Source: Promicromonospora sukumoe 327MFSha3.1 (GTDB lineage Bacteria; Actinomycetota; Actinomycetes; Actinomycetales; Cellulomonadaceae). From it: 64,000 nt of DNA. A model generated the notes under the pieces. That model did not search any database. It was not told the origin of the DNA and saw only the letters and a list, made by a program, of their open reading frames with translations. The stretch lies in assembly GCF_000385135.1 (NCBI RefSeq), contig NZ_ARQM01000010.1, forward strand, positions 682,001 to 746,000, given 5' to 3'. This document shows positions 1 through 64,000 of this stretch, piece by piece (the first letter of the stretch is position 1; every line of letters begins with the position of its first letter). The position numbers and the translations under genes are program-made.

Positions 1-1021
<1,021 letters not shown>

Positions 1022-1047
1022 TCAGGACAAGCAAACAAAACCGGCGC

Positions 1048-1070
1048 ACCGTTCGTGATCAACGTACGGT
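1048..1070. promoter_or_regulatory. Imperfect inverted repeat, candidate LysR-type operator
   Basis: ACCGT at 1048-1052 and ACGGT at 1066-1070 are the ends of a 23-bp inverted repeat with 8 of 11 positions matching and TGATCA near its centre. It lies in the 174-bp gap between the divergent aminotransferase and LysR genes, where such regulators normally bind. Binding is inference. Confidence 0.4.
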
Positions 1071-1111
1071 CGCGGCCGCGCCCGGCCGCCCTCCCGACCT
1101 ACAGTCACCGC

Positions 1112-2017
1112 ATGCTCAACCCCCGGCGGCTCGAGATCCTGCGCGCGGTCCTGGCGGCCGGGTCGGTCAACCAGGCGGCGCGGAACCTCAGCTACTCGCC
1201 CGCGACGATCAGCCAGCACATGACCGCGCTCGCGCGTGAGACCGGGCTGGTCCTGTTCGAGAAGCAGGGGCGCGGCATCGTCGCCACCGACGACGCGCGG
1301 CACCTCGCCGACCAGGCGCAGTCGCTCCTGGCCGACTTCGGCCGCCTCGAACGCGTGGTCGCCGACCTCCGTGCAGGTCACGGGCAGCATCTCGCGGTGG
1401 CGTGCTTCGCCTCGGCGGCCGAGCAGTGGATGCCCGCGGTCGTCCGGACGGTGCGCGAGCTCCAGCCCAACCTCACCGTCGAGATCAGCCTGAACGAGCC
1501 GGTGGACGGCCGCGGACGCCGCCTGCCGGACCTCGACGTCAGGACCGAGCCCGCGGGCGGCGCCGAGGTGCACCTCGACGGGTACCAGCGGCACGAGCTG
1601 ACCGTCGAGGGCTTCGTGGCCGTGCTCCCGACCGCGCACCCGCTCGCGTCCGGCCCGGAGGTCAGTCTCCGCGACCTCGCCGACGAGCCCTGGATCGACT
1701 ACGACATCTACGACAGCCCGATCGGGCAGATCGTGCTCGCCGCGTGCAGCGCCGCCGGGTTCGTCCCCCGGTACGCCGCCCGCCTGGACGACCACCGGGC
1801 CACGCTCCGCCTGGTGGCGGCGGGCGTCGGGGTGACGGTCCTGCCACGACTGGCCGTCACGGACCTGCCCGACGGCCTGGTCATCCGGCCCGTCGTCGGT
1901 CCCGCCGTGGCGCGCCGCATCGTGGTGCACGCCCGCCAGGACCGGCGCCGGGCGGCGCTCATCGGCCGTGCCGTGGCGCAGCTACGGGCGAGCGCCCGCG
2001 AGACCGAAGCCGCGTAG
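1112..2017 (+). CDS. LysR family transcriptional regulator
   Basis: 301-residue DNA-binding regulator. The N-terminal winged helix-turn-helix (residues about 1-60) contains ILRAVLAAGSVNQAARNLSY and SPATISQHMTALARETG, the classical LysR recognition helix region. It is followed by a linker helix and a periplasmic-binding-protein-like effector domain (about 90-290) including DEPWIDYDIYDSPIGQIV and AAGVGVTVLPRLAV. ATG at 1112 gives the standard LysR N-terminus MLNPRRLEILRAV; the reading frame is open further upstream but that part is not LysR-like. It is transcribed divergently from the class III aminotransferase, so a local regulator of amino-acid catabolism is the likely role. The effector is unknown. 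Confidence 0.9.
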   Translation: MLNPRRLEILRAVLAAGSVNQAARNLSYSPATISQHMTALARETGLVLFEKQGRGIVATDDARHLADQAQSLLADFGRLERVVADLRAGHGQHLAVACFASAAEQWMPAVVRTVRELQPNLTVEISLNEPVDGRGRRLPDLDVRTEPAGGAEVHLDGYQRHELTVEGFVAVLPTAHPLASGPEVSLRDLADEPWIDYDIYDSPIGQIVLAACSAAGFVPRYAARLDDHRATLRLVAAGVGVTVLPRLAVTDLPDGLVIRPVVGPAVARRIVVHARQDRRRAALIGRAVAQLRASARETEAA

Positions 2018-2135
2018 CGCGCCCGCCGTCCTACCGGACGGCGTCGCCCGCCCGGTAGGCCCGCCCGGCGGGCCCGCCCGACGTCGCCCCACGACGACGT
2101 CGCCCGACGACGCCGCGACCCAGCGCGCCCCGCCC

Positions 2136-2867
2136 TCAGCCCCCGAGCAGCCCGACCACGGCCGTGACCAGCCGCGCCGAACGCTGTGCGGCGTCGTCCA
2201 CGTGGGTGAGGAACTCCGTGCCGTCCGGGGCGCACAGGTCCGACACCGCGCGCACGGACACGAACCGCGCGCCGAAGTTGTGGCAGAGCTGCGCCAGTGC
2301 GGCGGACTCCATGTCGACGGCGAGCATGTCCGGGAAGTCGGCGCGGAGCGTGACCGCGAGGTCCGCCGTCACGAACTTCTCGCCCGACCCGATCGCGCCC
2401 TCGCGCACCTCGAGGTCGGCGATGCCGGCCGCGGCGCGGCGGACGGCGTCGGCGAGCGCGGGAGCGGCGTCGTACGCCTCGGGCATGCCGGGCACCTGGC
2501 CGAGCACATAGCCGAAGGCGCGCGCGTCGGCGTCCGCGTTCAGGAGGCGGGCGCCCAGGACGACGTCGCCCACGGCGACGTCCTTGGCGAGTCCGCCGGC
2601 GCTGCCCGCGCTGATCAGCGGCACGTCCGCGCCGAACCGCAGGATCGCGGCCGCGCCCGCGGACGTCGCGTTGACGAACCCGATGCCGGTGCGCACCAGC
2701 ACGACGGGCTGCCCGCCGAGCACGATCCGGCGCTGCTCGGCGAGACCGACCCGCTCCGGCTCGCCCACCTCGGACGCCAGGGCGAGGAACGGCGCGGCCT
2801 CGTCGTCCATCGCGACGAGCACGACGGCGACCGGGCGCTCGCCGGTCCCGGAGACAGTGGCGGCCAC
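2136..2867 (-). CDS. mtnN: 5'-methylthioadenosine/S-adenosylhomocysteine nucleosidase
   Basis: Cytosolic nucleosidase that removes adenine from S-adenosylhomocysteine or methylthioadenosine. The 243-residue protein has the purine-nucleoside-phosphorylase-like fold, with GIGFVNATSAGAAAIL, the glycine-rich ISAGSAGGLA, SGEKFVT and the purine/ribose-binding signature DMESAALAQ containing the catalytic Glu and Met. Length is normal for the family. It starts 3 bp after the luxS stop codon, so both are one transcript. Its product S-ribosylhomocysteine is the LuxS substrate, so the pair forms the complete two-step SAH detoxification / AI-2 precursor route. Confidence 0.93.
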   Translation of the reverse strand: MAATVSGTGERPVAVVLVAMDDEAAPFLALASEVGEPERVGLAEQRRIVLGGQPVVLVRTGIGFVNATSAGAAAILRFGADVPLISAGSAGGLAKDVAVGDVVLGARLLNADADARAFGYVLGQVPGMPEAYDAAPALADAVRRAAAGIADLEVREGAIGSGEKFVTADLAVTLRADFPDMLAVDMESAALAQLCHNFGARFVSVRAVSDLCAPDGTEFLTHVDDAAQRSARLVTAVVGLLGG

Positions 2868-2870
2868 CGG

Positions 2871-3500
2871 CTACTTCCCCTCGGTCTCGACCGACCCGAG
2901 CGGCAGCGGCGAGCCCGGCCGGTGGGTCCCGGCCGCGGCGTCCCGTGCGGCGGCCTCGAGCGCGGCCGCGTCGCGGGCGGCGGCGTCCCGGGCCGAGGCG
3001 TCGCCGGGCGCGTCCTTGGCGTAGACCTCCGACCACACGCCGCGGGCGGAGAGGAACGCCGAGGCGGCCTCCTGCGCGCCGCTCAGGGTGTGGTTCGCGC
3101 CCCAGCCGCACTGCACCTCGTTGGCGGCGGGGACCTCGGTCGCCGCGATGATGTCGCGCAGGGTCGCGTCGATCAGCGCGAGCACGTCGTCGTAGGCGGG
3201 CTCGCCCTGCAGCATCAGGTAGAAGCCGGTCTGGCAGCCCATGGGGGAGAAGTCCAGGACGGCGTCCGAGTGGTTGCGGGAGTGCTCCGCGAACAGGTGC
3301 TCCAGCGAGTGCACCGTCGGCATCTCGAGGTGCGCGACGTTGGGCTGGGTGAAGCGCACGTCGTACTTGACGATGACGTCGCCGCCCGGGAGCTGCTTGC
3401 GGTCCGCCAGGCGCACGTACGGCGCGGACACGGCGCGGTGGTCCAGGTTGAAGGACTCGACGTTCATGCGGGGCGCTGGGGAGGATGCTGACTCGGTCAC
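2871..3500 (-). CDS. luxS: S-ribosylhomocysteine lyase with Ala-rich C-terminal tail
   Basis: Metalloenzyme that splits S-ribosylhomocysteine into homocysteine and DPD, the AI-2 precursor. Residues of the Fe/Zn site are visible: [10 protein letters not shown] (HxxEH motif) and the Cys in [18 protein letters not shown], plus the conserved [10 protein letters not shown]. At 209 residues it is about 45 longer than usual LuxS; the excess is a low-complexity tail rich in RDAAA-type repeats. A GTG start at 3500 is used; the ATG at 3465 ([10 protein letters not shown], the usual LuxS N-terminus) is an alternative, and neither has a strong Shine-Dalgarno site. First gene of the luxS-mtnN operon; an array of four 11-bp repeats lies just upstream. 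Confidence 0.93.
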
Positions 3501-3524
3501 GGTCCGAGCCTATGCCGTCTTCGG

Positions 3525-3568
3525 CCCCGTACTACCCCCGTACTACTCCCGTACCGCCCCCGTACTAC
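3525..3568. repeat. Four tandem 11-bp repeats (CCCCGTACTAC) between luxS and nif3
   Basis: Units at 3525-3535, 3536-3546, 3547-3557 and 3558-3568. Units 1, 2 and 4 are identical and unit 3 (TCCCGTACCGC) has three changes. Each unit contains GTAC, so identical palindromic tetramers recur every 11 bp, close to one helical turn. The array occupies the divergent promoter gap of luxS and nif3 and ends 10 bp before the nif3 start. Confidence 0.85.
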
Positions 3569-3578
3569 GCTGCAACGC

Positions 3579-4490
3579 GTGAGCAGCAGCGACGCCCCCG
3601 ACCCCACCGCCCCCACGCTGGCCCAGGTGGTCGCCGCCCTCGACGGCCTCTACCCGCCGTCGACCGCGGAGGGATGGGACGCCGTCGGGCTCGTCGCCGG
3701 TGACCCCGCCGCCCCGGTGCGCAAGGTGCTGTTCGCCGTCGACCCGGTGTCCGCCGTCGTCGACCAGGCGCTGGGCTGGGGCGCCGACCTGCTGGTCACC
3801 CACCACCCGCTGTTCCTGCGTGGCGTGAGCTCCGTGGCCGCCACGACCTTCAAGGGCTCCGTGGTGCACCGGCTGCTGACCGGCGGCTGCGCCCTGCACG
3901 TGGCGCACACCAACGCCGACGCCGCCCCGCGCGGCGTCGCCGACGCGCTCGCCGACCTGGTCGGCATCACCGACCGCCGGCCGCTGGAGCTGAGCGCCGC
4001 CGGCGCTCCGGGAACCGACGACGCCGCTCGCGGCATCGGCCGCGTCGGCCGCCTCGCCGAGCCCACCACGCTCGCGGGCTTCGCCCGTCGCGTCGCCGCC
4101 GTGCTGCCCGCCACCGCGCAGGGCATCCGCTTCTCCGGCGACCCCGACGCCGTCGTGACCACGGCCGCCGTCCTCGGCGGCTCCGGCGACGGGTACTTCG
4201 ACGCCGTCCGCGCCGCCGACGCCGACGTCTACGTCACCTCCGACCTGCGCCACCACCCCGCATCCGAGCTGCGCGAACGTGCCGAGTTCGAGGCCCGCGC
4301 CGCCGGCACCCCCGGACCCGCCGGCACCCCGTTCCTCGTCGACACCGCCCACTACGCCAGCGAGTGGCCCTGGCTGCGCTACGCCGTCGAGGACCTCGCC
4401 GCGGCGCTCGCGGCCGACGGCCTCGCCGTCGAGGCCCGCGTCAGCGAGCTGGTCACCGACCCCTGGACGGGCCAGGTCCCGTCCCGCTGA
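3579..4490 (+). CDS. Nif3-like dinuclear metal center protein (DUF34 / GTP cyclohydrolase I type 2 family)
   Basis: 303-residue member of the NIF3/YqfO family, a cytosolic dinuclear metal protein of debated function, often labelled GTP cyclohydrolase I type 2. The metal ligands are visible in VTHHPLFLRG (N-terminal His pair) and in DTAHYASEWPWL near the C-terminus (His and Glu). GTG at 3579 is the start that gives the normal N-terminus ahead of LAQVVAALDGLYPPSTAEGWD. The next genes encode a C4 zinc-ribbon coiled-coil protein and a histidine phosphatase, the same neighbours as Rv2228c-Rv2230c of Mycobacterium tuberculosis. Confidence 0.9.
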   Translation: MSSSDAPDPTAPTLAQVVAALDGLYPPSTAEGWDAVGLVAGDPAAPVRKVLFAVDPVSAVVDQALGWGADLLVTHHPLFLRGVSSVAATTFKGSVVHRLLTGGCALHVAHTNADAAPRGVADALADLVGITDRRPLELSAAGAPGTDDAARGIGRVGRLAEPTTLAGFARRVAAVLPATAQGIRFSGDPDAVVTTAAVLGGSGDGYFDAVRAADADVYVTSDLRHHPASELRERAEFEARAAGTPGPAGTPFLVDTAHYASEWPWLRYAVEDLAAALAADGLAVEARVSELVTDPWTGQVPSR

Positions 4491-4506
4491 CCGAGCCCTT
4501 CCCGCC

Positions 4507-4550
4507 GTGTCAGACGCTCAGGTCACCAGAGTGATCTGTGCGTCTGACAC
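4507..4550. terminator. Long palindrome, family A (GTGTCAGACG arms), after nif3
   Basis: A 44-bp imperfect palindrome: GTGTCAGACG at the left end and CGTCTGACAC at the right, with paired GTCAC/GTGAT inside. It starts 16 bp after the nif3 stop. No T-run follows, so it would be a tail-less hairpin terminator or a dispersed repeat. A copy with 39 of 44 identical bases is at 36279-36322. Confidence 0.7.
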
Positions 4551-4655
4551 GTGGGCGTGCTCGGTGCGAGCGGGCCTCGGGCCGGGTGCGCCCGCGCCGT
4601 CGGTCGCGGGGTAGCGTTGGACCACCCCCAGATCACGACCGAGAGGACACCTCCC

Positions 4656-5411
4656 GTGGCAACTGCACCACCCGAAGACCAGCGCAGGCTGCTGGAGGTC
4701 CAGGCGCTCGACACCCGCGCGCAGCAGCTCGAGCACCAGCGCAAGAGCCTGCCCGCGCTCACGCAGCTGACCGAGCTCGACGGCCGCATCGCCGACCTGC
4801 GCGCCTCGCTCGTCGAGTCGCGCACCCGGGTGGCAGACCTGAAGCGTGAGCTCACCAAGGCCGAGGGCGACGTCGAGCAGGTGCGCAACCGCGCCGCGCG
4901 CGACCAGCAGCGGCTCGACACGGGCAGCGTGAGCGCCAAGGACGCCGTCGCGCTGACCGACGAGCTCCGCTCGCTCGCCGCCCGCCAGGCCGCGCTCGAG
5001 GAGGTCGAGCTCGACGTCATGGAGCGCCTCGACGCGCACGAGGACGCGCTGGCCAAGGTCGAGGCCGCGAACGACGAGCTCGTCGCGGAGAAGACCAAGG
5101 TCGAGGGGGAGCGTGACAAGGGCTGGGCCGATCTCGACGCGCAGGCCGCGGCGCTCGCGGCCAGCCGGGTCACCGCGGTGGACGGCCTGGACGCCGGCCT
5201 GGTCGCCCTCTACGAGAAGCTGCGCGCGCAGCTCGGCGGCACGGGTGCCGCGGTGCTGAACGGCAACCGTTGCGACGGCTGCCGCATGGACCTGCCGCCC
5301 GTCGACCTGGACAAGATCCGCAGCGCCGCGCCCGACGCCGTGGTGCGCTGCGAGGAGTGCGGCCGCATCCTGGTGCGTGTCGCCTCCCCGACGGGCGCTG
5401 CCGCCGGATGA
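4656..5411 (+). CDS. C4-type zinc ribbon domain protein with long coiled coil (CT398-like)
   Basis: 251-residue protein, residues about 10-180 a continuous charged coiled coil (for example LTELDGRIADLRASLVES), followed by a zinc ribbon with two CxxC knuckles, CDGC in NRCDGCRMDLPP and CEEC in VRCEECGRIL. This is the arrangement of Rv2229c and Chlamydia CT398; the precise function is not established, though protein or nucleic-acid tethering has been proposed. GTG at 4656 is chosen because GAGAGGAC lies 8 bp upstream; an ORF extends upstream but lacks homology. It sits between nif3 and a histidine phosphatase gene and is likely co-transcribed with the latter (7-bp gap). Confidence 0.88.
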   Translation: MATAPPEDQRRLLEVQALDTRAQQLEHQRKSLPALTQLTELDGRIADLRASLVESRTRVADLKRELTKAEGDVEQVRNRAARDQQRLDTGSVSAKDAVALTDELRSLAARQAALEEVELDVMERLDAHEDALAKVEAANDELVAEKTKVEGERDKGWADLDAQAAALAASRVTAVDGLDAGLVALYEKLRAQLGGTGAAVLNGNRCDGCRMDLPPVDLDKIRSAAPDAVVRCEECGRILVRVASPTGAAAG

Positions 5412-5418
5412 GCAGGGC

Positions 5419-6135
5419 ATGAGCGAGGCACCCGGCCTCGACACCGACGCCCTCCCGCTCACCGTGGTCCTCGTCCGGCACGGCGTGACCCCGCTGACGG
5501 AGGCCGGCGTCGGCTCCGGGTCGGACGTCCCGGGCCCGCCGTTGAGCCCCCGCGGCCGGATCCAGGCGGCTCAGGCCGCGGACGCCGTGTTCCGCGTCGG
5601 GCGTGCGCCCAGGGCGGGGGCGGCGTCGTCGGGTGGGATGCGCGGCGGCGGCCTCTGGCCGGACCTGCCCCGCCCGACGGCGCTCGTCGCGTCCCCCGCG
5701 GTGCGCGCTCAGGAGACGGCGGCCGCCGTCGGACGGCGCCTCGGGCTGCACGTCAGCACGGACGACCGGTTCGCCGAGTTCCGGTTCGGGCAGTGGGAGG
5801 GGCGCACCGTCCCGGAGATCGAGCAGGAGTGGCCCGGTGCGCTGGCCCAGTGGCGCTCGACCGGGACGTTCGAGCCGCCGGGCGGCGAGTCGTACGCGCA
5901 GCTCGGCGCCCGCGTGTGGGACGGGCTGGCCGAGCTGCTGGCCGGCGGCGTGGACCGCACCGTCGTCGTGGTGGGGCACGCCGGGCAGATCCGGACCGCC
6001 GTCGGGCAGGCGCTGGGGGCGCCCGCCGCGACCTGGTCCCGGCTGCGCATCCCGCCGGCGTCGCTGTCGGTGCTGCGCCTGTGGGCGGACGGCAGCACGG
6101 AGGTGACCGCCGTCGGCGTCCCGACCGACGGCTGA
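5419..6135 (+). CDS. Histidine phosphatase family protein (CobC/phosphoglycerate mutase-like)
   Basis: 238-residue cytosolic phosphatase of the branch-1 histidine phosphatase superfamily. Catalytic motif LVRHGVT (RHG) is at about residue 16, and the second His is in VVVGHAGQIRTAVG. FGQWEGRTVPEIE is typical of CobC/GpmB-type enzymes. In mycobacteria the corresponding protein is fused to an RNase HI domain (Rv2228c); here only the phosphatase half is present. It has an internal low-complexity insertion around GRAPRAGAASSGGMRGGG. The start ATG at 5419 follows the zinc-ribbon gene by 7 bp. The substrate cannot be told from sequence. Confidence 0.87.
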   Translation: MSEAPGLDTDALPLTVVLVRHGVTPLTEAGVGSGSDVPGPPLSPRGRIQAAQAADAVFRVGRAPRAGAASSGGMRGGGLWPDLPRPTALVASPAVRAQETAAAVGRRLGLHVSTDDRFAEFRFGQWEGRTVPEIEQEWPGALAQWRSTGTFEPPGGESYAQLGARVWDGLAELLAGGVDRTVVVVGHAGQIRTAVGQALGAPAATWSRLRIPPASLSVLRLWADGSTEVTAVGVPTDG

Positions 6136-6149
6136 ACCACTGACGCTGA

Positions 6150-6194
6150 GCTACCGACGGCTGGGCTACCGACGGCTGAGCTACCGACGGCCGA
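6150..6194. repeat. Three tandem 15-bp repeats (GCTACCGACGGCTGR)
   Basis: Units at 6150-6164, 6165-6179 and 6180-6194, the last with one change. The array begins 15 bp after the phosphatase stop and overlaps the 3' end of the convergent MFS gene. Confidence 0.8.
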
Positions 6195-7608
6195 GCGCGC
6201 CCCGCGCGAACGCCGGGGCGAGCGGTACCAGGGCCAGCACCAGGACGGCGGGCAGGGCGAAGCCGAGCCGCAGGTTCTCGGCACCGACGAAGCCGGTCAG
6301 CACCGAGCCGAGCAGCGCGCCCACGTAGTTGAACTGGTTGAAGCGCGCGATCACGGCGTCGGTGCGGGCACGGTCGGGCTCGATGGCGTCGGCCTTGCCC
6401 GCGGCCGAGGTTGCTGCTGAATCGGCTGCTGAACCGGCTGCAGCGCCGGCCGTTGCTCCCGCCGTAGTCCCCGTCGTTCCCGCCGTTCCCGCCGCTCCCG
6501 CAATCGTTCCCGCCGTCCCCGCCGTCCGGCCGGCCGTCCCTGCGTCCGCCGGAGCCGACGCGATGCGCCCCGCCGCCGAGAAGCTGAGCGGGGCCACGAG
6601 CGCGACCGCCGCGCCGAGGATCGTGAACCCGGCGACCGCGACCTGCCAGGTCGGCGCGAGCGCGACGAGCGTGAGGGCGCCGCAGGCCACGACCGCGCCG
6701 ATCCGGAGCAGCGGCACCACACCGAACCGGGTCACGAGCTGCCCGCCCGCGAGCCGCACCACGATCGACGTCACGAGGTAGGGGAACGTCGCCAGCGCGA
6801 CGAGGTTGCCGGGGGCGTCGAAGGACCGCGCCAGGTACACGGGGCCCCAGGCCGACGCCGTGGTGTCGACCATGTAGAAGACGACCAGTCCGGCCCCGAC
6901 CAGCCAGATCGGCCGCCACGGGACCGGGGTCGCCTCTGCGCTGGTGCCGGGGGAGACGGCGCCCGGAGAACCAGCACTCGGGGAGCCGACGCCGGGAGAG
7001 CCGGCCCCCGCCGTCGTCGCGCCCGGCAATGGGCTGACCAGCCCGGGCGTGCCCGCCCCGGACGCGACTCGCGGGAGGAACCGCGCGAACGCGATCGCGA
7101 GCGGGACCACGGCCACGGCCGCGCCGACCTCGGGGGAGAGGTGCCCGGTGGCCAGGGCGATGATCGCGGCGGTGATGCCGCCGGTGGTCCAGTAGCCGTG
7201 CGACGACGGCAGGATGGGGCGGCCGTACCGGTGCTCGAGGTCGACGGCCTGCATGTTCGTGGTCGCGTCGACCAGTCCGAGGGCGATGCCGTAGAGCGCG
7301 ACCCCGCCCACGAAGAACGCCATCGCGGGGGCGAGCGTGATCGTGGGGACGGCGACGACCATGAGGGCGAGCCCGAGCCGGAGCATGGGCGCGCTGCCGA
7401 GGCGGTGCGCCGCGCGCTCGGCGACCAGGGATCCGACCCCCGCGAGCAGCACCATCATGAGCAGCAGGAGCGATAGAGCCACCTCGTCCATGCCCCACTG
7501 CTCGAGGAATCGCGGCAGCCGGGTGGTGAGGCTGATGAAGACGAAGCCCTGCGCGAAGAACGCCGCGGCCACTGCGATTCGGGCGCCCGTCAGGCTGCTG
7601 ATCCTCAT
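6181..7608 (-). CDS. MFS transporter with low-complexity loops
   Basis: 475-residue major facilitator permease of the YbjJ-like type. Around twelve hydrophobic segments are visible, starting with IAVAAAFFAQGFVFISLTTR. Two cytoplasmic or interdomain loops are unusually enriched in small residues: a Gly-Ser-Pro loop (SPGVGSPSAGSPGAVSPG) and a longer Ala-Gly-Thr loop with near repeats of AGTAG, matching a repetitive DNA stretch at about 6410-6540. ATG at 7608 gives the natural N-terminus; longer upstream frames are not transporter-like. An inverted repeat typical of TetR-family operators lies 11 bp before the start, so repression by a TetR protein encoded elsewhere is likely. Substrate unknown. 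Confidence 0.85.
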   Translation of the reverse strand: MRISSLTGARIAVAAAFFAQGFVFISLTTRLPRFLEQWGMDEVALSLLLLMMVLLAGVGSLVAERAAHRLGSAPMLRLGLALMVVAVPTITLAPAMAFFVGGVALYGIALGLVDATTNMQAVDLEHRYGRPILPSSHGYWTTGGITAAIIALATGHLSPEVGAAVAVVPLAIAFARFLPRVASGAGTPGLVSPLPGATTAGAGSPGVGSPSAGSPGAVSPGTSAEATPVPWRPIWLVGAGLVVFYMVDTTASAWGPVYLARSFDAPGNLVALATFPYLVTSIVVRLAGGQLVTRFGVVPLLRIGAVVACGALTLVALAPTWQVAVAGFTILGAAVALVAPLSFSAAGRIASAPADAGTAGRTAGTAGTIAGAAGTAGTTGTTAGATAGAAAGSAADSAATSAAGKADAIEPDRARTDAVIARFNQFNYVGALLGSVLTGFVGAENLRLGFALPAVLVLALVPLAPAFARGALGRR

Positions 7609-7618
7609 GACCGCACAT

Positions 7619-7634
7619 CCAACCGGTCGGTTGG
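7619..7634. promoter_or_regulatory. TetR-type operator upstream of the MFS gene
   Basis: CCAACCGGTCGGTTGG is a 16-bp inverted repeat, symmetric except at the central pair, and matches the CCAACCG(N2)CGGTTGG pattern common for TetR regulators of MFS exporters. It lies 11 bp upstream of the MFS start. No TetR gene is adjacent. Confidence 0.6.
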
Positions 7635-7664
7635 CTTCGGCGCCAGGGTTCTGGCCCGGCTCAT

Positions 7665-7733
7665 CCCTTTCGAGGGCCGACTCTTCTTCGCTTTCACCCG
7701 ACCGAGAGCGAAGAAACTTAGGCCTCGAAGGGG
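7665..7733. terminator. Long imperfect hairpin downstream of yaaA
   Basis: Arms CCCTTTCGAGG (from 7665) and CCTCGAAGGGG (to 7733) enclose an inner inverted repeat TTCTTCGCT (7684-7692) / AGCGAAGAA (7707-7715). It lies between the yaaA stop and the MFS start, both on the minus strand. Most likely a transcript-end hairpin for yaaA. Confidence 0.5.
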
Positions 7734-7844
7734 AGGGCCGAGCGCGCCCTTCGACCCCGCTGCCTTGACCAGGGCGCTTCGACCACGGCCCCCCGAACGG
7801 ATCGCTTCGAACGGACCGCTTCGAACGGTTGCCCAGCCGCCGTC

Positions 7845-8684
7845 CTACGCCAGGACGAGCTCCAGCGTCCGCGGCCCGCGGGCCTTGCCGTCCAGCAGGT
7901 TCGCCTCGATCAGCGTCTGGTCCTTGCCCGAGCCGATCTCGGTCAGCACCACCGAGCCGACCAGCTCCTGGGCGGCCTTGAGCACGTCCTCGCTGGTCCG
8001 GGCCTCGGACTCGCGCCGCAGCAGGTGCCCGGCGAGCACCCCCCGGGTGTGCTTGGCGTTGTGCGACACCACGGTCCGCTTCCCGTTCGTCTCGCGCAGC
8101 ACGCGCACCTCCACCCACTCGGCGGGCGGCTCCCCGCCCGGTCCGGGAGCGGTGCGCGGCTTCCACGCCGCGACGTACGTCGCGGACCGGCAGTCGACGA
8201 CGACGTCGCCCGCGGCCCGCGCGTCCAGCACCTCGGTCAGGGCGGGCTTCCAGAACGTGGCGAGCCGGCCGGCGTCGGGCAGGCCGACGCCCATGCCGAG
8301 CCGGTAGGCGGGGATGCGGTCGCCGGGCGCGACCACGCCCCACAGCCCAGAGAAGGTGAGGACGCTCTCCTGGGCGCGCCGCGCCGCGGCGTCAGGCAGG
8401 CCGGCGAGGCCCGCCGCCGCGTACAGGACGCCGGTGTAGACCTGGGCGGCGGGCGCCGCCGGCGCCTCGTGCAGCGCGGTGTTGCGCGCCACCTCCTCGG
8501 CGAGCCCGTCGCTGACCCCGAGGGCCGCCGTCGCACCGGGCCGTGCGCTGACCTGCGCCAGCTCGGTCAGCACCTGCCGGCGTCGGGCCGTGAGCTCCGG
8601 GTGGGCGAGCGCGGCCAGGTCGAGGGGAGCGGCGCCGTCGGGCGCGGGCGTCTTGCCCTCGGAGGGCGGAAGGAGCAGGAGCAC
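7845..8684 (-). CDS. yaaA: YaaA/DUF328 family peroxide stress protein
   Basis: 279-residue cytosolic protein of the YaaA family, which in E. coli lowers intracellular iron and limits DNA damage under peroxide stress. Family landmarks are the N-terminal LLLLPPSEGKTPAP, the central VLTFSGLWGVVAPGDRIPAYRLGM and the C-terminal VVSHNAKHTRGVLAGHLL. Length is close to the usual 250-260. No co-transcribed partner is evident: the MFS gene follows after a 236-bp gap with a hairpin. The role is taken from the family, not shown by context. Confidence 0.88.
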   Translation of the reverse strand: MLLLLPPSEGKTPAPDGAAPLDLAALAHPELTARRRQVLTELAQVSARPGATAALGVSDGLAEEVARNTALHEAPAAPAAQVYTGVLYAAAGLAGLPDAAARRAQESVLTFSGLWGVVAPGDRIPAYRLGMGVGLPDAGRLATFWKPALTEVLDARAAGDVVVDCRSATYVAAWKPRTAPGPGGEPPAEWVEVRVLRETNGKRTVVSHNAKHTRGVLAGHLLRRESEARTSEDVLKAAQELVGSVVLTEIGSGKDQTLIEANLLDGKARGPRTLELVLA

Positions 8685-8769
8685 CCGCTCAGCCTAGGTC
8701 GCGGACCCGGTGCGCGCGCATGAGCCGGGTCACGTTGACGGCGGCCGATGACCGTGGACCGAGCAGCCG

Positions 8770-8827
8770 GTGAACGTAGGGTTCGTCGGCTTCTGGCGGC
8801 TCAGACGCCGACGAAGCCTACGTTCAC
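8770..8827. repeat. Long palindrome, family D (GTGAACGTAGG arms), in a divergent gap
   Basis: Two 21-bp arms (8770-8790 and 8807-8827) match at 20 of 21 positions around a 16-base loop. Unlike the other palindromes here it lies between divergent gene starts (yaaA and the tautomerase-like gene), so it is not an ordinary terminator; it could be an operator, a 5'-UTR hairpin or a mobile palindrome. Confidence 0.75.
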
Positions 8828-8871
8828 CTGCGCCGTCCGGCGGGCAGCCAGATCCCTCTAGGGTGACGTGC

Positions 8872-9255
8872 ATGGTGCAGATCAAGGTGTACGGGAACCG
8901 GTCGGTGTGGGGCGGGCGGCGCACGGAGGTCTCCGACGCGCTGCACGAGGCGCTCGTGCGCACCTGGCAGCTCCCGGCGGAGAAGCGGTTCCACCGCTTC
9001 CTCCTGCTGGACGACGGCGACCTGGTCGCCCCGCGCTCGGACGCCTACCTGGTCGTCGAGATCGTCTGCTTCACCGGCCGCGGCCGCGAGGCGAAGCGGG
9101 CGCTGATCGCCGCGCTGTACGACGACGTCGCACCGCGCCTCGGGCTGCCCGCGGACGACCTGGAGGTCGTGATCCTGGAGAGCCCGCGCGAGAACTGGGG
9201 GATTCGCGGGGTGTCGGGCGACGAGCTGGCGCTGAGCTATCGCGTGGACGTCTGA
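8872..9255 (+). CDS. Tautomerase family protein (Tautomerase_2-like)
   Basis: 127-residue protein resembling the Tautomerase_2 family: QIKVYGNRS at the N-terminus, LPAEKRFHRFLLLD, YLVVEIVCFTGRGREAKRALI and a C-terminal VILESPRENWGIRG all follow the family pattern. Classical tautomerases use an N-terminal proline after Met removal; here residue 2 is Val, so the standard Pro1 chemistry may be absent, as in many members of this subfamily. It is a single-gene unit with rnpB starting 42 bp downstream. Function in the cell unknown. Confidence 0.75.
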   Translation: MVQIKVYGNRSVWGGRRTEVSDALHEALVRTWQLPAEKRFHRFLLLDDGDLVAPRSDAYLVVEIVCFTGRGREAKRALIAALYDDVAPRLGLPADDLEVVILESPRENWGIRGVSGDELALSYRVDV

Positions 9256-9296
9256 ACCGGCGGGCGGTGCGGAGAGATGACGGTACTCTTCTGCTT

Positions 9297-9702
9297 GCGG
9301 ACGAGTCGGTCGGGCGGTCGCGTCGGGCACCCTCGGGTGCCCGCCGAGGAACGTCCGGGCTCCACAGGGCAAGGTGGTGGTTAACAGCCACCCGGGGTGA
9401 CCCGCGGGACAGTGCCACAGAAAACAGACCGCCCTCGGTCCTCGGACCGGGGGTAAGGGTGAAACGGTGGTGTAAGAGACCACCAGCGCCACCGGTGACG
9501 GCGGCGGCTAGGTAAACCCCACCTGGAGCAAGGTCAGACAGACGGTGTTCGAGGGCTGCTCGCCCGATTCTCTTCTGGAGAAACACCGTCGGGTAGACCG
9601 CTCGAGCCCTGCGGCAACGCAGGGCCTAGATGGATGACCGTCGCCCGCGCGGGGGTAACCCCGCGCGGGAACAGAACCCGGCGTACAGACCGGCTCGTCC
9701 GC
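9297..9702 (+). ncRNA. rnpB: RNase P RNA component (type A)
   Basis: The catalytic RNA of RNase P, which matures tRNA 5' ends. Its ends pair to form helix P1: GCGGACGAGTCGGTC at 9297-9311 and GACCGGCTCGTCCGC at 9688-9702. Conserved core elements are present: GAGGAACGTCCGGGCTCC near 9347, AGGGTGAAACGG near 9456, GGTAAACCCC near 9511 and ACAGAACCCGGCGTACAG near 9671. The length of 406 nt fits actinobacterial RNase P RNA. A -10-like TACTCT at 9284-9289 is 7 bp upstream and TTTT follows the 3' end. The last 29-30 bases serve as an integration target (copies at 14408 and 19184). Confidence 0.95.
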
Positions 9703-9703
9703 T
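9674..9703 (+). other. Attachment-site core in the rnpB 3' end (att copy 1)
   Basis: The 30 bases from GAACCCGGCG to CTCGTCCGCT recur at 14408-14437 (29 of 30 identical) and 19184-19213 (28 of 30). This is the junction where the tandem modules begin; the insertion restores the P1 strand, leaving rnpB intact. Confidence 0.75.
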
Positions 9704-9768
9704 TTTAGAGCCCTGACCTGCACCAGCATTGTCGCTGGCCCCGCCGGCCTTTCGTCGACGAGGAGTCG

Positions 9769-11856
9769 CTACCTCGCGCCGCCAAGGCTGATCCGGCGCC
9801 GCAGGGCCTGGGCTAGTGGTGCTTCCCACACGTCGGTGCCCTCCGCCGGATCGGGACCGTCGTGCGGAAGCCGGGCCATCGTCTGCTTGGTGACGCGGAT
9901 AGCCTCCCGGTCGCGCCGGGCGATGCGCCGGGCCAGGCGCTTGGCCTCGTTCCACACGTTCTCGGTCGGGACGACGGATTGCACGAGCCCGCCCTCCAGC
10001 GCCTCCTGGGCGTTGATGGCATCGCCGAGCAGCAGCATCGCGCGGGTCCAGCCGGAACCGATCTCGGCGACCAGGCGGTCCAGCACCTCGCTCGGACCCA
10101 CCGGGATCCTGACGACCGTCTCGGGCGCGCGGAACCGTGCGTCCTCGGCGGCCACGCGCAGGTCGCTCGCGACCGCCAGCCCGAGCCCTGTTCCGGCGAC
10201 GTTGCCGTGCAGCGCCGCGACTGTCACCGCCGGGCAGGTGCGCCAGGCGCGCAGCACCTCGTCGCTGAGCTCGACGAGGTTCCGGTAGCCGTCGGGGTCG
10301 TTGGTGGCGAGCCGGCCGAGCTCGTCCAGGTCGCCGCCTATGCAGAAGTGGCGCCCTTCGGCGCGCAGCACGACGGCGGCGACGTCGTCGGGCAGCGTCT
10401 TGAGCACGTCGCCCAGGGCGGTCAGCGTCGCTCGGTCGAGCCGGTTGTCGCCGTCGGGCCGCGTGAGGGTCACCACCAGCACGGCGTCCTCGCGGTTGAC
10501 CACGACGGGTCCGGCGGCCGACGCGCTCTCACCAGCGGCCACCGCCGCACCAGCACCCGCGGTCGCGGCTGGACGGGGTCGCCGCCGTACCGGCACCGAA
10601 CGTGTTCCGCGGAAGGCGAGGGTCTCGTCGTAGCCCACTGGCCCGGCGAACTCGAGATCGAACCGCTGCAGCACCTCGGGGAACAGTGTCGTCGCTTCCA
10701 GACGGGCCAGCGGCGCGCCCAGGCAGTAGTGCATGCCCACGCCGAAGGCGAGGTTGCGGCGGGGCGGGCGCGAGAGGTTCAGGTCGTGCGGCGAGTCGTA
10801 GGCGTCGGGGTCGTGGTTGGCCGCGGCGACCACGGCGTGCACGATCTGCCCGGCTGACACCGGGATGCCGCCCGGCAGCTCCGTGTCCTGTGCCGCGTAC
10901 CGGGTCATGAGCTGTACGGGCGATACGAAACGGACCAGTTCCTCGACGGCGCCGTGCACGGCTTCCGGGTGCTCGAGCATCCACGTGGCCTGGTCGGGCC
11001 GGCGCAGGAGCTGCACCACGCCGTCGGACAGCAGGGACGTCGTCGTCTCGAGGCCCGCCTCGATCATGACGTTGAGCTGGGAGCCGGCCACCGCGCGCAC
11101 CGCGGGGTCGGTCTCTGTGTCGAGCCACTCTCCCAGCGGGGAGTCCTCCGCGAGCCGGGGTCTGGGCTGGGCTACGAGCTGTTCCCAGTACGCGTTCCAC
11201 AGCTTGCCCGCGCGGTCGGCTTGCGCCATCCGCGCCTTGCTCGGCGCGAGGTCGTGCACGTTCGAGAGCATGCGGCTCATCTCGCACAGCAGCGGGATGT
11301 CCTCGCGCGGCAGCCCGAGAACGATGCAGAGCACCGCCATGGGCAGCCGGTCGCCGACCAGGGCCCCGAAGTCCGCCTCGCCGTCGGCGCGCAGCACCGC
11401 ATCGAACCGGTCGAGGTACTCGTGGACGGTCTGGACGATCTGCGGTGTGAGGTCAGCGACCGACTGCGGCGAGACGAACGAGCCAAGGCTGCGGCGCAGC
11501 CCGGCGTGCCCGGGCGGGTTGGTGCCGAGCGCGGAGTCGTGCAGGAACTTCAGGCCCGGGTGCCGCACCCACGTCGGCTGGCGCGCGGTGCGCCAGGCGG
11601 CGTCCACGGTGCGCCAGCCGGATCCGCTGAGCACCTCGTGGCTCGCGCCGTGCGAGGTGACCATCCAGGCTCCCCACGGCATGCGGACCGCCGGGCCCAT
11701 GGCCCGCAGCTCGTCGTAGACGGCGTGGGGGTCGGCGCGCCCTTCGGGCGAGCTCAGGTGCCGGATCAGCTTGGTCACGCGGCGGCGGGCATCGCGGTCC
11801 GAACTGGCTGCGACGGCGTCTGTCGTCTTCCGGGATCTACCGCTGTGGTCAGGCAC
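9769..11856 (-). CDS. Cytochrome P450 - crotonase (enoyl-CoA hydratase/isomerase) fusion protein
   Basis: 695-residue protein joining two enzymes. Residues about 20-430 are a bacterial cytochrome P450: I-helix EAGLETTT (about 266-273), ExxR in EELVRF (about 306-309) and heme-ligand Cys378 in FGVGMHYCLGAPLAR. An Ala-rich linker follows, then a crotonase domain from about 450 with the oxyanion-hole segment HFCIGGDL and HGNVAGTGLGLAVASDLRVA. The usual GAGGTQ-type segment is replaced by PVGPSEVLDRL, so hydratase activity is uncertain. GTG at 11856 is chosen because AAGGAG lies 6 bp upstream; an ATG at 11886 is in frame but lacks such a site. Redox partners are not encoded nearby. First gene of the rnpB-inserted module. 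Confidence 0.88.
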   Translation of the reverse strand: MPDHSGRSRKTTDAVAASSDRDARRRVTKLIRHLSSPEGRADPHAVYDELRAMGPAVRMPWGAWMVTSHGASHEVLSGSGWRTVDAAWRTARQPTWVRHPGLKFLHDSALGTNPPGHAGLRRSLGSFVSPQSVADLTPQIVQTVHEYLDRFDAVLRADGEADFGALVGDRLPMAVLCIVLGLPREDIPLLCEMSRMLSNVHDLAPSKARMAQADRAGKLWNAYWEQLVAQPRPRLAEDSPLGEWLDTETDPAVRAVAGSQLNVMIEAGLETTTSLLSDGVVQLLRRPDQATWMLEHPEAVHGAVEELVRFVSPVQLMTRYAAQDTELPGGIPVSAGQIVHAVVAAANHDPDAYDSPHDLNLSRPPRRNLAFGVGMHYCLGAPLARLEATTLFPEVLQRFDLEFAGPVGYDETLAFRGTRSVPVRRRPRPAATAGAGAAVAAGESASAAGPVVVNREDAVLVVTLTRPDGDNRLDRATLTALGDVLKTLPDDVAAVVLRAEGRHFCIGGDLDELGRLATNDPDGYRNLVELSDEVLRAWRTCPAVTVAALHGNVAGTGLGLAVASDLRVAAEDARFRAPETVVRIPVGPSEVLDRLVAEIGSGWTRAMLLLGDAINAQEALEGGLVQSVVPTENVWNEAKRLARRIARRDREAIRVTKQTMARLPHDGPDPAEGTDVWEAPLAQALRRRISLGGAR

Positions 11857-12145
11857 TGGGGGCTCCTTATTCAGCCAAGACACCATCTCGTCTGCCGACG
11901 GACAACGTTAAACATAACGTGCATACCGGGCAGAACGTTCGGCTCTTGAGGGTCGCCGTGTGACCATTGCGTAAAAAAATGACTATGAGGCGGCCATGTG
12001 ACGGTGTGGGTAGTCTTGTGCGCCGTTGGCGCAACCTGGCAGCCTCGGCAACCGCCTGCCAGGTCGACCCCGGTGCCGAAGACCCTCGCCATCACGGCCT
12101 GAGTCCCCCAGCCGCTGGTGCTCGTCCCGAGCATCGGTAGATCGA
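11857..12145. other. Intergenic region upstream of the P450 fusion
   Basis: Holds the P450-fusion promoter region with a palindrome at 11905-11920 and an A-run at about 11972, then sequence without recognisable coding homology up to the GH9 relic. Base composition is lower in GC than in the backbone. Confidence 0.5.
11905..11920. promoter_or_regulatory. Palindrome ACGTTA-AACA-TAACGT, candidate operator
   Basis: Perfect 6-bp arms with a 4-base spacer, 49 bp upstream of the GTG start of the P450-crotonase gene. Position and symmetry suggest a repressor site; the regulator is unknown. Confidence 0.45.
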
Positions 12146-12253
12146 GTCGCCGACATCCTCGACGAGGCACGCCGGAACCTCGAGTTCATGCTCAAGATGC
12201 AGGTCCCCGACGGCGAACCCTGCGCGGGCATGGCGCACGAAGACCTGCGTTAA
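12146..12253 (+). pseudogene. Relic of a GH9 endoglucanase
   Basis: An open frame encodes [19 protein letters not shown] followed by [16 protein letters not shown] and a stop. This matches the segment of family 9 cellulases where DEARWELEFLLKMQVP and G(M)VHHK-like sequence precede the catalytic domain. Only about 36 residues survive: no signal peptide, no catalytic Asp pair, no start codon at the right distance. It is a decayed fragment caught between the two P450 genes. Confidence 0.55.
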
Positions 12254-12296
12254 CGGCAAGGCGCACGTCGATGCCGTCTGACGCTCCAGGGGCAGG

Positions 12297-13529
12297 TCAG
12301 ACGCGGGCAGGCGTGCGGGCGGCCTGGCGCTCGGGAGTGAACGTCACCGGCAGCGTGGACGGGTAGCGCGACCACGGCGATGGCGCCCACTTCACCACCG
12401 GGTCGGTGAGCCTCAGGTCGAGCCGCTCCATGAGGCTCTCCACCGCGATCTTGACCACGAGCCGCCCTGGGCGCTTGGCGGGGCACGCGTGCGGCCCGAC
12501 GCCGAAGGACAGGTGCGACCGGTTGCCCGCCTCGAAGAGGTCGTCACTGGTGCGTACCCGCGGGTCGTTGTTCGCGGCGGCCACGCCCATCACTATCGCG
12601 TCACCGGCGCGGATCTGGGCGGTGCCGAGGGTGCAGTCGGTCACGGCGTACCGGGCGGGCAGGTTCGCCACGGGCGGCTCGCTCCACAGCGTCTCGTCCA
12701 TCGCGTCGTCCAGGCCGCGGCGCACGCCGGTGACGCGGCCGGTGTACCGGGGGTCGGTGAGCATGCGGCGAAGTGTGGCCGCGATCCAGGTCACGAGCAT
12801 CTCGTTGGCCGCGCAGATCGCGATCACCATGGAGTGCACGATCTCGGTGTCGTCCTCGAAATTCGGGTGCTCGATGAAGCTGGTGGTCAGGTTCGGGCCT
12901 GGCTCCGCCCGGGTCGCGATGACGTGGTCCATCACGATCTGGTCCATCCGGACCAGGGCTGACACGGGATCGCCGCCGTGCCCGAAGATCTCGCTCGCGC
13001 AGTGCAACAGGTCGACCCCCTGCCGCTCGTCGAAGCCGAACATGCCCGACACCGCCAGGAACGACACCGCCGCCGCATACTCGCCCATCAGGTCCGCACT
13101 GCCCTTGGCGGCGAACGAGTCGATGAGCCGGGCGCACACGACGCGCACGAGCGCTGCCGTCCGGACCTCGTCCATGTCGGCGAACGCCTCGTCCACCGGG
13201 AGCCGCAGCCGCCGGTGCTCCGCGCCGTCCGAGAAGTACAGGTTCCGCCGTCCGGTCGGGGACAGGATGGCGTGCAGGGTCGACTGCGGTGGTAGCTGCT
13301 CTCTCCAGTGCCGTGGGTTCCGGGCGAAGACGCTCTCGGTGCGCATCACCTCCATGACCTCGGCGTGCCCCAGCACGAGCCAGCCCGGTACGCCTGGCTC
13401 CAGGTCCACGGGGGCCACCGGCCCCCACTGGTCCTGCAGCTTGCGCAGTGCCGCAGTCATGTCCTCTGCACCGGTCAGGTCCACCAGCGCGACCCGGCCC
13501 CCGCTCCGCTGCGGTTCGAGGTCAGGCAT
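12297..13529 (-). CDS. Cytochrome P450, CYP157-like, lacking the ExxR arginine
   Basis: About 410-residue P450. The heme-binding loop FGVGPHACPAKRPGRLV contains the Cys ligand, but two usual motifs are altered. The I-helix reads CAANEMLVTWIAA without the acid-alcohol pair, and the K-helix reads DETLW where ExxR is expected, so the arginine is replaced by tryptophan. This combination is known for the CYP157 family of streptomycetes, whose genes usually lie in conservons (cvnABCD) beside a second P450. Here a second P450 is present but no cvn genes are. ATG 13529 has GGAGG nearby; ATG 13553 is an in-frame alternative. Substrate unknown. Confidence 0.85.
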   Translation of the reverse strand: MPDLEPQRSGGRVALVDLTGAEDMTAALRKLQDQWGPVAPVDLEPGVPGWLVLGHAEVMEVMRTESVFARNPRHWREQLPPQSTLHAILSPTGRRNLYFSDGAEHRRLRLPVDEAFADMDEVRTAALVRVVCARLIDSFAAKGSADLMGEYAAAVSFLAVSGMFGFDERQGVDLLHCASEIFGHGGDPVSALVRMDQIVMDHVIATRAEPGPNLTTSFIEHPNFEDDTEIVHSMVIAICAANEMLVTWIAATLRRMLTDPRYTGRVTGVRRGLDDAMDETLWSEPPVANLPARYAVTDCTLGTAQIRAGDAIVMGVAAANNDPRVRTSDDLFEAGNRSHLSFGVGPHACPAKRPGRLVVKIAVESLMERLDLRLTDPVVKWAPSPWSRYPSTLPVTFTPERQAARTPARV

Positions 13530-13778
13530 GCCCCTCCACCCCTCGACATTCATCTCAATTATCCATCGAAATCGGGGGCGACCTGCGTAGACGCCCGATC
13601 AGGCGTTTCTATCACGGGCGGCAGAGAACACGAAACACGCGGCGTTCTTCCCCACGGCGGCCAGGTCCGGGCTCATCGCCGTCGCGAACACCAGCGCCCG
13701 GAACGCCCCTCGCGAGACCCACGCTCTGTTCATGACCGCTTGTGGTGACCTGCTGTCCGCTCCGGTAGAACGATCGCT

Positions 13779-14180
13779 ATGAGCTGGGTGGCGAACGTCA
13801 TGATCTCGGTCGACCTGGACGACACCGAGAACGCGGAGGCGCTGAGCGAGTGGCTACGGACAGAAGCCCCCCGCCGGTCGGGTCCTGAGCGTGGCGGAGT
13901 GGGGTACCTGAGACTGCTCACAAGCACGGAGGACAACCAATGGGGCGGGTGGAAGGCACCCGAGTGCGAGGTGTGGGCAGGAGCCTTGAACCATGCTGAC
14001 CTCGATGCTGTCCGGCAGCGCTTCTTCGAGATGCCGTGGCGCGAGCCGAACGCGGTGCAACTGTTCGTGATGGACCAGGAAGAGGACTTCTTCCGGCTGT
14101 GGATGATCCGCGGTGACGAGCTTCGGCAGTTCGCGCCCCTCGTGCCGAGCGAGGACGACGAGGTCTTCTATCGGGAGTGA
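13779..14180 (+). CDS. Conserved hypothetical protein (orphan, possibly immunity-type)
   Basis: 133-residue soluble acidic protein starting MSWVANVMISVDLDDTENAE. Recognisable blocks are NQWGGWKAPECEVWAGALNH and QLFVMDQEEDFFRLWMIRGD. No signal peptide, membrane segment or known catalytic motif is visible. Similar proteins are, from memory, scattered in streptomycetes without assigned function. It stands alone at the right end of module 1. Small, acidic, Trp-rich proteins of this kind are frequently immunity proteins, but nothing here proves it. Confidence 0.7.
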   Translation: MSWVANVMISVDLDDTENAEALSEWLRTEAPRRSGPERGGVGYLRLLTSTEDNQWGGWKAPECEVWAGALNHADLDAVRQRFFEMPWREPNAVQLFVMDQEEDFFRLWMIRGDELRQFAPLVPSEDDEVFYRE

Positions 14181-14338
14181 AGAGGCAAGCACAAGGCCGT
14201 TCACACTCGGACGGCGGCGAGCCTGCACGTGGTCCGACAGAAGGGCCGCTCGGTACACATCGGGTACACATGACCGCCGGCTGAGGCCATCCGACGCCAC
14301 CTCCACCAACGCGCCCCGGACCCGGCAGAACAGCGAAT
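14181..14338. other. Right-end non-coding stretch of module 1
   Basis: No credible gene. It contains the direct repeat GGTACACATC / GGTACACATG at about 14252-14275, shortly before the 98-bp repeat, and otherwise no recognisable element. Confidence 0.45.
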
Positions 14339-14436
14339 TTCCAACGATCTCGCGGTGCCCAACCCACTTGTCGGACACCGCGAGACATACCAGCACACCA
14401 TCCGGGAGAACCCGGCGTGCAGACCGGCTCGTCCGC
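14339..14436. repeat. 98-bp repeat, copy B, ending in the rnpB attachment core
   Basis: Differs from copy C (19115-19212) at only three positions. The first part has an inverted repeat, TCTCGCGGTG at 14348-14357 and CACCGCGAGA at 14376-14385. The last 30 bases (14408-14437) duplicate the rnpB 3' end with one change (A to G). Interpreted as a module right end fused to an att site. Confidence 0.8.
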
Positions 14437-14507
14437 TCCCAGAGTTGGTGGCTCGGGCGCCGCGCGGTGGGACGGGGATGTACGCTCGCGGCCAGCGACG
14501 GCAGGAC

Positions 14508-15548
14508 CTAGTCAAGGTCGTGCTCAGCAGGTCCAATTGCGGGTTTAGCACCTCCTGGAGGGTTCGCGTTGCGACCGGCTGCCCGCAGTCGGAGCCAAAG
14601 GCCAGTGCCAATAGATGCCGCTAGGCATAAGATCCCGATGACCACATACCCAGTGACGGGAAGTGCGTCGACGCTGCCCGTAACAGGGTCGGGGGATGCG
14701 AGAATTTGGTATTCATCGTGCATGGCTAGGTCCCGAGCCATCGCGGCTGCGATCGCCACGCTCGTTGCCGCTGTGCAGCTGATCGTGATGCGCAAGGGTC
14801 GCGACGTGAACACCGCCGGTAGGACCACCAACGGCGTCAGTGCATCGTAGGGAAGAAGGACAGGGATGGCGCTCGTGGCCAGACAGATTGCCGCCGGGTA
14901 GCGCTTTCGAAAGAGCACCGCCCAAGGCGCGATGAACGTGAGCAGGAGGGCGGGCCACGTAATCAGGTTGGGCTCAAGGACATCGGTGGATTCGAGGCCT
15001 GGGGGCCGGCCGGACATATCAAGAAAGGTCACCGCAACAATCGAGCTGAACCAACAGGCCGCCACCAGAAATAAACTGCGGACCAGATCCCATTTCGTCG
15101 GGATGAGACGCTTGAGCGGTTCTGGGAACCATCTGAACGCTCCCGTAACCTCCGAGGGGGAGCGAGTCGTGGTTTGGGGGTGGCGTTCGACCGCCTGGCG
15201 GTGCGGCAGCCCCGAGTCGACGGTGCTCGGTCCTTGGTTGATCTCGACCGACCTGGCATCGTTGAATGCGTCGCGGTCAACTGTCGCCTCGGTAGTCGAG
15301 GCGGGTTCCGGGGCGCGGTCGAGATCTTCCCGTGACGCGTGTTTGGCGTTCGTGAGTGCTTGGGCCGTGATGGCCGCACAAACGGCGGCGATGAATGAAA
15401 CGCCTGCCGCAATCCAAAATTGGTTGCTGAGAATCATGCTTCCGCCAGCGCGCGTGACCTGGTTGGCCGTGACGGTCGCAAAGGTGCCCGATAGCGCGGT
15501 CACGGCCGCGCTCACGCCGATCAGCAACCAGCGAGCCCACTGCTTCAT
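14508..15548 (-). CDS. Multi-pass membrane protein resembling a sensor kinase input domain without kinase
   Basis: 346-residue protein. Two N-terminal membrane segments (WLLIGVSAAVTALSGTFATV and FWIAAGVSFIAAVCAAITA) are followed by a polar stretch of about 80 residues. Then come about five more hydrophobic segments including WPALLLTFIAPWAVLFRKRY and AAICLATSAIPVLLPYDAL. The second half resembles the membrane input module of actinobacterial histidine kinases, in which an RRxP-type motif separates the helices, but no HisKA or HATPase domain follows; the C-terminus is a short charged tail. ATG 15548 is preceded by an in-frame TTG. Lower GC than the backbone genes, consistent with acquisition. 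Function unknown. Confidence 0.6.
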   Translation of the reverse strand: MKQWARWLLIGVSAAVTALSGTFATVTANQVTRAGGSMILSNQFWIAAGVSFIAAVCAAITAQALTNAKHASREDLDRAPEPASTTEATVDRDAFNDARSVEINQGPSTVDSGLPHRQAVERHPQTTTRSPSEVTGAFRWFPEPLKRLIPTKWDLVRSLFLVAACWFSSIVAVTFLDMSGRPPGLESTDVLEPNLITWPALLLTFIAPWAVLFRKRYPAAICLATSAIPVLLPYDALTPLVVLPAVFTSRPLRITISCTAATSVAIAAAMARDLAMHDEYQILASPDPVTGSVDALPVTGYVVIGILCLAASIGTGLWLRLRAAGRNANPPGGAKPAIGPAEHDLD

Positions 15549-15942
15549 CAATCATCCGAATCGACTCGAACGGTTTGGTGTCGCAATTGGTGATGATACC
15601 GCGAGCTACTTCCGATGTAGTAGTCCGAGCTGCCCCCAGTGAGGTCTAGCGGCCTCTGCGGGAGATGGGCATCGCAGGACGATCCGTCCAGACTGGGGCT
15701 AATGGCGCTTCGCGAAGCGCCCAACGGGGCATCATCTCGTACAAACTGCCATTCGCAGGGTGATTCTTTTAGCGGTGCCCGAAGCGGACGTCGATCGCAC
15801 CGGCGTGAGGGCCGAAACCTGCGGTAGATTTCATTGCTGGAATTATAATGCGGCGATCTGCTGGTCGACGGCACGGCGGCGATGCGTCTGTACCTCGACG
15901 ACGGGCAGTTGGCCGGCTCAACCTGCCCGTTACCGTTGCGCC
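15549..15942. other. Intergenic region with a perfect 18-bp palindrome
   Basis: 394 bp, relatively AT-rich. GGCGCTTCGCGAAGCGCC at 15704-15721 is a perfect palindrome that could end a transcript. The stretch upstream of the next gene reads RLYLDDGQLAG in another frame, possibly residual coding sequence, but no intact gene is supported. Confidence 0.5.
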
Positions 15943-16236
15943 ATGCGGTCCCGGAAGACGCCACAGGAGAAGAAACAGCTCAGCCTTGCCAGAGACCGCC
16001 GGAACAACTACGGCGAGAACGACAAGGCGTCCCGCAAGACGGTCCCCTTCCGCAAGGCCTCGGTGAACCGTGCGAACCGGCACGCGGACCGGCGAACCCT
16101 CACCGACGCGACCGGCGACAACGATGCCGAGGTCACCGAGTCAGCCGAACTGAGGCTTCGGGGTCGTCGCCGGAAGGTGTGGCGTAAGTGGCCGGACATG
16201 GCGCTCGGGGAGTACATCAATCAACGCAAAGCCTGA
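15943..16236 (+). CDS. Small basic conserved hypothetical protein
   Basis: 97 residues, strongly basic: MRSRKTPQEKKQLSLARDRR, then KASRKTVPFRKASVNRANRH, ending WRKWPDMALGEYINQRKA. Similar short Arg/Lys-rich proteins occur in actinobacterial accessory regions without assigned function. No membrane segment or known fold motif. The charge suggests nucleic-acid contact, but that is inference. Frame chosen over longer upstream extensions because those contain no conserved sequence. Confidence 0.6.
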   Translation: MRSRKTPQEKKQLSLARDRRNNYGENDKASRKTVPFRKASVNRANRHADRRTLTDATGDNDAEVTESAELRLRGRRRKVWRKWPDMALGEYINQRKA

Positions 16237-16486
16237 TGTGCCGGAGAGATGCGACGGGGGTGCACGTAGGGCGCGGGGCCCGCAGCGGGGTCCAGACTGC
16301 GCGGTGAAGCCGCGCCCTTGCAGAGGTCAATTCGGCAGCGGCGCTGCCAGGGCCAGGGCGACCTCGACGCCCTCGTCCTAGAACTGTCTGGACGTCCGGT
16401 CGAACGACGCTCTGCGTGGGAACCACTATGCACAACGTGTGGTGCTCCAGATCAAGCGCGAGGGCTCGGGCGCCGGGAGGTACCTC

Positions 16487-17281
16487 ATGGGCATGCTCGC
16501 CGAGCCATTCGAGGTAGTGGCCGACGCCGGTTGTCGTCCCGCCGCCGAACCGCTGCACGATTACGCAGCGCACGAGGGGAGTCTCCCCACAGCCACATTG
16601 TCCGAGCGCTACCCTCGGCGCGTGGAGACCGAGATCGCCCGGCTGGCGCGGGACTGGAACCCGAGAGCGATATCGGACATCTGGCACCCCGTGCGGACAG
16701 CCGGGCTCGGTGACCGCGACACGCTGGGCGCCCGGGTCCGAGCCGACCTCCAGGCGGAACCAGAACTGGTCGACTCCTGGGCTGCGTACTCGCAGGACAA
16801 GCGGTTCACGCCATCCTGGGCCTTGGAGGGGCGGCGTGTCACTTGGGTTTCGCCGTCGACAGGAACAGTCCGCGGACCCACGTGGATGTTCGATGACGAG
16901 GTCGAGGCATGTGCCGAGTTCATCCTGAGGGACGCATTGTGGTCGGTCGAGCGGCGGTTCGTGGACGTCGTGGCTGGGCCGCTGAACCGGTCGTGGTCCC
17001 TCATGGACGATGACCGCTTCCTGGCATTGCTCACGGTGACCGACAGCGACTTCCCTTGGTTGAACGCGACGCTCGCGCCCGCTCCAGCGTTCGAGAGTTG
17101 GCGTCCTGTATTCGACGACGAACGCCGGGCGCTCGACAAGATCGACGACGACCCGGAGGCGTGGGAAGCCGCCTACGACATCGTCGGCAATGCTCTAACC
17201 CTGCGTGACCCCGACGGGAACGACGTCGAGGCGTTCCTGCTCCACATCAACGGTGACGCAGCATGGTGGCGGTGGGCATGA
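16487..17281 (+). CDS. Hypothetical protein, first gene of a coupled pair
   Basis: 264-residue soluble protein with no family I can name. Notable segments are LARDWNPRAISDIWHPVRTA, WSLMDDDRFLALLTVTDSDF and a C-terminal EAFLLHINGDAAWWRWA. ATG 16487 is chosen because GGGAGG lies 6 bp upstream; the frame stays open further 5' (to 16439) and a GTG at 16622 would give a shorter protein, so the N-terminus is uncertain and may be a truncated remnant of a longer gene. Its stop overlaps the next start (ATGA), so both are translated together. Confidence 0.55.
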   Translation: MGMLAEPFEVVADAGCRPAAEPLHDYAAHEGSLPTATLSERYPRRVETEIARLARDWNPRAISDIWHPVRTAGLGDRDTLGARVRADLQAEPELVDSWAAYSQDKRFTPSWALEGRRVTWVSPSTGTVRGPTWMFDDEVEACAEFILRDALWSVERRFVDVVAGPLNRSWSLMDDDRFLALLTVTDSDFPWLNATLAPAPAFESWRPVFDDERRALDKIDDDPEAWEAAYDIVGNALTLRDPDGNDVEAFLLHINGDAAWWRWA

Positions 17282-17907
17282 CCGAGACGACTGACGGATG
17301 GACCTCCGGCCGGTGGCTCCGCATCGGCGCGCCGAACCTCACGGACCTGCGCAACTTCTGGGCGACCGGACGCCGCATCACGGCGGCAGAACTCCTGCTC
17401 TACGTCGAGGCCGACCTCCAATTGCGCGACGACGACAGGATCCTGTTCGAGGAACCGCGATTCGAAGTCGCCGAGCTTGCTGTTGCCTTGACTCAGTGGG
17501 TGGGCGAAGGCACTGAGCCGGACCACGACTTCGTGCACGATCCGTCGTCATACGAGGAGACGGGCGTCATCCGTATCATCCGGACCGACGGCGGCTGGGC
17601 CGCCGGCTCGTGCTTCATCACGGGGACCACCGCGGCGCAGCCGTGGCCGGTCGTCAGGGAGTCGATCGACACCTTCATCGCGGTCGCGCGCGAACTCACG
17701 GCGAGATCCCTGCTCGAAGTTGGGTGGTCAATCATCGAAACGATGGCTGCCCTGCGGCGCGGGCTCGGCGTGCCACTGCGAGAAGCCAAGCCCCTGGTTG
17801 TCCGGGCGAGTGGCCGCGCGTCCGAGTTTTACGCATTCCAGGACGAGGCCTGGGCCGCTTTGAAGGCCGTCCCGGCGGATGATGACGCACTGGAGTTTCG
17901 CGAATGA
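17278..17907 (+). CDS. DUF7878-like protein
   Basis: 209 residues. Segments LYVEADLQLRDDDRILFEEP, RFEVAELAVALTQWV and GVIRIIRTDGGWAAGSCFI match, from memory, a family of small actinobacterial proteins (DUF7878) found as scattered orphans; the role is unknown. The start ATG overlaps the stop of the upstream gene by 4 bp (ATGA), indicating translational coupling. The C-terminal part SGRASEFYAFQDEAWAALKA appears unrelated to that core. Confidence 0.6.
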   Translation: MTETTDGWTSGRWLRIGAPNLTDLRNFWATGRRITAAELLLYVEADLQLRDDDRILFEEPRFEVAELAVALTQWVGEGTEPDHDFVHDPSSYEETGVIRIIRTDGGWAAGSCFITGTTAAQPWPVVRESIDTFIAVARELTARSLLEVGWSIIETMAALRRGLGVPLREAKPLVVRASGRASEFYAFQDEAWAALKAVPADDDALEFRE

Positions 17908-18242
17908 GTCCCGACTGCCAGACAACGCCATTCCTTCTCGCACTTGCAGCACGCGTCGCCTTGCTGCCCCGACGGGTTGCCTGCTCCCCCGCAGATTGCG
18001 GGCCCGTGCCAGTCCGCAGATAGTCCGCAAGAGGTCCGCACCAGCCCATCCGGCCCCAACACGACCAACGGCCGGGAACGTTCGAATCCCAACGTTCCCG
18101 GCCGTCGTCGCTCTCATCACACCGTGCCGGATGTCCGAACTGCGATCCACGAACTACTGCAGATAACACGAGGCCAGAATCGAAATTCACCATGGTCGCG
18201 CTCTCGTGACTGCTGCGGCCCGGCCTCTGCCATGATCCCTAT
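17908..18242. other. Non-coding region with short repeats and a strong hairpin
   Basis: No convincing gene. It contains three spaced TCCGCA repeats at about 18013-18037 and the perfect hairpin at 18068-18105. Confidence 0.5.
18068..18105. terminator. Perfect 15-bp-arm hairpin
   Basis: ACGGCCGGGAACGTT (18068-18082) pairs perfectly with AACGTTCCCGGCCGT (18091-18105) around loop CGAATCCC. Probably ends the 16487-17907 transcript, although it lies 160 bp downstream. Confidence 0.6.
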
Positions 18243-18476
18243 ATGGACCCGGAGTTGCCGATCGTGCAGGTGGACCTGTGGCGTGCCGACGCAGTCGTGT
18301 TGTTCGACTGGCTCATGTCGGTAGACCTGGACACCGTTCCGATCTCGCACCCTGCGCAGAAGCAGGCACTGATGGACCTGGTGACGAGGCTCGAGACGGA
18401 GACCGACCTTCCGGGCGTTGCCCAGGCGGAGATCGAGGAAGCCCAGTTGTCCGTCGCACAAGACATGGGCTGGTAG
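18243..18476 (+). CDS. Small conserved hypothetical protein
   Basis: 77 acidic residues: MDPELPIVQVDLWRADAVVL, FDWLMSVDLDTVPISHPAQK and a C-terminal AEIEEAQLSVAQDMGW. Soluble, without signal peptide or metal motif. The next gene begins 6 bp downstream, so they form an operon. The acidic composition and pairing with an immunity-like neighbour fit a polymorphic-toxin immunity or antitoxin role, which is only inference. Confidence 0.6.
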   Translation: MDPELPIVQVDLWRADAVVLFDWLMSVDLDTVPISHPAQKQALMDLVTRLETETDLPGVAQAEIEEAQLSVAQDMGW

Positions 18477-18482
18477 CCGCGC

Positions 18483-19073
18483 ATGATCACCGCGCTTTCA
18501 CGGACGAGCGTTCTCCTCTCGCTTCAGCGCGCACTCTGGGATGTGGTCACACCCGGGCTGCGCGGAGTGGCAGTCAGTTTTGGTGGTTCTAGCATCGAGG
18601 GCCGGATGATCTACGACCACGAACCTGGCCCCGCGGATCGCGAGGACTGTTCACTGGTGGAGACGTATGTCGTTGCCGATTTCCCCGACGACGTAGTGGT
18701 CAGCCTCAGTGCCGTCGCTGCCACCCCGCCCGAGCCGCGATCATTGCTCGCCGAAGAATCGTGGGTGTACCTGCGCAAGGAACCCGCTCCACCCGAACCG
18801 TGGCATCCGCACCGCAGCCCTACAGCTCCGCCGCTGCTCGACTCACCTCGCACGCGCGGCGAGCTCGCGACATTCATCGACGAACTCGCGACCACGATCA
18901 TGGCCGCGCCCGACGCCTGGGAGAACGTCACGCTTCCTGCCTATCTCCGTGCACTTGCCGCCTGGACCCGTGACCTCGACGGCTTCTACCTGAACCACGC
19001 CGAGACGGTACCCGAGACGCCGTCCTGGAATCTCATGGCGCGGATGCTCCATGCCGCGACCGGCTACGAGTAG
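18483..19073 (+). CDS. Two-domain protein: immunity-like N-terminus fused to DUF7660-like C-terminus
   Basis: 196 residues. The first half (LQRALWDVVTPGLRGVAVSF, YDHEPGPADREDCSLVETYV, WVYLRKE) resembles small immunity-like proteins encoded beside toxin clusters. The second half (ELATFIDELATTIMAAPDAW, ENVTLPAYLRALAAWTRDLD, PSWNLMARMLHAATGYE) matches the DUF7660 pattern. The join at about residue 115 is Pro-rich (HPHRSPTAPPLLDSPRTRG). Each domain alone would make a complete small protein, so this is a fusion. It is the last gene before the third att copy. Confidence 0.6.
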   Translation: MITALSRTSVLLSLQRALWDVVTPGLRGVAVSFGGSSIEGRMIYDHEPGPADREDCSLVETYVVADFPDDVVVSLSAVAATPPEPRSLLAEESWVYLRKEPAPPEPWHPHRSPTAPPLLDSPRTRGELATFIDELATTIMAAPDAWENVTLPAYLRALAAWTRDLDGFYLNHAETVPETPSWNLMARMLHAATGYE

Positions 19074-19114
19074 GCAACCGCCGGCGCACGGTGGGTTTCC
19101 CGACTGCTACCCAG

Positions 19115-19212
19115 TTCCAACGATCTCGCGATGCCCAACCCACTTGTCGGACACCGCGAGACATACCAGCACACCATCCGGGAGAACCCAGCGTACAGAC
19201 CGGCTCGTCCGC
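19115..19212. repeat. 98-bp repeat, copy C, ending in the rnpB attachment core
   Basis: Three differences from copy B (14339-14436). Inverted repeat TCTCGCGATG / CACCGCGAGA at 19124-19133 and 19152-19161. The final 30 bases (19184-19213) duplicate the rnpB 3' end with two changes. Marks the right boundary of module 2 and of the whole island. Confidence 0.8.
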
Positions 19213-19244
19213 CTTTAGGTCTCTGCAGGTCACCAGGCCAGCGC

Positions 19245-19808
19245 TCAGCGCCGCGTCTCGTACCGGTTCAGGACCACCCCGCCGGAGAACGTCCGCGTCT
19301 CCACCAGGTTCAGGTTCACCCAGCTGTCCAGTGCGGTGAAGAACGGTTTGCCGCCACCCACCAGGGCCGGATGCGTGACGATCGTGTACTCGTCGATCAG
19401 CCCGGCCCGCATGGCCGCCGCGGCGAGCTGCGCTCCGCCGACCCGTATCGGTCCGTCGCCCTCGGCCTTGAGCCGGGCGATCTCCGCGACCGCGTCGCCG
19501 TCGAACAGCCGGGCGTTCCAGTCGACCTTGTCGAGGGTCGACGAGAACACCACCTTCGGCGTGTCCCGCCAGTTCCGCGCGAACTCGATCTCTGCCGGCG
19601 TGGCGCCCGGCTGCTGGTCGCCCGTCGGCCAGTAGGAGCTCATCATCTCCCAGAGCTTGCGACCGTACAGGAACAGCTCGATCGCCCGCTCCTCGTCGAG
19701 CCACCACTGGAACAGCTCCTCGTTCGGCTCGCTCCAGCCGAGCTCGTCGCCGGGGGCGGAGATGTAGCCGTCCACGCTCAGGTTCATGCCATAGAGCAGT
19801 TTCCGCAT
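19245..19808 (-). CDS. Dihydrofolate reductase family protein (RibD C-terminal domain-like)
   Basis: 187-residue NADPH-dependent reductase fold. MRKLLYGMNLSVDGYISAPG, ELFLYGRKLWEMMSSYWP, KVVFSSTLDKVDWNARL, GPIRVGGAQLAAAAMRAGLI and THPALVGGGKPFF follow the RibD_C/YyaP-like pattern. This family is widespread as single genes with unknown substrates and is not housekeeping DHFR. ATG 19808 is preceded by GGAAGG. The 3' end lies 32 bp from the island boundary, so this is probably the first backbone gene to the right of it. Confidence 0.82.
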   Translation of the reverse strand: MRKLLYGMNLSVDGYISAPGDELGWSEPNEELFQWWLDEERAIELFLYGRKLWEMMSSYWPTGDQQPGATPAEIEFARNWRDTPKVVFSSTLDKVDWNARLFDGDAVAEIARLKAEGDGPIRVGGAQLAAAAMRAGLIDEYTIVTHPALVGGGKPFFTALDSWVNLNLVETRTFSGGVVLNRYETRR

Positions 19809-19914
19809 GGCTTCGTGCCTTCCGTCGGTCGGTCTCCAGCACAGACCGGCGCGTCGCGGAAAACTCATCGGCGCGATGGAACGGGTCCCGCGCCGCGGCC
19901 CCTAGGGTGCTCGG

Positions 19915-20880
19915 ATGATCGACGTACCGGAGGCGTTCGCGCGAACCACCGTCGAGCGGGAAGGCGAGTCCGGGGCAGCATGGCTCGCCGAGCTGCCCGT
20001 GACCGTGGACGGGCTGATGGAGCGTTGGGAGTGTGCGCCCGACGGCGCCGTCCTGCACGGAGGTGTGGGCGTCATCGTTCCGGTCCGACGGCGGTCCGGC
20101 GACGCCGCGGTGCTGAAGGTGTCGTTCCCGCACCCCGGCAACGTCCACGGGCCGGACGCGTTCGCGGCGTGGGGCGGGCGCGGCGCCGTGCTGCTGCACG
20201 CCAGGGACGACGCGCGGTTCGCGATGCTCCTGGAGCGGGCCCACACCTCGACCCTGGCTGACGCAAACACAGATGCCGACGCCGACGACGCCGCCGCCGA
20301 CCTCAGCGACGAGGTCGCGGCGGTCGCAGGCCGGCTCAGTCGAAGACTGGCGATTCCCGCGCCACCCGGCCTGCCCCGCTTGCGCCATCGGGCCGAGGGA
20401 TGGGAGCAGGAGCTGCACCGGGACGCCGAGGAGCTGCCGCACCGGCTACCGGCCCACGTGGTGGACGCCGCCGTGGCGACCGTCCGTGAGATCGGCAGCA
20501 TGCAGCCGGACGTGCTCGTCCACGGCGATCTTCATCCGCGCAACATCCTGCGCGCCGACCGCGAGCCGTGGCTGGCGGTCGATCCCAAGGGGTACGCGGG
20601 AGATCCCGCCTACGACGTCGGCGCGTTCCTGAAGGCGCGTGCGGTGACGTTTCTCGAGGCCGATGACCTGGAAAAAGCCGTTCGTCGCACCCTCGACGTC
20701 TTCGCCGAGGCCGCGGAGCTCGACCGGGAGCGTGTTCAGCGCTGGGCCCAGCTCCACCTGGTGCAGGCCTCGTTCTGGGGGCGTCGTCAGGGATTTCGGA
20801 TCGCTCGGAACGGGGCACCGGCGGACCAGCTCACCGAGTACGCGGAACATCTGGCGGTGTTGCTGACAGCTCCTGCCTAG
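19915..20880 (+). CDS. Aminoglycoside/hydroxyurea phosphotransferase (APH(6)-like)
   Basis: 321-residue kinase of the APH fold; relatives phosphorylate streptomycin at position 6 or hydroxyurea. Visible are the nucleotide-binding N-lobe (VVLK-equivalent AAVLKVSFPHPGN), the catalytic loop VLVHGDLHPRNILRA with Asp and Asn, and the metal-binding AVDPKGYAGDPAYDVGAFL. The start fits APH(6)-type proteins (FARTTVEREGESGAAWLAEL). Chromosomal copies of this type in actinobacteria are often silent or of unknown substrate, so a resistance phenotype is not implied by sequence alone. Confidence 0.85.
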   Translation: MIDVPEAFARTTVEREGESGAAWLAELPVTVDGLMERWECAPDGAVLHGGVGVIVPVRRRSGDAAVLKVSFPHPGNVHGPDAFAAWGGRGAVLLHARDDARFAMLLERAHTSTLADANTDADADDAAADLSDEVAAVAGRLSRRLAIPAPPGLPRLRHRAEGWEQELHRDAEELPHRLPAHVVDAAVATVREIGSMQPDVLVHGDLHPRNILRADREPWLAVDPKGYAGDPAYDVGAFLKARAVTFLEADDLEKAVRRTLDVFAEAAELDRERVQRWAQLHLVQASFWGRRQGFRIARNGAPADQLTEYAEHLAVLLTAPA

Positions 20881-20881
20881 G

Positions 20882-21004
20882 CTGCCCGTAGTCCTACTAC
20901 CCGTAATCATCTTCGGCGTCATTCAGCTCGTCGTCGGCGTCTACCAGCTCGCCGACAACGTCGACCGCATGGCCAAGGCAGTGCTCAACAGGGAGCGCGA
21001 CTAG
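20882..21004 (+). CDS. Possible 40-residue membrane miniprotein
   Basis: Immediately after the phosphotransferase stop, an open frame reads LPVVLLPVIIFGVIQLVVGV then YQLADNVDRMAKAVLNRERD and stops. One hydrophobic helix followed by a charged tail looks like a real small membrane protein, but no ATG, GTG or TTG precedes it in frame; only CTG at 20882 is available. It may be a truncated gene or use CTG. Confidence 0.3.
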   Translation: MPVVLLPVIIFGVIQLVVGVYQLADNVDRMAKAVLNRERD

Positions 21005-21081
21005 CGCGCTCGGAGGGGCCGCGGACGGCGGATGGCGTCCCGCCGAAATAACGGCGAGATCCGTGGCCGCCCTCCGTCAGG

Positions 21082-21876
21082 ATGGCCGGCATGGACAAGG
21101 CTGGTACGGACAAGCCAGGCACGGATCAGGTCGAGGTCGTCGTGGCCCACAGCCAGCGCGCGACGCTGCGCGTCGGCGACGTGTTCCTGAAGGTCGACGG
21201 CGACCTGGCGCACGCCGACGTCGAGGTGCGGGCGATGGGCCTCGCGCCGATCCCGACCCCCGCGATCCTCTGGCACGAACCCCCGGCGCTCGCGATCGCC
21301 GCCGTGCCCGGCACGGCCCTCGGCGTGCTCGGCGCGCCGTCGGCCGCGTCGTCGGCCGCGTGGGCGGCGGCGGGAGCCGCGATCCGGAAGCTGCACGACG
21401 CGCCCCTGCCGCCGTGGCCGGGACGCACGCTCGACGACGTCGCGGCCGAGCTCGACACGGAGTGCGCGTGGCTGCTCGCCAGCGGCACGCTGCCCGCCGA
21501 GGTGGTGCGGCGCAACCGCGAGATCGCCGAGGCCGCGCTCCGGCCGTGGACGCCCGCGTTCATCCACGGCGACCTGCAGATCACCCATGTGTTCGTCGAC
21601 GGCGACGAGGTGACCGGCGTCATCGATTGGTCCGAGGCGGCGCCCGGTGACGCCATGTTCGACCTCGCCATCCTGACCCTCGGGCACGAGGAACGCCTCG
21701 ACGACCTGCTCGCCGGCTACGGCCCGGGTGCGGACCGGGACGTGATCCGTGCGTGGTGGTCGCTGCGCAGCCTGACGGCGTCGCGCTGGCTGATCGAGCA
21801 CGGCTTCGACCCGGACTCACCGGGGTGCGAGTTCGACGTGCTCCGGTCCCGGATGGCGGACCCCGAGGGTCGGTAG
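21082..21876 (+). CDS. Aminoglycoside phosphotransferase family protein
   Basis: 264-residue APH-fold small-molecule kinase. Catalytic loop FIHGDLQITHVFVDG (His, Asp; the usual Asn is replaced by His) and metal site VTGVIDWSEAAPGDAMFDLA are clear. The N-lobe is short, with LRVGDVFLKVDGD. Start at ATG 21082, with a second ATG at 21091 equally possible. The stop is 3 bp before the start of the ATPase gene, so the pair is co-transcribed. It is not closely similar to the preceding phosphotransferase. Substrate unknown. Confidence 0.82.
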   Translation: MAGMDKAGTDKPGTDQVEVVVAHSQRATLRVGDVFLKVDGDLAHADVEVRAMGLAPIPTPAILWHEPPALAIAAVPGTALGVLGAPSAASSAAWAAAGAAIRKLHDAPLPPWPGRTLDDVAAELDTECAWLLASGTLPAEVVRRNREIAEAALRPWTPAFIHGDLQITHVFVDGDEVTGVIDWSEAAPGDAMFDLAILTLGHEERLDDLLAGYGPGADRDVIRAWWSLRSLTASRWLIEHGFDPDSPGCEFDVLRSRMADPEGR

Positions 21877-21879
21877 CCT

Positions 21880-22611
21880 GTGCGGGTGCTGATCGAGCGA
21901 CTGAGCGTCAGGCCCGCCCAGGTCGAGCGGGGCGTGTGGCCGTGGACGGTGCCGGCCGTCGCCGAGATCGCGGCCCGCGGTGTGCGGCTGACCAGCGGCA
22001 TCGTCGTCCTGATGGGGGCCAACGGGTCCGGCAAGTCCACGGTGCTCGAAGCGATCGCGGAGCAGTACGGGATCGACGTGCGGGGTGGTCACGGCGGTCG
22101 CAAGTACGCGAGCCAGCTGGAGCCGAGCCCGCTCGGCGAAGCCCTCGTCCTGGACCGGACGATCTCCGGTTCCCGGATGCTCCGGCAGAAGGCGAAGGGC
22201 TTCTACCTGCGCGCCGAGACCGCCGCCGGGATGCTGGAGTTCATGACCGGGGCCGGGGTGAGCGGCTACGGCGACCGGCTCTCGACCGAGGTCAGCCATG
22301 GCGAGTCCTACCTCCAGGCGATCTCCGGCAGGTTCGCCGGCCCCGGCCTCTACCTGCTCGACGAGGCCGAGGGGCCGCTGTCGTTCGAGTCGACCCTGCA
22401 GCTGCTGTACCGGCTGCAGGACCTCGTGGCCGACCACGACGCGCAGGTCATCTACGCGACGCACTCCCCGCTGGTCGCGGCGATCCCCGGCGCGCAGATC
22501 CTGGAGATGACCGAGGACGGCATCGCCGAGCGCACGTGGTCCCAGCTGGAGTCGGTCGCCCTCTGGAAGAGGTTCCTCGGGCGTCCGGACGTGTTCTTCG
22601 ACGCCGAGTGA
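21880..22611 (+). CDS. AAA family / SMC-like ATPase (COG3910 type)
   Basis: 243-residue soluble ATPase related to ABC/SMC ATPase domains. Walker A is GANGSGKST at about residues 46-54, the signature-like region is EVSHGESYLQAISGRF, Walker B is LYLLDEAEGPLS, and the switch His is in VIYATHSPLVAAIPGA. No membrane or coiled-coil insertion is present, so it is a minimal stand-alone predicted ATPase. The GTG start at 21880 follows the phosphotransferase stop by 3 bp. The partner or substrate is not evident. Confidence 0.83.
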   Translation: MRVLIERLSVRPAQVERGVWPWTVPAVAEIAARGVRLTSGIVVLMGANGSGKSTVLEAIAEQYGIDVRGGHGGRKYASQLEPSPLGEALVLDRTISGSRMLRQKAKGFYLRAETAAGMLEFMTGAGVSGYGDRLSTEVSHGESYLQAISGRFAGPGLYLLDEAEGPLSFESTLQLLYRLQDLVADHDAQVIYATHSPLVAAIPGAQILEMTEDGIAERTWSQLESVALWKRFLGRPDVFFDAE

Positions 22612-22623
22612 CGGACGCCGCCC

Positions 22624-23136
22624 TCACAGCTCCCGGGTGAGGAACAGCGAGTCACCGTGCACCGCGTCCGGCTCGACGCGCCCCGACTCCGCGAACCCGA
22701 CCTTCGCCAGCACGCGGAGCGAGGCGTCGTTCCAGGCCCGGACCGTGGCCCACAGCCGTTCGTAGCCCGACTCCCGCGCCCAGCCGAGCACCGCCCACGC
22801 GGCCTCGGTCGCGTACCCGTGGCCCCAGGCCCGGCGCAGCAGCTCGAACGCGAGCTCCGGCTCGTCGTCCGGCACCTGGGAGCCGGTGATCAGGCCGCAG
22901 TAGCCGATCACCTCGCCCGAGCCCTTCAGCTCCAGCGCCGGCAGCCCGAGCGTCGACGGCGCGGCGGCGTCCTCGATCCACCGGGCGACGTCCGCGACCG
23001 TCGGCCGGCCGTCGGCGCCGATCCGGCGGTGCGGGGGCACGCGCGGGTCGCGCTCGGTCCACATCTCGTGCTGAACGGCGGCCTCGGACACGCGCCAGGG
23101 CCGCAGCAGCAGGCGATCCGTCTCGAGCAGGAACAT
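22624..23136 (-). CDS. GNAT family N-acetyltransferase
   Basis: 170-residue acetyltransferase of the RimJ/L-like type. FLLETDRLLLRPWRVSEAAV opens the fold; SGEVIGYCGLI is the central strand; ELLRRAWGHGYATEAAWAVL contains the pyrophosphate-binding Q/RxxGxG/A signature (RRAWGHGYA); NDASLRVLAKVGF is the final motif. ATG 23136 gives a normal-length protein; the frame remains open far upstream but without homology. Target could be a small molecule or an N-terminal amine. It is convergent with the ATPase gene. Confidence 0.87.
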   Translation of the reverse strand: MFLLETDRLLLRPWRVSEAAVQHEMWTERDPRVPPHRRIGADGRPTVADVARWIEDAAAPSTLGLPALELKGSGEVIGYCGLITGSQVPDDEPELAFELLRRAWGHGYATEAAWAVLGWARESGYERLWATVRAWNDASLRVLAKVGFAESGRVEPDAVHGDSLFLTREL

Positions 23137-23164
23137 GCGGCCGACCCTAACCGGCGCCTCCGGA

Positions 23165-23224
23165 CCGACGTCCGAGACACCCGACGTCCGAGACACCCGA
23201 TGTCCGAGACACCCGACGTCCGAG
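23165..23224. repeat. Tandem 16-bp repeats, 3.75 units (CCGACGTCCGAGACAC)
   Basis: Units at 23165-23180, 23181-23196 and 23197-23212 (one change), plus a partial unit to 23224. The array occupies the 5' region of the GNAT gene and the gap to the divergent secreted-protein gene. There is no spacer between units, so it is not a CRISPR. Confidence 0.85.
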
Positions 23225-23400
23225 CGCCCCACCCCCAGCACTGCATTCAGCCCGATATATCCACACCGATGTATGTGTTTGCGCCAAACGTCGGTTTGGC
23301 AGTTTCGGGTTCTTTGGCCCGGCGTTATGGTCGCCAGCGACGGCGCGTCTGCGCCGCGAGGCCGCGGTCCTCGCGCGGCCGGAGTGCAGGGGGCACACAC

Positions 23401-24897
23401 GTGAGTTTCTTCAGGAGCGGTGTTCGTCGTGGCCGCATCGTGGCGGCCGCGGCCGCCGTCGTCGGGCTGTCCGGACTGGCGGCCCTGACCGGCCTGGCCG
23501 GCGTGCCCGGCGTGGTCACCGCGCAGGCCGCGGTCTCGACGTACAACCCGTTCGACGTGAACAGCGACTTCACGATCCTCACGACCGGGAACGCCCACCT
23601 CGGGAACGCCGAGCTGGAGGGCTCCGTCGCCGCCTTCGGCAGCATCTCGTCGGACGACCCGAACGGATACGACGTCCTCCACCAGTCGGCGGGCCGCGCC
23701 GACTACACCGTGCCCCTGGTCGACGGCGAACCGGTGCGGATCCTCGCCGGCACGTTCACCGGCACCGGCTCCTTCGACATCTCGAACCGCGACGACTCCG
23801 GGACCATCGCCACCTCCAGCCCGGAGGCGAACGCGCTCGCGAAGCTCGCGGACACCACGGGGCTCACCGCCCAGGTGCGCGGCGGCGGCGTCGGCAACAA
23901 CGCGGGCGGCGACTTTCCCCGGGTGACCAACCCGGAGGGCGGGTTCCTCGACCTGAAGGCCGCCCCGTACGCCGGCTTCGCGGTCTCCGACCTGCAGACC
24001 GACCAGGCCGCGGTCGCGGACTACTTCCCCGACCTGGAGGCGGACGTCGAGCGGACGAACGAGTGCCTCGCCTCGATGTACGGCAACCCGGAGCTGTCCA
24101 ACGCCGTCACGGTCGAGGAGGAGGGCGGGCTCGTCTACGTCTCCGGCTTCTCCACCACGATGCCCAACGTCATCGACTACGCGGACGTCGCCGGCGCGAC
24201 CATCAAGATGGACCGCGCCGACGGCTACGTGCCGACGGCGCAGGCGCCGCTCGTGATCCGCGTGCCCGAGGGCACCACCACGATCGGGCCGCTCGACTTC
24301 GAGGGCTGGTCCGCCGGCAGCGGCGAGCAGCAGGACTACGCGCGCTACATCATGCTCGACCTGTCCGCCGTGACCGGGACCGTCACCGTGGATGGTCTGG
24401 AGCTGGGTGCCATCTGGGCCCCGAACGCCACGGTCGAGCTCGCCTCCGGGATCACCACCAACGGCCAGTGGTTCGCCGACGGCGTCACCACCTCGGGCGG
24501 CGGCGAGATCCACCACCACACGTTCGGCGGTCTGCTCCTGTGCGACGACGAGGCGCCCGGACCGAGCCCCAGCCCGTCCCCGTCGCCCAGCACCCCCGGG
24601 CCGTCCCCGAGCCCGAGCCCCAGCGCCCCGAGCCCCAGCCCGAGCGCTCCGAGCCCGAGCCCGAGCGCTCCGAGCCCCGGCCCCTCGCCTTCGGACACCC
24701 CGTCGCCGAGCACCCCGGCGCCGTCCGGCACACCGACGCCCAGCACCCCGGGCACACCGGGAACGCCCGAGACGCCCGACGGCCCCGGCGCGCTCGCGGT
24801 GACCGGCTCGCCCGCCGCCGTCCTGGCGGGAACCGCGACGGCCGCGGTGCTCCTCGGGGCGCTCCTCATCGCCGTCCGACGCCGCGTGGGCAGGTAG
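23401..24897 (+). CDS. Secreted choice-of-anchor-A family protein with LAXTG sorting signal
   Basis: 498 residues. A signal peptide (RRGRIVAAAAAVVGLSGLAA, cleavage after VTAQA) precedes a choice-of-anchor-A/collagen-binding-type domain (about 45-385; YNPFDVNSDFTILTTGNAHL, EGSVAAFGSI, GAIWAPNATVEL, NGQWFADGV). A Ser-Pro-rich wall-spanning linker (about 395-460) follows. The C-terminus reads GALAVTGSPAAVLAG, then a hydrophobic helix and RRRVGR. LAVTG fits the LAXTG motif recognised by class E sortases of high-GC actinobacteria. GTG 23401 is the first start giving the signal peptide. Role is probably surface adhesion or extracellular matrix contact; the ligand is unknown. Confidence 0.85.
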   Translation: MSFFRSGVRRGRIVAAAAAVVGLSGLAALTGLAGVPGVVTAQAAVSTYNPFDVNSDFTILTTGNAHLGNAELEGSVAAFGSISSDDPNGYDVLHQSAGRADYTVPLVDGEPVRILAGTFTGTGSFDISNRDDSGTIATSSPEANALAKLADTTGLTAQVRGGGVGNNAGGDFPRVTNPEGGFLDLKAAPYAGFAVSDLQTDQAAVADYFPDLEADVERTNECLASMYGNPELSNAVTVEEEGGLVYVSGFSTTMPNVIDYADVAGATIKMDRADGYVPTAQAPLVIRVPEGTTTIGPLDFEGWSAGSGEQQDYARYIMLDLSAVTGTVTVDGLELGAIWAPNATVELASGITTNGQWFADGVTTSGGGEIHHHTFGGLLLCDDEAPGPSPSPSPSPSTPGPSPSPSPSAPSPSPSAPSPSPSAPSPGPSPSDTPSPSTPAPSGTPTPSTPGTPGTPETPDGPGALAVTGSPAAVLAGTATAAVLLGALLIAVRRRVGR

Positions 24898-24947
24898 CCG
24901 CGTCGGCAGGTAGACGCCGCCGCCCGGCCCCGTGGCAGCATGCGGGC

Positions 24948-25514
24948 ATGAAGCTGCACGAACGGATCGAAGGCCGGCTCCGCGAGTTCGTCGAGCGGCA
25001 GCCCATGTTCTTCGTGGCGACGGCGCCCCTGTCCGCGGACGGGCACGTCAACCTCTCTCCGCGTGGCATCCCCGGCACCTTCGCCGTGCTCGACGATCAC
25101 ACGTTCGCCTGGCTCGACGGCACGGGCAGCGGCAGCGAGACCGTGGCGCACCTGCGGGAGAACGGCCGCATCACCGTCATGTTCTGTGCGTTCGACGGCC
25201 CGCCGAACATCGTCCGCCTGCACGGCACCGGCCGCGTCGTCAGCCGGTACGACGACGGGTACGCGGCGCTCGCGGCCCGCTTCACCGACGTTCCCGGCGC
25301 CCGCGCCGTCGTCGTGGTGGACGTCGAGCGGGTCTCCGACAGCTGCGGCTGGGGCGTGCCGCTCATGTCCTACGAGGGCGAGCGCGGCCTGGTCGGACCG
25401 TACTTCGAGCGCAAGGGGGAGGACGGGCAGCAGGAGTACCGCCGGACCAAGAACCGGACGAGCATCGACGGCCTGCCCGCCTACGACGACGATCCGCTGC
25501 CCGCACCGCAGTAG
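24948..25514 (+). CDS. Pyridoxamine 5'-phosphate oxidase family protein
   Basis: 188-residue split-barrel flavin-binding protein. QPMFFVATAPLSADGHVNLS and PRGIPGTFAVLDDHTFAWLD are the typical FMN-binding opening strands, followed by GRITVMFCAFDGPPNIVRLH. Members of this subgroup are general oxidoreductases and not vitamin B6 biosynthetic PdxH, whose substrate-binding C-terminus is missing here. Its stop codon directly abuts the stop of the convergent glutamate decarboxylase gene with no base between them. Confidence 0.83.
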   Translation: MKLHERIEGRLREFVERQPMFFVATAPLSADGHVNLSPRGIPGTFAVLDDHTFAWLDGTGSGSETVAHLRENGRITVMFCAFDGPPNIVRLHGTGRVVSRYDDGYAALAARFTDVPGARAVVVVDVERVSDSCGWGVPLMSYEGERGLVGPYFERKGEDGQQEYRRTKNRTSIDGLPAYDDDPLPAPQ

Positions 25515-26888
25515 TCAGTAGCCCGTGCCGGTCTTGGCCTGACGGCGCTCCTTCGGGTGCGCGCCGCCCTTCAGGTCGAGGGTCTTGCACGCCTCATCGA
25601 TGTCCTCCGTGAGGCGGTCGACCTGCGCCCGGCTCATCGTCTCCTTGACCAGGGCACGGAGGATCTTCACGTCCTGCGCGTCCGGCGGCAGCGTGTACGC
25701 CGGCACCATCCAGCCGCGCTCGGCCGACAGCTGCCAGGCGATGTCCGACTCGTCGTACCCGACGTGGTCGCCCGCGAGCCGGAACGCCACCAGCGGGAGC
25801 TGCTCGGCGTCGTCGCCGATCACCTCGAACCGGCCGGTGTCGCGCAGGTTGGCCGCCAGCACCCGGGCGTTCTGCTGCATCTGCGTCATCACGTAGGTGT
25901 AGCCCTCGCGGCCGAGCCGCACGAAGTTGTAGTACTGCGCGAGCACCATGGCCGCGCCCGTCGAGAAGTTCAGCGTGAACGTCGCGTCGGTCTTGCCCAG
26001 GTAGTTCTCGTAGAAGATGAGGTCCTGCGCCAGGTCGGACGTCTCGCGGAAGACCAGCCAGCCGATCCCGGGGTAGACCAGGCCGTACTTGTGGCCGGAG
26101 ACGTTGATGGACCGGACCTGCTCCAGCCGGAAGTCCCACCGCGAGTCGGGGTACAGGAACGGCCAGACGAAGCCGCCGCTGGCGCCGTCCACGTGCAGCG
26201 GGATGTCGAGCCCGCGGTCGCGCTTGACGTCCAGGAGCAGCTGGTTGATGCCGACGATGTCGTCCATGTGCCCGGTGAACGTCGTGCCGAGCACGGCGGC
26301 CACGCCGATCGTGTTCTCGTCGAGGTAAGGGGCCACGTCGTCGGGCCCGATCGTGTACTTGCCCACGCCCAGGGGGATGATCCGGGGCTCGACGTCGAAG
26401 TAGCGGCAGAACTTCTCCCAGACCACGTGCACGTCCCCGCCGAACACGAGGTTGGGGCGGTCCACGGGCTCCCCGGCGGCCTGGCGCCGCTCCTTCCACT
26501 TCCACTTCAGCGACAGCGCGCCGAGCATGATCGCCTCGGACGAGCCTTGGGTGCGGCACCCGGTGGTCTCGCCGGGCGCGTGGAAGAGGTCGGCGAGCAT
26601 CCGCACGCAGCGCTGCTCGATCTCCGCCGAGATGGGGTACTCGGCGTGGTCGATGAAGTTGCGGTGCAGGTTCTCGGCGATGATCCGCTGCGCCTCGGGC
26701 TCCATCCACGTGGTGACGAAGGTCGCCAGGTTGCGCATCGGGTCGCCCTCGAGCGCGAGGTCCTCGCCGAGCATCCGCATGGTGTCCGTCGGACTCATGC
26801 CGGTGTCCGGGAACACCGTGGACGGAACTTCCTCGGTCAGGAAACGGTTGCCGTACAGCGCCGTCGTGCGCTCGTCACGCGTGGCCAT
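25515..26888 (-). CDS. gad: Glutamate decarboxylase
   Basis: 457-residue PLP enzyme converting glutamate to GABA with proton consumption, a cytosolic acid-resistance reaction. Family features are TVFPDTGMSPTDTMRMLGED, FIDHAEYPISAEIEQRCVRM, TTGCRTQGSSEAIMLGALS, HVDGASGGFVWPFLYPD and the PLP lysine in SINVSGHKYGLVYPG. The C-terminus WMVPAYTLPPDAQDVKILR is typical of bacterial and plant GADs. Length is normal. No GABA/glutamate antiporter gene is adjacent, so it may act in acid stress or GABA metabolism with a transporter elsewhere. Confidence 0.94.
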   Translation of the reverse strand: MATRDERTTALYGNRFLTEEVPSTVFPDTGMSPTDTMRMLGEDLALEGDPMRNLATFVTTWMEPEAQRIIAENLHRNFIDHAEYPISAEIEQRCVRMLADLFHAPGETTGCRTQGSSEAIMLGALSLKWKWKERRQAAGEPVDRPNLVFGGDVHVVWEKFCRYFDVEPRIIPLGVGKYTIGPDDVAPYLDENTIGVAAVLGTTFTGHMDDIVGINQLLLDVKRDRGLDIPLHVDGASGGFVWPFLYPDSRWDFRLEQVRSINVSGHKYGLVYPGIGWLVFRETSDLAQDLIFYENYLGKTDATFTLNFSTGAAMVLAQYYNFVRLGREGYTYVMTQMQQNARVLAANLRDTGRFEVIGDDAEQLPLVAFRLAGDHVGYDESDIAWQLSAERGWMVPAYTLPPDAQDVKILRALVKETMSRAQVDRLTEDIDEACKTLDLKGGAHPKERRQAKTGTGY

Positions 26889-26958
26889 GTTTTCGAGTGA
26901 AGCACGGGCCCCAGACGCCGTCGACCGGTGGGTGGGCGAACTTCTCGGCCCCGGAAAA

Positions 26959-27846
26959 TCAACGGTCCGGGTGCTCGCCGAGCTGCAGCGCCCCGCCGAC
27001 GACGAAGCAGACCGCCCCGATGAACGTGCCCCAGTCGACCAGCCCGGCGGCGACCACGGTCGACGTCGCCGGCCGGGTGAACGCCGCGAGCCCGGCCAGG
27101 AAGAAGAACACCGAGCCCACCTGGTTGACGGCCACCACCCACCAGCCCAGCTCGCGCGGCCGCACCCCGATGCGGCCGTGGCACACCTCCAGCAGGGCCA
27201 GGTGCCCTGACAGGAGGAAGCAGACGCAGCCCGTCATGTCCGGCAGCCAGATCCAGCCGTTCGACTGCCGCGCCGTCAGGTCGGACGCGAACGCGGCGAC
27301 CAGGCTGACGCCGAAGAACAGGGTGCCGGCGAACAGCACCGCCACGCTGAGCCAGCCGATCTGCCGCGGCAGCCAGGCCCACCACCGCCACGCCGTGGCG
27401 CTCAGGGTGCCGCGCTCGTCGATGGCGGTGGGCACGTTGGACGCCTGCACCACCGACGCGTAGCCGCCCGTGCTGAAGAACAGCCCGCCCACCAGGTAGA
27501 CCGTGTCGACGGTCCGGATGCTGCCGATGCCGAGCTGGGCGAGCAGCGGCCCGAGAGCGAACATCGCCCCGCCGATGATGAAGGCGACGCCCGCGACCAC
27601 GTTGACCCGGGCCAGGCGGGCCGCGGTGGTGGGCTCCGCGCCGACGACGCGCGTCAGGGCGCCGCTCGCGTCCCGCACCTCCACCCGGCCCCGGCGGCGT
27701 ACCGCCCGCGACGCCCAGCGCACCGACGACCCGTCGACGAGGTGCCAGGTCACCCGCGTGACGAACCCGCCAGAACGCTCGACCCGCCCCAGCACCCACC
27801 GCGCCGGACGGGCGATCAGCGGGCCGTGCGGCGCGTCGTCAGCCAC
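26959..27846 (-). CDS. Integral membrane protein, YrhK-like
   Basis: 295 residues. A soluble N-terminal part (about 75 residues, Arg-rich) is followed by about seven hydrophobic helices, for example VNVVAGVAFIIGGAMFALGP, WLSVAVLFAGTLFFGVSLVA and FIGAVCFVVGGALQLGEHPD. The paired Gly-rich helices (YLVGGLFFSTGGY and VCFVVGGALQL) resemble YrhK-type repeats, so it may be a duplicated YrhK-like membrane protein. No catalytic motif is seen. It lies 70 bp downstream of the gad start, on the same strand; no clear operon logic. Confidence 0.65.
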   Translation of the reverse strand: MADDAPHGPLIARPARWVLGRVERSGGFVTRVTWHLVDGSSVRWASRAVRRRGRVEVRDASGALTRVVGAEPTTAARLARVNVVAGVAFIIGGAMFALGPLLAQLGIGSIRTVDTVYLVGGLFFSTGGYASVVQASNVPTAIDERGTLSATAWRWWAWLPRQIGWLSVAVLFAGTLFFGVSLVAAFASDLTARQSNGWIWLPDMTGCVCFLLSGHLALLEVCHGRIGVRPRELGWWVVAVNQVGSVFFFLAGLAAFTRPATSTVVAAGLVDWGTFIGAVCFVVGGALQLGEHPDR

Positions 27847-27888
27847 CTTCCGAAATTAACATCCGGCGGTCCCGGTAGCCTGCCCGGC

Positions 27889-28698
27889 ATGTCTCCCGCA
27901 GACCTGCACCCGGACCCGCACCCGGACCTGGACGACGCCGGCGTCGCGGCCGCCGCGGCCCTGGCCGGCGCGGCCGTGGTGCGCGGGATGTTCGGCGGAC
28001 CGCTCACCCGGTTCGACAAGGGCGCCGGCGACTTCGCCTCCGCGGCCGACGTCGCGGCCGAGCGTGCCGTCCTCGACGTCCTCCGCACGGCCCGGCCCGA
28101 CGACGCGGTGCTCGGCGAGGAGAGCGGGCAGCACGGCGCCGCGGGGTCCGCGCGGCAGTGGCTGGTCGACCCGCTGTGCGGGACGCTGAACTACGCGGCC
28201 GGCGGCATGCTGGTCGCCGTCAACGTGGCGCTGCGGGACGGTGCTGCCGCCGTGGCGGACCCGTTCAGCGGCGAGGTGTTCCGCACCGACGGCGTGTCCG
28301 CCTGGGTGCGCCGGGACGACGTCGACCTGCGGCTGGAGCCGACGTCCGCCACCCGGCTGGTCGACGTGAACCTGGACCCGCCCTTCCCGGCCGCGCCGGG
28401 CTTCCGGGCCGTGGACCTGCTGGCCCACCCCCGGTTCGGCGAGCGGTTCCGGCCGCGGGTCGTGTCCACCACGCTGGCCGTGGCGTGGGTCGCGGCGGGC
28501 AGGCGCGCCGCGTACGTCACCGACGGCGACGGCCTGGCGGACAGCGTCCACTTCGCGGCCGGCATCGCCCTGTGCCGGGCGGCCGGCTGCCTGGTCACCG
28601 GGCTCGACGGCGCCCCTGCGGGGCCCGCGAGCCGCGGTCTGGTCGTGGCCGCCGACGCCGGGACCCACGCGCAGCTGATGTCGATGATCCACGGCTGA
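27889..28698 (+). CDS. Inositol monophosphatase family protein with altered metal motif
   Basis: 269-residue member of the Mg-dependent phosphatase superfamily. Motif 1 GEESG is intact and the C-terminal Asp in DSVHFAAGIALCRAAG is present. Motif 2, usually DPxDGTxNF, reads DPLCGTLNYA: the second metal-binding Asp is a Cys. Activity as a classical inositol phosphatase is therefore doubtful unless the metal site is rebuilt. The frame starts at ATG 27889. Its last codons are part of an 11-bp tandem repeat that continues past the stop. Actinobacteria carry several paralogues and this is likely a diverged one. Confidence 0.78.
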   Translation: MSPADLHPDPHPDLDDAGVAAAAALAGAAVVRGMFGGPLTRFDKGAGDFASAADVAAERAVLDVLRTARPDDAVLGEESGQHGAAGSARQWLVDPLCGTLNYAAGGMLVAVNVALRDGAAAVADPFSGEVFRTDGVSAWVRRDDVDLRLEPTSATRLVDVNLDPPFPAAPGFRAVDLLAHPRFGERFRPRVVSTTLAVAWVAAGRRAAYVTDGDGLADSVHFAAGIALCRAAGCLVTGLDGAPAGPASRGLVVAADAGTHAQLMSMIHG

Positions 28699-28717
28699 TC
28701 CACGGCTGATCCACGGC
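28685..28717. repeat. Three tandem 11-bp repeats (TGATCCACGGC) across a stop codon
   Basis: Units at 28685-28695, 28696-28706 and 28707-28717, followed by a degenerate fourth. The first encodes the final residues of the IMPase-family protein; the second begins with its TGA stop. Confidence 0.85.
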
Positions 28718-28802
28718 TGATCGCACGATTGATCCCATGGTTGAGCACGTCGAGCCACGGACGGGTTCGGACCCATCGGGCGCCGTCGGAGAGAATGCGC
28801 CC

Positions 28803-29465
28803 ATGCGACTTCTGCTGCTGCGCCACGGACAGACCCCGTCGAACGTGAGGGGGCTGCTCGACACGGCGGTTCCCGGCCCGGGGCTGACCCCGCTCGGGGA
28901 GAAGCAGGCGGCCGCGGTCCCGGACGCGCTCCGGGACCGTGAGATCGGCGCCATCGCGGTCTCCTCCATGATCCGGACGTCGTTCACGGCCGCGCCGCTC
29001 GCGAAGGACCGCGGGATCGAGCCGGTGCAGCTGCCCGGCCTGCGCGAGATCGAGGCCGGCGACCTGGAGATGGCCGACGCGCACGAGGCGCACCTGAGCT
29101 ACCTCGACACCCTGTTCGCCTGGGCGCGCGGCGACGTCAGCCGCGCCATGCCGGGCGGCCCCGACGGGCGCGCGTTCCTGCAGCGGTACGACGACGCGAT
29201 CGCGCAGCTCGCGGCGCAGGGCGCTGACAGCGTTGTCGCCGTCTCGCACGGCGCCGCGATCCGCGCGTGGGCGGCCGCCCGCGTAGGGGGCGTGGACGTC
29301 GAGCACGCCGAGCGGACGCCGCTCGCCAACACCGGCACGGTCGAGGTCGAGGGCGACCCCGAGACCGGCTGGCGCCTGGTCGCGTGGGACGCCGAGCCCG
29401 TGGGCGGGGCCGAGCTGGCCCCGCTGGTGGCGGACGACCCGACGGGGGAGCCCGTCGAGCCCTGA
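28803..29465 (+). CDS. Histidine phosphatase family protein
   Basis: 220 residues, branch-1 histidine phosphatase. Catalytic RHG in LLLLRHGQTPSN at about residues 7-9; second His in VVAVSHGAAIRAWAAARVGG. An acidic/Pro-rich C-terminus (VADDPTGEPVEP) extends past the fold. ATG 28803 follows GGAGAG. Similar to phosphoglycerate-mutase-like proteins of unknown substrate. It is convergent with sigJ and a strong hairpin separates them. Confidence 0.87.
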   Translation: MRLLLLRHGQTPSNVRGLLDTAVPGPGLTPLGEKQAAAVPDALRDREIGAIAVSSMIRTSFTAAPLAKDRGIEPVQLPGLREIEAGDLEMADAHEAHLSYLDTLFAWARGDVSRAMPGGPDGRAFLQRYDDAIAQLAAQGADSVVAVSHGAAIRAWAAARVGGVDVEHAERTPLANTGTVEVEGDPETGWRLVAWDAEPVGGAELAPLVADDPTGEPVEP

Positions 29466-29480
29466 TCCCGAAGGGCGTGG

Positions 29481-29510
29481 GCCGGGCCGTCCTGCCGACG
29501 CCGGCCCGGC
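29481..29510. terminator. Bidirectional hairpin between the phosphatase gene and sigJ
   Basis: GCCGGGCCG (29481-29489) pairs perfectly with CGGCCCGGC (29502-29510) in a 45-bp convergent gap. GC-rich arms without a T-run. Confidence 0.65.
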
Positions 29511-30458
29511 TCACGTCGTCCCGACGTCGTGCCGCACGCCGGCGGCGACCGCCTGGAGCTTGTCCGGGTTGGCCACGTTGTGGATCGCCGCGATGCGCCC
29601 GTCGTCGTCGAACGCGAAGGTGACCGTGGAGATGACCCGGCCGGCCCCGCTGAACAGGACGCCGGGCCCGCCGTTGATCTCGACGAGCTCCGCGCGCATG
29701 TCGGCGGGCTCGATGCCCTGGTAGGTGACGGTCCCCAGCGCGGCGAACCACTTGGCCACCGTGTCGGCGCCGACCACGGGCCGCAGCGCCTGGCGCACCT
29801 TGCCGCCGCCGTCGGTCCACAAGGTGACGTCGGGGGACAGGAGCTCCAGCAGGGCGTTGAGGTCTCCGCCCGTCGTGGCCGCGAAGAACCGCTCGGTGAC
29901 CTCGCGCTGCCGGGTCCGGTCGGCGCTGTAGCGGGGGCGCCGGGCCTGCACGTGCTCCCGGGCCCGGTGCGCGGCCTGGCGCACCGCCGGCTCGGACCGC
30001 TCCGTCGCCTCGGCGATCTCGGCGTGGCTGAAGCCGAACACGTCCTTCAGCACGAACACCGCCCGTTCGAGCGGGCTCAGCGTCTCGAGCACCACGAGCA
30101 TCGCCATCGAGACCGACTCGGCGCCGACGGCGGCGTCCGACGCGTCCCCGCCGGTCAGGATCGGCTCCGGCAGCCACGGGCCCACGTAGGTCTCGCGCTT
30201 GTGCCGGGCGGAGCGCAGCCGCTCCAGCGCCAGGTTCGAGACGATCCGCGTCAGGTACGCCTTCGGGTCGGCCACCTGGGAGCGGTCCGCGGCGGACCAC
30301 CTGATCCACGCGTCCTGGACGGCGTCCTCGGCGTCGGCGGCACTGCCCAGCAGGCGGTAGGCCACGGAGAACAGCAGCCGGCGGTGCTCGTGGAAGACCT
30401 GCTGCTCGGGCCTGCTCTCACGGCTGAGCCCGGCGGGCACGCTTCCCGCGTCGTTCAT
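29511..30458 (-). CDS. sigJ: ECF41-type RNA polymerase sigma factor
   Basis: 315-residue ECF sigma factor with the extended C-terminus of group ECF41. Region sigma2 (LLFSVAYRLLGSAADAEDAV) and sigma4 (LSPLERAVFVLKDVFGFSHA) are followed by a SnoaL-like domain with the group markers DGGGK (LWTDGGGKVR) and NPDKL (NVANPDKL). In this group the fused C-terminal domain modulates sigma activity, so no separate anti-sigma factor is expected. Its ATG overlaps the stop of the upstream oxidoreductase gene by 4 bp, a normal ECF41 arrangement, in which a neighbouring oxidoreductase is the typical target. Confidence 0.92.
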   Translation of the reverse strand: MNDAGSVPAGLSRESRPEQQVFHEHRRLLFSVAYRLLGSAADAEDAVQDAWIRWSAADRSQVADPKAYLTRIVSNLALERLRSARHKRETYVGPWLPEPILTGGDASDAAVGAESVSMAMLVVLETLSPLERAVFVLKDVFGFSHAEIAEATERSEPAVRQAAHRAREHVQARRPRYSADRTRQREVTERFFAATTGGDLNALLELLSPDVTLWTDGGGKVRQALRPVVGADTVAKWFAALGTVTYQGIEPADMRAELVEINGGPGVLFSGAGRVISTVTFAFDDDGRIAAIHNVANPDKLQAVAAGVRHDVGTT

Positions 30459-31663
30459 CGCGCCGCCTTCCGGGTGAAGCGCCCGCCGGTGGGCCAGAAC
30501 GCGCCGGAGGCGGGAACCTTCTTCATGCGGCCGTAGGTCGGCCAGGGGGATGCGGTCACCGTCTCCTTGTACCTCATCGCGGTGCGCCCGGTCAGGCTGA
30601 TTCGCCGCGGGCTGTCGTCGGGGTGGGTGAACTGGACGACGGCGTCCGCCCGGCCCAGGCTGACCGGCGTGTGGTAGTACCCGAACCGGAACGGGCGGGG
30701 CTCCTTGCCCCGCAGCAGCCGGTCGATCGACAGCGCGGCGTGCACGCCGGTCGGCATGCCGCCCTGGCAGGTGCCGTGCATGACGCCGTAGCCCTGACGG
30801 ATCGCAGCGGCGTCCCCGATCGCCCAGACGTCCGGGTGCGAGACCGAGCGCAGCGCCGCGTCCGTGACGACGCGGCCGCGGTCATCGACCTCCAGCCCGG
30901 CCGCCGCGGCCAGCGGCGACACACGCGCCCCGCCCGTCCACAGGACGACGTCGGCCGCGATGCGCTCGCCGCCCGCCAGCTCGACGGCGTCGGGCTGTAC
31001 CTTCACGACGTCGGCGCCCGAACGGACCGTGACCCGCAGCCGGTCGAGCGCGCCCCGCAGGTACGTGCCGGCCTTCGCGTTCATCGTGGCGCCGGGCTCG
31101 GTCCGTCCCACCAGGACGACGTCGAGGTCCGGCCGCTGCTCGGCGATCTCCGCGGCCGACTCGACCCCCGTCAGCCCGGTGCCCACGACCACGACGGTCC
31201 CGCCGCGGAGCTGGCCCAGCCGGTCGGCCAGCAGCTCGGCGTCCTGCGCGCCGCTCAGGCCGTAGGCGTGGTCGTCGGCGCCCGGCACGCGCGTCGTGTC
31301 GGCCACGCTGCCCAGCCCGTAGACCAGGGTGTCGTAGGGGAGCTCCCGGTCGTCGTCGATCCGCACGGTCCGCGCCTCGGCGTCGACCGCGGTCACCCAG
31401 CCGCGGACGAGCTGCGCGCCCGTCCCGTCGAGCAGCTCCGGGATGCTCAGCTCGGCGACCTCCTGGCCGGTGGCCGTCATGTGCAGGCGGAGCCGCTCGG
31501 TGAACCGGTCGGAGCCGTTGACCAGGGTCACCTGGACGTCCTGGCGGCCCTTGGTCCGGGCCGCGAGCTGGACCGCCGCGGCCATCCCCGCGTACCCGGC
31601 CCCGAGGATCACCACGCGGTGGGCGGCGGTGCTGCCGGTGCTGCCGGTGTGCTGTGCGTTCAT
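30455..31663 (-). CDS. NAD(P)/FAD-dependent oxidoreductase (type II NADH dehydrogenase-like)
   Basis: 402-residue two-dinucleotide-fold flavoprotein. FAD-binding VVILGAGYAGMAAAVQLAA near the N-terminus, NAD(P)-binding VVVVGTGLTGVESAAEIAE at about 170, and the second FAD contact VWAIGDAAAIRQ at about 295. Related to NDH-2 and AIF-like oxidoreductases; the C-terminal membrane-binding helix of true NDH-2 is not obvious. First gene of the operon with the ECF41 factor (ATGA overlap), so it is the probable regulated partner. GTGACA at 31722-31727, read on the minus strand as TGTCAC, resembles an ECF41 -35 element, but no -10 at the expected spacing was found. Confidence 0.88.
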   Translation of the reverse strand: MNAQHTGSTGSTAAHRVVILGAGYAGMAAAVQLAARTKGRQDVQVTLVNGSDRFTERLRLHMTATGQEVAELSIPELLDGTGAQLVRGWVTAVDAEARTVRIDDDRELPYDTLVYGLGSVADTTRVPGADDHAYGLSGAQDAELLADRLGQLRGGTVVVVGTGLTGVESAAEIAEQRPDLDVVLVGRTEPGATMNAKAGTYLRGALDRLRVTVRSGADVVKVQPDAVELAGGERIAADVVLWTGGARVSPLAAAAGLEVDDRGRVVTDAALRSVSHPDVWAIGDAAAIRQGYGVMHGTCQGGMPTGVHAALSIDRLLRGKEPRPFRFGYYHTPVSLGRADAVVQFTHPDDSPRRISLTGRTAMRYKETVTASPWPTYGRMKKVPASGAFWPTGGRFTRKAAR

Positions 31664-31765
31664 CGTTCCTGCTCCCTCGCTCGACGTTGATGCCCCTGAG
31701 ATGGGGGCGGGGCGTCGGAACGTGACATCGGGCAGGTATGACGCGGGACACAGGCGCCGGCCGGG

Positions 31766-33961
31766 TCAGTCGCCCGCGACCCCGGCGGCCGCAGCCATCT
31801 CGTCCCGGGCCGTGAGACCGAGCTCGGGCGGCAGGTCGCCGTCGTGCCGCACCACGAGCGACGTGACCGCTCGGGTGAGGCAGACGTAGAGGCGGCGCAG
31901 CCCGGTGGCGTGGTTGGGCTCGGCCGCGACGATCGCGGCCGGGTCGTGCAGCACCACGTGGTCGAACTCCAGACCCTTCGCCAGCGAGGCGGGCACCAGG
32001 TCCAGGTGGAAGTCGAACTCGGAGCCGTCGTCCGGCGCCCCGTCGGCCGCATCCGCGTCCGGCCCGTCGCCGTCGGTCGCCGGGCCCGCGGCCGGCTCCG
32101 CGTCGTCCTGCTCGCCCACGACGGCGAACGTCAGCCCGACGGCGGCGAGCGTCTCGCGGACCTGCGGCACGACGGCGTCGGGGACGATCAGGCCGACCGA
32201 GCCCTCCAGGTCCGAGATGCCGACGCCGACCAGCACGTCGTCGAGCGGCGTCGCGGTGATCGTGAGCCGGCCGCGGGCGCGCCGCACGGCCCGCGGCGGC
32301 TCCAGACCGGGGGCGATGCTCGGCAGGAGCCGGGCGGCGAGCTCGATCACGTCGGCCGGCACGCGGAACCCGGCCGTGAGCTGTTCGACGTGCCCGTCGG
32401 GCTTGGCCAGGTGCGCCAGCACGTCGGCCCAGTCGCGCGCCGCCCAGGGCGTGGTGGCCTGGGCGAGGTCGCCGAGCACGGTGAGCGAGCCGGTGGCGGC
32501 CCGCCGGCCGAGGGCGCGCAGCATCATCGCGGACAGGTCCTGCGCCTCGTCGACCACGATGTGCGCCACGGACTCCGTCCGGTCCAGCAGGTCGGTGATC
32601 TCGTCGAGCAGCACCAGGTCCGCCGTCGTCCAGCGGGCGGAGCCCGCCGTGCGCGGCGGGCGCGCCCAGAGCAGGAGGGACTGCTCGTCCTCCGTCAGGA
32701 CGCCGTCGGCGTGCTCGGCCAGGAACTCCGGGTCGGACAGCAGCCGGTGCAGCAGCCGGCGCGGTTCGACCGCCGGCCAGACGGCGGCCGCGTAGTCCCG
32801 CACGGGCTTGGTCCGGGCCAGCACGTCCCAGGCCTTGTCGTCGAGGGCGTCGCCCGTCTCCTCGATCTGGACGAGCACCCGGTGCGCGAGGGCGTGCCGG
32901 AGCTGGGCCGCGCCCAGCGCGTAGCGCACGTCGCGCGCCCGGACCTGCTCGACGGCCTCGCGCGCCTCGTACGCCGGGACCCGCCAGCGGAACGAGCCGC
33001 GGGGCAGCACCAGGGTCTCTTCCGGGGTGCCGACGTGGGACCAGACGGCGCGGCGCAGCACCTCGGCGAGCCGCCCGTCGCCCTTGAGGGTCGCGACGTC
33101 GGCGGGCTCGGTGGCGCGGACCGGGGCGTGGTCGCCCACGATCTCCTCGATGGTCGCCTGGCGGGCGTGGATCTCGCCCAGGGCGGGCAGCACGTCGCGG
33201 ATGTACCGCAGGAAGCTCTTGTTCGGCCCGACGACGAGCACGCCCCGGCGCGTGAGCTGGTCGCGGTGCGCGTACAGGAGGTACGCCGCGCGGTGCAGGC
33301 CCACGGCGGTCTTTCCCGTGCCCGGCGCGCCCTGCACCACGAGCGTGCTCTCGAGCGGCATGCGCACGATGACGTCCTGCTCGGGCTGGATGGTCGCGAC
33401 GATGTCGCGCATCGGGCCGGAGCGCGGGCGCTCGATCTCGGCCTCGAGGATCTCCGAGTGCGCGTCCCCGGCCAGATCGCCGTCGGAAAGGTCGCCGGTC
33501 AGCTCGGGCCGGGTCAGCGACTCGTCCTCGAACGCCGTGAGGTGGCCGCGGGCGAACCCGTACCGGCGCCGGGCCGAGATGCCCATGGGCTCCTTGGCCG
33601 TGGCCCGGTAGAACGGCGTGCTGACGGGTGCGCGCCAGTCCACGACCATGGGCTCGCCGTCCGGGTCGGACACGTGTCGGCGTCCGATGTGGAAGGTCTC
33701 GCCGGTGGGGGAGGTCTCGCCGGAGTAGGAGGCCTCGCCGGCGACGAGGTCGATGCGGCCGAAGAAGAGCGGGATCTCCGGGTCGTCGGTGAGCTGCTCC
33801 ATCCGGCGCGCGAGGGTGGCCTCCAGGATCTCCGCGCTCACCCAGTTGCCCGCGTAGCTGCCGTCGAGCGCGGCGACCCGGTCGCGCATCCGCCCGAGCT
33901 GTGACCTGGCCTCGGCAAGGAACTCCCGCTCCGTGGCGAGCTCGGACGCGTCGGCGGGCAT
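31766..33961 (-). CDS. HelD/HelR-like superfamily 1 helicase (RNA polymerase-associated)
   Basis: 731-residue UvrD-like ATPase. N-terminal coiled coil (ELATEREFLAEARSQLGRMR), HelD-specific YSGETSPTGETFHIGRRHVS and VVDWRAPVSTPFYRATA, Walker A in VVQGAPGTGKTAVGLHRAAY, Walker B in HIVVDEAQDLSAMMLRALG and the C-terminal helicase motif YVCLTRAVTSLVV. This is the architecture of class II HelD proteins, which strip stalled RNA polymerase from DNA; HelR homologues give tolerance to rifamycins. ATG 33961 has GGAGG 7 bp upstream; longer frames are artefacts. I saw no rifamycin-associated element upstream. Confidence 0.87.
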   Translation of the reverse strand: MPADASELATEREFLAEARSQLGRMRDRVAALDGSYAGNWVSAEILEATLARRMEQLTDDPEIPLFFGRIDLVAGEASYSGETSPTGETFHIGRRHVSDPDGEPMVVDWRAPVSTPFYRATAKEPMGISARRRYGFARGHLTAFEDESLTRPELTGDLSDGDLAGDAHSEILEAEIERPRSGPMRDIVATIQPEQDVIVRMPLESTLVVQGAPGTGKTAVGLHRAAYLLYAHRDQLTRRGVLVVGPNKSFLRYIRDVLPALGEIHARQATIEEIVGDHAPVRATEPADVATLKGDGRLAEVLRRAVWSHVGTPEETLVLPRGSFRWRVPAYEAREAVEQVRARDVRYALGAAQLRHALAHRVLVQIEETGDALDDKAWDVLARTKPVRDYAAAVWPAVEPRRLLHRLLSDPEFLAEHADGVLTEDEQSLLLWARPPRTAGSARWTTADLVLLDEITDLLDRTESVAHIVVDEAQDLSAMMLRALGRRAATGSLTVLGDLAQATTPWAARDWADVLAHLAKPDGHVEQLTAGFRVPADVIELAARLLPSIAPGLEPPRAVRRARGRLTITATPLDDVLVGVGISDLEGSVGLIVPDAVVPQVRETLAAVGLTFAVVGEQDDAEPAAGPATDGDGPDADAADGAPDDGSEFDFHLDLVPASLAKGLEFDHVVLHDPAAIVAAEPNHATGLRRLYVCLTRAVTSLVVRHDGDLPPELGLTARDEMAAAAGVAGD

Positions 33962-34228
33962 GGGAGGACCTCCAGGGTCTCGGGGGTGGGGTGGTGGCGC
34001 AGGCACAGGAAGAAAGGCTGTCGGCGCCGGGGTGCTCGTCGCGGGACGTTCCGCGCGAACGCGCGAGTCTAGTCCCGTGGACCTGGGCGGCGCGGCATCT
34101 TTTCGGGACCGGGGATCTGGTCCGCGAGCTGGTCCGGAACCATATGTCCCTCGAGTCCGTTTCCACTGTCGCACCAACCTGCCCCACGGTACGGTCGGGT
34201 GCACCGCCCGGCCTATCGAGGAGCCTCA

Positions 34229-34585
34229 GTGTCGTCCGACGAGCTGCCCCAGGAGTTCCAGATCGACGTACCCGACGAGATGGAGACCGGCGTACCGGCC
34301 GACTTCGCCTCCGTCTGGCACACGCCGACGTCGTTCATCCTGGACTTCATCGCCGTGAAGCAGCCCCCGAGCCCGGTGGCCGACCCCGAGTCGGGTGAAG
34401 TCACCTCGATTACCGTGCCGGGCCGGGTGGTTTCCCGCGTGCGCATTCCCCCGCAGCAGGTGTTCGAGCTCGCGAAGGCGCTCACTATGCAGCTCGACGC
34501 GTGGGAGAAGGAAAGCGCACCGAACGTTCGCAATCCCGGTGTCGCAGAGGGCCCGGATGGCCCAAATCGGTCGTCGGAGAATTAA
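34229..34585 (+). CDS. DUF3467 domain protein
   Basis: 118-residue small soluble protein. PDEMETGVPADFASVWHTPT, FILDFIAVKQPP and RVRIPPQQVFELAKALTMQL are the DUF3467 landmarks; the function is unknown. GTG 34229 is chosen because GAGGAG lies 5 bp upstream; the longer frame to 34199 has no conserved residues. It is divergent from the HelR-like gene and stands alone. Confidence 0.8.
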   Translation: MSSDELPQEFQIDVPDEMETGVPADFASVWHTPTSFILDFIAVKQPPSPVADPESGEVTSITVPGRVVSRVRIPPQQVFELAKALTMQLDAWEKESAPNVRNPGVAEGPDGPNRSSEN

Positions 34586-34603
34586 ATCTGGTGAAAATTT
34601 TAC

Positions 34604-34619
34604 TTGGACGTATGTCCAA
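34604..34619. promoter_or_regulatory. Palindrome TTGGAC-GTAT-GTCCAA in an AT-rich upstream region
   Basis: Perfect 6-bp arms within the most AT-rich intergenic stretch of the window (34586-34720), upstream of the STAS gene. A transcription-factor site is plausible; it could equally be part of the DUF3467 transcript end. Confidence 0.4.
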
Positions 34620-34853
34620 CTCGGTATCTATATGTCCGATCTGACCGGCAGACTTGTGCTAGTTTGCCCGTAGAAATACCGGGTTATACCATTGGGGTTC
34701 TTGAAATGTAACCCTTACTGGCTGTTCCACTTGCGATCTTCACGGATGTAGGCTGCCCGTGATCGCGACGAAGGCGTTGCAATCTCCCAGAGTTGCCCGG
34801 GGGGTCGGGCGACCCGTTCCGGCGGCCATGTCGGGGAGCAATGAACAGGGGCG

Positions 34854-35225
34854 ATGCAAGTGAGCAACACCGAATTCGACAACAGGGGGCGCACGGGCGG
34901 GATCATGTTCGAAGAACAGGCCCGCACGAGCGTCGTGAGCATGTGGGGAGAGATCGATGTCTCTTTGCGCGGTGAGTCGAGTGCTGCCATAGCCAACGCC
35001 CTCGAGCGGGCGAAGGCGGTCGTCATCGACACGTCCAAGGTGACCTTCATGGACTCGACAGGCGTCGCGTTCCTCATGCAGATGTACACCTACGGAACGC
35101 AGGACGGGCTGACCGTCTCGCTTCCGGAGCCGCCCGCGGTGGTCCGGAACGTCATCGAGATGCTCGGGGTCGACGCACTGTTCGCGCAGGCCGCGCACGG
35201 CGGCGGCGCCGCGCGGGAGGCCTGA
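34854..35225 (+). CDS. STAS domain protein, anti-sigma factor antagonist
   Basis: 123 residues, single STAS domain of the SpoIIAA/RsbV type. TSVVSMWGEIDVSLRGESSA is the first half and AVVIDTSKVTFMDSTGVAFL carries the DSTG loop with the phosphorylatable serine. Such proteins bind a cognate RsbW-like kinase when unphosphorylated and release a sigma factor. No kinase or sigma-B-type gene is next to it, so it is an orphan antagonist. ATG 34854 or GTG 34860 could be the start. The 268-bp AT-rich region upstream suggests elaborate promoter control. Confidence 0.82.
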   Translation: MQVSNTEFDNRGRTGGIMFEEQARTSVVSMWGEIDVSLRGESSAAIANALERAKAVVIDTSKVTFMDSTGVAFLMQMYTYGTQDGLTVSLPEPPAVVRNVIEMLGVDALFAQAAHGGGAAREA

Positions 35226-35243
35226 CCGGCCCTGGGAACGACT

Positions 35244-35267
35244 GCGCCCGGCCCGGAGGCCGGGCGC
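35244..35267. terminator. Hairpin between the STAS gene and ppgK
   Basis: GCGCCCGGCC (35244-35253) and GGCCGGGCGC (35258-35267) pair perfectly around CGGA. It lies in the convergent gap and serves either transcript. Confidence 0.7.
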
Positions 35268-35323
35268 GCTGCCGTGGCGTCCTTCGCTCAGCGCCCCGGC
35301 ACAGAGCCCGTCAGAGCCCTGGC

Positions 35324-36070
35324 TCAGCGCCCCGCGGCCAGGGCCGCCGCCCCGACGATGCCGGCCGCGTTGCGCAGCTGCGCCGGGACGATCGGCGCCC
35401 GCAGGTGCAGGTGCGGCAGGTACTTCTCGTGATGCTTGCTCACACCGCCGCCCACGACGATGAGGTCGGGGGAGAGCAGGTCCTCGACCACCCCGAAGTA
35501 GCGCTGCAGCCGCTCCGCCCAGTCCTCCCAGGACAGGTCCTCGCGCTCGCGCGCCGAGTCGGCCGCGCGCGACTCGGCGTCGTGCCCGTCGATCTCGAGG
35601 TGCCCCAGCTCGGTGTTCGGCACCAGCACGCCGTCCACCACGAGGGCCGAGCCGATGCCGGTGCCGAGCGTCGCGACCAGCACCACGCCGTCGGCGTCGC
35701 GGGCCGCGCCGTAGCGGACCTCGCCCACGCCCGCCGCGTCGGCGTCGTTCACCGCGACGACGTGGCGTCCCGTGGCTCGCTGCACGAGCCCCGGCAGGTC
35801 GACGCCGGTCCAGGACTGGTCGAGGTTGGCCATGGACCGCACCACGCCGTGCTGCATCGGGGCGGGGAAGGCGACGCCGATCGGGACGTCGTCGGGCAGG
35901 TGGTAGGTGTCGACGAGCTCCGCGAGCACGTCCGCCACGGCCTGCGGGGTGGACGGTTGCGGGGTCGGGATGCGGGTCCGCTTCTCCGCGTAGTCGCCGA
36001 CCGTGAGGTCGACGGGCGCACCCTTGATGCCCGAACCACCGATGTCTATGCCGAACGCCAGGTCGCTCAT
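35324..36070 (-). CDS. ppgK: Polyphosphate glucokinase
   Basis: 248-residue ROK-family kinase phosphorylating glucose with polyphosphate or ATP, a hallmark of actinobacteria. The phosphate-binding loop [36 protein letters not shown] with the catalytic Asp, [18 protein letters not shown] and LGHLEIDG are typical, as is the PpgK-specific [19 protein letters not shown]. Length matches known PpgK. It is divergent from the 61-residue ORF with a 14-bp gap. Confidence 0.93.
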
Positions 36071-36084
36071 GTCAGGATCGTCTC

Positions 36085-36270
36085 ATGAGCACCGACGAGC
36101 AGTACTGGTACAACACCGAGACCAAGGCGGTCGAGGTGGGTCGCCGTTCGGCCTGGTCGCACCTCATGGGCCCGTACAGCACCCGCGCCGAGGCCGAGCG
36201 AGCGCTGGAGAGCGCGAAGTCGCGCAACGAGTCCTGGGAGCAGGACGACAAGGAGTGGCGCGACAAGTAA
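36085..36270 (+). CDS. Small SPOR-like conserved protein
   Basis: 61 residues: YWYNTETKAVEVGRRSAWSH and LMGPYSTRAEAERALESAKS. The GPYSTRAEAERAL pattern is shared with SPOR-like repeats and with a family of short actinobacterial proteins found next to glucokinase or methionine aminopeptidase genes. Hydrophilic, no signal peptide, so a cytosolic role is likely; function unknown. It starts 14 bp from the divergent ppgK start. Confidence 0.75.
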   Translation: MSTDEQYWYNTETKAVEVGRRSAWSHLMGPYSTRAEAERALESAKSRNESWEQDDKEWRDK

Positions 36271-36276
36271 CACCCG

Positions 36277-36324
36277 ACGTGTCAGACGTACAGGTCACCC
36301 GGGTGATCTGTACGTCTGACACGT
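36277..36324. terminator. Long palindrome, family A, convergent gap upstream of the panB 3' end
   Basis: 48 bp with 24-bp arms matching at 23 of 24 positions (ACGTGTCAGACGTACAG at the left). It starts 6 bp after the 61-residue gene and ends 3 bp before the panB stop. The nif3-downstream palindrome at 4507-4550 shares 39 of 44 core bases. Confidence 0.8.
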
Positions 36325-36327
36325 GTG

Positions 36328-37158
36328 CTACTTCTCGAAGGAGTGCGCCTCGTCAGGGAACGAGGCGTCCTTGACCTCGGACACGTAGTCCTCCGCGGCC
36401 TGCTGCAGCGCCGCGCCGAGCTCGGCGTAGCGGCGGGCGAACCGCGGCGACCAGTCGGTCATCCCGGCCATGTCCGTCCACACCAGCACCTGGCCGTCGC
36501 AGTGCGGCCCCGCGCCGATGCCGATGGTCGGGATGCGCACGATCTCGGTGATCCGCGCGGCGACGTCGGTGGGCACCATCTCCAGGACGACGGCGACGGC
36601 GCCTGCCTCCTCGACGGCCTTCGCGTCGTCGGCCAGCCGCTCGACGGCGTCGTCGCCGCGGCCCTGCACGCGGGGACCGCCCAGCAGGTTCTCCGACTGC
36701 GGCGTGTAGCCGAGGTGCGCGACGACGGGGATGCCGGCGTCGGTCAGCGCACGGATCTGCGGGGCCGAGCGGACGCCGCCCTCCAGCTTCACGGCGTCGG
36801 CGCCGGTCTCCTTGAAGATCCGCACAGAGGTCTCCAGGGCTTGCTGCGGCCCGGCCTCGTAGGAGCCGAACGGCAGGTCGATCACGACGAAGGCGCGCTT
36901 GGTGGCGCGGGCCACGGCGCGCGCGGCGGGGATCATGTCGTCGACCGTCACGGGGATCGTCGTGCTGTGCCCGTGCATGACGTTCCCGATGGAGTCACCC
37001 ACGAGCAGGATGTCCATGCCGGCCGCGTCGAAGATCGCGGCGGTCACCGCGTCGTACGCGGTGAGCATCGCGAGCTTCTCACCCTTGGCCTTGGCCTCGG
37101 CCAGGTGATGCACGCGGACCCGCTTGGGACCCTGAGTGGGTGAGGTGTGGGCGGACAT
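36328..37158 (-). CDS. panB: 3-methyl-2-oxobutanoate hydroxymethyltransferase
   Basis: 276-residue enzyme adding a hydroxymethyl group from methylene-tetrahydrofolate to ketoisovalerate, the first step to pantothenate and CoA. Characteristic segments are MLTAYDAVTAAIFDAAGMDI, LLVGDSIGNVMHGHSTTIPV, AVKLEGG, IPVVAHLGYTPQSENLLGG and IPTIGIGAGPHCDGQVLVWT. ATG 37158 has an ideal AGGAGG-type site 5 bp upstream. panC and panD are not in the window. The position beside glnA2 and glnE matches the mycobacterial order (Rv2225-Rv2221c). Confidence 0.95.
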   Translation of the reverse strand: MSAHTSPTQGPKRVRVHHLAEAKAKGEKLAMLTAYDAVTAAIFDAAGMDILLVGDSIGNVMHGHSTTIPVTVDDMIPAARAVARATKRAFVVIDLPFGSYEAGPQQALETSVRIFKETGADAVKLEGGVRSAPQIRALTDAGIPVVAHLGYTPQSENLLGGPRVQGRGDDAVERLADDAKAVEEAGAVAVVLEMVPTDVAARITEIVRIPTIGIGAGPHCDGQVLVWTDMAGMTDWSPRFARRYAELGAALQQAAEDYVSEVKDASFPDEAHSFEK

Positions 37159-37232
37159 GGTCCTCCTGTGGTTCGAACGAGCCTCGGTGCCGCTGGAAAG
37201 CCTACGACCGGTCGTCCATGCTCGGTACACGC

Positions 37233-37245
37233 ACCTGTAACAGGT
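37233..37245. promoter_or_regulatory. Palindrome ACCTGT-A-ACAGGT upstream of glnA2
   Basis: Perfect 6-bp arms around one base, 18 bp before the glnA2 start and followed by a -10-like TTTAGT. It is in the panB-glnA2 divergent gap. It does not match a GlnR box, so its regulator is unknown. Confidence 0.35.
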
Positions 37246-37263
37246 TTAGTGCAAGATGGGCCC

Positions 37264-38598
37264 ATGGACAGGCAGCAGGAGTTCGTGCTCCGCACGGTCG
37301 AGGAGCGCGACATCCGCTTCATCCGGCTTTGGTTCACCGATGTGCTCGGCGTGCTGAAGTCGGTAGCAGTGGCACCCGCGGAGCTCGAGTCGGCGTTCAG
37401 CGAGGGCATCGGCTTCGACGGCAGCGCCATCGAGGGGCTCACCCGGGTGTTCGAGGCCGACATGGTCGCCAAGCCCGACCCGACCACCTTCCAGGTGCTC
37501 CCGTGGCGCGGCGAGCGGCACGGTACCGGCCGCATGTTCTGCGACATCCTGACGCCGGACGGGGAGCCGTCGCTGGCGGACTCGCGCAACGTGCTCAAGC
37601 GCACCCTCGCCAAGGCGAGCGACCGCGGGTTCACCTTCTACACGCACCCCGAGGTCGAGTTCTACCTGTTCAACCAGCTCACCAAGGCCGACCCGAAGCT
37701 GGAGCCGGTCGACCAGGGCGGGTACTTCGACCACCTGGCCCGGGGATCGACGCACGACTTCCGCCGTGCCGCGATCACGATGCTCGAGTCCATGGGTATC
37801 TCGGTCGAGTTCTCGCACCACGAGGCCGGCCCCGGCCAGAACGAGATCGACCTGCGGTACGCCGACGCGCTGACCACCGCGGACAACCTCATGACGTTCC
37901 GCACCGTGGTCAAGGAGGTGGCGCTCGAGCAGGGCGTCTTCGCCTCCTTCATGCCCAAGCCGCTGGCCGACCAGCCCGGTTCCGGCATGCACACCCACGT
38001 GTCGCTGTTCGAGGACGACCGCAACGCGTTCTACGAGCCCGGCGCCCAGTTCGAGCTGTCCAAGACGGCGCGCCAGTTCATCGCGGGCCTCATGGTGCAC
38101 GCGGGTGAGATCACCGCCGTCACCAACCAGTACGTCAACAGCTACAAGCGGCTCTGGGGCGGGCAGGAGGCCCCGAGCTACGTGAGCTGGGGGCACAACA
38201 ACCGCTCCGCGCTGGTCCGCGTGCCCATGTACAAGCCTGGCAAGGGCAACTCGGCGCGCATCGAGTACCGCGCGCTGGACTCGGCCGCCAACCCGTACCT
38301 GGCGTTCGCCGTCATCCTCGCCGCGGGCCTCAAGGGCATCGAGGAGGGCTACGACCTCCTGGACCACACCGAGGACGACGTCTGGGAGCTCACCCCGGCC
38401 GAGCGCCGCGCGCTGGGCATCGCGCCCCTGCCGCGCGACCTCGACGAGGCCATCCAGTTCATGGAGAAGTCCGAGCTCGTGGCCGAGACCCTCGGCGAGC
38501 ACGTCTTCGACTACTTCCTGCGCAACAAGCGCGAGGAGTGGGAGGCGTACAGCGCCCAGGTCACGCCCTTCGAGCTCAAGCGGTTCCTGCAGCTCTGA
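37264..38598 (+). CDS. glnA2: Glutamine synthetase-family protein GlnA2
   Basis: 444-residue type I glutamine-synthetase-like ligase. Catalytic landmarks include EGIGFDGSAIEGLTRVFEAD, EVEFYLFNQL, EAGPGQNEIDLRYADAL, SGMHTHVSLFED and NRSALVRVPMYK. At the position where GlnA carries its adenylylated tyrosine (LYELP) it has DDVWELTPAERR: the tyrosine is a tryptophan, so it should escape GlnE control. Gene order panB, glnA2, glnE equals Rv2225-Rv2221c of M. tuberculosis. Some actinobacterial GlnA2 paralogues are described as gamma-glutamylpolyamine synthetases or minor GS; which applies here is unknown. Confidence 0.92.
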   Translation: MDRQQEFVLRTVEERDIRFIRLWFTDVLGVLKSVAVAPAELESAFSEGIGFDGSAIEGLTRVFEADMVAKPDPTTFQVLPWRGERHGTGRMFCDILTPDGEPSLADSRNVLKRTLAKASDRGFTFYTHPEVEFYLFNQLTKADPKLEPVDQGGYFDHLARGSTHDFRRAAITMLESMGISVEFSHHEAGPGQNEIDLRYADALTTADNLMTFRTVVKEVALEQGVFASFMPKPLADQPGSGMHTHVSLFEDDRNAFYEPGAQFELSKTARQFIAGLMVHAGEITAVTNQYVNSYKRLWGGQEAPSYVSWGHNNRSALVRVPMYKPGKGNSARIEYRALDSAANPYLAFAVILAAGLKGIEEGYDLLDHTEDDVWELTPAERRALGIAPLPRDLDEAIQFMEKSELVAETLGEHVFDYFLRNKREEWEAYSAQVTPFELKRFLQL

Positions 38599-38650
38599 CC
38601 TCGGGAACCAGGGGGTGCTGCACGCCCCGCCCGCGTCGTAGGGTCGGGGG

Positions 38651-41600
38651 GTGCAGAGCCGCCGACCCGAGACCCTCACGACCCATCTGATCCGGGCCGG
38701 GTTCGCCGACCTCACCCGGTCCGCCTCGCTCTGGCGGGACCCCGACCTGGTCGCCGTCCTGGACGTCCGGCCCCCGGGCAACGGCGGCGCGGACCGCGCC
38801 GCCGGGCCCGACCGCGGCGCGGTCGTCCTGGAGCCGGGCGACGTCGCGCTGCTGCGCTCGCTCGCCGGCGTCGCCGACCCCGACCTCGCCCTGCTCCAGC
38901 TCGTCCGCCTCGCGGCGGCCGCCCCGGACCGGCTCCGCGCGGTCCTGGCGGCGAACGGCGAGATCCAGGAGGCGGAGCGCGCCTCCTCGGACGACCGCGG
39001 CTCCTCGGACGACGACGAGGGCGGCGACGACGCCGCCCGGCCCCGCCCGACCGTCCGAGACCGGCTGCTGCGCGTGCTGGGCGCGTCGTCGGCGCTCGGC
39101 GACGAGCTGGTGCGGCACCCCGCGCTGCTCGACCTGATCCGCGAACGCACCCCGGGCACCGGCGTCCCCGCCGAGGCGGTCCGCGCCGAGCTGCTGCGCG
39201 CCGTCGACGCCGACCCGGAGTCCGCCGAGCCGGTCGCGGGGACGCACGTCGCCGCCGGGTCGGGCGCTTCCGGGCCTGGCGGTTCCACGCCCGGCGGAAC
39301 CCTGCCCGGCGGGACCGACCCGGGTGAGAGCACCTCGCCGTCGTACACGGACCGCCTGCGCCGCGCCTACCGGGCCCGGCTGCTGCGGATCGCCGCGACC
39401 GACGTGACCGCGCCCGAGCCGACCGCCGTGCTGCCCGCCGTCGCCTCGGCGCTCGCGGACCTCGCCGCGGCCGCGCTGGAGGGCGCGCTGGCCGTCGCGC
39501 GATCCGAGGAGGAGGACCACGCCGCCGGCGTCCGGCTGGCGGTGCTCGGCATGGGCAAGACCGGCGGCCGCGAGCTGAACTACATCTCGGACGTCGACGT
39601 CATCTACGTGGCCGAGCCGGGCGTGCTGCCGGACGGCACACCGGCCCGCGACGAGGACGACGCCCTGCGAGTCGCGACCCGGCTGGCCGGGCGGCTCGCC
39701 CAGGTGTGCTCGGGCGCCTCGGCGGAGCCGGCGCTGTGGCAGGTGGACGCGGCGCTGCGGCCCGAGGGCAAGCAGGGCCCGCTCGTGCGCACGCTGGCCA
39801 GCCACGTCGCGTACTACGAGCGGTGGGCCGTGACCTGGGAGTTCCAGGCACTGCTCAAGGCGCGGCCCGTGGCGGGCGACCTGGCGCTGGGGGAGGCGTA
39901 CACCGCCGCCGTCGGGCCGCTGGTGTGGCAGGCCGTGGAGCGGCCGAACTTCGTCGAGGACGCGCGCGCCATGCGCAAGCGCGTCGAGGACAACGTGCCC
40001 GTGGCCGAGGCGGACCGGCAGATCAAGCTCGGCAAGGGTGGCCTGCGCGACGTCGAGTTCACGGTGCAGCTGCTGCAGCTCGTGCACGGCCGGGCGGACG
40101 AGGACATCCGTTCGCGGACCACGCTCGACGCCCTCGCGGCCCTGTCGAAGGGCGGCTACGTGGGGCGCGAGCACGCGCGCCGGATGGGGGAGTGCTACCG
40201 GTTCCTGCGCGCGCTGGAGCACCGGGTCCAGCTCTTCCGGCTGCGCCGCACCCACCTCATGCCGACCGCCGAGGCGGAGCTGCGCCGGCTGGCCCGAGGG
40301 CTGGGCTACGGCGGTGCGGACGACCTGGTCAAGACCTGGCGGTCGGTGAAACGCGAGGTGCGCGACCTGCACGAGGCCGTCTACTACCGGCCGCTGCTGC
40401 CGGCCACCGCGCTGCTGTCCACGAGCGAGGCGTCGCTCGCGCCGCGGGCGGCCATGGCCCGGTTCGCGGCGATCGGCTACCGCGACCCGGCGGGCGCGAT
40501 GCGCCACGTCCAGGCCCTGACCGACGGCGTCTCGCGGCGCGCGGCGATCCAGCGGCAGCTCCTACCGGTGCTGCTGGGCTGGTTCGCCGAGGGCGCCGAC
40601 CCGGACGAGGGCCTGCTCGCGTTCCGCAAGCTGTCGGACACGCTGGGCTCCACGCACTGGTACCTGCGGCTGCTGCGCGACTCCGCGGAGGCGGCGTCCC
40701 GGCTGGCGCAGGTGCTGTCCTCGTCGCGGTACCTCGCCGACGCGATCGGCAGGTCCCCGGAGTCGGTGCGCTGGCTCGCGCAGTCCGACTCGCTGGCGCC
40801 GCGCGGGGCGCAGCGGCTGGCCTCGGAGGCCGACGCGCTGCTCGGCCGCGCCCAGGAGGTCGACAACGCGACGATCGCGCTGCGTGCGCTCCGGCGGCGT
40901 GAGCTGGCCCGCACCGGCGTGGCCGAGGTGCTGGGCGAGCTCGGACCCGTCGATGCCGCCAAGGCGATCTCGGACGCCGCCGACGTCGTCCTGGCGGGCG
41001 GGCTGCGCATCGCCGAGCACGAGGCGCGCGCCGAACGGAAGGTCGCGCGCGGCGACGAGCCCGCGCGGCTGCTCATCGTCGCGATGGGCCGGCTCGGTGG
41101 CCAGGAGATGGGCTACGGCTCGGACGCCGACATCATGTTCGTCTACGAGGCGGTGGGCGGCGCCGCCGACAAGGAGGCCAACGACTACGCCCTGGCCGTG
41201 GCCAAGGGGATGCGGCGCATCCTGACGGCCGTCGGGCCGGAGCCGGGCCTGCCCGTGGACGCCGACCTCCGCCCCGAAGGCCGCAACGGTCCGCTGGTGC
41301 GGTCGTTCGAGTCGTACGTCGAGTACTACGGCCGCTGGTCCTCGCCCTGGGAGGCGCAGGCGCTGCTGCGCGCGCGGGCCCTGTCGGGCACGCTCAGCGT
41401 GGTCGCGGCCGGCGGCCCCGGCGAGGGCGCCGTGGCGGCGTCGCTGCCCGACGACGGGAGCGCGCCCGCCGACGCCGGCGGCGAGCTGGACCTCGGGCCC
41501 GGCGCCGAGGGCGGCCGGTCGCTGGGGGCCAGGTTCACCGAGCTGATCGACCCGCTGCGGTACCCGGAGGACGGGCCCGACGCGTCGGTGCTGCGGGAGG

Positions 41601-42058
41601 TGCGGCGCATCAAGGCGCGCGTCGAGTCGGAGCGCCTGCCCCGCGGGGCGGACCCGGCGCGGCACCTCAAGCTGGGCCGCGGCGGGGTGTCCGACGTCGA
41701 GTGGACCGTGCAGCTGCTGCAGCTCCAGCATGCGTTCGAGGTGCCGGGCCTGCGCACCACCGGCACCATCTCGGCCCTGGAGGCGGCCCGGGAGGCCGGC
41801 CTGCTTGCCGACGACGACGCCGACGTGCTGCGGGAGGCCTGGGTGCTGGCGTCGCGGCTGCGGTCGGCGATCGTGCTGTGGTCCGGTCGCACCACGGGAT
41901 CGGGCGTCGACATGCTGCCGCACGACAGCCACGCCCTGACCGGCATCGCGCGCCTGCTCGGCGACGTCGGCACCGGGCCGGAGCTGGAGGAGCTGTACCT
42001 GCGGGTGGCGCGGCGGGCCCGCGCGGTGATGGAGCGGGTGTTCTACGGGGCGGAGTGA
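38651..42058 (+). CDS. glnE: Glutamine synthetase adenylyltransferase/deadenylyltransferase
   Basis: 1135-residue bifunctional enzyme adding and removing AMP on the GlnA tyrosine in response to nitrogen state. Two nucleotidyltransferase domains are visible: GKTGGRELNYISDVDVIYV (about residue 300) and GRLGGQEMGYGSDADIMFV (about 815), each with the SDxD metal motif; each is followed by a helical region with LKLGRGGVSDVEWTVQLLQL or its equivalent. It is longer than E. coli GlnE because of a Ser/Asp-rich insertion near residue 115 and a Gly-rich one near 200. GTG start at 38651. It lies 52 bp after glnA2; the target glnA is 8 kb away on the other strand. Confidence 0.95.
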   Translation: MQSRRPETLTTHLIRAGFADLTRSASLWRDPDLVAVLDVRPPGNGGADRAAGPDRGAVVLEPGDVALLRSLAGVADPDLALLQLVRLAAAAPDRLRAVLAANGEIQEAERASSDDRGSSDDDEGGDDAARPRPTVRDRLLRVLGASSALGDELVRHPALLDLIRERTPGTGVPAEAVRAELLRAVDADPESAEPVAGTHVAAGSGASGPGGSTPGGTLPGGTDPGESTSPSYTDRLRRAYRARLLRIAATDVTAPEPTAVLPAVASALADLAAAALEGALAVARSEEEDHAAGVRLAVLGMGKTGGRELNYISDVDVIYVAEPGVLPDGTPARDEDDALRVATRLAGRLAQVCSGASAEPALWQVDAALRPEGKQGPLVRTLASHVAYYERWAVTWEFQALLKARPVAGDLALGEAYTAAVGPLVWQAVERPNFVEDARAMRKRVEDNVPVAEADRQIKLGKGGLRDVEFTVQLLQLVHGRADEDIRSRTTLDALAALSKGGYVGREHARRMGECYRFLRALEHRVQLFRLRRTHLMPTAEAELRRLARGLGYGGADDLVKTWRSVKREVRDLHEAVYYRPLLPATALLSTSEASLAPRAAMARFAAIGYRDPAGAMRHVQALTDGVSRRAAIQRQLLPVLLGWFAEGADPDEGLLAFRKLSDTLGSTHWYLRLLRDSAEAASRLAQVLSSSRYLADAIGRSPESVRWLAQSDSLAPRGAQRLASEADALLGRAQEVDNATIALRALRRRELARTGVAEVLGELGPVDAAKAISDAADVVLAGGLRIAEHEARAERKVARGDEPARLLIVAMGRLGGQEMGYGSDADIMFVYEAVGGAADKEANDYALAVAKGMRRILTAVGPEPGLPVDADLRPEGRNGPLVRSFESYVEYYGRWSSPWEAQALLRARALSGTLSVVAAGGPGEGAVAASLPDDGSAPADAGGELDLGPGAEGGRSLGARFTELIDPLRYPEDGPDASVLREVRRIKARVESERLPRGADPARHLKLGRGGVSDVEWTVQLLQLQHAFEVPGLRTTGTISALEAAREAGLLADDDADVLREAWVLASRLRSAIVLWSGRTTGSGVDMLPHDSHALTGIARLLGDVGTGPELEELYLRVARRARAVMERVFYGAE

Positions 42059-42110
42059 GCTGCTGTTCGGTGGCCCGGCGGCTGCCGCTGCCGGACCGCC
42101 GACCGGGCGG

Positions 42111-42173
42111 CGTTGACCACAGCAGTTGCTGCCACGGGACGGCCTGGAGTGGCAGCAACTGCTGTGGTCAACG
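42111..42173. terminator. Long palindrome, family B (GCAGTTGCTGCCA), after glnE
   Basis: Two perfect 24-bp arms (42111-42134 and 42150-42173) around a 15-base loop. It begins 52 bp after the glnE stop, without a T-run. The arm core recurs at 45890-45942 and, degenerate, at 49581-49641. Confidence 0.8.
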
Positions 42174-42227
42174 CCTGCCGTCGGGAAAAGTCGGGACTCG
42201 CGGCGCGGGCGTCGTTACCGTCGGGGC

Positions 42228-43139
42228 GTGACCGCTGCCGTTCCGTTCCGTCCCCTGCCGGCCGAGCTCGACGACGTCCGGTACGAGCTCGGGCCCGACT
42301 CCCGACGTCGCCCCGACGTGCCGCCGGGCGAGACCGTCGAGCTGCGGCTGACCGACAGCGCCGTCTACCCCGGCACGACCCGCACCGTGTGGATCCACGT
42401 GCCCGCCGCCCACGACCCGGCCGACCCTGCCGATCCGGACCCTGCCCGCCCCGCCGGCCTCCTCCTGTTCCAGGACGGCTGGTGGTACCTCGACCCCGAC
42501 GGCGACGTCCGCGGCGGCATCGTGCTGGACAACCTGGTGCACGACGGCGCGATCCCGCCGACCATCGGCGTCTTCGTGGACCCGGGGATCTTCCCGGACC
42601 GACCGGACCCCGTCGAGCGCAAGAACCGCAACACCGAGTACGACGCCGCCGACGACCGCTACGCCACGTTCCTGCTGACCGAGGTGATCCCCGAGGTCCG
42701 CCGTCGGTACGCCGTCACCGACGACCCCGACCGCTGGGGCATCGTGGGCGGCAGCAGCGGCGGGAACTGCGCGTTCACCGCGGCGTGGCACCGCCCCGAC
42801 CGGTTCCGCCGTGTGGTCGGCTTCCTGTCCAGCTTCGCCCAGATGCCGGGCGGCAACCCCTACCCGTCCGAGCTGGCCGCCGAGCCCCGCAAGCCGCTGC
42901 GGATCTTCCTCCAGGCCGGGCACCGGGACCTCGGCTGGGACCGGCCCGAACGCAACTGGCTCGCCGAGAACCTCCGGGTCGGTGCGGCGCTCGCGGAGGC
43001 CGGCTACGACTTCCGGCTCGTGCTGGGCGACGGCGGCCACAACCCGAACCACGCCGGCGTGCTGCTGCCCGACGCGCTCCGCTGGGCCTGGCGGGACGCG
43101 GCGCCGGCTGCCCCGACCACCGAAGGAGCGCACCGATGA
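42228..43139 (+). CDS. Alpha/beta hydrolase, putative esterase (Fes-like)
   Basis: 303 residues, esterase D / enterochelin esterase-like hydrolase fold. RTVWIHVPAA opens the fold, LLLFQDGWWYLDPDG supplies the oxyanion strand, the nucleophile Ser is in WGIVGGSSGGNCAFTAAWH (GxSxG variant GSSGG) and the catalytic His in LGDGGHNPNHAGVLLPDAL. No signal peptide, so cytosolic. GTG 42228 gives a normal N-terminus. Its stop overlaps the start of the next gene (ATGA). The substrate may be a siderophore or other ester; no siderophore genes are nearby. Confidence 0.85.
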   Translation: MTAAVPFRPLPAELDDVRYELGPDSRRRPDVPPGETVELRLTDSAVYPGTTRTVWIHVPAAHDPADPADPDPARPAGLLLFQDGWWYLDPDGDVRGGIVLDNLVHDGAIPPTIGVFVDPGIFPDRPDPVERKNRNTEYDAADDRYATFLLTEVIPEVRRRYAVTDDPDRWGIVGGSSGGNCAFTAAWHRPDRFRRVVGFLSSFAQMPGGNPYPSELAAEPRKPLRIFLQAGHRDLGWDRPERNWLAENLRVGAALAEAGYDFRLVLGDGGHNPNHAGVLLPDALRWAWRDAAPAAPTTEGAHR

Positions 43140-43780
43140 ACCGACCGGAGCACCTGCCCGGCTGCCTCGTGCTCACCGGCACGCCCGGTGCCGGCAAGAC
43201 AACCGTCTCCCGGCTCGTCGCCGAGCGGTTGCCGCGCGCCGCCCAGGTGGACGGCGACGTGTTCGGCATGATGCTGGTCAGCGGCCGCGCGAACATGATC
43301 GACGAGCAGGGCAGCTGGAACCCCGGGCCCGACGGGCTGGCGCAGCTGCGGCTGCGGGCCACGGCGGCCTGCTCCACCGCGGACGACTTCGCGGACGCCG
43401 GGTTCACGCCGGTGGTCGACACCGTCGTCGAGACCCGGGCGGAGCTCGCCTATGTCCACGGGCGGCTGCGGGCGCGGCCCCTGATGCTGGTGGTGCTGTG
43501 CCCGCCGCTGGAGGTGGCGCGGCACCGGAACGCGACGCGGGCCCCCGAGACGCGCGTCGACTACGACGTCGCGCCCCTGGCCCGGAACCAGGAGCGGGAG
43601 CTCGGCGACCTGGGCTGGTGGCTGGACTCCGGCGAGCAGACGGCGGAGCAGACCGCCGACCTGATCGTCGCCGAGGCCGCGCGGCGGGCCGTGGTGACCG
43701 GCGCCGACGTCGCACGGCCGCGGCCCGGCGCCGATTGGCCCGGCTTCACGGCCGGGCTGGTGGAGGCCGCCGTCGAATAA
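43136..43780 (+). CDS. P-loop small-molecule kinase-like protein
   Basis: 214 residues, AAA_33/shikimate-kinase-like nucleotide binder. Walker A GTPGAGKTTVSRLVAERL at about 15-32, followed by AAQVDGDVFGMMLVSGR, a substrate-binding element like those of antibiotic or nucleoside kinases, and VVDTVVETRAELAYVHGRLR. The Lid region NATRAPETRVDYDV carries conserved Arg residues. Start overlaps the esterase stop by 4 bp, so the pair is an operon. The role is unknown; phosphorylating a small hydroxylated compound is a reasonable inference. Confidence 0.75.
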   Translation: MNRPEHLPGCLVLTGTPGAGKTTVSRLVAERLPRAAQVDGDVFGMMLVSGRANMIDEQGSWNPGPDGLAQLRLRATAACSTADDFADAGFTPVVDTVVETRAELAYVHGRLRARPLMLVVLCPPLEVARHRNATRAPETRVDYDVAPLARNQERELGDLGWWLDSGEQTAEQTADLIVAEAARRAVVTGADVARPRPGADWPGFTAGLVEAAVE

Positions 43781-43783
43781 ACC

Positions 43784-43824
43784 GTTGCCCCGACCCGCGC
43801 CCTGGGGGCAGGGTCGGAGGCAAC
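43784..43824. terminator. Strong hairpin upstream of the TetM-like gene
   Basis: GTTGCC and GGCAAC close a nested stem with CGACCC/GGGTCG and GCCC/GGGC. It lies 3 bp after the kinase gene stop and 75 bp before the RPP start. It can end the upstream operon or, together with the small upstream ORF, act as an attenuator. Confidence 0.6.
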
Positions 43825-43843
43825 CCGAGAGATTGGAACACCA

Positions 43844-43945
43844 ATGACAGCTGTCACGCCCCGTGCCCTGACCCACCTGCCCACGGACGTGACAGCTTTT
43901 GTCGTACCTCAACCTCGGGATCGTCGCTCATGTCGACGCCGGTAA
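43844..43945 (+). CDS. Possible 33-residue upstream ORF (leader peptide) overlapping the RPP gene start
   Basis: ATG 43844 reads MTAVTPRALTHLPTDVTAF then VVPQPRDRRSCRRR and stops at 43945, overlapping in another frame the TTG start at 43899. Translation of this ORF would cover the start of the resistance-type gene. The palindrome TGACAGCTGTCA (43845-43856) overlaps its first codons, and TGACAGCT is repeated at 43890-43897. Leader-peptide control is known for tet(M)-type genes, but nothing here proves it. Confidence 0.35.
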   Translation: MTAVTPRALTHLPTDVTAFVVPQPRDRRSCRRR

Positions 43946-45842
43946 GACCAGCCTGACCGAACGCCTGCTGCACCACGCGGGCGTGATCGACCGCCTCGGC
44001 TCCGTCGACGGCGGCGACACCCTCACCGACTCGCTCGCGCTGGAGCGCGAGCGCGGGATCACCATCCGCGCGTCCGTTGCGTCCTTCCCCGCGGGGGACG
44101 TCGCCGTCAACGTGCTCGACACCCCCGGCCACCCGGACTTCATCGCCGAGGTGGACCGCAGCCTCGCCGTGCTCGACGGCGCGGTGCTCGTGCTGTCCGC
44201 CGTCGAGGGCGTGCAGGCGCAGACGCTCGTGCTGATGCGCGCCCTGCAGCGCCTGCGGCTGCCCGTGATCGTGTTCGTGAACAAGATCGACCGTCGCGGC
44301 GCGCGTCCCGACGCGGTGGCCGACGCCGTCGCACGCCGCCTCAGCCCTGACGTGCTGCCCGTGCAGCGCGTGCTCGACGCCGGCACGCCCGCGGCCCGGG
44401 TCCAGCCTCTGCCCGACGACGGCCTGCGCGCCTGGCTCGGCGACGAGTCGCGCCGCGGGGCCGCGCACCCGGTGCTGTTCGGCTCGGCGGTGACCGGCGT
44501 CGGCGTGCCCGAGCTGGCGGCCGCGCTCGGGACGTACCTCCCGGTCGTGGCCGACGGCGAACTGGCTGTGCGTGGGAGCAGGCGTGCCGACGACGCTGCC
44601 GGGTCTGGCCCGGACACGGAGTCGTCCTTCGTCGGCTTCGGCGAGTACGCGCCGTCGGTCGTCGACACCGCTGCTCAGCCCGCCGCCGACACCGCCGCGC
44701 CGTCCGGCGTCGTCTTCGCGATCGACCGCGAGGACGGCCGCAAGCGGGCGTTCGTCCGGATGCGGTCGGGCGCCCTGCGGGTGCGCGACCGGATCGACCT
44801 GGGCCACGGCCGCTCCGAGCGGGTCACGGGCCTGCGGGTCGCCGATCGGGGAACGCTCGAGGCACGGTCGACGGCGAGGCCCGGCCAGATCGCCGTCGTG
44901 CAGGGACTGGCGACGGCGCGCGTGGGCGACGTCGTCGGGCCCCGGCTGCCGGGGGACGAGCGGGCGAGCCAGTTCCCGCCGCCGTCGTACGAGACGGTGG
45001 TGGACGCCGCGCCCGGCGAGCGCGGACGGCTGTACGCGGCGCTGTCCGAGCTGGCGGAGCAGGACCCGCTGATCCGGGTGCGACGGCGCGACGAGGAGAT
45101 CACCGTGTCGCTGTACGGGGAGGTGCAGCGCGAGGTGCTGGCCGCGATCCTGCAGCGGGAGTACCGCGTCGGGGCGCGGTTCGGCGAGGTGCGGACGGCG
45201 CGCACCGAGCGCCTGGTGGGTACGGGGCACGCGGTGGAGATCAAGAAGCAGAACGGGAACGAGTTCCACGCCACGATCGGGCTGCGGGTCGAGCCCGCGA
45301 CGCCGGGGAGCGGCGTGACGTTCGAGCTGGAGTGCGAGCGCGGGTCGATGCCGCCGGCGTTCTTCGACGCGACGGAGGACACCGTGCGCCGCGAGCTGGC
45401 CCGCGGACCGCTGCGGTTCCCCGTGCCGGACGCCCGCGTGGTGATGACTCACTCCGGCTACTCGCCGCGGCAGAGCCACATGCACCAGAAGTTCAACAAG
45501 GCGATGTCCAGCACGGGGGCGGACTTCCGCGGTCTGGCGCCGCGCGTGCTCGCCGCGGCGATCCGGAGGGCCGGGACGGTCGTGTGCGAGCCGGTGCACC
45601 GGCTCGTGATCGAGCTGCCCGAGGACACGGTCGGACCGGTGGCCTCGCTGGTGGGCCGGCTCGGCGGGGTGCCGTTCGAGTCGCGGGCCTCCGGCAGCGG
45701 CATCGTCGTGATGCGCGGCGAGATCCCGGCTTCGGGTGTGGCGGGGCTGCAGCGGGAGCTGCCGGGACTGACGCACGGCGAGGGCATGTGCCGCACGGAG
45801 CACGACCGCTTCGAGCCGGTGCGGGAGGTGGCGCGGGCGTGA
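43899..45842 (+). CDS. TetM/Otr(A)-like ribosomal protection GTPase
   Basis: 647-residue EF-G-like translational GTPase. G1 GIVAHVDAGKTSLTERLL, the switch segment ERERGITIRASV, G3 LDTPGHPDFIAEVDRSLAVL and G4 NKID (FVNKIDRRGARP) are intact. Domain II and IV segments (EITVSLYGEVQREVLAAIL, VVMTHSGYSPRQSHMHQKF) match ribosomal protection proteins that dislodge tetracycline. The only suitable start is TTG at 43899, directly before the conserved SYLNLGIVAHVD. Intrinsic homologues exist in many actinobacteria; phenotype cannot be inferred. An upstream ORF and hairpin suggest attenuation. Confidence 0.88.
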   Translation: MSYLNLGIVAHVDAGKTSLTERLLHHAGVIDRLGSVDGGDTLTDSLALERERGITIRASVASFPAGDVAVNVLDTPGHPDFIAEVDRSLAVLDGAVLVLSAVEGVQAQTLVLMRALQRLRLPVIVFVNKIDRRGARPDAVADAVARRLSPDVLPVQRVLDAGTPAARVQPLPDDGLRAWLGDESRRGAAHPVLFGSAVTGVGVPELAAALGTYLPVVADGELAVRGSRRADDAAGSGPDTESSFVGFGEYAPSVVDTAAQPAADTAAPSGVVFAIDREDGRKRAFVRMRSGALRVRDRIDLGHGRSERVTGLRVADRGTLEARSTARPGQIAVVQGLATARVGDVVGPRLPGDERASQFPPPSYETVVDAAPGERGRLYAALSELAEQDPLIRVRRRDEEITVSLYGEVQREVLAAILQREYRVGARFGEVRTARTERLVGTGHAVEIKKQNGNEFHATIGLRVEPATPGSGVTFELECERGSMPPAFFDATEDTVRRELARGPLRFPVPDARVVMTHSGYSPRQSHMHQKFNKAMSSTGADFRGLAPRVLAAAIRRAGTVVCEPVHRLVIELPEDTVGPVASLVGRLGGVPFESRASGSGIVVMRGEIPASGVAGLQRELPGLTHGEGMCRTEHDRFEPVREVARA

Positions 45843-45889
45843 GGCGGCGCGGGTGGTGCGGCGGCCGGGCGCGGCGACACCGCATATCG

Positions 45890-45942
45890 GACCATGCAGT
45901 TGCTGCCAGGACGGGCCTGACCCTGGCAGCAACTGCATGGTC
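45890..45942. terminator. Long palindrome, family B, convergent gap
   Basis: Perfect 21-bp arms (45890-45910 and 45922-45942) around an 11-base loop, containing GCAGTTGCTGCCA. It lies between the RPP stop and the P-type ATPase stop, so it can end both transcripts. Shares arms and loop pattern with 42111-42173. Confidence 0.8.
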
Positions 45943-45956
45943 GGCAGGTTGGGGGC

Positions 45957-48725
<2,769 letters not shown>

Positions 48726-48895
48726 GGTCGCCTCCAGCGCGCTCCATCGGGCGCGCACCCTGAGGTCAGGCGACGCCTCCTCCGCAAACCACACGATGAC
48801 GGACGGCCGGGCGCGAGACCTCCCCCGAAACGGGCGACCGTTGGTGGTGGGACGACGGCGTTCATGGCCTCGGACGCCGACCGGGCCGGACCGAG

Positions 48896-49435
48896 CTAGG
48901 CGCCCTCGGTGAGCGTCCGGTTGAGCTCAGCGACGCGGTGCATCGTGATGCCGGTGTGCGTCTCGTGCACGAGCGGGTGGTCGAGGTCGGGCTGCAGCTC
49001 GACCCAGGGGACCCGGCCCGGCTCCCGGGTGTGGATCCGCGCCGGAAGCGGGACGGTCGGGGCGTCGTAGGGCAAGGACGAGCACAGCCAGGCGAACATG
49101 GGCTCAAGCTTTGCGCGTCCGGGGTCGTTCCAGTGCTCAGCCTGGGTCCGCATGCTTTCCTGGCTGAGCGAGACCCAAACGGACCAGCAGAAGGGGCCGT
49201 CGTCCGAGTCGTGCACCGGGATCTCGATGTGGGCGCGCACGAAGTAGTGGATGGAACCGTCGGCGGTCGGCAGGACGCACATGTCGGCGTTGAGCTCCCC
49301 GGCCGCGCGCTCGGCGTCGGACACCGCGAGCCACGGGTCCGGGGCGTCCGGTCCGAACACCATGGCGAGGCCCGAGTGCATGGTGCCGCAGGTGGCGCAG
49401 ACCCAGCCGCCGGTGCCGGCGTTCTCGGCGCTCAT
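48896..49435 (-). CDS. DUF2199 domain protein
   Basis: 179-residue protein. WVCATCGTMHSGL carries a CxxC pair at the N-terminus likely to bind zinc; GPFCWSVWVSLSQESM and REPGRVPWVELQPDLDHPLV are conserved DUF2199 segments. Function unknown. ATG 49435 gives the usual length. It is divergent from no gene; upstream (49436-49683) a family B palindrome separates it from a tiny ORF. Confidence 0.85.
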   Translation of the reverse strand: MSAENAGTGGWVCATCGTMHSGLAMVFGPDAPDPWLAVSDAERAAGELNADMCVLPTADGSIHYFVRAHIEIPVHDSDDGPFCWSVWVSLSQESMRTQAEHWNDPGRAKLEPMFAWLCSSLPYDAPTVPLPARIHTREPGRVPWVELQPDLDHPLVHETHTGITMHRVAELNRTLTEGA

Positions 49436-49580
49436 CGCGCGACCACCGAGGGGCGCTCTAGGCCGCCGCACAGCAGGGACAGGGCTGTGCGCTCGTGCAA
49501 GGTCATGGTCCGGGCTGAGTTCTCCACGCCAGAACCGTAGCGGCACCGGCCTGATGCCGGCGCTGCTCGGCGGTCGCGCG

Positions 49581-49641
49581 GTTGACCACAGCGGTTGCTG
49601 CCACGAGCGGCCGCCGTCCGGCAGGAATTGCTGTGGTCAAC
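49581..49641. repeat. Diverged long palindrome, family B
   Basis: Arms of 22 bp (49581-49602 and 49620-49641) match at 19 of 22 positions. The outer 12 bases GTTGACCACAGC are the same as in the copy after glnE. It lies after the 61-residue gene stop (minus strand). Confidence 0.7.
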
Positions 49642-49683
49642 TGCCTTCAGCCCGCGCCGGTCAGGGTCCCAGCCGGATGTCGA

Positions 49684-49869
49684 TCACGGCGGCGGTTCGG
49701 TGGTCATCTGCCCCAGCCCCTTGGCCAGCGCGCCGATGCTTCGGGCCAGGTCGGCGAGCGCTTGCGCCGTCGCCGCGTCGAGCCCTGTTCCGCCGGAGAG
49801 CTGGCTGTATGCCTGGCCGGCCCAGTCCTCCGCTGATCTGAAGCTGGTCATTGCCTCGTCGGTGCTCAT
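49684..49869 (-). CDS. Small hypothetical protein
   Basis: 61 residues: MSTDEAMTSFRSAEDWAGQA, then YSQLSGGTGLDAATAQALAD and LARSIGALAKGLGQMTTEPP. One amphipathic helix-rich soluble protein, similar in size and composition to small actinobacterial proteins of unknown function. ATG 49869 selected; longer upstream frame not conserved. Supported by its frame and by the downstream palindrome, but not by any recognised family. Confidence 0.5.
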   Translation of the reverse strand: MSTDEAMTSFRSAEDWAGQAYSQLSGGTGLDAATAQALADLARSIGALAKGLGQMTTEPPP

Positions 49870-49953
49870 AGTTCGACGATGCCACGCCGCCCTGATTCGG
49901 CACTCCGGGGCCGGGGTGAACTGGGCCGGACACAGAAACTGGGCCGGACACGG

Positions 49954-50007
49954 AAGAGCCCACACGGGCCGTCACCGGGAAGGTGACTGCGGCTCGTGTG
50001 GACTCTT
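49954..50007. terminator. Hairpin downstream of glnA
   Basis: AAGAGCCCACACG pairs with CGTGTGGACTCTT (one mismatch); inside, GTCACC pairs with GGTGAC. Located 56 bp after the glnA stop on the minus strand. Confidence 0.7.
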
Positions 50008-50062
50008 CGTGTGCTACGGGGCCTCGGAAGGTTCGTGAGGCCCGGGATCTAGCCGGTCAGGC

Positions 50063-51487
50063 TCAGATGTCGTAGTAGAGCTCGAACTCGTGCGGGTGCG
50101 GCCGCAGGCGGATCGGGTCGATCTCGTTCTCGCGCTTGTACGCGATCCAGGTCTCGATCAGGTCCTCCGTGAACACGTCACCGGCGGTGAGGTACTCGTG
50201 GTCGGCCTCGAGCGCGTCGAGCACGCCACCGAGCGACGTCGGGACCTGGGCGATCTGCGCGTGCTCCTCGGGCGGCAGCTCGTAGAGGTCCTTGTCGACC
50301 GGGGCCGGGGGCTCGATGCGGTTCTTGATGCCGTCCAGGCCGGCCATCAGCATCGCGGCGAACGCCAGGTACGGGTTCGACGACGGGTCCGGCGCGCGGA
50401 ACTCGATGCGCTTTGCCTTCGGGGAGGAACCCGTGATCGGGATCCGGATCGAGGCGGAGCGGTTGCGGGCCGAGTAGACGAGGTTCACGGGAGCCTCGAA
50501 GCCCGGCACCAGGCGGTGGTACGAGTTCACCGACGGGTTGGTGAAGGCGAGCAGCGACGGCGCGTGCTTCAGAATGCCGCCGATGTACCAGCGAGCCAGG
50601 TCGGACAGGCCGCCGTAGCCCTTCTCGTCGTAGAACAGCGGCTCGCCGTTCTTCCAGAGCGACTGGTGCGAGTGCATGCCCGAGCCGTTGTCGCCGAAGA
50701 TCGGCTTCGGCATGAACGTGGCCGACTTGCCGGCCTCGAACGCGACGTTCTTGATGACGTACTTGAACTTCATCAGGTCGTCGGCGGCGTGCAGCAGGGA
50801 GTTGAACTTGTAGTTGATCTCCTGCTGGCCGGCGGTGCCCACCTCGTGGTGCGCGCGCTCGACGGAGAGGCCGACCTGGCCGAGGGTCTTGACCATGTCG
50901 TCGCGGAGGTCCGCGAAGCGATCGCTCGGCGAGGTGGGGAAGTAGCCGCCCTTGTAACGGGTCTTGTACCCGAGGTTGCCACCCTCCTCCTCGCGGCCCG
51001 TGTTCCACGCGGCCTCGACGGAGTCGATCGAGTAGTAGCTCTCGTTCGCGGCGGTCTTGAAGCGCACGTCGTCGAACACGTAGAACTCGGCCTCGGCACC
51101 GAAGAACACGGTGTCGGCGATGCCGGTCGACTTGAGGTACGCCTCGGCCTTGGCCGCGATGTTGCGCGGGTCGCGGGCGTAGGCGTCACCCGTGAACGGG
51201 TCCACGATCGAGAAGTTCACGATCAGCGTCTTGGCCTTGCGGAACGGGTCGATGTACGCCGTCGCGATGTCCGGCACGAGCTTCATGTCGGACTCGTGGA
51301 TCGCCTGGAACCCGCGGATCGACGAGCCGTCGAACATGAGGCCCTCGGTGAAGGCGTCCTCGTCGAACTGCTCGACCGGGATGTTGAAGTGCTGAGTGAC
51401 ACCCGGCAGGTCGATGAACCGGACGTCGACGAACTCCACCCCCTCGTTGCGGGTGAAGGCGATCGCCTCCTCGGCGTTGTTGAACAT
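50063..51487 (-). CDS. glnA: Glutamine synthetase type I
   Basis: 474-residue dodecameric ATP-dependent ligase making glutamine from glutamate and ammonium. Signature segments: [74 protein letters not shown] and [20 protein letters not shown]. The adenylylation site is present ([13 protein letters not shown], Tyr), so GlnE encoded 8 kb away can regulate it. ATG 51487 has AAGGAG 6 bp upstream. Upstream, a cluster of GAAAC/GTAAC boxes resembles GlnR operator sites. Between glnA and DUF4191 the order equals Rv2220-Rv2219. Confidence 0.96.
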
Positions 51488-51588
51488 CTGCGCTCCTTGC
51501 TCGCTCGATAAGTCCAGGGGGAGTCCGTCGCACCGTGCCGAACGATCTGGGGCTTGCACGCGGATCGCCACGAACCTAAGGGCAGGTG

Positions 51589-51625
51589 GTTTCTCTCGGG
51601 TTACTGATTGTTGCCGGTGTGTTTC
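51589..51625 (-). promoter_or_regulatory. GlnR-like operator upstream of glnA
   Basis: On the minus strand the boxes read GAAAC-N6-GCAAC-N5-GTAAC-N6-GAAAC. The GTAAC-N6-GAAAC half at 51589-51604 matches the known actinobacterial GlnR pattern GTnAC-N6-GAAAC exactly. It lies about 100 bp upstream of the glnA start, the usual position. Confidence 0.6.
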
Positions 51626-51766
51626 TCACGCCTCTCGACGGTGTAACCGAGAGGAGATCTGCTGGTCGTGGACCCGGCCGCGTTATCACAGCGTGCCAGA
51701 ACTCACATGCGGCGGCCCGGCGGCGTCCGTCCATCGGACGCCCGGGGACCGGTCGGCGGACGAACG

Positions 51767-51800
51767 AAGGGGGCGCCTCCCGTGCGGGAGACGCCCCCTT
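51767..51800. terminator. Hairpin downstream of the DUF4191 gene
   Basis: AAGGGGGCG and CGCCCCCTT pair, with CTCCC/GGGAG inside around a TGC-type loop. Located 36 bp after the DUF4191 stop on the minus strand. Confidence 0.75.
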
Positions 51801-51836
51801 CGAGGTCAGGCGGTTCGGCCGTCGGACGGCGCCCGG

Positions 51837-52574
51837 TCAGCGACCGCGCATGCCCTTGCGGTCGGGGCGGGCGCGGGTCGGGTCGATGCCCTTCGGGATC
51901 GGCAGCTTCATGCCGCCGATGGCCTTGAGGCGCTTGCTGATCTCGGCCACCTCGGCGCGGGTCAGCGTCGACTTCAGCTTGGTGACGGCGCGCGCGACCT
52001 TGGTCAGCGGCACCTGCCCCTCGCCGTCGCCGCACTGGATCACCGTGACCGGCACGTTCGACAGGATGCGGCTGACCTTCTTGCGCTCCTGGTCGAGCAG
52101 CCGCGTCACGCGGTGCGACGGCCCCTCGGAGACGAGCACGACGCCCGCCCGGCCCACGCCCCGGAACACGAAGTCCTGGTTGCGGGCGTCGACGGCGACC
52201 GGCTCGTCCTCGAACGTCCAGCCGCCGCGGACGGTGCCGAGCGCGGCGCGCGCCGCACCGGGCTGCCCGGCGATCTGCGTGTAGGCAGCCTTCTCGGCGC
52301 TGCGCGACAGCACGAACATCGCCGCGAGCACGCCGAACGGCACGCCGATGACCAGCGCGTAGACCCACGGGCCCGCGAGGACGCCGATGAGCAGCGCTAC
52401 CGCGACGACACCGACGAACGCGGCGAGCATCCACCAGGTGACGAGCGGGTTCTGCTTGCGGGTCATCTTGTAGACGTCCCACAGCTGGTGATACCAGCGG
52501 CGCTTCTTGGGCTTCTTCTGCTTGGTGACGGACGCGTCGTCGCGCGCTTCGCCTCCGGACGAGGTTCGGGCCAT
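51837..52574 (-). CDS. DUF4191 membrane protein (Rv2219-like)
   Basis: 245-residue inner-membrane protein conserved next to lipA in actinobacteria. A basic N-terminus (KQKKPKKRRWYHQLWDVYK) precedes two membrane helices (WWMLAAFVGVVAVALLIGVL and VYALVIGVPFGVLAAMFVLS). The soluble part has GGWTFEDEPVAVDARNQDFV and VLVSEGPSHRVTRLLDQERK. ATG 52574, with a second in-frame ATG at 52580. TAGAAT at 52583-52588 (minus strand) is a good -10 element placed so close that the transcript is probably leaderless. Function unknown. Confidence 0.87.
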   Translation of the reverse strand: MARTSSGGEARDDASVTKQKKPKKRRWYHQLWDVYKMTRKQNPLVTWWMLAAFVGVVAVALLIGVLAGPWVYALVIGVPFGVLAAMFVLSRSAEKAAYTQIAGQPGAARAALGTVRGGWTFEDEPVAVDARNQDFVFRGVGRAGVVLVSEGPSHRVTRLLDQERKKVSRILSNVPVTVIQCGDGEGQVPLTKVARAVTKLKSTLTRAEVAEISKRLKAIGGMKLPIPKGIDPTRARPDRKGMRGR

Positions 52575-52616
52575 GGTCATCGATTCTAGTGCGCTGCGAG
52601 CGTTCGGCGTGCCGGG

Positions 52617-53618
52617 TCAGCGCGCCAGCAGGCTCGCCGCCTCCTGGCGGGAGGTGGTGGGCTGGGCGAGGTGCGACAGTGCCTCGGGGATCGGGCGGCC
52701 GTGCTTGGTCATCGCCTGGCCCCACAGGCGGCCCGCGCGGTACGACGAACGCACCAGCGGCCCCGCCATGACGCCGAGGAAGCCGATCTCCTCCGCCGTC
52801 TCGGACAGCTCCACGAATTCCTCCGGCCGCACCCAGCGGTCCACCGGGTGGTGGCGCAGCGACGGGCGCAGGTACTGGGTGATCGTGATGATGTCGCAAC
52901 CGGCGTCGTGCAGGTCCTGCAGCGCCTGCTTGACCTCGTCGACCGTCTCGCCCATGCCGAGGATCAGGTTGGACTTGGTGACGAGACCGGCGTCGCGGGC
53001 GCGGGTGATGACCGAGAGCGACCGCTCGTAGGTGAACGCCGGGCGGATCTGCTTGAAGATCCGCGGCACGGTCTCGACGTTGTGCGCGAGCACCTCGGGG
53101 CGCGACTCGTTGACGGCGTCGAGCAGCTCGGGGATGGCGTTGAAGTCCGGGATCAGCAGCTCGACGCCGGTGCCCGGGTTCAGCGCGTGGATCTGCCGCA
53201 CGGTCTCGGCGTAGAGCCAGGCGCCGCCGTCGGCCAGGTCGTCGCGTGCGACGCCGGTGACGGTCGAGTACTTCAGGCCCATGGTCCGCACGGACTCGGC
53301 GACGCGGCGCGGCTCGTCCTTGTCGAAGTCGGCGGGCTTGCCGGTGTCGATCTGGCAGAAGTCGCAGCGGCGGGTGCACTGGTCACCGCCGATGAGGAAG
53401 GTGGCCTCGCGGTCCTCCCAGCACTCGAAGATGTTGGGACAGCCGGCCTCCTCGCACACCGTGTGCAGGCCCTCGCCCTTGACGAGCGATTTCATGTCGC
53501 GGTACTCGGGACCCATCACCGCCCGGGTCTTGATCCACTCGGGCTTCTTCTCGATGGGCGTGGCCGAGTTGCGCGCTTCGATGCGCAACATGCGTCGGCC
53601 TTCAGGTGCGATGGTCAC
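52617..53618 (-). CDS. lipA: Lipoyl synthase
   Basis: 333-residue radical-SAM enzyme inserting two sulfurs into octanoyl-lipoyl domains. Two iron-sulfur motifs are visible: the auxiliary cluster [12 protein letters not shown] and the SAM cluster CTRRCDFCQ (CxxxCxxC). [20 protein letters not shown] and [14 protein letters not shown] are family-specific. GTG 53618 is selected because GGGAGG lies 7 bp upstream and the protein then starts [17 protein letters not shown]. Upstream lipB supplies the octanoyl group. The clients, E2 SucB and others, are encoded 7-9 kb to the right. Confidence 0.96.
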
Positions 53619-53709
53619 GCAGATCCCTCCCAGGTCAGCGGGTTGGCCCAGCCTATGCCTCGCGCGCCCGGCGTCGCGCGGGCGTCGGGCGGGTGACAAG
53701 TGGCGTTCG

Positions 53710-54423
53710 TCACGCGGTCGCGGTCAGAGCCTCCGACGGCGCCTCGTCGGCCGCGGACGGAGCCTCGTCGGCCGCGAGCAGGGGTGCCAGGCGCTCGATC
53801 AGCGCCGCCTGCAGGAGCGGCCGCACCTCCTCGACGGTGACCTGCCGGCCGAGCTCGGCGGTCAGCGACGTGACGTCGGCGTCCTCCGCGGGGATGCCGC
53901 ACGGCACGATGTGGTCGAACGCCGCCAGGTCGGCGTCGCAGTTCAGGGCCAGGCCGTGCATGGTGACGCCCTTGGCGACGCGCGCGCCGATGGCGCAGAT
54001 CTTGCGCTCCAGCCGCGCGTCGGGGACGTCGGGGGAGTCCGCGGCGAGCCAGACGCCCGAGCGGCCCTCGACCCGCATGGTCTCGACGCCGAGCGTGGCG
54101 CACACGTCCATCACGGCCTGCTCCAGCGTGCGGACGTACTCGACGACGTCGAACGGCTTGGCCAGCTTGATGATCGGGTAGGCGACGATCTGGCCCGGCC
54201 CGTGCCAGGTGATCTTGCCGCCGCGGTCCACCTTGATGACCTCGGTGCCGTCGGTCGGGTACTCGTCCCGGTGCGTGCGCGCCCCCGCCGTGTAGACGGA
54301 CTCGTGCTCGAGGAAGAAGACCGTGTCGGCCAGCTCGTCCGCGCGGACGCCCTCGTGGGTGCGCCGCTGCAGGTCCCAGCCCTCGTGGTACTCCACGTGC
54401 CCGGAGAGATGACGGATATCCAT
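53710..54423 (-). CDS. lipB: Octanoyl-[ACP]:protein N-octanoyltransferase
   Basis: 237-residue enzyme transferring octanoate from acyl carrier protein to lipoyl domains. [46 protein letters not shown] (catalytic Lys) and HIVPCGI (catalytic Cys) are present. A C-terminal tail contains a duplicated AADEAPS segment. ATG 54423 gives [17 protein letters not shown]; the upstream extension is not conserved. It is the first gene of the lipB-lipA pair with a 91-bp gap. Confidence 0.95.
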
Positions 54424-54473
54424 GCCCGCCACCCTAAGCCCGCCCGGTGACGGGGCACGGGCCAACCCTGGTT

Positions 54474-54546
54474 GACCGGAATTCAGCAGGCAGCAGGCGG
54501 CCGTAATCAGCCCGATTACGGCCGCTGCCAGCCTGCTGAACCAACC
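54474..54546. terminator. Long palindrome, family C (TTCAGCAGGC), between lipB and a DUF559 gene
   Basis: Outer arms TTCAGCAGGC (from 54482) and GCCTGCTGAA (to 54540), inner arms CGGCCGTAATC and GATTACGGCCG around AGCCC, with a short unpaired bulge. It lies after the DUF559 gene stop (minus strand) and upstream of lipB. A related copy is at 55721-55779. Confidence 0.75.
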
Positions 54547-55542
54547 TCAGTCGAGGGAGATGCCCGCCGGGCGAGCCGGGGGTGGGGATTGGGATGGGAG
54601 GTCTCTCAGGTGGGCGGCGACGACGGCGCCGATGCCGCCGGGCTGGTCGCTGTCCGCGGGCTTGAAGCGCAGCAGCACCACCTTGCCGGTCGCCAGCAGC
54701 CGGTTCTGCCTGGGCGCGTCCTTGACCAGCGCCTCCGGCGTGGAGTGCGGCCCGATGCCGTCGATCTCGACGACGAGCCACCGTCCGTCGCGCAGGCGCC
54801 AGCCGAGGTCGCACCGGCCGAGGAACTGCCCGCCCTTGCGGAAAACGACCTGAACCCGGTGCGGGGGTACGCCGTGGTCGACGCAGGAGAGCCTGGCCCG
54901 GGTCTCTGCGGGCGACTCGTCGCCGCGGTTCGCCAGGTCGAGGCGGCTCAGGCTGGGCGCCGCGCCGCGGCGTCCGTGCAGCAGGCGCTCCACCTCTGCG
55001 AGCCCGGCGTCGTCGAGCAGCTTCTTGTTCAGGGCGCTGCTGACCACCGCGACGCCGTCGTCCCGGGAGAGGCTCGGTAGGGCCTGGGCCAGCGCGTGCC
55101 CGATCTTCGCGATGCGCCAGCCGTTGTACGGCTGGGACTCGAAGTTCCCGTACTGGCGCACGACGACGCCGTCCCGCCCGTGATGGCGCACGCCCCGGGG
55201 AAAGGCGACCTCGGGCTGGATGTTCCGGGGCAGTCCGGCGACACCGTGCAGGGCGAGCGCCGCGGACCCGACGGCCGCCGTCCCGGGCCAGACGAGCAGG
55301 CCTTTCACGGCGGACCGGCGCCGGAGGTGGTCGAAGTAGTCGTCCCGGACCCGCTTTCCCGGTTCGACGGGATCCGTGTCGAGCACCCGTTCGCCTTCCC
55401 GCCGCCAGACGCCGTGGCTGACGAGCCGGGCGATCCGGCGCCGGTCGACCCCGGCGGCGCAGCACTGCCGGACGGAGACCAGGCCTTCCTGCCGCGCGGC
55501 GAGGGAGAAGATCGCCGGGGGAACCGCACCGAGTGGACGCAT
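54547..55542 (-). CDS. AbiEi-like antitoxin domain plus DUF559 nuclease-fold protein
   Basis: 331 residues. N-terminal winged-helix type domain as in AbiEi antitoxins (ARQEGLVSVRQCCAAGVDRR, RIARLVSHGVWRREGERVLD). The C-terminal domain is DUF559, related to very-short-patch and PD-(D/E)XK nucleases: RCDLGWRLRDGRWLVVEIDG has the D...E pattern, then RQNRLLATGKVVLLRF. No AbiEii toxin gene follows. Widespread in actinobacteria as single genes, usually of unknown function. It sits in an insertion between lipB and the HNH gene. Confidence 0.78.
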   Translation of the reverse strand: MRPLGAVPPAIFSLAARQEGLVSVRQCCAAGVDRRRIARLVSHGVWRREGERVLDTDPVEPGKRVRDDYFDHLRRRSAVKGLLVWPGTAAVGSAALALHGVAGLPRNIQPEVAFPRGVRHHGRDGVVVRQYGNFESQPYNGWRIAKIGHALAQALPSLSRDDGVAVVSSALNKKLLDDAGLAEVERLLHGRRGAAPSLSRLDLANRGDESPAETRARLSCVDHGVPPHRVQVVFRKGGQFLGRCDLGWRLRDGRWLVVEIDGIGPHSTPEALVKDAPRQNRLLATGKVVLLRFKPADSDQPGGIGAVVAAHLRDLPSQSPPPARPAGISLD

Positions 55543-55720
55543 GCCGGGATCAGATCACCGGGCGGCCCCTCGCCGCCGTCGGGCAAGCGGCACCTGTGCA
55601 CAACCCCGCCGTCCGACCTCCTGTGGTCGCGCCACGACCCTTGCTCCCACGTCCAGAGAGGCTGCCCCCTGGGGGAAGCCCCGTCCAGAGCTGCCACCGG
55701 AGCCCCCCAGCTGAGGGGGA

Positions 55721-55779
55721 TTCAGCAGGCCGCGGGCGACTGTCCGGGGTGCGGTTACGGTCGCGCGGAGCCTGCTGAA
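55721..55779. terminator. Long palindrome, family C, between the HNH gene and the DUF559 gene
   Basis: Arms TTCAGCAGGC (55721-55730) and GCCTGCTGAA (55770-55779) with a partly paired interior (GGGCGAC / GTCGCGC). It lies 47 bp beyond the HNH gene stop on the minus strand. Same outer arms as 54482-54540. Confidence 0.65.
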
Positions 55780-55825
55780 CCGAGGTCAACCGGCTACCCC
55801 AAGGTAACCAGAGGCATTGGCCGGG

Positions 55826-56539
55826 TCAGGGCGCCGGGAGGGGCTCCGACGGGCAGCTCGCCAGCACGTCCTCCATGGCGTCGTGCTCGGCGGGCGTGAT
55901 CCAGAGGTCGTACTTGTGCTTGACCGCGATCTGCCGGGCCACGTACTCGCAGCGGTACGCCTGGTTCTCGGGGAGCCACTCGGAGGCGTCCTTGGCGCCC
56001 TTGCCCATGTTGGCGGGGCCGTCGGAGGCCACCAGGTTGAGCGGGTCGTTCGCGATCGCGACGCGCAGGTCCTTGTCCCAGTCGGCCGCGCCGGTGGTCC
56101 AGGCGTTCATCAGCGCCACGACGTGGTCGATCTGCACGTCGCCGGAGCGCTCGCCGCGCTCGAAGTCGATGGTCTCGCCCGTGTACGGGTCGTCGAGCGT
56201 GCCGGAGGCCACCTCGCAGGAGTCGCCGTCGGTCAGCACGAAGTCGTCGAGGTCCCGCTGGAGCATGTCGTTGCGGGTGTCGCAGCCGTTGCCGTCGACG
56301 TCCTTCCAGGTGCTGCCGAAGTCGGACTCGCGGTCGTAGCCGTCCTTGGTGGCGGCGTCCTGCACCGTGAGGGTGTCCAGCGTCGCGAGGGCGGAACCCT
56401 CCGCGCCCTCCGCGGGGGCGACGTCGTCACCCAGCGACTTGACGATGAAGTTTCCCGCGAGCACGAGCGCCGCGACGGCGATCAGCACGAGCTGCAGGGT
56501 CTTGCGGTTCTGGCTGGACTTCTTGGCTGTGGCGGACAC
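55826..56539 (-). CDS. Secreted/anchored HNH endonuclease family protein
   Basis: 237 residues. Signal-anchor helix TLQLVLIAVAALVLAGNFIV at about 15-35. The extracellular part has GCDTRNDMLQRDLDDF, the HNH-like signature QIDHVVALMNAW, NDPLNLVASDGPANMGKGAK and CEYVARQIAVKHKYDLWIT. This is the GmrSD-C/DUF1524-like secreted nuclease family common in actinobacteria, with His-Asn metal finger residues. GTG 56539 with GAGGGG 3 bp upstream selected; the longer frame is not conserved. Probable extracellular DNase; nutrient scavenging or competition. Confidence 0.85.
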   Translation of the reverse strand: MSATAKKSSQNRKTLQLVLIAVAALVLAGNFIVKSLGDDVAPAEGAEGSALATLDTLTVQDAATKDGYDRESDFGSTWKDVDGNGCDTRNDMLQRDLDDFVLTDGDSCEVASGTLDDPYTGETIDFERGERSGDVQIDHVVALMNAWTTGAADWDKDLRVAIANDPLNLVASDGPANMGKGAKDASEWLPENQAYRCEYVARQIAVKHKYDLWITPAEHDAMEDVLASCPSEPLPAP

Positions 56540-56705
56540 GAGCCCCTCAATCTGTCGGCCGGTGGTCCGGACCGCAGATGGCCGGACAAAGACTAAGAAC
56601 GTGCGAAACGTACCTCTTGCCCCAGTCTGCCAGAGTTGTGTTACGGGGATTAAGCGGCTGACCAGTAATCTCGCGTCGCTGCTCCCCGCGGGGCACGATG
56701 GGGCC

Positions 56706-57794
56706 ATGGCACTTCGGATCGGGATTGTCGGCTACGGCGGAGCGGGCAGGCAAATTCACGCTCGACTGGCGCGAGCTGCGGGTATGTCGGTAACGGCGGT
56801 CGTCGCGCGCGACCCCGGACGGCGCGTCCAGGCGGCCGGCGACTGGCCGGGCGCGCGGCTGTTCAACGACCTGACGACGATGCTCGCGGAGCCCGGGCTC
56901 TACGACCTCGTGGTCATCGCGAGCCCCTCCTCGCTGCACGCCGAGCACGCGAACGCCGTCTCCGTGGCGGGCAAGCCCTTCGTGCTGGACAAGCCCATCG
57001 CGACGACGGCGGCCGAGGCGCGCCGGGTGGTGAGCGCCGCGTCGTCGTCGGGCACGCCGTTCACCGTGTTCCACAACCGGCGCTGGGACCCGGAGCAGCT
57101 CACGCTCAAGGCGCTGCTGGACCGTGGTGACCTCGGCAAGGTGCACACCTTCGAGCGGCACTGGGAGCGCTGGCGGCCCAAGCCGCAGCAGCGGTGGAAG
57201 GAGAACGACACCGTGGGCGGCGGGCTCCTGCTCGACCTCGGCCCGCACCTCGTCGACTCGGCCACCCAGCTGTTCGGGCCGGTCGTGTCCGTGTACGCCG
57301 AGACCCGCGCGCTCTCGACGCCCACCGAGGACGACGTCTTCCTCGTGCTGCACCATGCCGCGCCGGGCACGAAGCCCGGGGTGGTCCCGGGCCGCGCGGC
57401 GGCCGCCGACGTCCTGTTCGGCGTCGAGCCGCCGGCCAAGGGCGTGGTCTCGCGGCTCTGGGCCGGCTCCCTGGTCGGCGCGCCCGGACCCCGCACGCGC
57501 GTGCTGGGGGACGGCGGCGCGTACGTGGTCAACTCGTTCGAGGGCGACGCCTCGCCGTTCGACGTGCTCGACGACGACCAGCCCGACGGCACCCACGGCT
57601 GGCTCACCCGCGGCCGGGAGCGCACCGCCGTGCCGCAGCCCCGCGGCGGGCACGAGGACTTCTATTCGGCCGTGGCCGAATGGCTCGCCGGCGAGGCCGA
57701 CGTGCCGGTCGACCCGGCCGACGCCGTGCGCACGGCGGAGGTGCTGGACGCGGCCCGGATCTCGGCCAAGGAAGGACGCCTCGTCGACGTCTGA
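56706..57794 (+). CDS. Gfo/Idh/MocA family oxidoreductase
   Basis: 362-residue NAD(P)-dependent sugar/inositol dehydrogenase type enzyme. Rossmann motif RIGIVGYGGAGRQIHARLA at residues 4-22, YDLVVIASPSSLHAEHANAV, the catalytic VLDKPIATTAAEARR (EKP equivalent DKP), and VGGGLLLDLGPHLVDSATQL in the C-terminal sheet domain. Substrate unknown. ATG 56706. A convincing intrinsic terminator follows. Divergent from the HNH gene. Confidence 0.9.
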   Translation: MALRIGIVGYGGAGRQIHARLARAAGMSVTAVVARDPGRRVQAAGDWPGARLFNDLTTMLAEPGLYDLVVIASPSSLHAEHANAVSVAGKPFVLDKPIATTAAEARRVVSAASSSGTPFTVFHNRRWDPEQLTLKALLDRGDLGKVHTFERHWERWRPKPQQRWKENDTVGGGLLLDLGPHLVDSATQLFGPVVSVYAETRALSTPTEDDVFLVLHHAAPGTKPGVVPGRAAAADVLFGVEPPAKGVVSRLWAGSLVGAPGPRTRVLGDGGAYVVNSFEGDASPFDVLDDDQPDGTHGWLTRGRERTAVPQPRGGHEDFYSAVAEWLAGEADVPVDPADAVRTAEVLDAARISAKEGRLVDV

Positions 57795-57849
57795 CGCAAA
57801 CGTTCGCGCAGGTCCTGGCGCGGCGCCGACGGCGCACCCAGGTACGGCC

Positions 57850-57882
57850 AAAGGGGTCCGGCGGTCACCCGCCGGGCCCTTT
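57850..57882. terminator. Rho-independent terminator after the Gfo/Idh/MocA gene
   Basis: AAAGGG/CCCTTT outside and CCGGCGG/CCGCCGG inside around TCAC, followed by TTGTCGTTT. 55 bp after the stop codon. Confidence 0.8.
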
Positions 57883-57973
57883 GTCGTTTCCAGGAGTTCA
57901 CCCACAGGGCTCACGATTCGGCAAATCCTGTGGATAAAGAGCGGGCTCCGATTCACGGAGTTCTCATGAACGG

Positions 57974-59437
57974 GTGCACTACATCGAATCCGCGGAACTG
58001 GTCCGCGTAGCCGTCCCGACGGACGCTGCGTCTCGGGACCTTCTGGTGCGCCGCCTGGACACCCTCGCGACACTGGACCACCCCCATCTCGTGCCGCTCA
58101 TCGCGATCTCGCCGAACGGACCGGACAACCTCGATGTCCGGCTGTCGCGGACGGGCGCGGTCGACCTGCCCACCGCCGTCGGCTCCCGTGGCCCCCTGAC
58201 CGCCGCCGAGGGCGCGGGCATCACCGTCGCCGTCGCGCAGGCCCTGGCCGCGCTGCACAGCGTGGGCCTGGTCCACGGCGGCGTGCGGCCCACCGACGTG
58301 CTGCTCCGCAGCGACGGCAGCGCCGTGCTCCGCCCCCGCGTGACGCTGCCCGACCACAGCGACGACCCCGTCGACGTGACCTCGCTGGCCACGCTCGTCG
58401 AGTCCGTGCTGGGCTTCCCCGGCCCGAGCCTGGACGCCAAGGCCGACCAGGCGCTGCGGTCCGTTCTGGCCCGCGCCCGCGCTGAGGACCCGCGCGACCG
58501 GCCCGAGCCGGGCACGCTCGCGGCGCTCGCCAACGACGCCGTGCGGCCCGTGCCCGTGCGGCTCCCGGACGGCTCGGCGCTCGTCTCGGCCGCCATCAGC
58601 GGCCCGGTGCCCCTCGCCGGCCACGTGCCGCTCGGGGCGCACACGCCGTCGGCGTGGCGCTCGGCCGCCCGGACCCTCACGGGGTCCATCGCCGCCGTCG
58701 ACGCCCGCACCTGGGCGGCCACCGCCCGCCGCCGGGCGACACTGCCGGTCACCGGCCGCGGAGCCGGCACCCGGCCGGGCGCCAAGGCCGTCGAACCGCG
58801 CACCACCGTGGGCACCGTGCTCGCTTCCGTGATGATCGCGGCCGGCGTCGTCGCGGGGATCTCCGCGGGCGTCACCGCGATCCCCGAGGCCTTCGGCGGC
58901 GAGGAGCCCGCGGTCGCGGCGCCGTCGCCCGAGTCCTCGGCCCCCGTGTGGGGCGGCATCAACCCGGTGAGCAACGCCAAGGACCCGGCGGGTGCCGCGG
59001 TCGAGCTGACCGAGCGTCGCCTGGCTCTGCTGGCGGGCGCCGTGTCCGACATCAGCATGGTCAACCTCGAGGGGTCGCCGGCCTACCTGGCAGACCAGCA
59101 GGTTCTCGAGGAGCTCAAGCAGAACAAGGCCCAGGTGGTCGGCGCCTCCGCGGAGATCCGCTCCACCGAGGTCGTGACGCAGGGCCCGGGTGCCGCGTCG
59201 GCCGTGCAGAGCGCGACCACGACGTCGAACAAGACGACCCAGACGTCGGACTCCGGCGAGAGCAAGGCGTCGGACAAGCGGGCGCCGATCGAGGCGGTCG
59301 TCCGGATCGAGTACACGATCACGGCCCACATCCAGGTGTCCGACAGCGGTCAGACGGCCGTGCCCGCCTCGAAGGAGTCGGCGGACCTGACCCTGGTCTG
59401 GACCCCGGGCGGCTGGCGGGTCAGCGAGGTCCGCTGA
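57974..59437 (+). CDS. Membrane-anchored protein kinase-like pseudokinase
   Basis: 487 residues. Residues about 5-200 follow a Ser/Thr-kinase fold (LDTLATLDHPHLVPLIAISP; AQALAALHSVGLVHGGVRPT; RARAEDPRDRPEPGTLAAL) but lack key catalytic residues: the HRDLKPxN loop reads VHGGVRPTDVLL (no catalytic Asp or Asn) and no DFG is seen after it. A membrane helix (TVGTVLASVMIAAGVVAGIS) at about 275-295 leads to an extracytoplasmic domain (about 310-487) ending TLVWTPGGWRVSEVR. The GTG start at 57974 is uncertain. Probably a signalling or scaffold protein, as seen in other actinobacteria; partner unknown. Confidence 0.75.
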   Translation: MHYIESAELVRVAVPTDAASRDLLVRRLDTLATLDHPHLVPLIAISPNGPDNLDVRLSRTGAVDLPTAVGSRGPLTAAEGAGITVAVAQALAALHSVGLVHGGVRPTDVLLRSDGSAVLRPRVTLPDHSDDPVDVTSLATLVESVLGFPGPSLDAKADQALRSVLARARAEDPRDRPEPGTLAALANDAVRPVPVRLPDGSALVSAAISGPVPLAGHVPLGAHTPSAWRSAARTLTGSIAAVDARTWAATARRRATLPVTGRGAGTRPGAKAVEPRTTVGTVLASVMIAAGVVAGISAGVTAIPEAFGGEEPAVAAPSPESSAPVWGGINPVSNAKDPAGAAVELTERRLALLAGAVSDISMVNLEGSPAYLADQQVLEELKQNKAQVVGASAEIRSTEVVTQGPGAASAVQSATTTSNKTTQTSDSGESKASDKRAPIEAVVRIEYTITAHIQVSDSGQTAVPASKESADLTLVWTPGGWRVSEVR

Positions 59438-59483
59438 CCCGGTCAGCTGTCGGCAAGATCGGCTGTCGACAGAGCGGACGGCG

Positions 59484-60434
59484 CTAGGCGCCGGTGGCCG
59501 GGCGGCCCGCTACCCAGCGGGCCGCCGCCTCCGGGTCGGCGTGCGTCCAGGTGAACCCCGTGCGGTTCAGCACGGCGGGCACCACGCGCTGCGAGGCGAT
59601 CAGGTCGTCGGCGAGCTGCCCGAGCGCGATCCGTAGCGCGAACCGGGGCACCGCCAGCCCCGCCGGACGCGACAGTGCCCGGGCGAGCGCGCGGGTCAGC
59701 TCCCGGTTGGTGGTGGGCTCGGGCGCGACGGCGTTCACGGGCCCGCGGACGTTCGCGTCGATGACGTGCCGGACGGCCGCGACCTCGTCGGCCAGCGTGA
59801 TCCAGCTCCACCACTGCCGGCCGCTGCCGAGCGGCCCGCCCACGCCCAGGCGCAGGAGCGGCAGCATCCGGCCGAGCGCCCCGCCCGACGGCGCGAGCAC
59901 GATGCCGCTGCGCAGCCAGACCACCCGCGCGCCGGCCTCCGCGGCGGGGGCCGTGGCGTTCTCCCACGCCTTGACCAGGTGGGCGAGGAAGTCGTCCCCG
60001 CGCTCCGACGCCTCGGTCAGCAGCTCGTCCCCGCGGTCCCCGTACGCCCCGACCGCGGAGGCGTTGACCAGCACCGGCGGCCCGTCCAGCCGCGCGATCG
60101 TGCGAGCCAGCAGGCTCGTGGTGGTGGTGCGGGAGCCCAGGAGCTTCTGCTTGTAGGCCGGGGTCCAGCGGTGGTCGCCGATCCCGGCCCCGGCCAGGTT
60201 CACGACGGCGCCCGCGCCCTCCAGCGCGGCCGGGTCGAGCTCCCCGGTCCGCGGGTCCCAGGGCACCTGCCGGACGGCGGCGTCGTCCCCGGCGGGAGTC
60301 GCCCCGGCGGCCGAGCCGTTGTCAGCCTCCGCGCCCCGGCGCACCAGGCGGCGCACACCGTGACCCCGCTCCACGAGGTCCGCGACCAGCGCGGAACCGA
60401 CGAGACCGTGGGACCCGGCCACCACTACGTCCAT
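59484..60434 (-). CDS. TIGR01777 family epimerase (SDR39U1-like)
   Basis: 316-residue extended short-chain dehydrogenase. NAD-binding VVVAGSHGLVGSALVADLVE, VVNLAGAGIGDHRWTPAYKQ, SRTTTTSLLARTIARL, NASAVGAYGDRGDELLTEAS (catalytic YxxxK-like region altered) and a C-terminal NRTGFTWTHADPEAAARWV. Also called YfcH/Rv2216. Function is unknown, but the position between sucB and lipB is conserved in actinobacteria (Rv2215-Rv2217). Here four extra genes separate it from lipB. Confidence 0.9.
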   Translation of the reverse strand: MDVVVAGSHGLVGSALVADLVERGHGVRRLVRRGAEADNGSAAGATPAGDDAAVRQVPWDPRTGELDPAALEGAGAVVNLAGAGIGDHRWTPAYKQKLLGSRTTTTSLLARTIARLDGPPVLVNASAVGAYGDRGDELLTEASERGDDFLAHLVKAWENATAPAAEAGARVVWLRSGIVLAPSGGALGRMLPLLRLGVGGPLGSGRQWWSWITLADEVAAVRHVIDANVRGPVNAVAPEPTTNRELTRALARALSRPAGLAVPRFALRIALGQLADDLIASQRVVPAVLNRTGFTWTHADPEAAARWVAGRPATGA

Positions 60435-60507
60435 CCCGCGAATCTAGCCTGCCCGGCACTCCTCCCGTCGTCTCCGGGAAGGGCCACGGCTGCCCCCGGG
60501 AACGACC

Positions 60508-60536
60508 GTGGCCGGCCCCGGAGCGGGACCGGCCAC
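60508..60536. terminator. Hairpin downstream of sucB
   Basis: GTGGCCGG pairs with CCGGCCAC and CCC with GGG around GGAGC. It lies 64 bp after the sucB stop on the minus strand. Confidence 0.7.
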
Positions 60537-60599
60537 AGCGTTCTACCTGCTGGTCGACGTCGGGCGCGCGAGGCTACCCGGCCGACCCGGAGGCCTTGG

Positions 60600-62426
60600 T
60601 CAGAGGCCGACCTCGGCCTCGAACGCGCCCTCTTCGATACGGTTCTTGATCGCGGTGAGGAAGCGCGCGGCGTCCGCACCGTCGACCAGGCGGTGGTCGT
60701 AGGACAGGAAGATGTACGACATCGAGCGCACCGCGATGCTCTCGTTGCCCTCGGCGTCGGTCACCACGACCGGGCGCTTGGTGATGGTGCCCGTGCCCAG
60801 GATGGCGGCGTGGCCCAGCGGCACGATCGGCGTGTCGATGAGCGAGCCGCCCGAGCCGGTGTTCGTGATGTTGAACGTGCTGCCCGAGAGTTCGTCCGGC
60901 GTGACCTTGTTGGCCCGGGTGCGCGCACCCAGGTCCTGGATCTGCCGGGCGATGCCGGCGAGGTTCAGGTCGCCCGCGTTCTTGATGACCGGGACCACCA
61001 GGCCGCGCTCGGTGTCGACGGCGATGCCGACGTTCTCCGAGCCGTGGTAGGTGATCTCGCCCTTCTCGGTGTCGATCGTGGCGTTGATCTTCGGGTACGC
61101 CTTGAGCGCCTCGACGGCGGCCTGCGTGAAGAACGGCAGGAACGTCAGCTTGGCACCCTCGCGAGCGGCGAAGGACTCCTTGGCCTTGGCCCGGAGCTTC
61201 GCGACGCGCGTGACGTCGACCTCCATGACCGTGGTCAGCTGGGCCTGCGTCTGCACGGCCTCGAGCATGCGCTCGGCGACGATCTTGCGCAGGCGCGACA
61301 TCTTCTCGGTGGTGCCACGCAGCGGCGACACCTCGAGCTTGGCCGCGGGGGCCTTGGCGGCAGCGGGCGCGGCGGCAGCGGCGGGGGCCGGAGCGGCCTT
61401 CGCCTCGGCCGCGGCGAGCACGTCCTCCTTGCGGATGCGACCACCGACGCCGGTACCCGTCACCGTGGCGACGTCGACGCCCTTCTCCGCGGCGAGCTTG
61501 CGCACGAGCGGGGTCAGGTACGAGCCGGCGGTGCGACCAGCGGCAGCGGCGGGAGCCGGCGCGGCCGGGGCCGGGGCAGCGGGCGCCGGGGCGGCCGGAG
61601 CCGGAGCGGCCGGGGCGGGCGCGGCCGGAGCCGGAGCCGCCGGAGCGGGGGAGGCGGCCTCGGCCGGGGCCGGGGAGTCCGCGGCCGGGTCCGGCACCGG
61701 GGTGGCCTCGGCCGGAGCCTCGGTCTTCGGCGCCTCGGGGGCCGGAGCTGCCGGGGCCTCGGCCGCCGGAGCGGCGGCGCCGGAGCCGACGCGGGCCAGG
61801 ATGGCGCCGACCTCGACGGTCTCGTCCTCCTTGACCAGGATCTCCTGGAGCTTGCCGGCGACCGGCGACGGGATCTCGGTGTCGACCTTGTCGGTCGAGA
61901 CCTCGAGGAGCGGCTCGTCGACGGCGACGTCGTCACCGACCTCCTTGAGCCAGCGCGTCACGGTGCCCTCGGTGACCGACTCGCCCAGGGCGGGCAGCGG
62001 CACGTCGGTGCCGCCACCGGCCGGAGCCGGAGCGGCGGCGGGCGCGGGGGCCTCGGCGGCGGGCGCCTCGGCGGGCGTGGCCTCGGCCGGCTGAGCCGGC
62101 TCGGGCTCGGCCGCGGGAGCCTCCTCGGCGGGAGCTTCCGCAGCGGCGGGCTCGGCCGCGGGCGCCGCCGGGGCGGCACCGGAGCCGGAGCCGTCACCGA
62201 TGACGGCGAGGGTCGCGCCGACCTCCACGGTGTCGTCCTCCTGGACGAGGATCTGCTCGAGGACGCCGGCGATCGGCGACGGGATCTCGGTGTCGACCTT
62301 GTCGGTCGACACCTCGAGCAGCGGCTCGTCGACGGCGACCTCGTCGCCGACAGCCTTGAGCCAGCGGGTGACAGTGCCCTCGGTGACGGATTCGCCGAGG
62401 GCCGGCAGCTGCACGTTCTCAGACAT
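60600..62426 (-). CDS. sucB: Dihydrolipoamide acyltransferase E2 (2-oxoglutarate/pyruvate dehydrogenase)
   Basis: 608-residue E2 core of an oxo-acid dehydrogenase complex. Two lipoyl domains are present, each with a [10 protein letters not shown] lipoylation loop (Lys43 and Lys180), joined by Ala-Pro-Glu-rich flexible linkers. These are followed by the E3-binding domain ([31 protein letters not shown]) and the catalytic domain with [13 protein letters not shown]. In actinobacteria this protein serves both pyruvate and oxoglutarate dehydrogenase (DlaT). Lies 30 bp downstream of lpdA, whose E3 product completes the complex; lipA/lipB supply lipoate. Confidence 0.94.
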
Positions 62427-62455
62427 GACCTGTGAGGTCTCCTTTGTCGTTATGG

Positions 62456-63874
62456 TCAGTTGTGGGCGTGCAGAGGCTTGCCGGCCAGTGCCATGTGTGC
62501 CTCTCCGAGTGCCTCGTTCTGGGTGGGATGTGCGTGGACGAGCGAGGCGACGTCCTCAGGGAACGCCTCCCAGCCCACGATGAGCTGGCCCTCGCCGATC
62601 AGCTCGCCCACACGCGAGCCGATCAGGTGCATACCGACCACGGGTCCGTCCTTGCGGCGCACCAGCTTGGCGAAGCCCTGGGTACCCAGGATCTTGCTCT
62701 TGCCGTTGCCCGCGAGGTTGTACTCGATGGTCTCCACCTGGTCCGGACCGTACAGCTCGGCGGCCTTCGCCTCGGTGACGCCTACCGACGCCACCTCCGG
62801 CTCGCAGTAGGTGACGCGCGGGATCGCCGCCTCGTCGATCGGCGCGGGCGACTGGCCCGCGATCTGCTCGGCCACGTAGATGCCCTGCGCGAACCCGCGA
62901 TGGGCGAGCTGCAGGCCCGGCACGATGTCGCCGACCGCCCAGACCTGCCCGCCTGCCGGCGTGGTGACGCCGGTGCGGAGCAGCTCGTCGGTCAGGACGA
63001 AACCGCGGTCGACGCGCACGCCGGCGGCCTCGTACCCGAGGTCGGCGGTCCGCGCGCCGCGTCCGACGGCGACGAGCAGCAGCTCGGCGTCGAACGTGGC
63101 GCCCGACTCGAGCTCGACCTTCACGCCGTCGTCGGACTGCTTGACCTGGGCGAAGCGGTCGCCCAGGGAGAACTTGATGCCGCGCTTGCGGAACGCGCGC
63201 TCCAGCGCCTTCGAGAGCGCGACGTCCTCGTTCGGCACGAGGTGGGGCAGCGCCTCGACGATCTGCACGTCGGCGCCGAAGGACTTCCAGACGCTCGCGA
63301 ACTCCACGCCGATCACGCCGCCGCCGAGCACCACCACGGACTTCGGCACGGTGTCCAGCGTGAGCGCCTGGTCGGAGGTGATGACGCGGCCGCCGAGGTC
63401 GAGGCCCGGCAGGCTCCGGGCGTACGAACCGGTTGCGAGCACCACGTGGGTGCCGGTGTAGGCGGTCTTCGTGCCGTCCGCGGCGGTGACCTCGACGACG
63501 CCTGGGGAGGCGAGCGTGCCGTGCCCCTCGACGACGGTGATCTTCCGGGAGGCGATCAGCCCCTGCAGGCCCTTGTACAGGCCCGCGACCACGGAGTCCT
63601 TGTAGGCGAGCACGCCGGGCATGTCGATGCCGTCCAGCGAGGTGCGGACGCCGAACTGCGCGCCGTGCGCGGCGGCGTCGGCCACCTCGGCCGCGTGCAG
63701 GAGCGCCTTGGTGGGCACGCAGCCCACGTGCAGGCAGGTCCCGCCGAGCTTGTCCTTCTCCACGAGGGCCACGCTCTGGCCCAGCTGCGCGGCGCGGAGG
63801 GCGGCCGCGTAGCCGCCGCTTCCCCCACCGAGCACGACGACGTCGTACGTGTCCGGGTTGTCATGCGTAGGCAA
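62456..63874 (-). CDS. lpdA: Dihydrolipoyl dehydrogenase (E3)
   Basis: 472-residue flavoprotein reoxidising lipoamide with NAD+. FAD motif [20 protein letters not shown], redox-active disulfide [13 protein letters not shown] (CxxxxC), NAD motif [17 protein letters not shown], second FAD contact [10 protein letters not shown] and the catalytic His-Glu pair in [13 protein letters not shown]. The TTG at 63874 is preferred as start because GAGGAG lies 7 bp upstream; ATG 63889 is an in-frame alternative without a good site. Probably first gene of an lpdA-sucB operon, the left part of the dehydrogenase complex. Confidence 0.94.
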
Positions 63875-64000
63875 GTGCTGGCTCCTCATGGATGGCGGAG
63901 GTGACTGCGTCTGCTGCGCGGGTTGGCGCCGCAAGCCATCTTGACACTTCAGCGGGCGTGGCCCCAATCGTGCACCCCGTCTGTCGGGTGTGACCGTGGC

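What the first reader, a model, noticed from the sequence alone, without database searches (positions are those of the whole stretch)
9674..19213. Two tandem modules integrated at the 3' end of rnpB
The last 30 bases of the RNase P RNA gene (9674-9703) recur at 14408-14437 (29/30) and 19184-19213 (28/30). Both distal copies end a 98-bp repeat (14339-14436 and 19115-19212) that differs at only three positions and carries a 10-bp inverted repeat. The spacings between copies are 4734 and 4776 bp. This is the pattern of site-specific integration into an RNA gene 3' end (as for tRNA and tmRNA genes), here with rnpB as target and two nested or sequential insertions. Neither module contains a recognisable integrase.
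Basis: partly seen in the sequence, partly recalled or inferred. Interest (0 to 1): 0.85.

Follow-up and report, generated by a model that had tools for sequence, protein, structure and literature searches.

The report
Decayed mobile islands stacked at rnpB
Next to the gene for the RNA part of RNase P, this soil bacterium carries two leftover mobile DNA blocks that each end in a copy of that gene's tail; related bacteria, and at least one isolated phage, carry a related integrase with such a copy beside it, so this essential RNA gene seems to work as a docking site in the way tRNA genes do.

Summary
rnpB (9297-9703) is intact; its last 30 bases recur at 14408-14437 (29/30) and 19184-19213 (28/30), the distal copies closing a 98-bp unit (95/98 identical). 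The genus is Promicromonospora. In 13 genomes of the genus, 13 of 14 near-complete copies of the unit lie between rnpB and glnA, in rnpB's orientation. Relatives hold the source: a 391-aa tyrosine integrase pointing at rnpB, with a MobF relaxase. In three relatives rnpB ends in a variant tail while the next core has the tail usual in the genus, as expected if integration replaces the gene's tail. Module 1 is a dead element: its integrase survives as fragments in relatives and is gone here. Two relatives share that module from core to core, dead integrase included, at 93-98% in aligned stretches, while flanking genes are 73% identical at fourfold sites, so it moved after its integrase died. Related integrases sit beside rnpB in at least six actinomycete families, and the free phage Kukla carries the core after its integrase. 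Best reading: tandem cis-mobilizable elements at rnpB. The kind is known; I found no report of rnpB as target.

The parts
9297..9703 (+). rnpB (RNase P RNA); P1 5' strand 9297-9311, P1 3' strand 9688-9702
   Evidence: Rfam 9302-9701, 300 bits; P1 pairing checked
9674..9703 (+). attachment core, copy 1 (the real 3' end of rnpB)
9704..9768 (.). left end of module 1; the integrase debris present in relatives is absent here
   Evidence: alignment of left ends
9769..11886 (-). cargo: cytochrome P450 / enoyl-CoA hydratase fusion, 705 aa
   Evidence: Pfam PF00067 + PF00378
12297..13553 (-). cargo: second cytochrome P450, 418 aa
   Evidence: Pfam PF00067, 25.7 bits, cut-off 22.8
13779..14180 (+). right-end gene M1_c, 133 aa, no family; also next to the right end of the integrase-bearing element in G003
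14252..14270 (+). arm-type direct repeat GGTACACATCGGGTACACA; nearly the same motif follows the core at the left end of integrase-bearing relatives
14339..14436 (+). right arm (68 bp, 10-bp inverted repeat) plus core of module 1
14408..14437 (+). attachment core, copy 2
14438..19183 (.). module 2: ORFs 14508-15551(-), 15760-16236(+), 16439-17281(+), 17263-17907(+, DUF7878), 18243-18476(+), 18483-19073(+, DUF7660)
18012..18112 (+). GTCCGCA repeats (18012, 18023, 18034) and weak remnant of a second type of right arm (18058-18112) without core
   Evidence: (nhmmer E 2e-5)
19115..19212 (+). right arm plus core of module 2
19184..19213 (+). attachment core, copy 3
19214..34853 (.). rest of the variable zone between rnpB and the flank conserved in the family (ribD-like gene 19245-19868 follows the last core here and lies between two cores in G005)
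34854..38598 (.). conserved chromosomal flank: STAS 34854-35225(+), ROK 35324-36070(-), glutamine synthetase 37147-38598(+)

Best explanation
The 3' end of rnpB is the chromosomal attachment site of a family of mobile elements that carry a tyrosine integrase. The element's attachment site holds a copy of the last ~30 bases of rnpB (the GAACCCGGC segment plus the 3' strand of helix P1). Recombination swaps that copy onto the host gene, so rnpB stays whole, and the host's own tail is displaced to the far end of the element. Because rnpB still offers a complete site, further elements insert there in turn and older ones are pushed outward. In this genome two (probably more) such elements have lost integrase and transfer genes and remain as cargo blocks between cores: cis-mobilizable elements. 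Shown by sequence: target, cores, arms, variant tail at rnpB with the usual tail at the next core in three relatives, decay of the integrase, stacking, spread of a module after loss of its integrase. Inferred: the act of recombination itself; that an integrase in trans, or a composite excision, moved the dead module; that the window's modules are now fixed for want of a helper.
For: (1) Window anatomy. (2) In 13 Promicromonospora genomes 14 copies cover at least 80 of the 98 positions (at most 15 candidates per genome were scored); 13 lie between rnpB and glnA in rnpB's orientation. (3) Integrases by rnpB: G001 (5.5 kb off) and G003 (2.7 kb), 391 aa; Antribacter G014 (4.5 kb); Myceligenerans G208 (about 0.1 kb) with a second core 22.3 kb on. 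Of 15 family genomes with an integrase match at E<=1e-60, 14 have an rnpB-type core within 6 kb, 11 of them with rnpB itself. (4) Tail exchange: G001, G003, G009 have ...CAGGCTGGCTCG at the rnpB 3' end against ...CAGACCGGCTCG in the other 10, with the same 5' strand of P1; the next core on has ...CAGACC in all three; all 15 P1 pairs still form. (5) Decay: in G002 and G012 the integrase is cut to residues up to ~121-123 followed directly by 322 on; shorter debris in G010, G006, G011, G008; none in the window. (6) Stacking: in G012 24.4 kb with another integrase lineage separate rnpB from the core that opens the P450 module. (7) Movement after decay: the block shared by G002 and G012 starts at the first base of the core and ends 18 bases past the distal core; the dead left end is 541/547 identical while 13 flanking ORFs pool to 0.734 at fourfold sites.
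Against: No excision or integration was observed. No clean empty site was found within the genus. G006, G008 and G010 have the P450 genes beside rnpB with no second core, so decay must be assumed there. G007 carries an integrase fragment of the same type (89% identical) beside an rnpB with the usual tail, so tail variant and element do not always go together; common descent of G001, G003 and G009 could also explain their shared tail. The left end of module 1 in the window has no arm and module 2's left end resembles nothing found, so their integration cannot be read from the window alone. One near-complete copy of the unit (G003:C5:47328) lies beyond glnA on the other strand, and partial or degenerate ones lie elsewhere (G000:C10:1148892, G025:C1:3633426, G002:C3:479768, G003:C1:556366). 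In the block two stretches of about 260 and 290 bases do not align. Homologous recombination could also have moved it.
Confidence: 0.9

Rival explanations
1. The P450 genes are native chromosomal neighbours of rnpB; the cores and arms are scraps of one old element, and the module was never mobile as a unit.
For: The P450 pair is present in 7 of 13 Promicromonospora, in six right after rnpB; three of these have no second core.
Against: Integrase debris lies between core and P450 genes in G002, G010 and G012. P450 fourfold identity is 0.90-0.99 in 21 genome pairs against pooled 0.65-0.88 for flanking ORFs; for the closest pair G000-G010 the contrast is small (0.97-0.99 against 0.88). The block shared by G002 and G012 is bounded by cores. 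In six loci of other genera glnA is 3.1-10 kb from rnpB.
Confidence: 0.07
2. Dead modules travel between species by homologous recombination using rnpB and conserved arms as anchors, not by an integrase in trans.
For: rnpB and the right arms are conserved and could be anchors; the window's genome has no cognate integrase.
Against: In G002 and G012 no similarity adjoins the block on either side (blastn E<=1e-10) and identity starts at the first base of the core; recombination would usually drag in neighbours such as yaaA, which stays divergent.
Confidence: 0.35
3. An integron-like cassette array with rnpB in the place of attI and the 98-bp unit in the place of attC.
For: Geometry: a recombinase pointing at the first site, blocks each closed by a site with an inverted repeat; four cores in a row in G005.
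Against: The integrase scores 31.8 bits against a cut-off of 265 for integron integrases; blocks are 1.3 to about 28 kb; the inverted repeat is broken in copy 2 and in several relatives; ordinary accretion gives the same geometry.
Confidence: 0.04

Closest known systems
Dehalococcoides ssrA-specific genomic islands (PMC3146451; abstract and section 5 read)
   Same: Tandem islands downstream of an RNA gene, each bounded by a copy of the gene's 3' end; 16 of 31 keep an integration module at the left edge.
   Different: Target is tmRNA, recombinase is a serine integrase (DsiB); here rnpB and a tyrosine integrase.
CIMEs and ICE/IME accretion (review PMC5704250 and Streptomyces study PMC9513070; passages read)
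   Same: Elements that lost integration and transfer genes but keep attL/attR, stacked by later integration.
   Different: In PMC9513070 the sites are tRNA genes, protein genes and one intergenic place; a word search of both main texts found no rnpB or RNase P.
tRNA/tmRNA islands of Islander/TIGER (PMC12424338, passages read)
   Same: Target inside the 3' part of a structural RNA gene, element restores the gene.
   Different: That resource sorts sites as tRNA/tmRNA, protein-coding or intergenic; rnpB does not occur in the text.
Arthrobacter phages Kukla and TripleJ (records PQ362669.1, NC_049470.1)
   Same: In Kukla a tyrosine integrase (38% identical) is followed by an rnpB 3'-end core; TripleJ has that region at 92% identity, its core not read.
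   Different: Phage; core on the same strand as the integrase; a separate branch of the integrase tree.

Membership tests
Cis-mobilizable element (CIME) | flanked by att sites of one specificity | tested here: met
   cores on both sides and right arms; left arms are missing in the window
Cis-mobilizable element (CIME) | no integrase or transfer genes left | tested here: met
   no rnpB-type integrase in the genome; nine module ORFs, none mobility-related
Cis-mobilizable element (CIME) | derived from an element that had them | tested here: met
   for module 1: integrase debris in the same module of G002, G010, G012; for module 2 only its right arm
Cis-mobilizable element (CIME) | can be mobilised by a helper | not testable with these tools
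   only the footprint of spread after decay
Integrative and mobilizable element (for the relatives G003, G208) | own tyrosine integrase near att | tested here: met
   (2.7 kb from rnpB in G003, about 0.1 kb in G208)
Integrative and mobilizable element (for the relatives G003, G208) | relaxase | tested here: met
   NCBIfam MobF, 238.8 bits, cut-off 100 (G003); TrwC in both
Integrative and mobilizable element (for the relatives G003, G208) | no mating-pore genes of its own | tested here: inconclusive
   none among the ORFs scanned, but not every ORF was scanned
tRNA/tmRNA-targeting island | target is a tRNA or tmRNA gene | tested here: not met
   no tRNA/tmRNA in the window; target is RF00010
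tRNA/tmRNA-targeting island | element restores the 3' end of the target | tested here: met
   rnpB full length; variant tail in G001, G003, G009
Integron | integron integrase | tested here: not met
   31.8 bits vs cut-off 265
Dehalococcoides ssrA island | serine recombinase DsiB | tested here: not met
   tyrosine recombinase PF00589

The most novel reading that the evidence does not exclude
rnpB is a third general class of structural-RNA integration site besides tRNA and tmRNA, used by several clades of tyrosine integrases in phages and mobilizable elements across actinomycetes. Each integration rewrites one strand of helix P1 of an essential ribozyme. In Promicromonospora the site has become a shared cassette dock where integrase-less cargo blocks hop from core to core between species with an integrase supplied by another element.
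Probability: 0.4. Interest if true: 0.8.

Novelty: new variant of a known kind. Interest (0 to 1): 0.64.

Why it matters
Integration sites in RNA genes are usually counted as tRNA or tmRNA; RNase P RNA would add an essential, normally single-copy ribozyme whose sequence at the site is, from general knowledge, among its most conserved, which would give elements a wide host range. Islands there would probably be scored as 'intergenic' by tools that know only tRNA and tmRNA (inference from the classes in PMC12424338). The integrases, short cores and a free phage with its own rnpB tail make the system directly testable and possibly useful for integration vectors in actinomycetes. The exchanged 3' strand also gives natural variants of helix P1 to test in vivo.

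Tried and rejected
Searched for a cognate integrase in the window's genome: none. Considered an integron reading and dropped it. Considered the 98-bp inverted repeat as a conserved RNA structure; it is broken in copy 2 and in relatives, so I take it as a protein-binding arm; no covariation test was run.

Looked for rnpB as an integration site in print: nine text searches (two searches were on accretion and on the phages) and word look-ups (passages only) in PMC2516327, PMC2705793, PMC3541175, PMC12884075, PMC3937233, PMC10654092, PMC9934374, PMC6588365, PMC5704250, PMC9513070, PMC12424338 gave no such report. Limits: the TIGER paper of 2020 is not held; supplements and most subscription journals were not searched; PMC10654092 counts seven tyrosine-integrase sites of M. 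abscessus outside tRNA/tmRNA genes whose list I did not see. So absence in print is not shown.

Plasmid search with the rnpB region: 43 records, 20 listed, not examined further. Plasmid search with the P450 fusion: 12 records, none with one place over 80% of it, all below 60% identity. Rfam scan of ten family loci: six hold rnpB, four (L098-L101) do not; three of these four have the core on the integrase's own strand, L101 has none. Pattern hit of L140 was dropped as unlike the core. In the tree labels were given by hand; L022, L025 and L044 were labelled as rnpB-linked although the core lies beyond the pattern's reach; L056, L057, L058, L060, L085 and L089 were left out as short or distant. 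Pooled fourfold counts include shadow reading frames such as 36325-37143(+), up to 0.99 identical, which raise flank identity and so work against my reading. Larger rnpB-glnA distances are not confined to Promicromonospora: Myceligenerans G025, G208 and G210 have 72, 57 and 17 kb, and in G077 glnA lies on the other side of rnpB.
Full report
OBSERVATION. The window holds one RNA gene over Rfam's threshold, a full-length class A RNase P RNA at 9302-9701(+). Its last 30 bases recur at 14408-14437 (29/30) and 19184-19213 (28/30); the best other match in the window is 20/30. The two distal copies close a 98-bp unit that differs at three positions.

WHERE. G003 and G009 are listed as the same genus as the window's genome, which has 6.25 Mb; the window lies in its contig C10 of 2.2 Mb.

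COMPARISON. I searched the 98-bp unit in 59 genomes (at most 15 candidates per genome were scored). Among 13 Promicromonospora genomes (own included), 14 copies cover at least 80 of 98 positions; 13 lie between rnpB and the glutamine synthetase gene in the orientation of rnpB, one (G003:C5:47328) lies beyond glnA on the other strand. Ten of the 13 genomes have at least one such copy; G006, G008 and G010 have none. The rnpB-glnA distance, from the coordinates, is 15.6-87.4 kb in the 11 genomes with both on one contig (27.4 kb here), against 3.1-10 kb in six loci of other genera. Myceligenerans, which also carries such elements, has 17-72 kb in three genomes. In 221 genomes of the family 98 have a core match and 21 have two or more; the reversed control had none.

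THE SOURCE ELEMENT. Relatives carry a tyrosine integrase that points at rnpB: 391 aa in G001 and G003, 76-77% identical in Antribacter (G014) and Myceligenerans (G208), where the integrase stops about 0.1 kb from rnpB and a second core lies 22.3 kb on. In G003 the stretch from rnpB to the distal core is 19.3 kb and holds the integrase with a helix-turn-helix gene before it, a MobF relaxase and, at its right end, the same 133-aa gene as module 1 of the window (92% identical). Between integrase and rnpB lie genes that match candidate defence families: PDC-S19 at 484 bits and a TIR-like effector (29 bits) in G003, a weak STAND-NTPase match (below its Pfam cut-off; PDC-M54A 50 bits) in G001. Of 15 family genomes with an integrase match at E<=1e-60, 14 have an rnpB-type core within 6 kb of it: 11 with rnpB itself and three (G230, G139, G150) with a core but no rnpB in the stretch fetched; G209 has none.

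TAIL EXCHANGE. The rnpB 3' end reads CAGGCTGGCTCGTCCGC in G001, G003 and G009 and CAGACCGGCTCGTCCGC in the other ten, while the 15 bases of the 5' strand of helix P1 are the same in all 13. G001 and G003 hold the intact integrase of this type, G009 a truncated one. In all three the next core on has CAGACC. This is what recombination inside the left part of the core predicts: the element gives rnpB a new tail and the old tail is carried to the far end. P1 still forms all 15 pairs with the new tail; two more become G-U. Two cautions: G007 has a fragment of the same integrase beside an rnpB with the usual tail, and common descent of the three genomes could also explain a shared variant.

DECAY AND STACKING. 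The P450 module of the window is found in six other Promicromonospora: right after rnpB in G002, G006, G008, G010 and G011, and after a distal core in G012. In G012 that core lies 24.4 kb from rnpB, and an integrase of a second lineage (43% identical, open frame of 430 aa) sits by rnpB. Between core and P450 genes, G002 and G012 share integrase debris with the same internal deletion; G010, G006, G011 and G008 keep shorter parts of that sequence; the window keeps none. G006's match to the integrase is weak (E 2e-4) and those of G011 and G008 are not significant alone; their kinship to the debris rests on the DNA alignment.

SPREAD AFTER DECAY. G002 and G012 are identical at 541 of 547 aligned bases of that dead left end. 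Thirteen flanking ORFs pool to 1769/2411 = 0.734 at fourfold sites for the same pair. The shared block begins at the first base of the core and ends 18 bases past the distal core; it aligns in three stretches at 96.7, 97.8 and 92.7% with two gaps of about 260 and 290 bases, and nothing adjoining it matches. Across 21 genome pairs the P450 fusion is 0.92-0.98 and the second P450 0.90-0.99 identical at fourfold sites, pooled flanks 0.65-0.88. A block without a working integrase has therefore moved between species. How is not shown; an integrase in trans fits best, recombination through shared arms is not excluded.

HOW WIDE. A seven-row profile matched 144 of 394 genomes of the class at E<=1e-50. 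Of the 30 loci returned (L115-L144), 11 have an rnpB-type core within about 300 bases of the integrase stop (L115-118, L124, L126, L130-133, L139, by pattern); Rfam, run on 20 of the 30, confirms a complete rnpB in 8, from five families other than the window's. In a tree of 49 integrases the label 'next to rnpB, convergent' needs 5 changes and 'core on the integrase strand' 2, against shuffled means of 16.5 and 4.9; none of 500 shuffles was as low. So several clades keep this target. One pattern scan of viral contigs gave five: in L146 and L149 the core lies beside an integrase without rnpB, as an attP would; L147 has a complete rnpB; L148 begins inside an rnpB-like context; L150 shows no integrase match. 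TripleJ matches this region at 92%; I did not read its core.

MECHANISM. Element integrates at the rnpB 3' end by tyrosine integrase; rnpB is restored by the element's own copy of its tail; the next element enters at the same place; older ones drift outward and lose integrase and relaxase but keep core and right arm. In the window module 1 (P450 pair, 133-aa gene, right arm) and module 2 (six ORFs, right arm) are such remains; module 2 also holds a weak remnant of a second arm type at 18058-18112. The window's genome has no cognate integrase, so both are probably fixed until a helper arrives (inference).

KNOWN OR NEW. The anatomy matches cis-mobilizable elements and accretion (PMC5704250, passages) and most closely the ssrA islands of Dehalococcoides (PMC3146451, abstract and section 5). 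What I did not find in print is rnpB as the target, within an open-access library without supplements. I file it as a new variant of a known kind.

Noticed in passing
window 9769-11886(-): A natural fusion of a cytochrome P450 with an enoyl-CoA hydratase domain, beside a second P450; the pair is shared by seven of 13 Promicromonospora genomes at 90-99% fourfold identity.
   Followed up: partly
L145:2492-3680 (phage Kukla, PQ362669.1): Isolated Arthrobacter phage with an rnpB 3'-end core right after its tyrosine integrase; integration at rnpB by an isolated phage looks likely.
   Followed up: partly
L093:4263-7939: A very small element between rnpB and a second core (4 mismatches): 3.6 kb with integrase and two more ORFs without PADLOC match.
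   Followed up: no
L022:12995-17107, L025:10204-12564: Candidate defence genes (PDC-S19, TIR-like, weak STAND-NTPase match) sit between integrase and rnpB in elements with intact integrase.
   Followed up: no
L026:7329-7426 (G003:C5) and L041:9896-9980 (own genome, C10:1148892): A near-complete and a degenerate copy of the 98-bp unit far from rnpB; secondary sites or rearranged remains.
   Followed up: no
L098, L099, L100: A second arrangement: integrase on the same strand as an rnpB-type core that follows it, no rnpB in the stretch fetched.
   Followed up: partly
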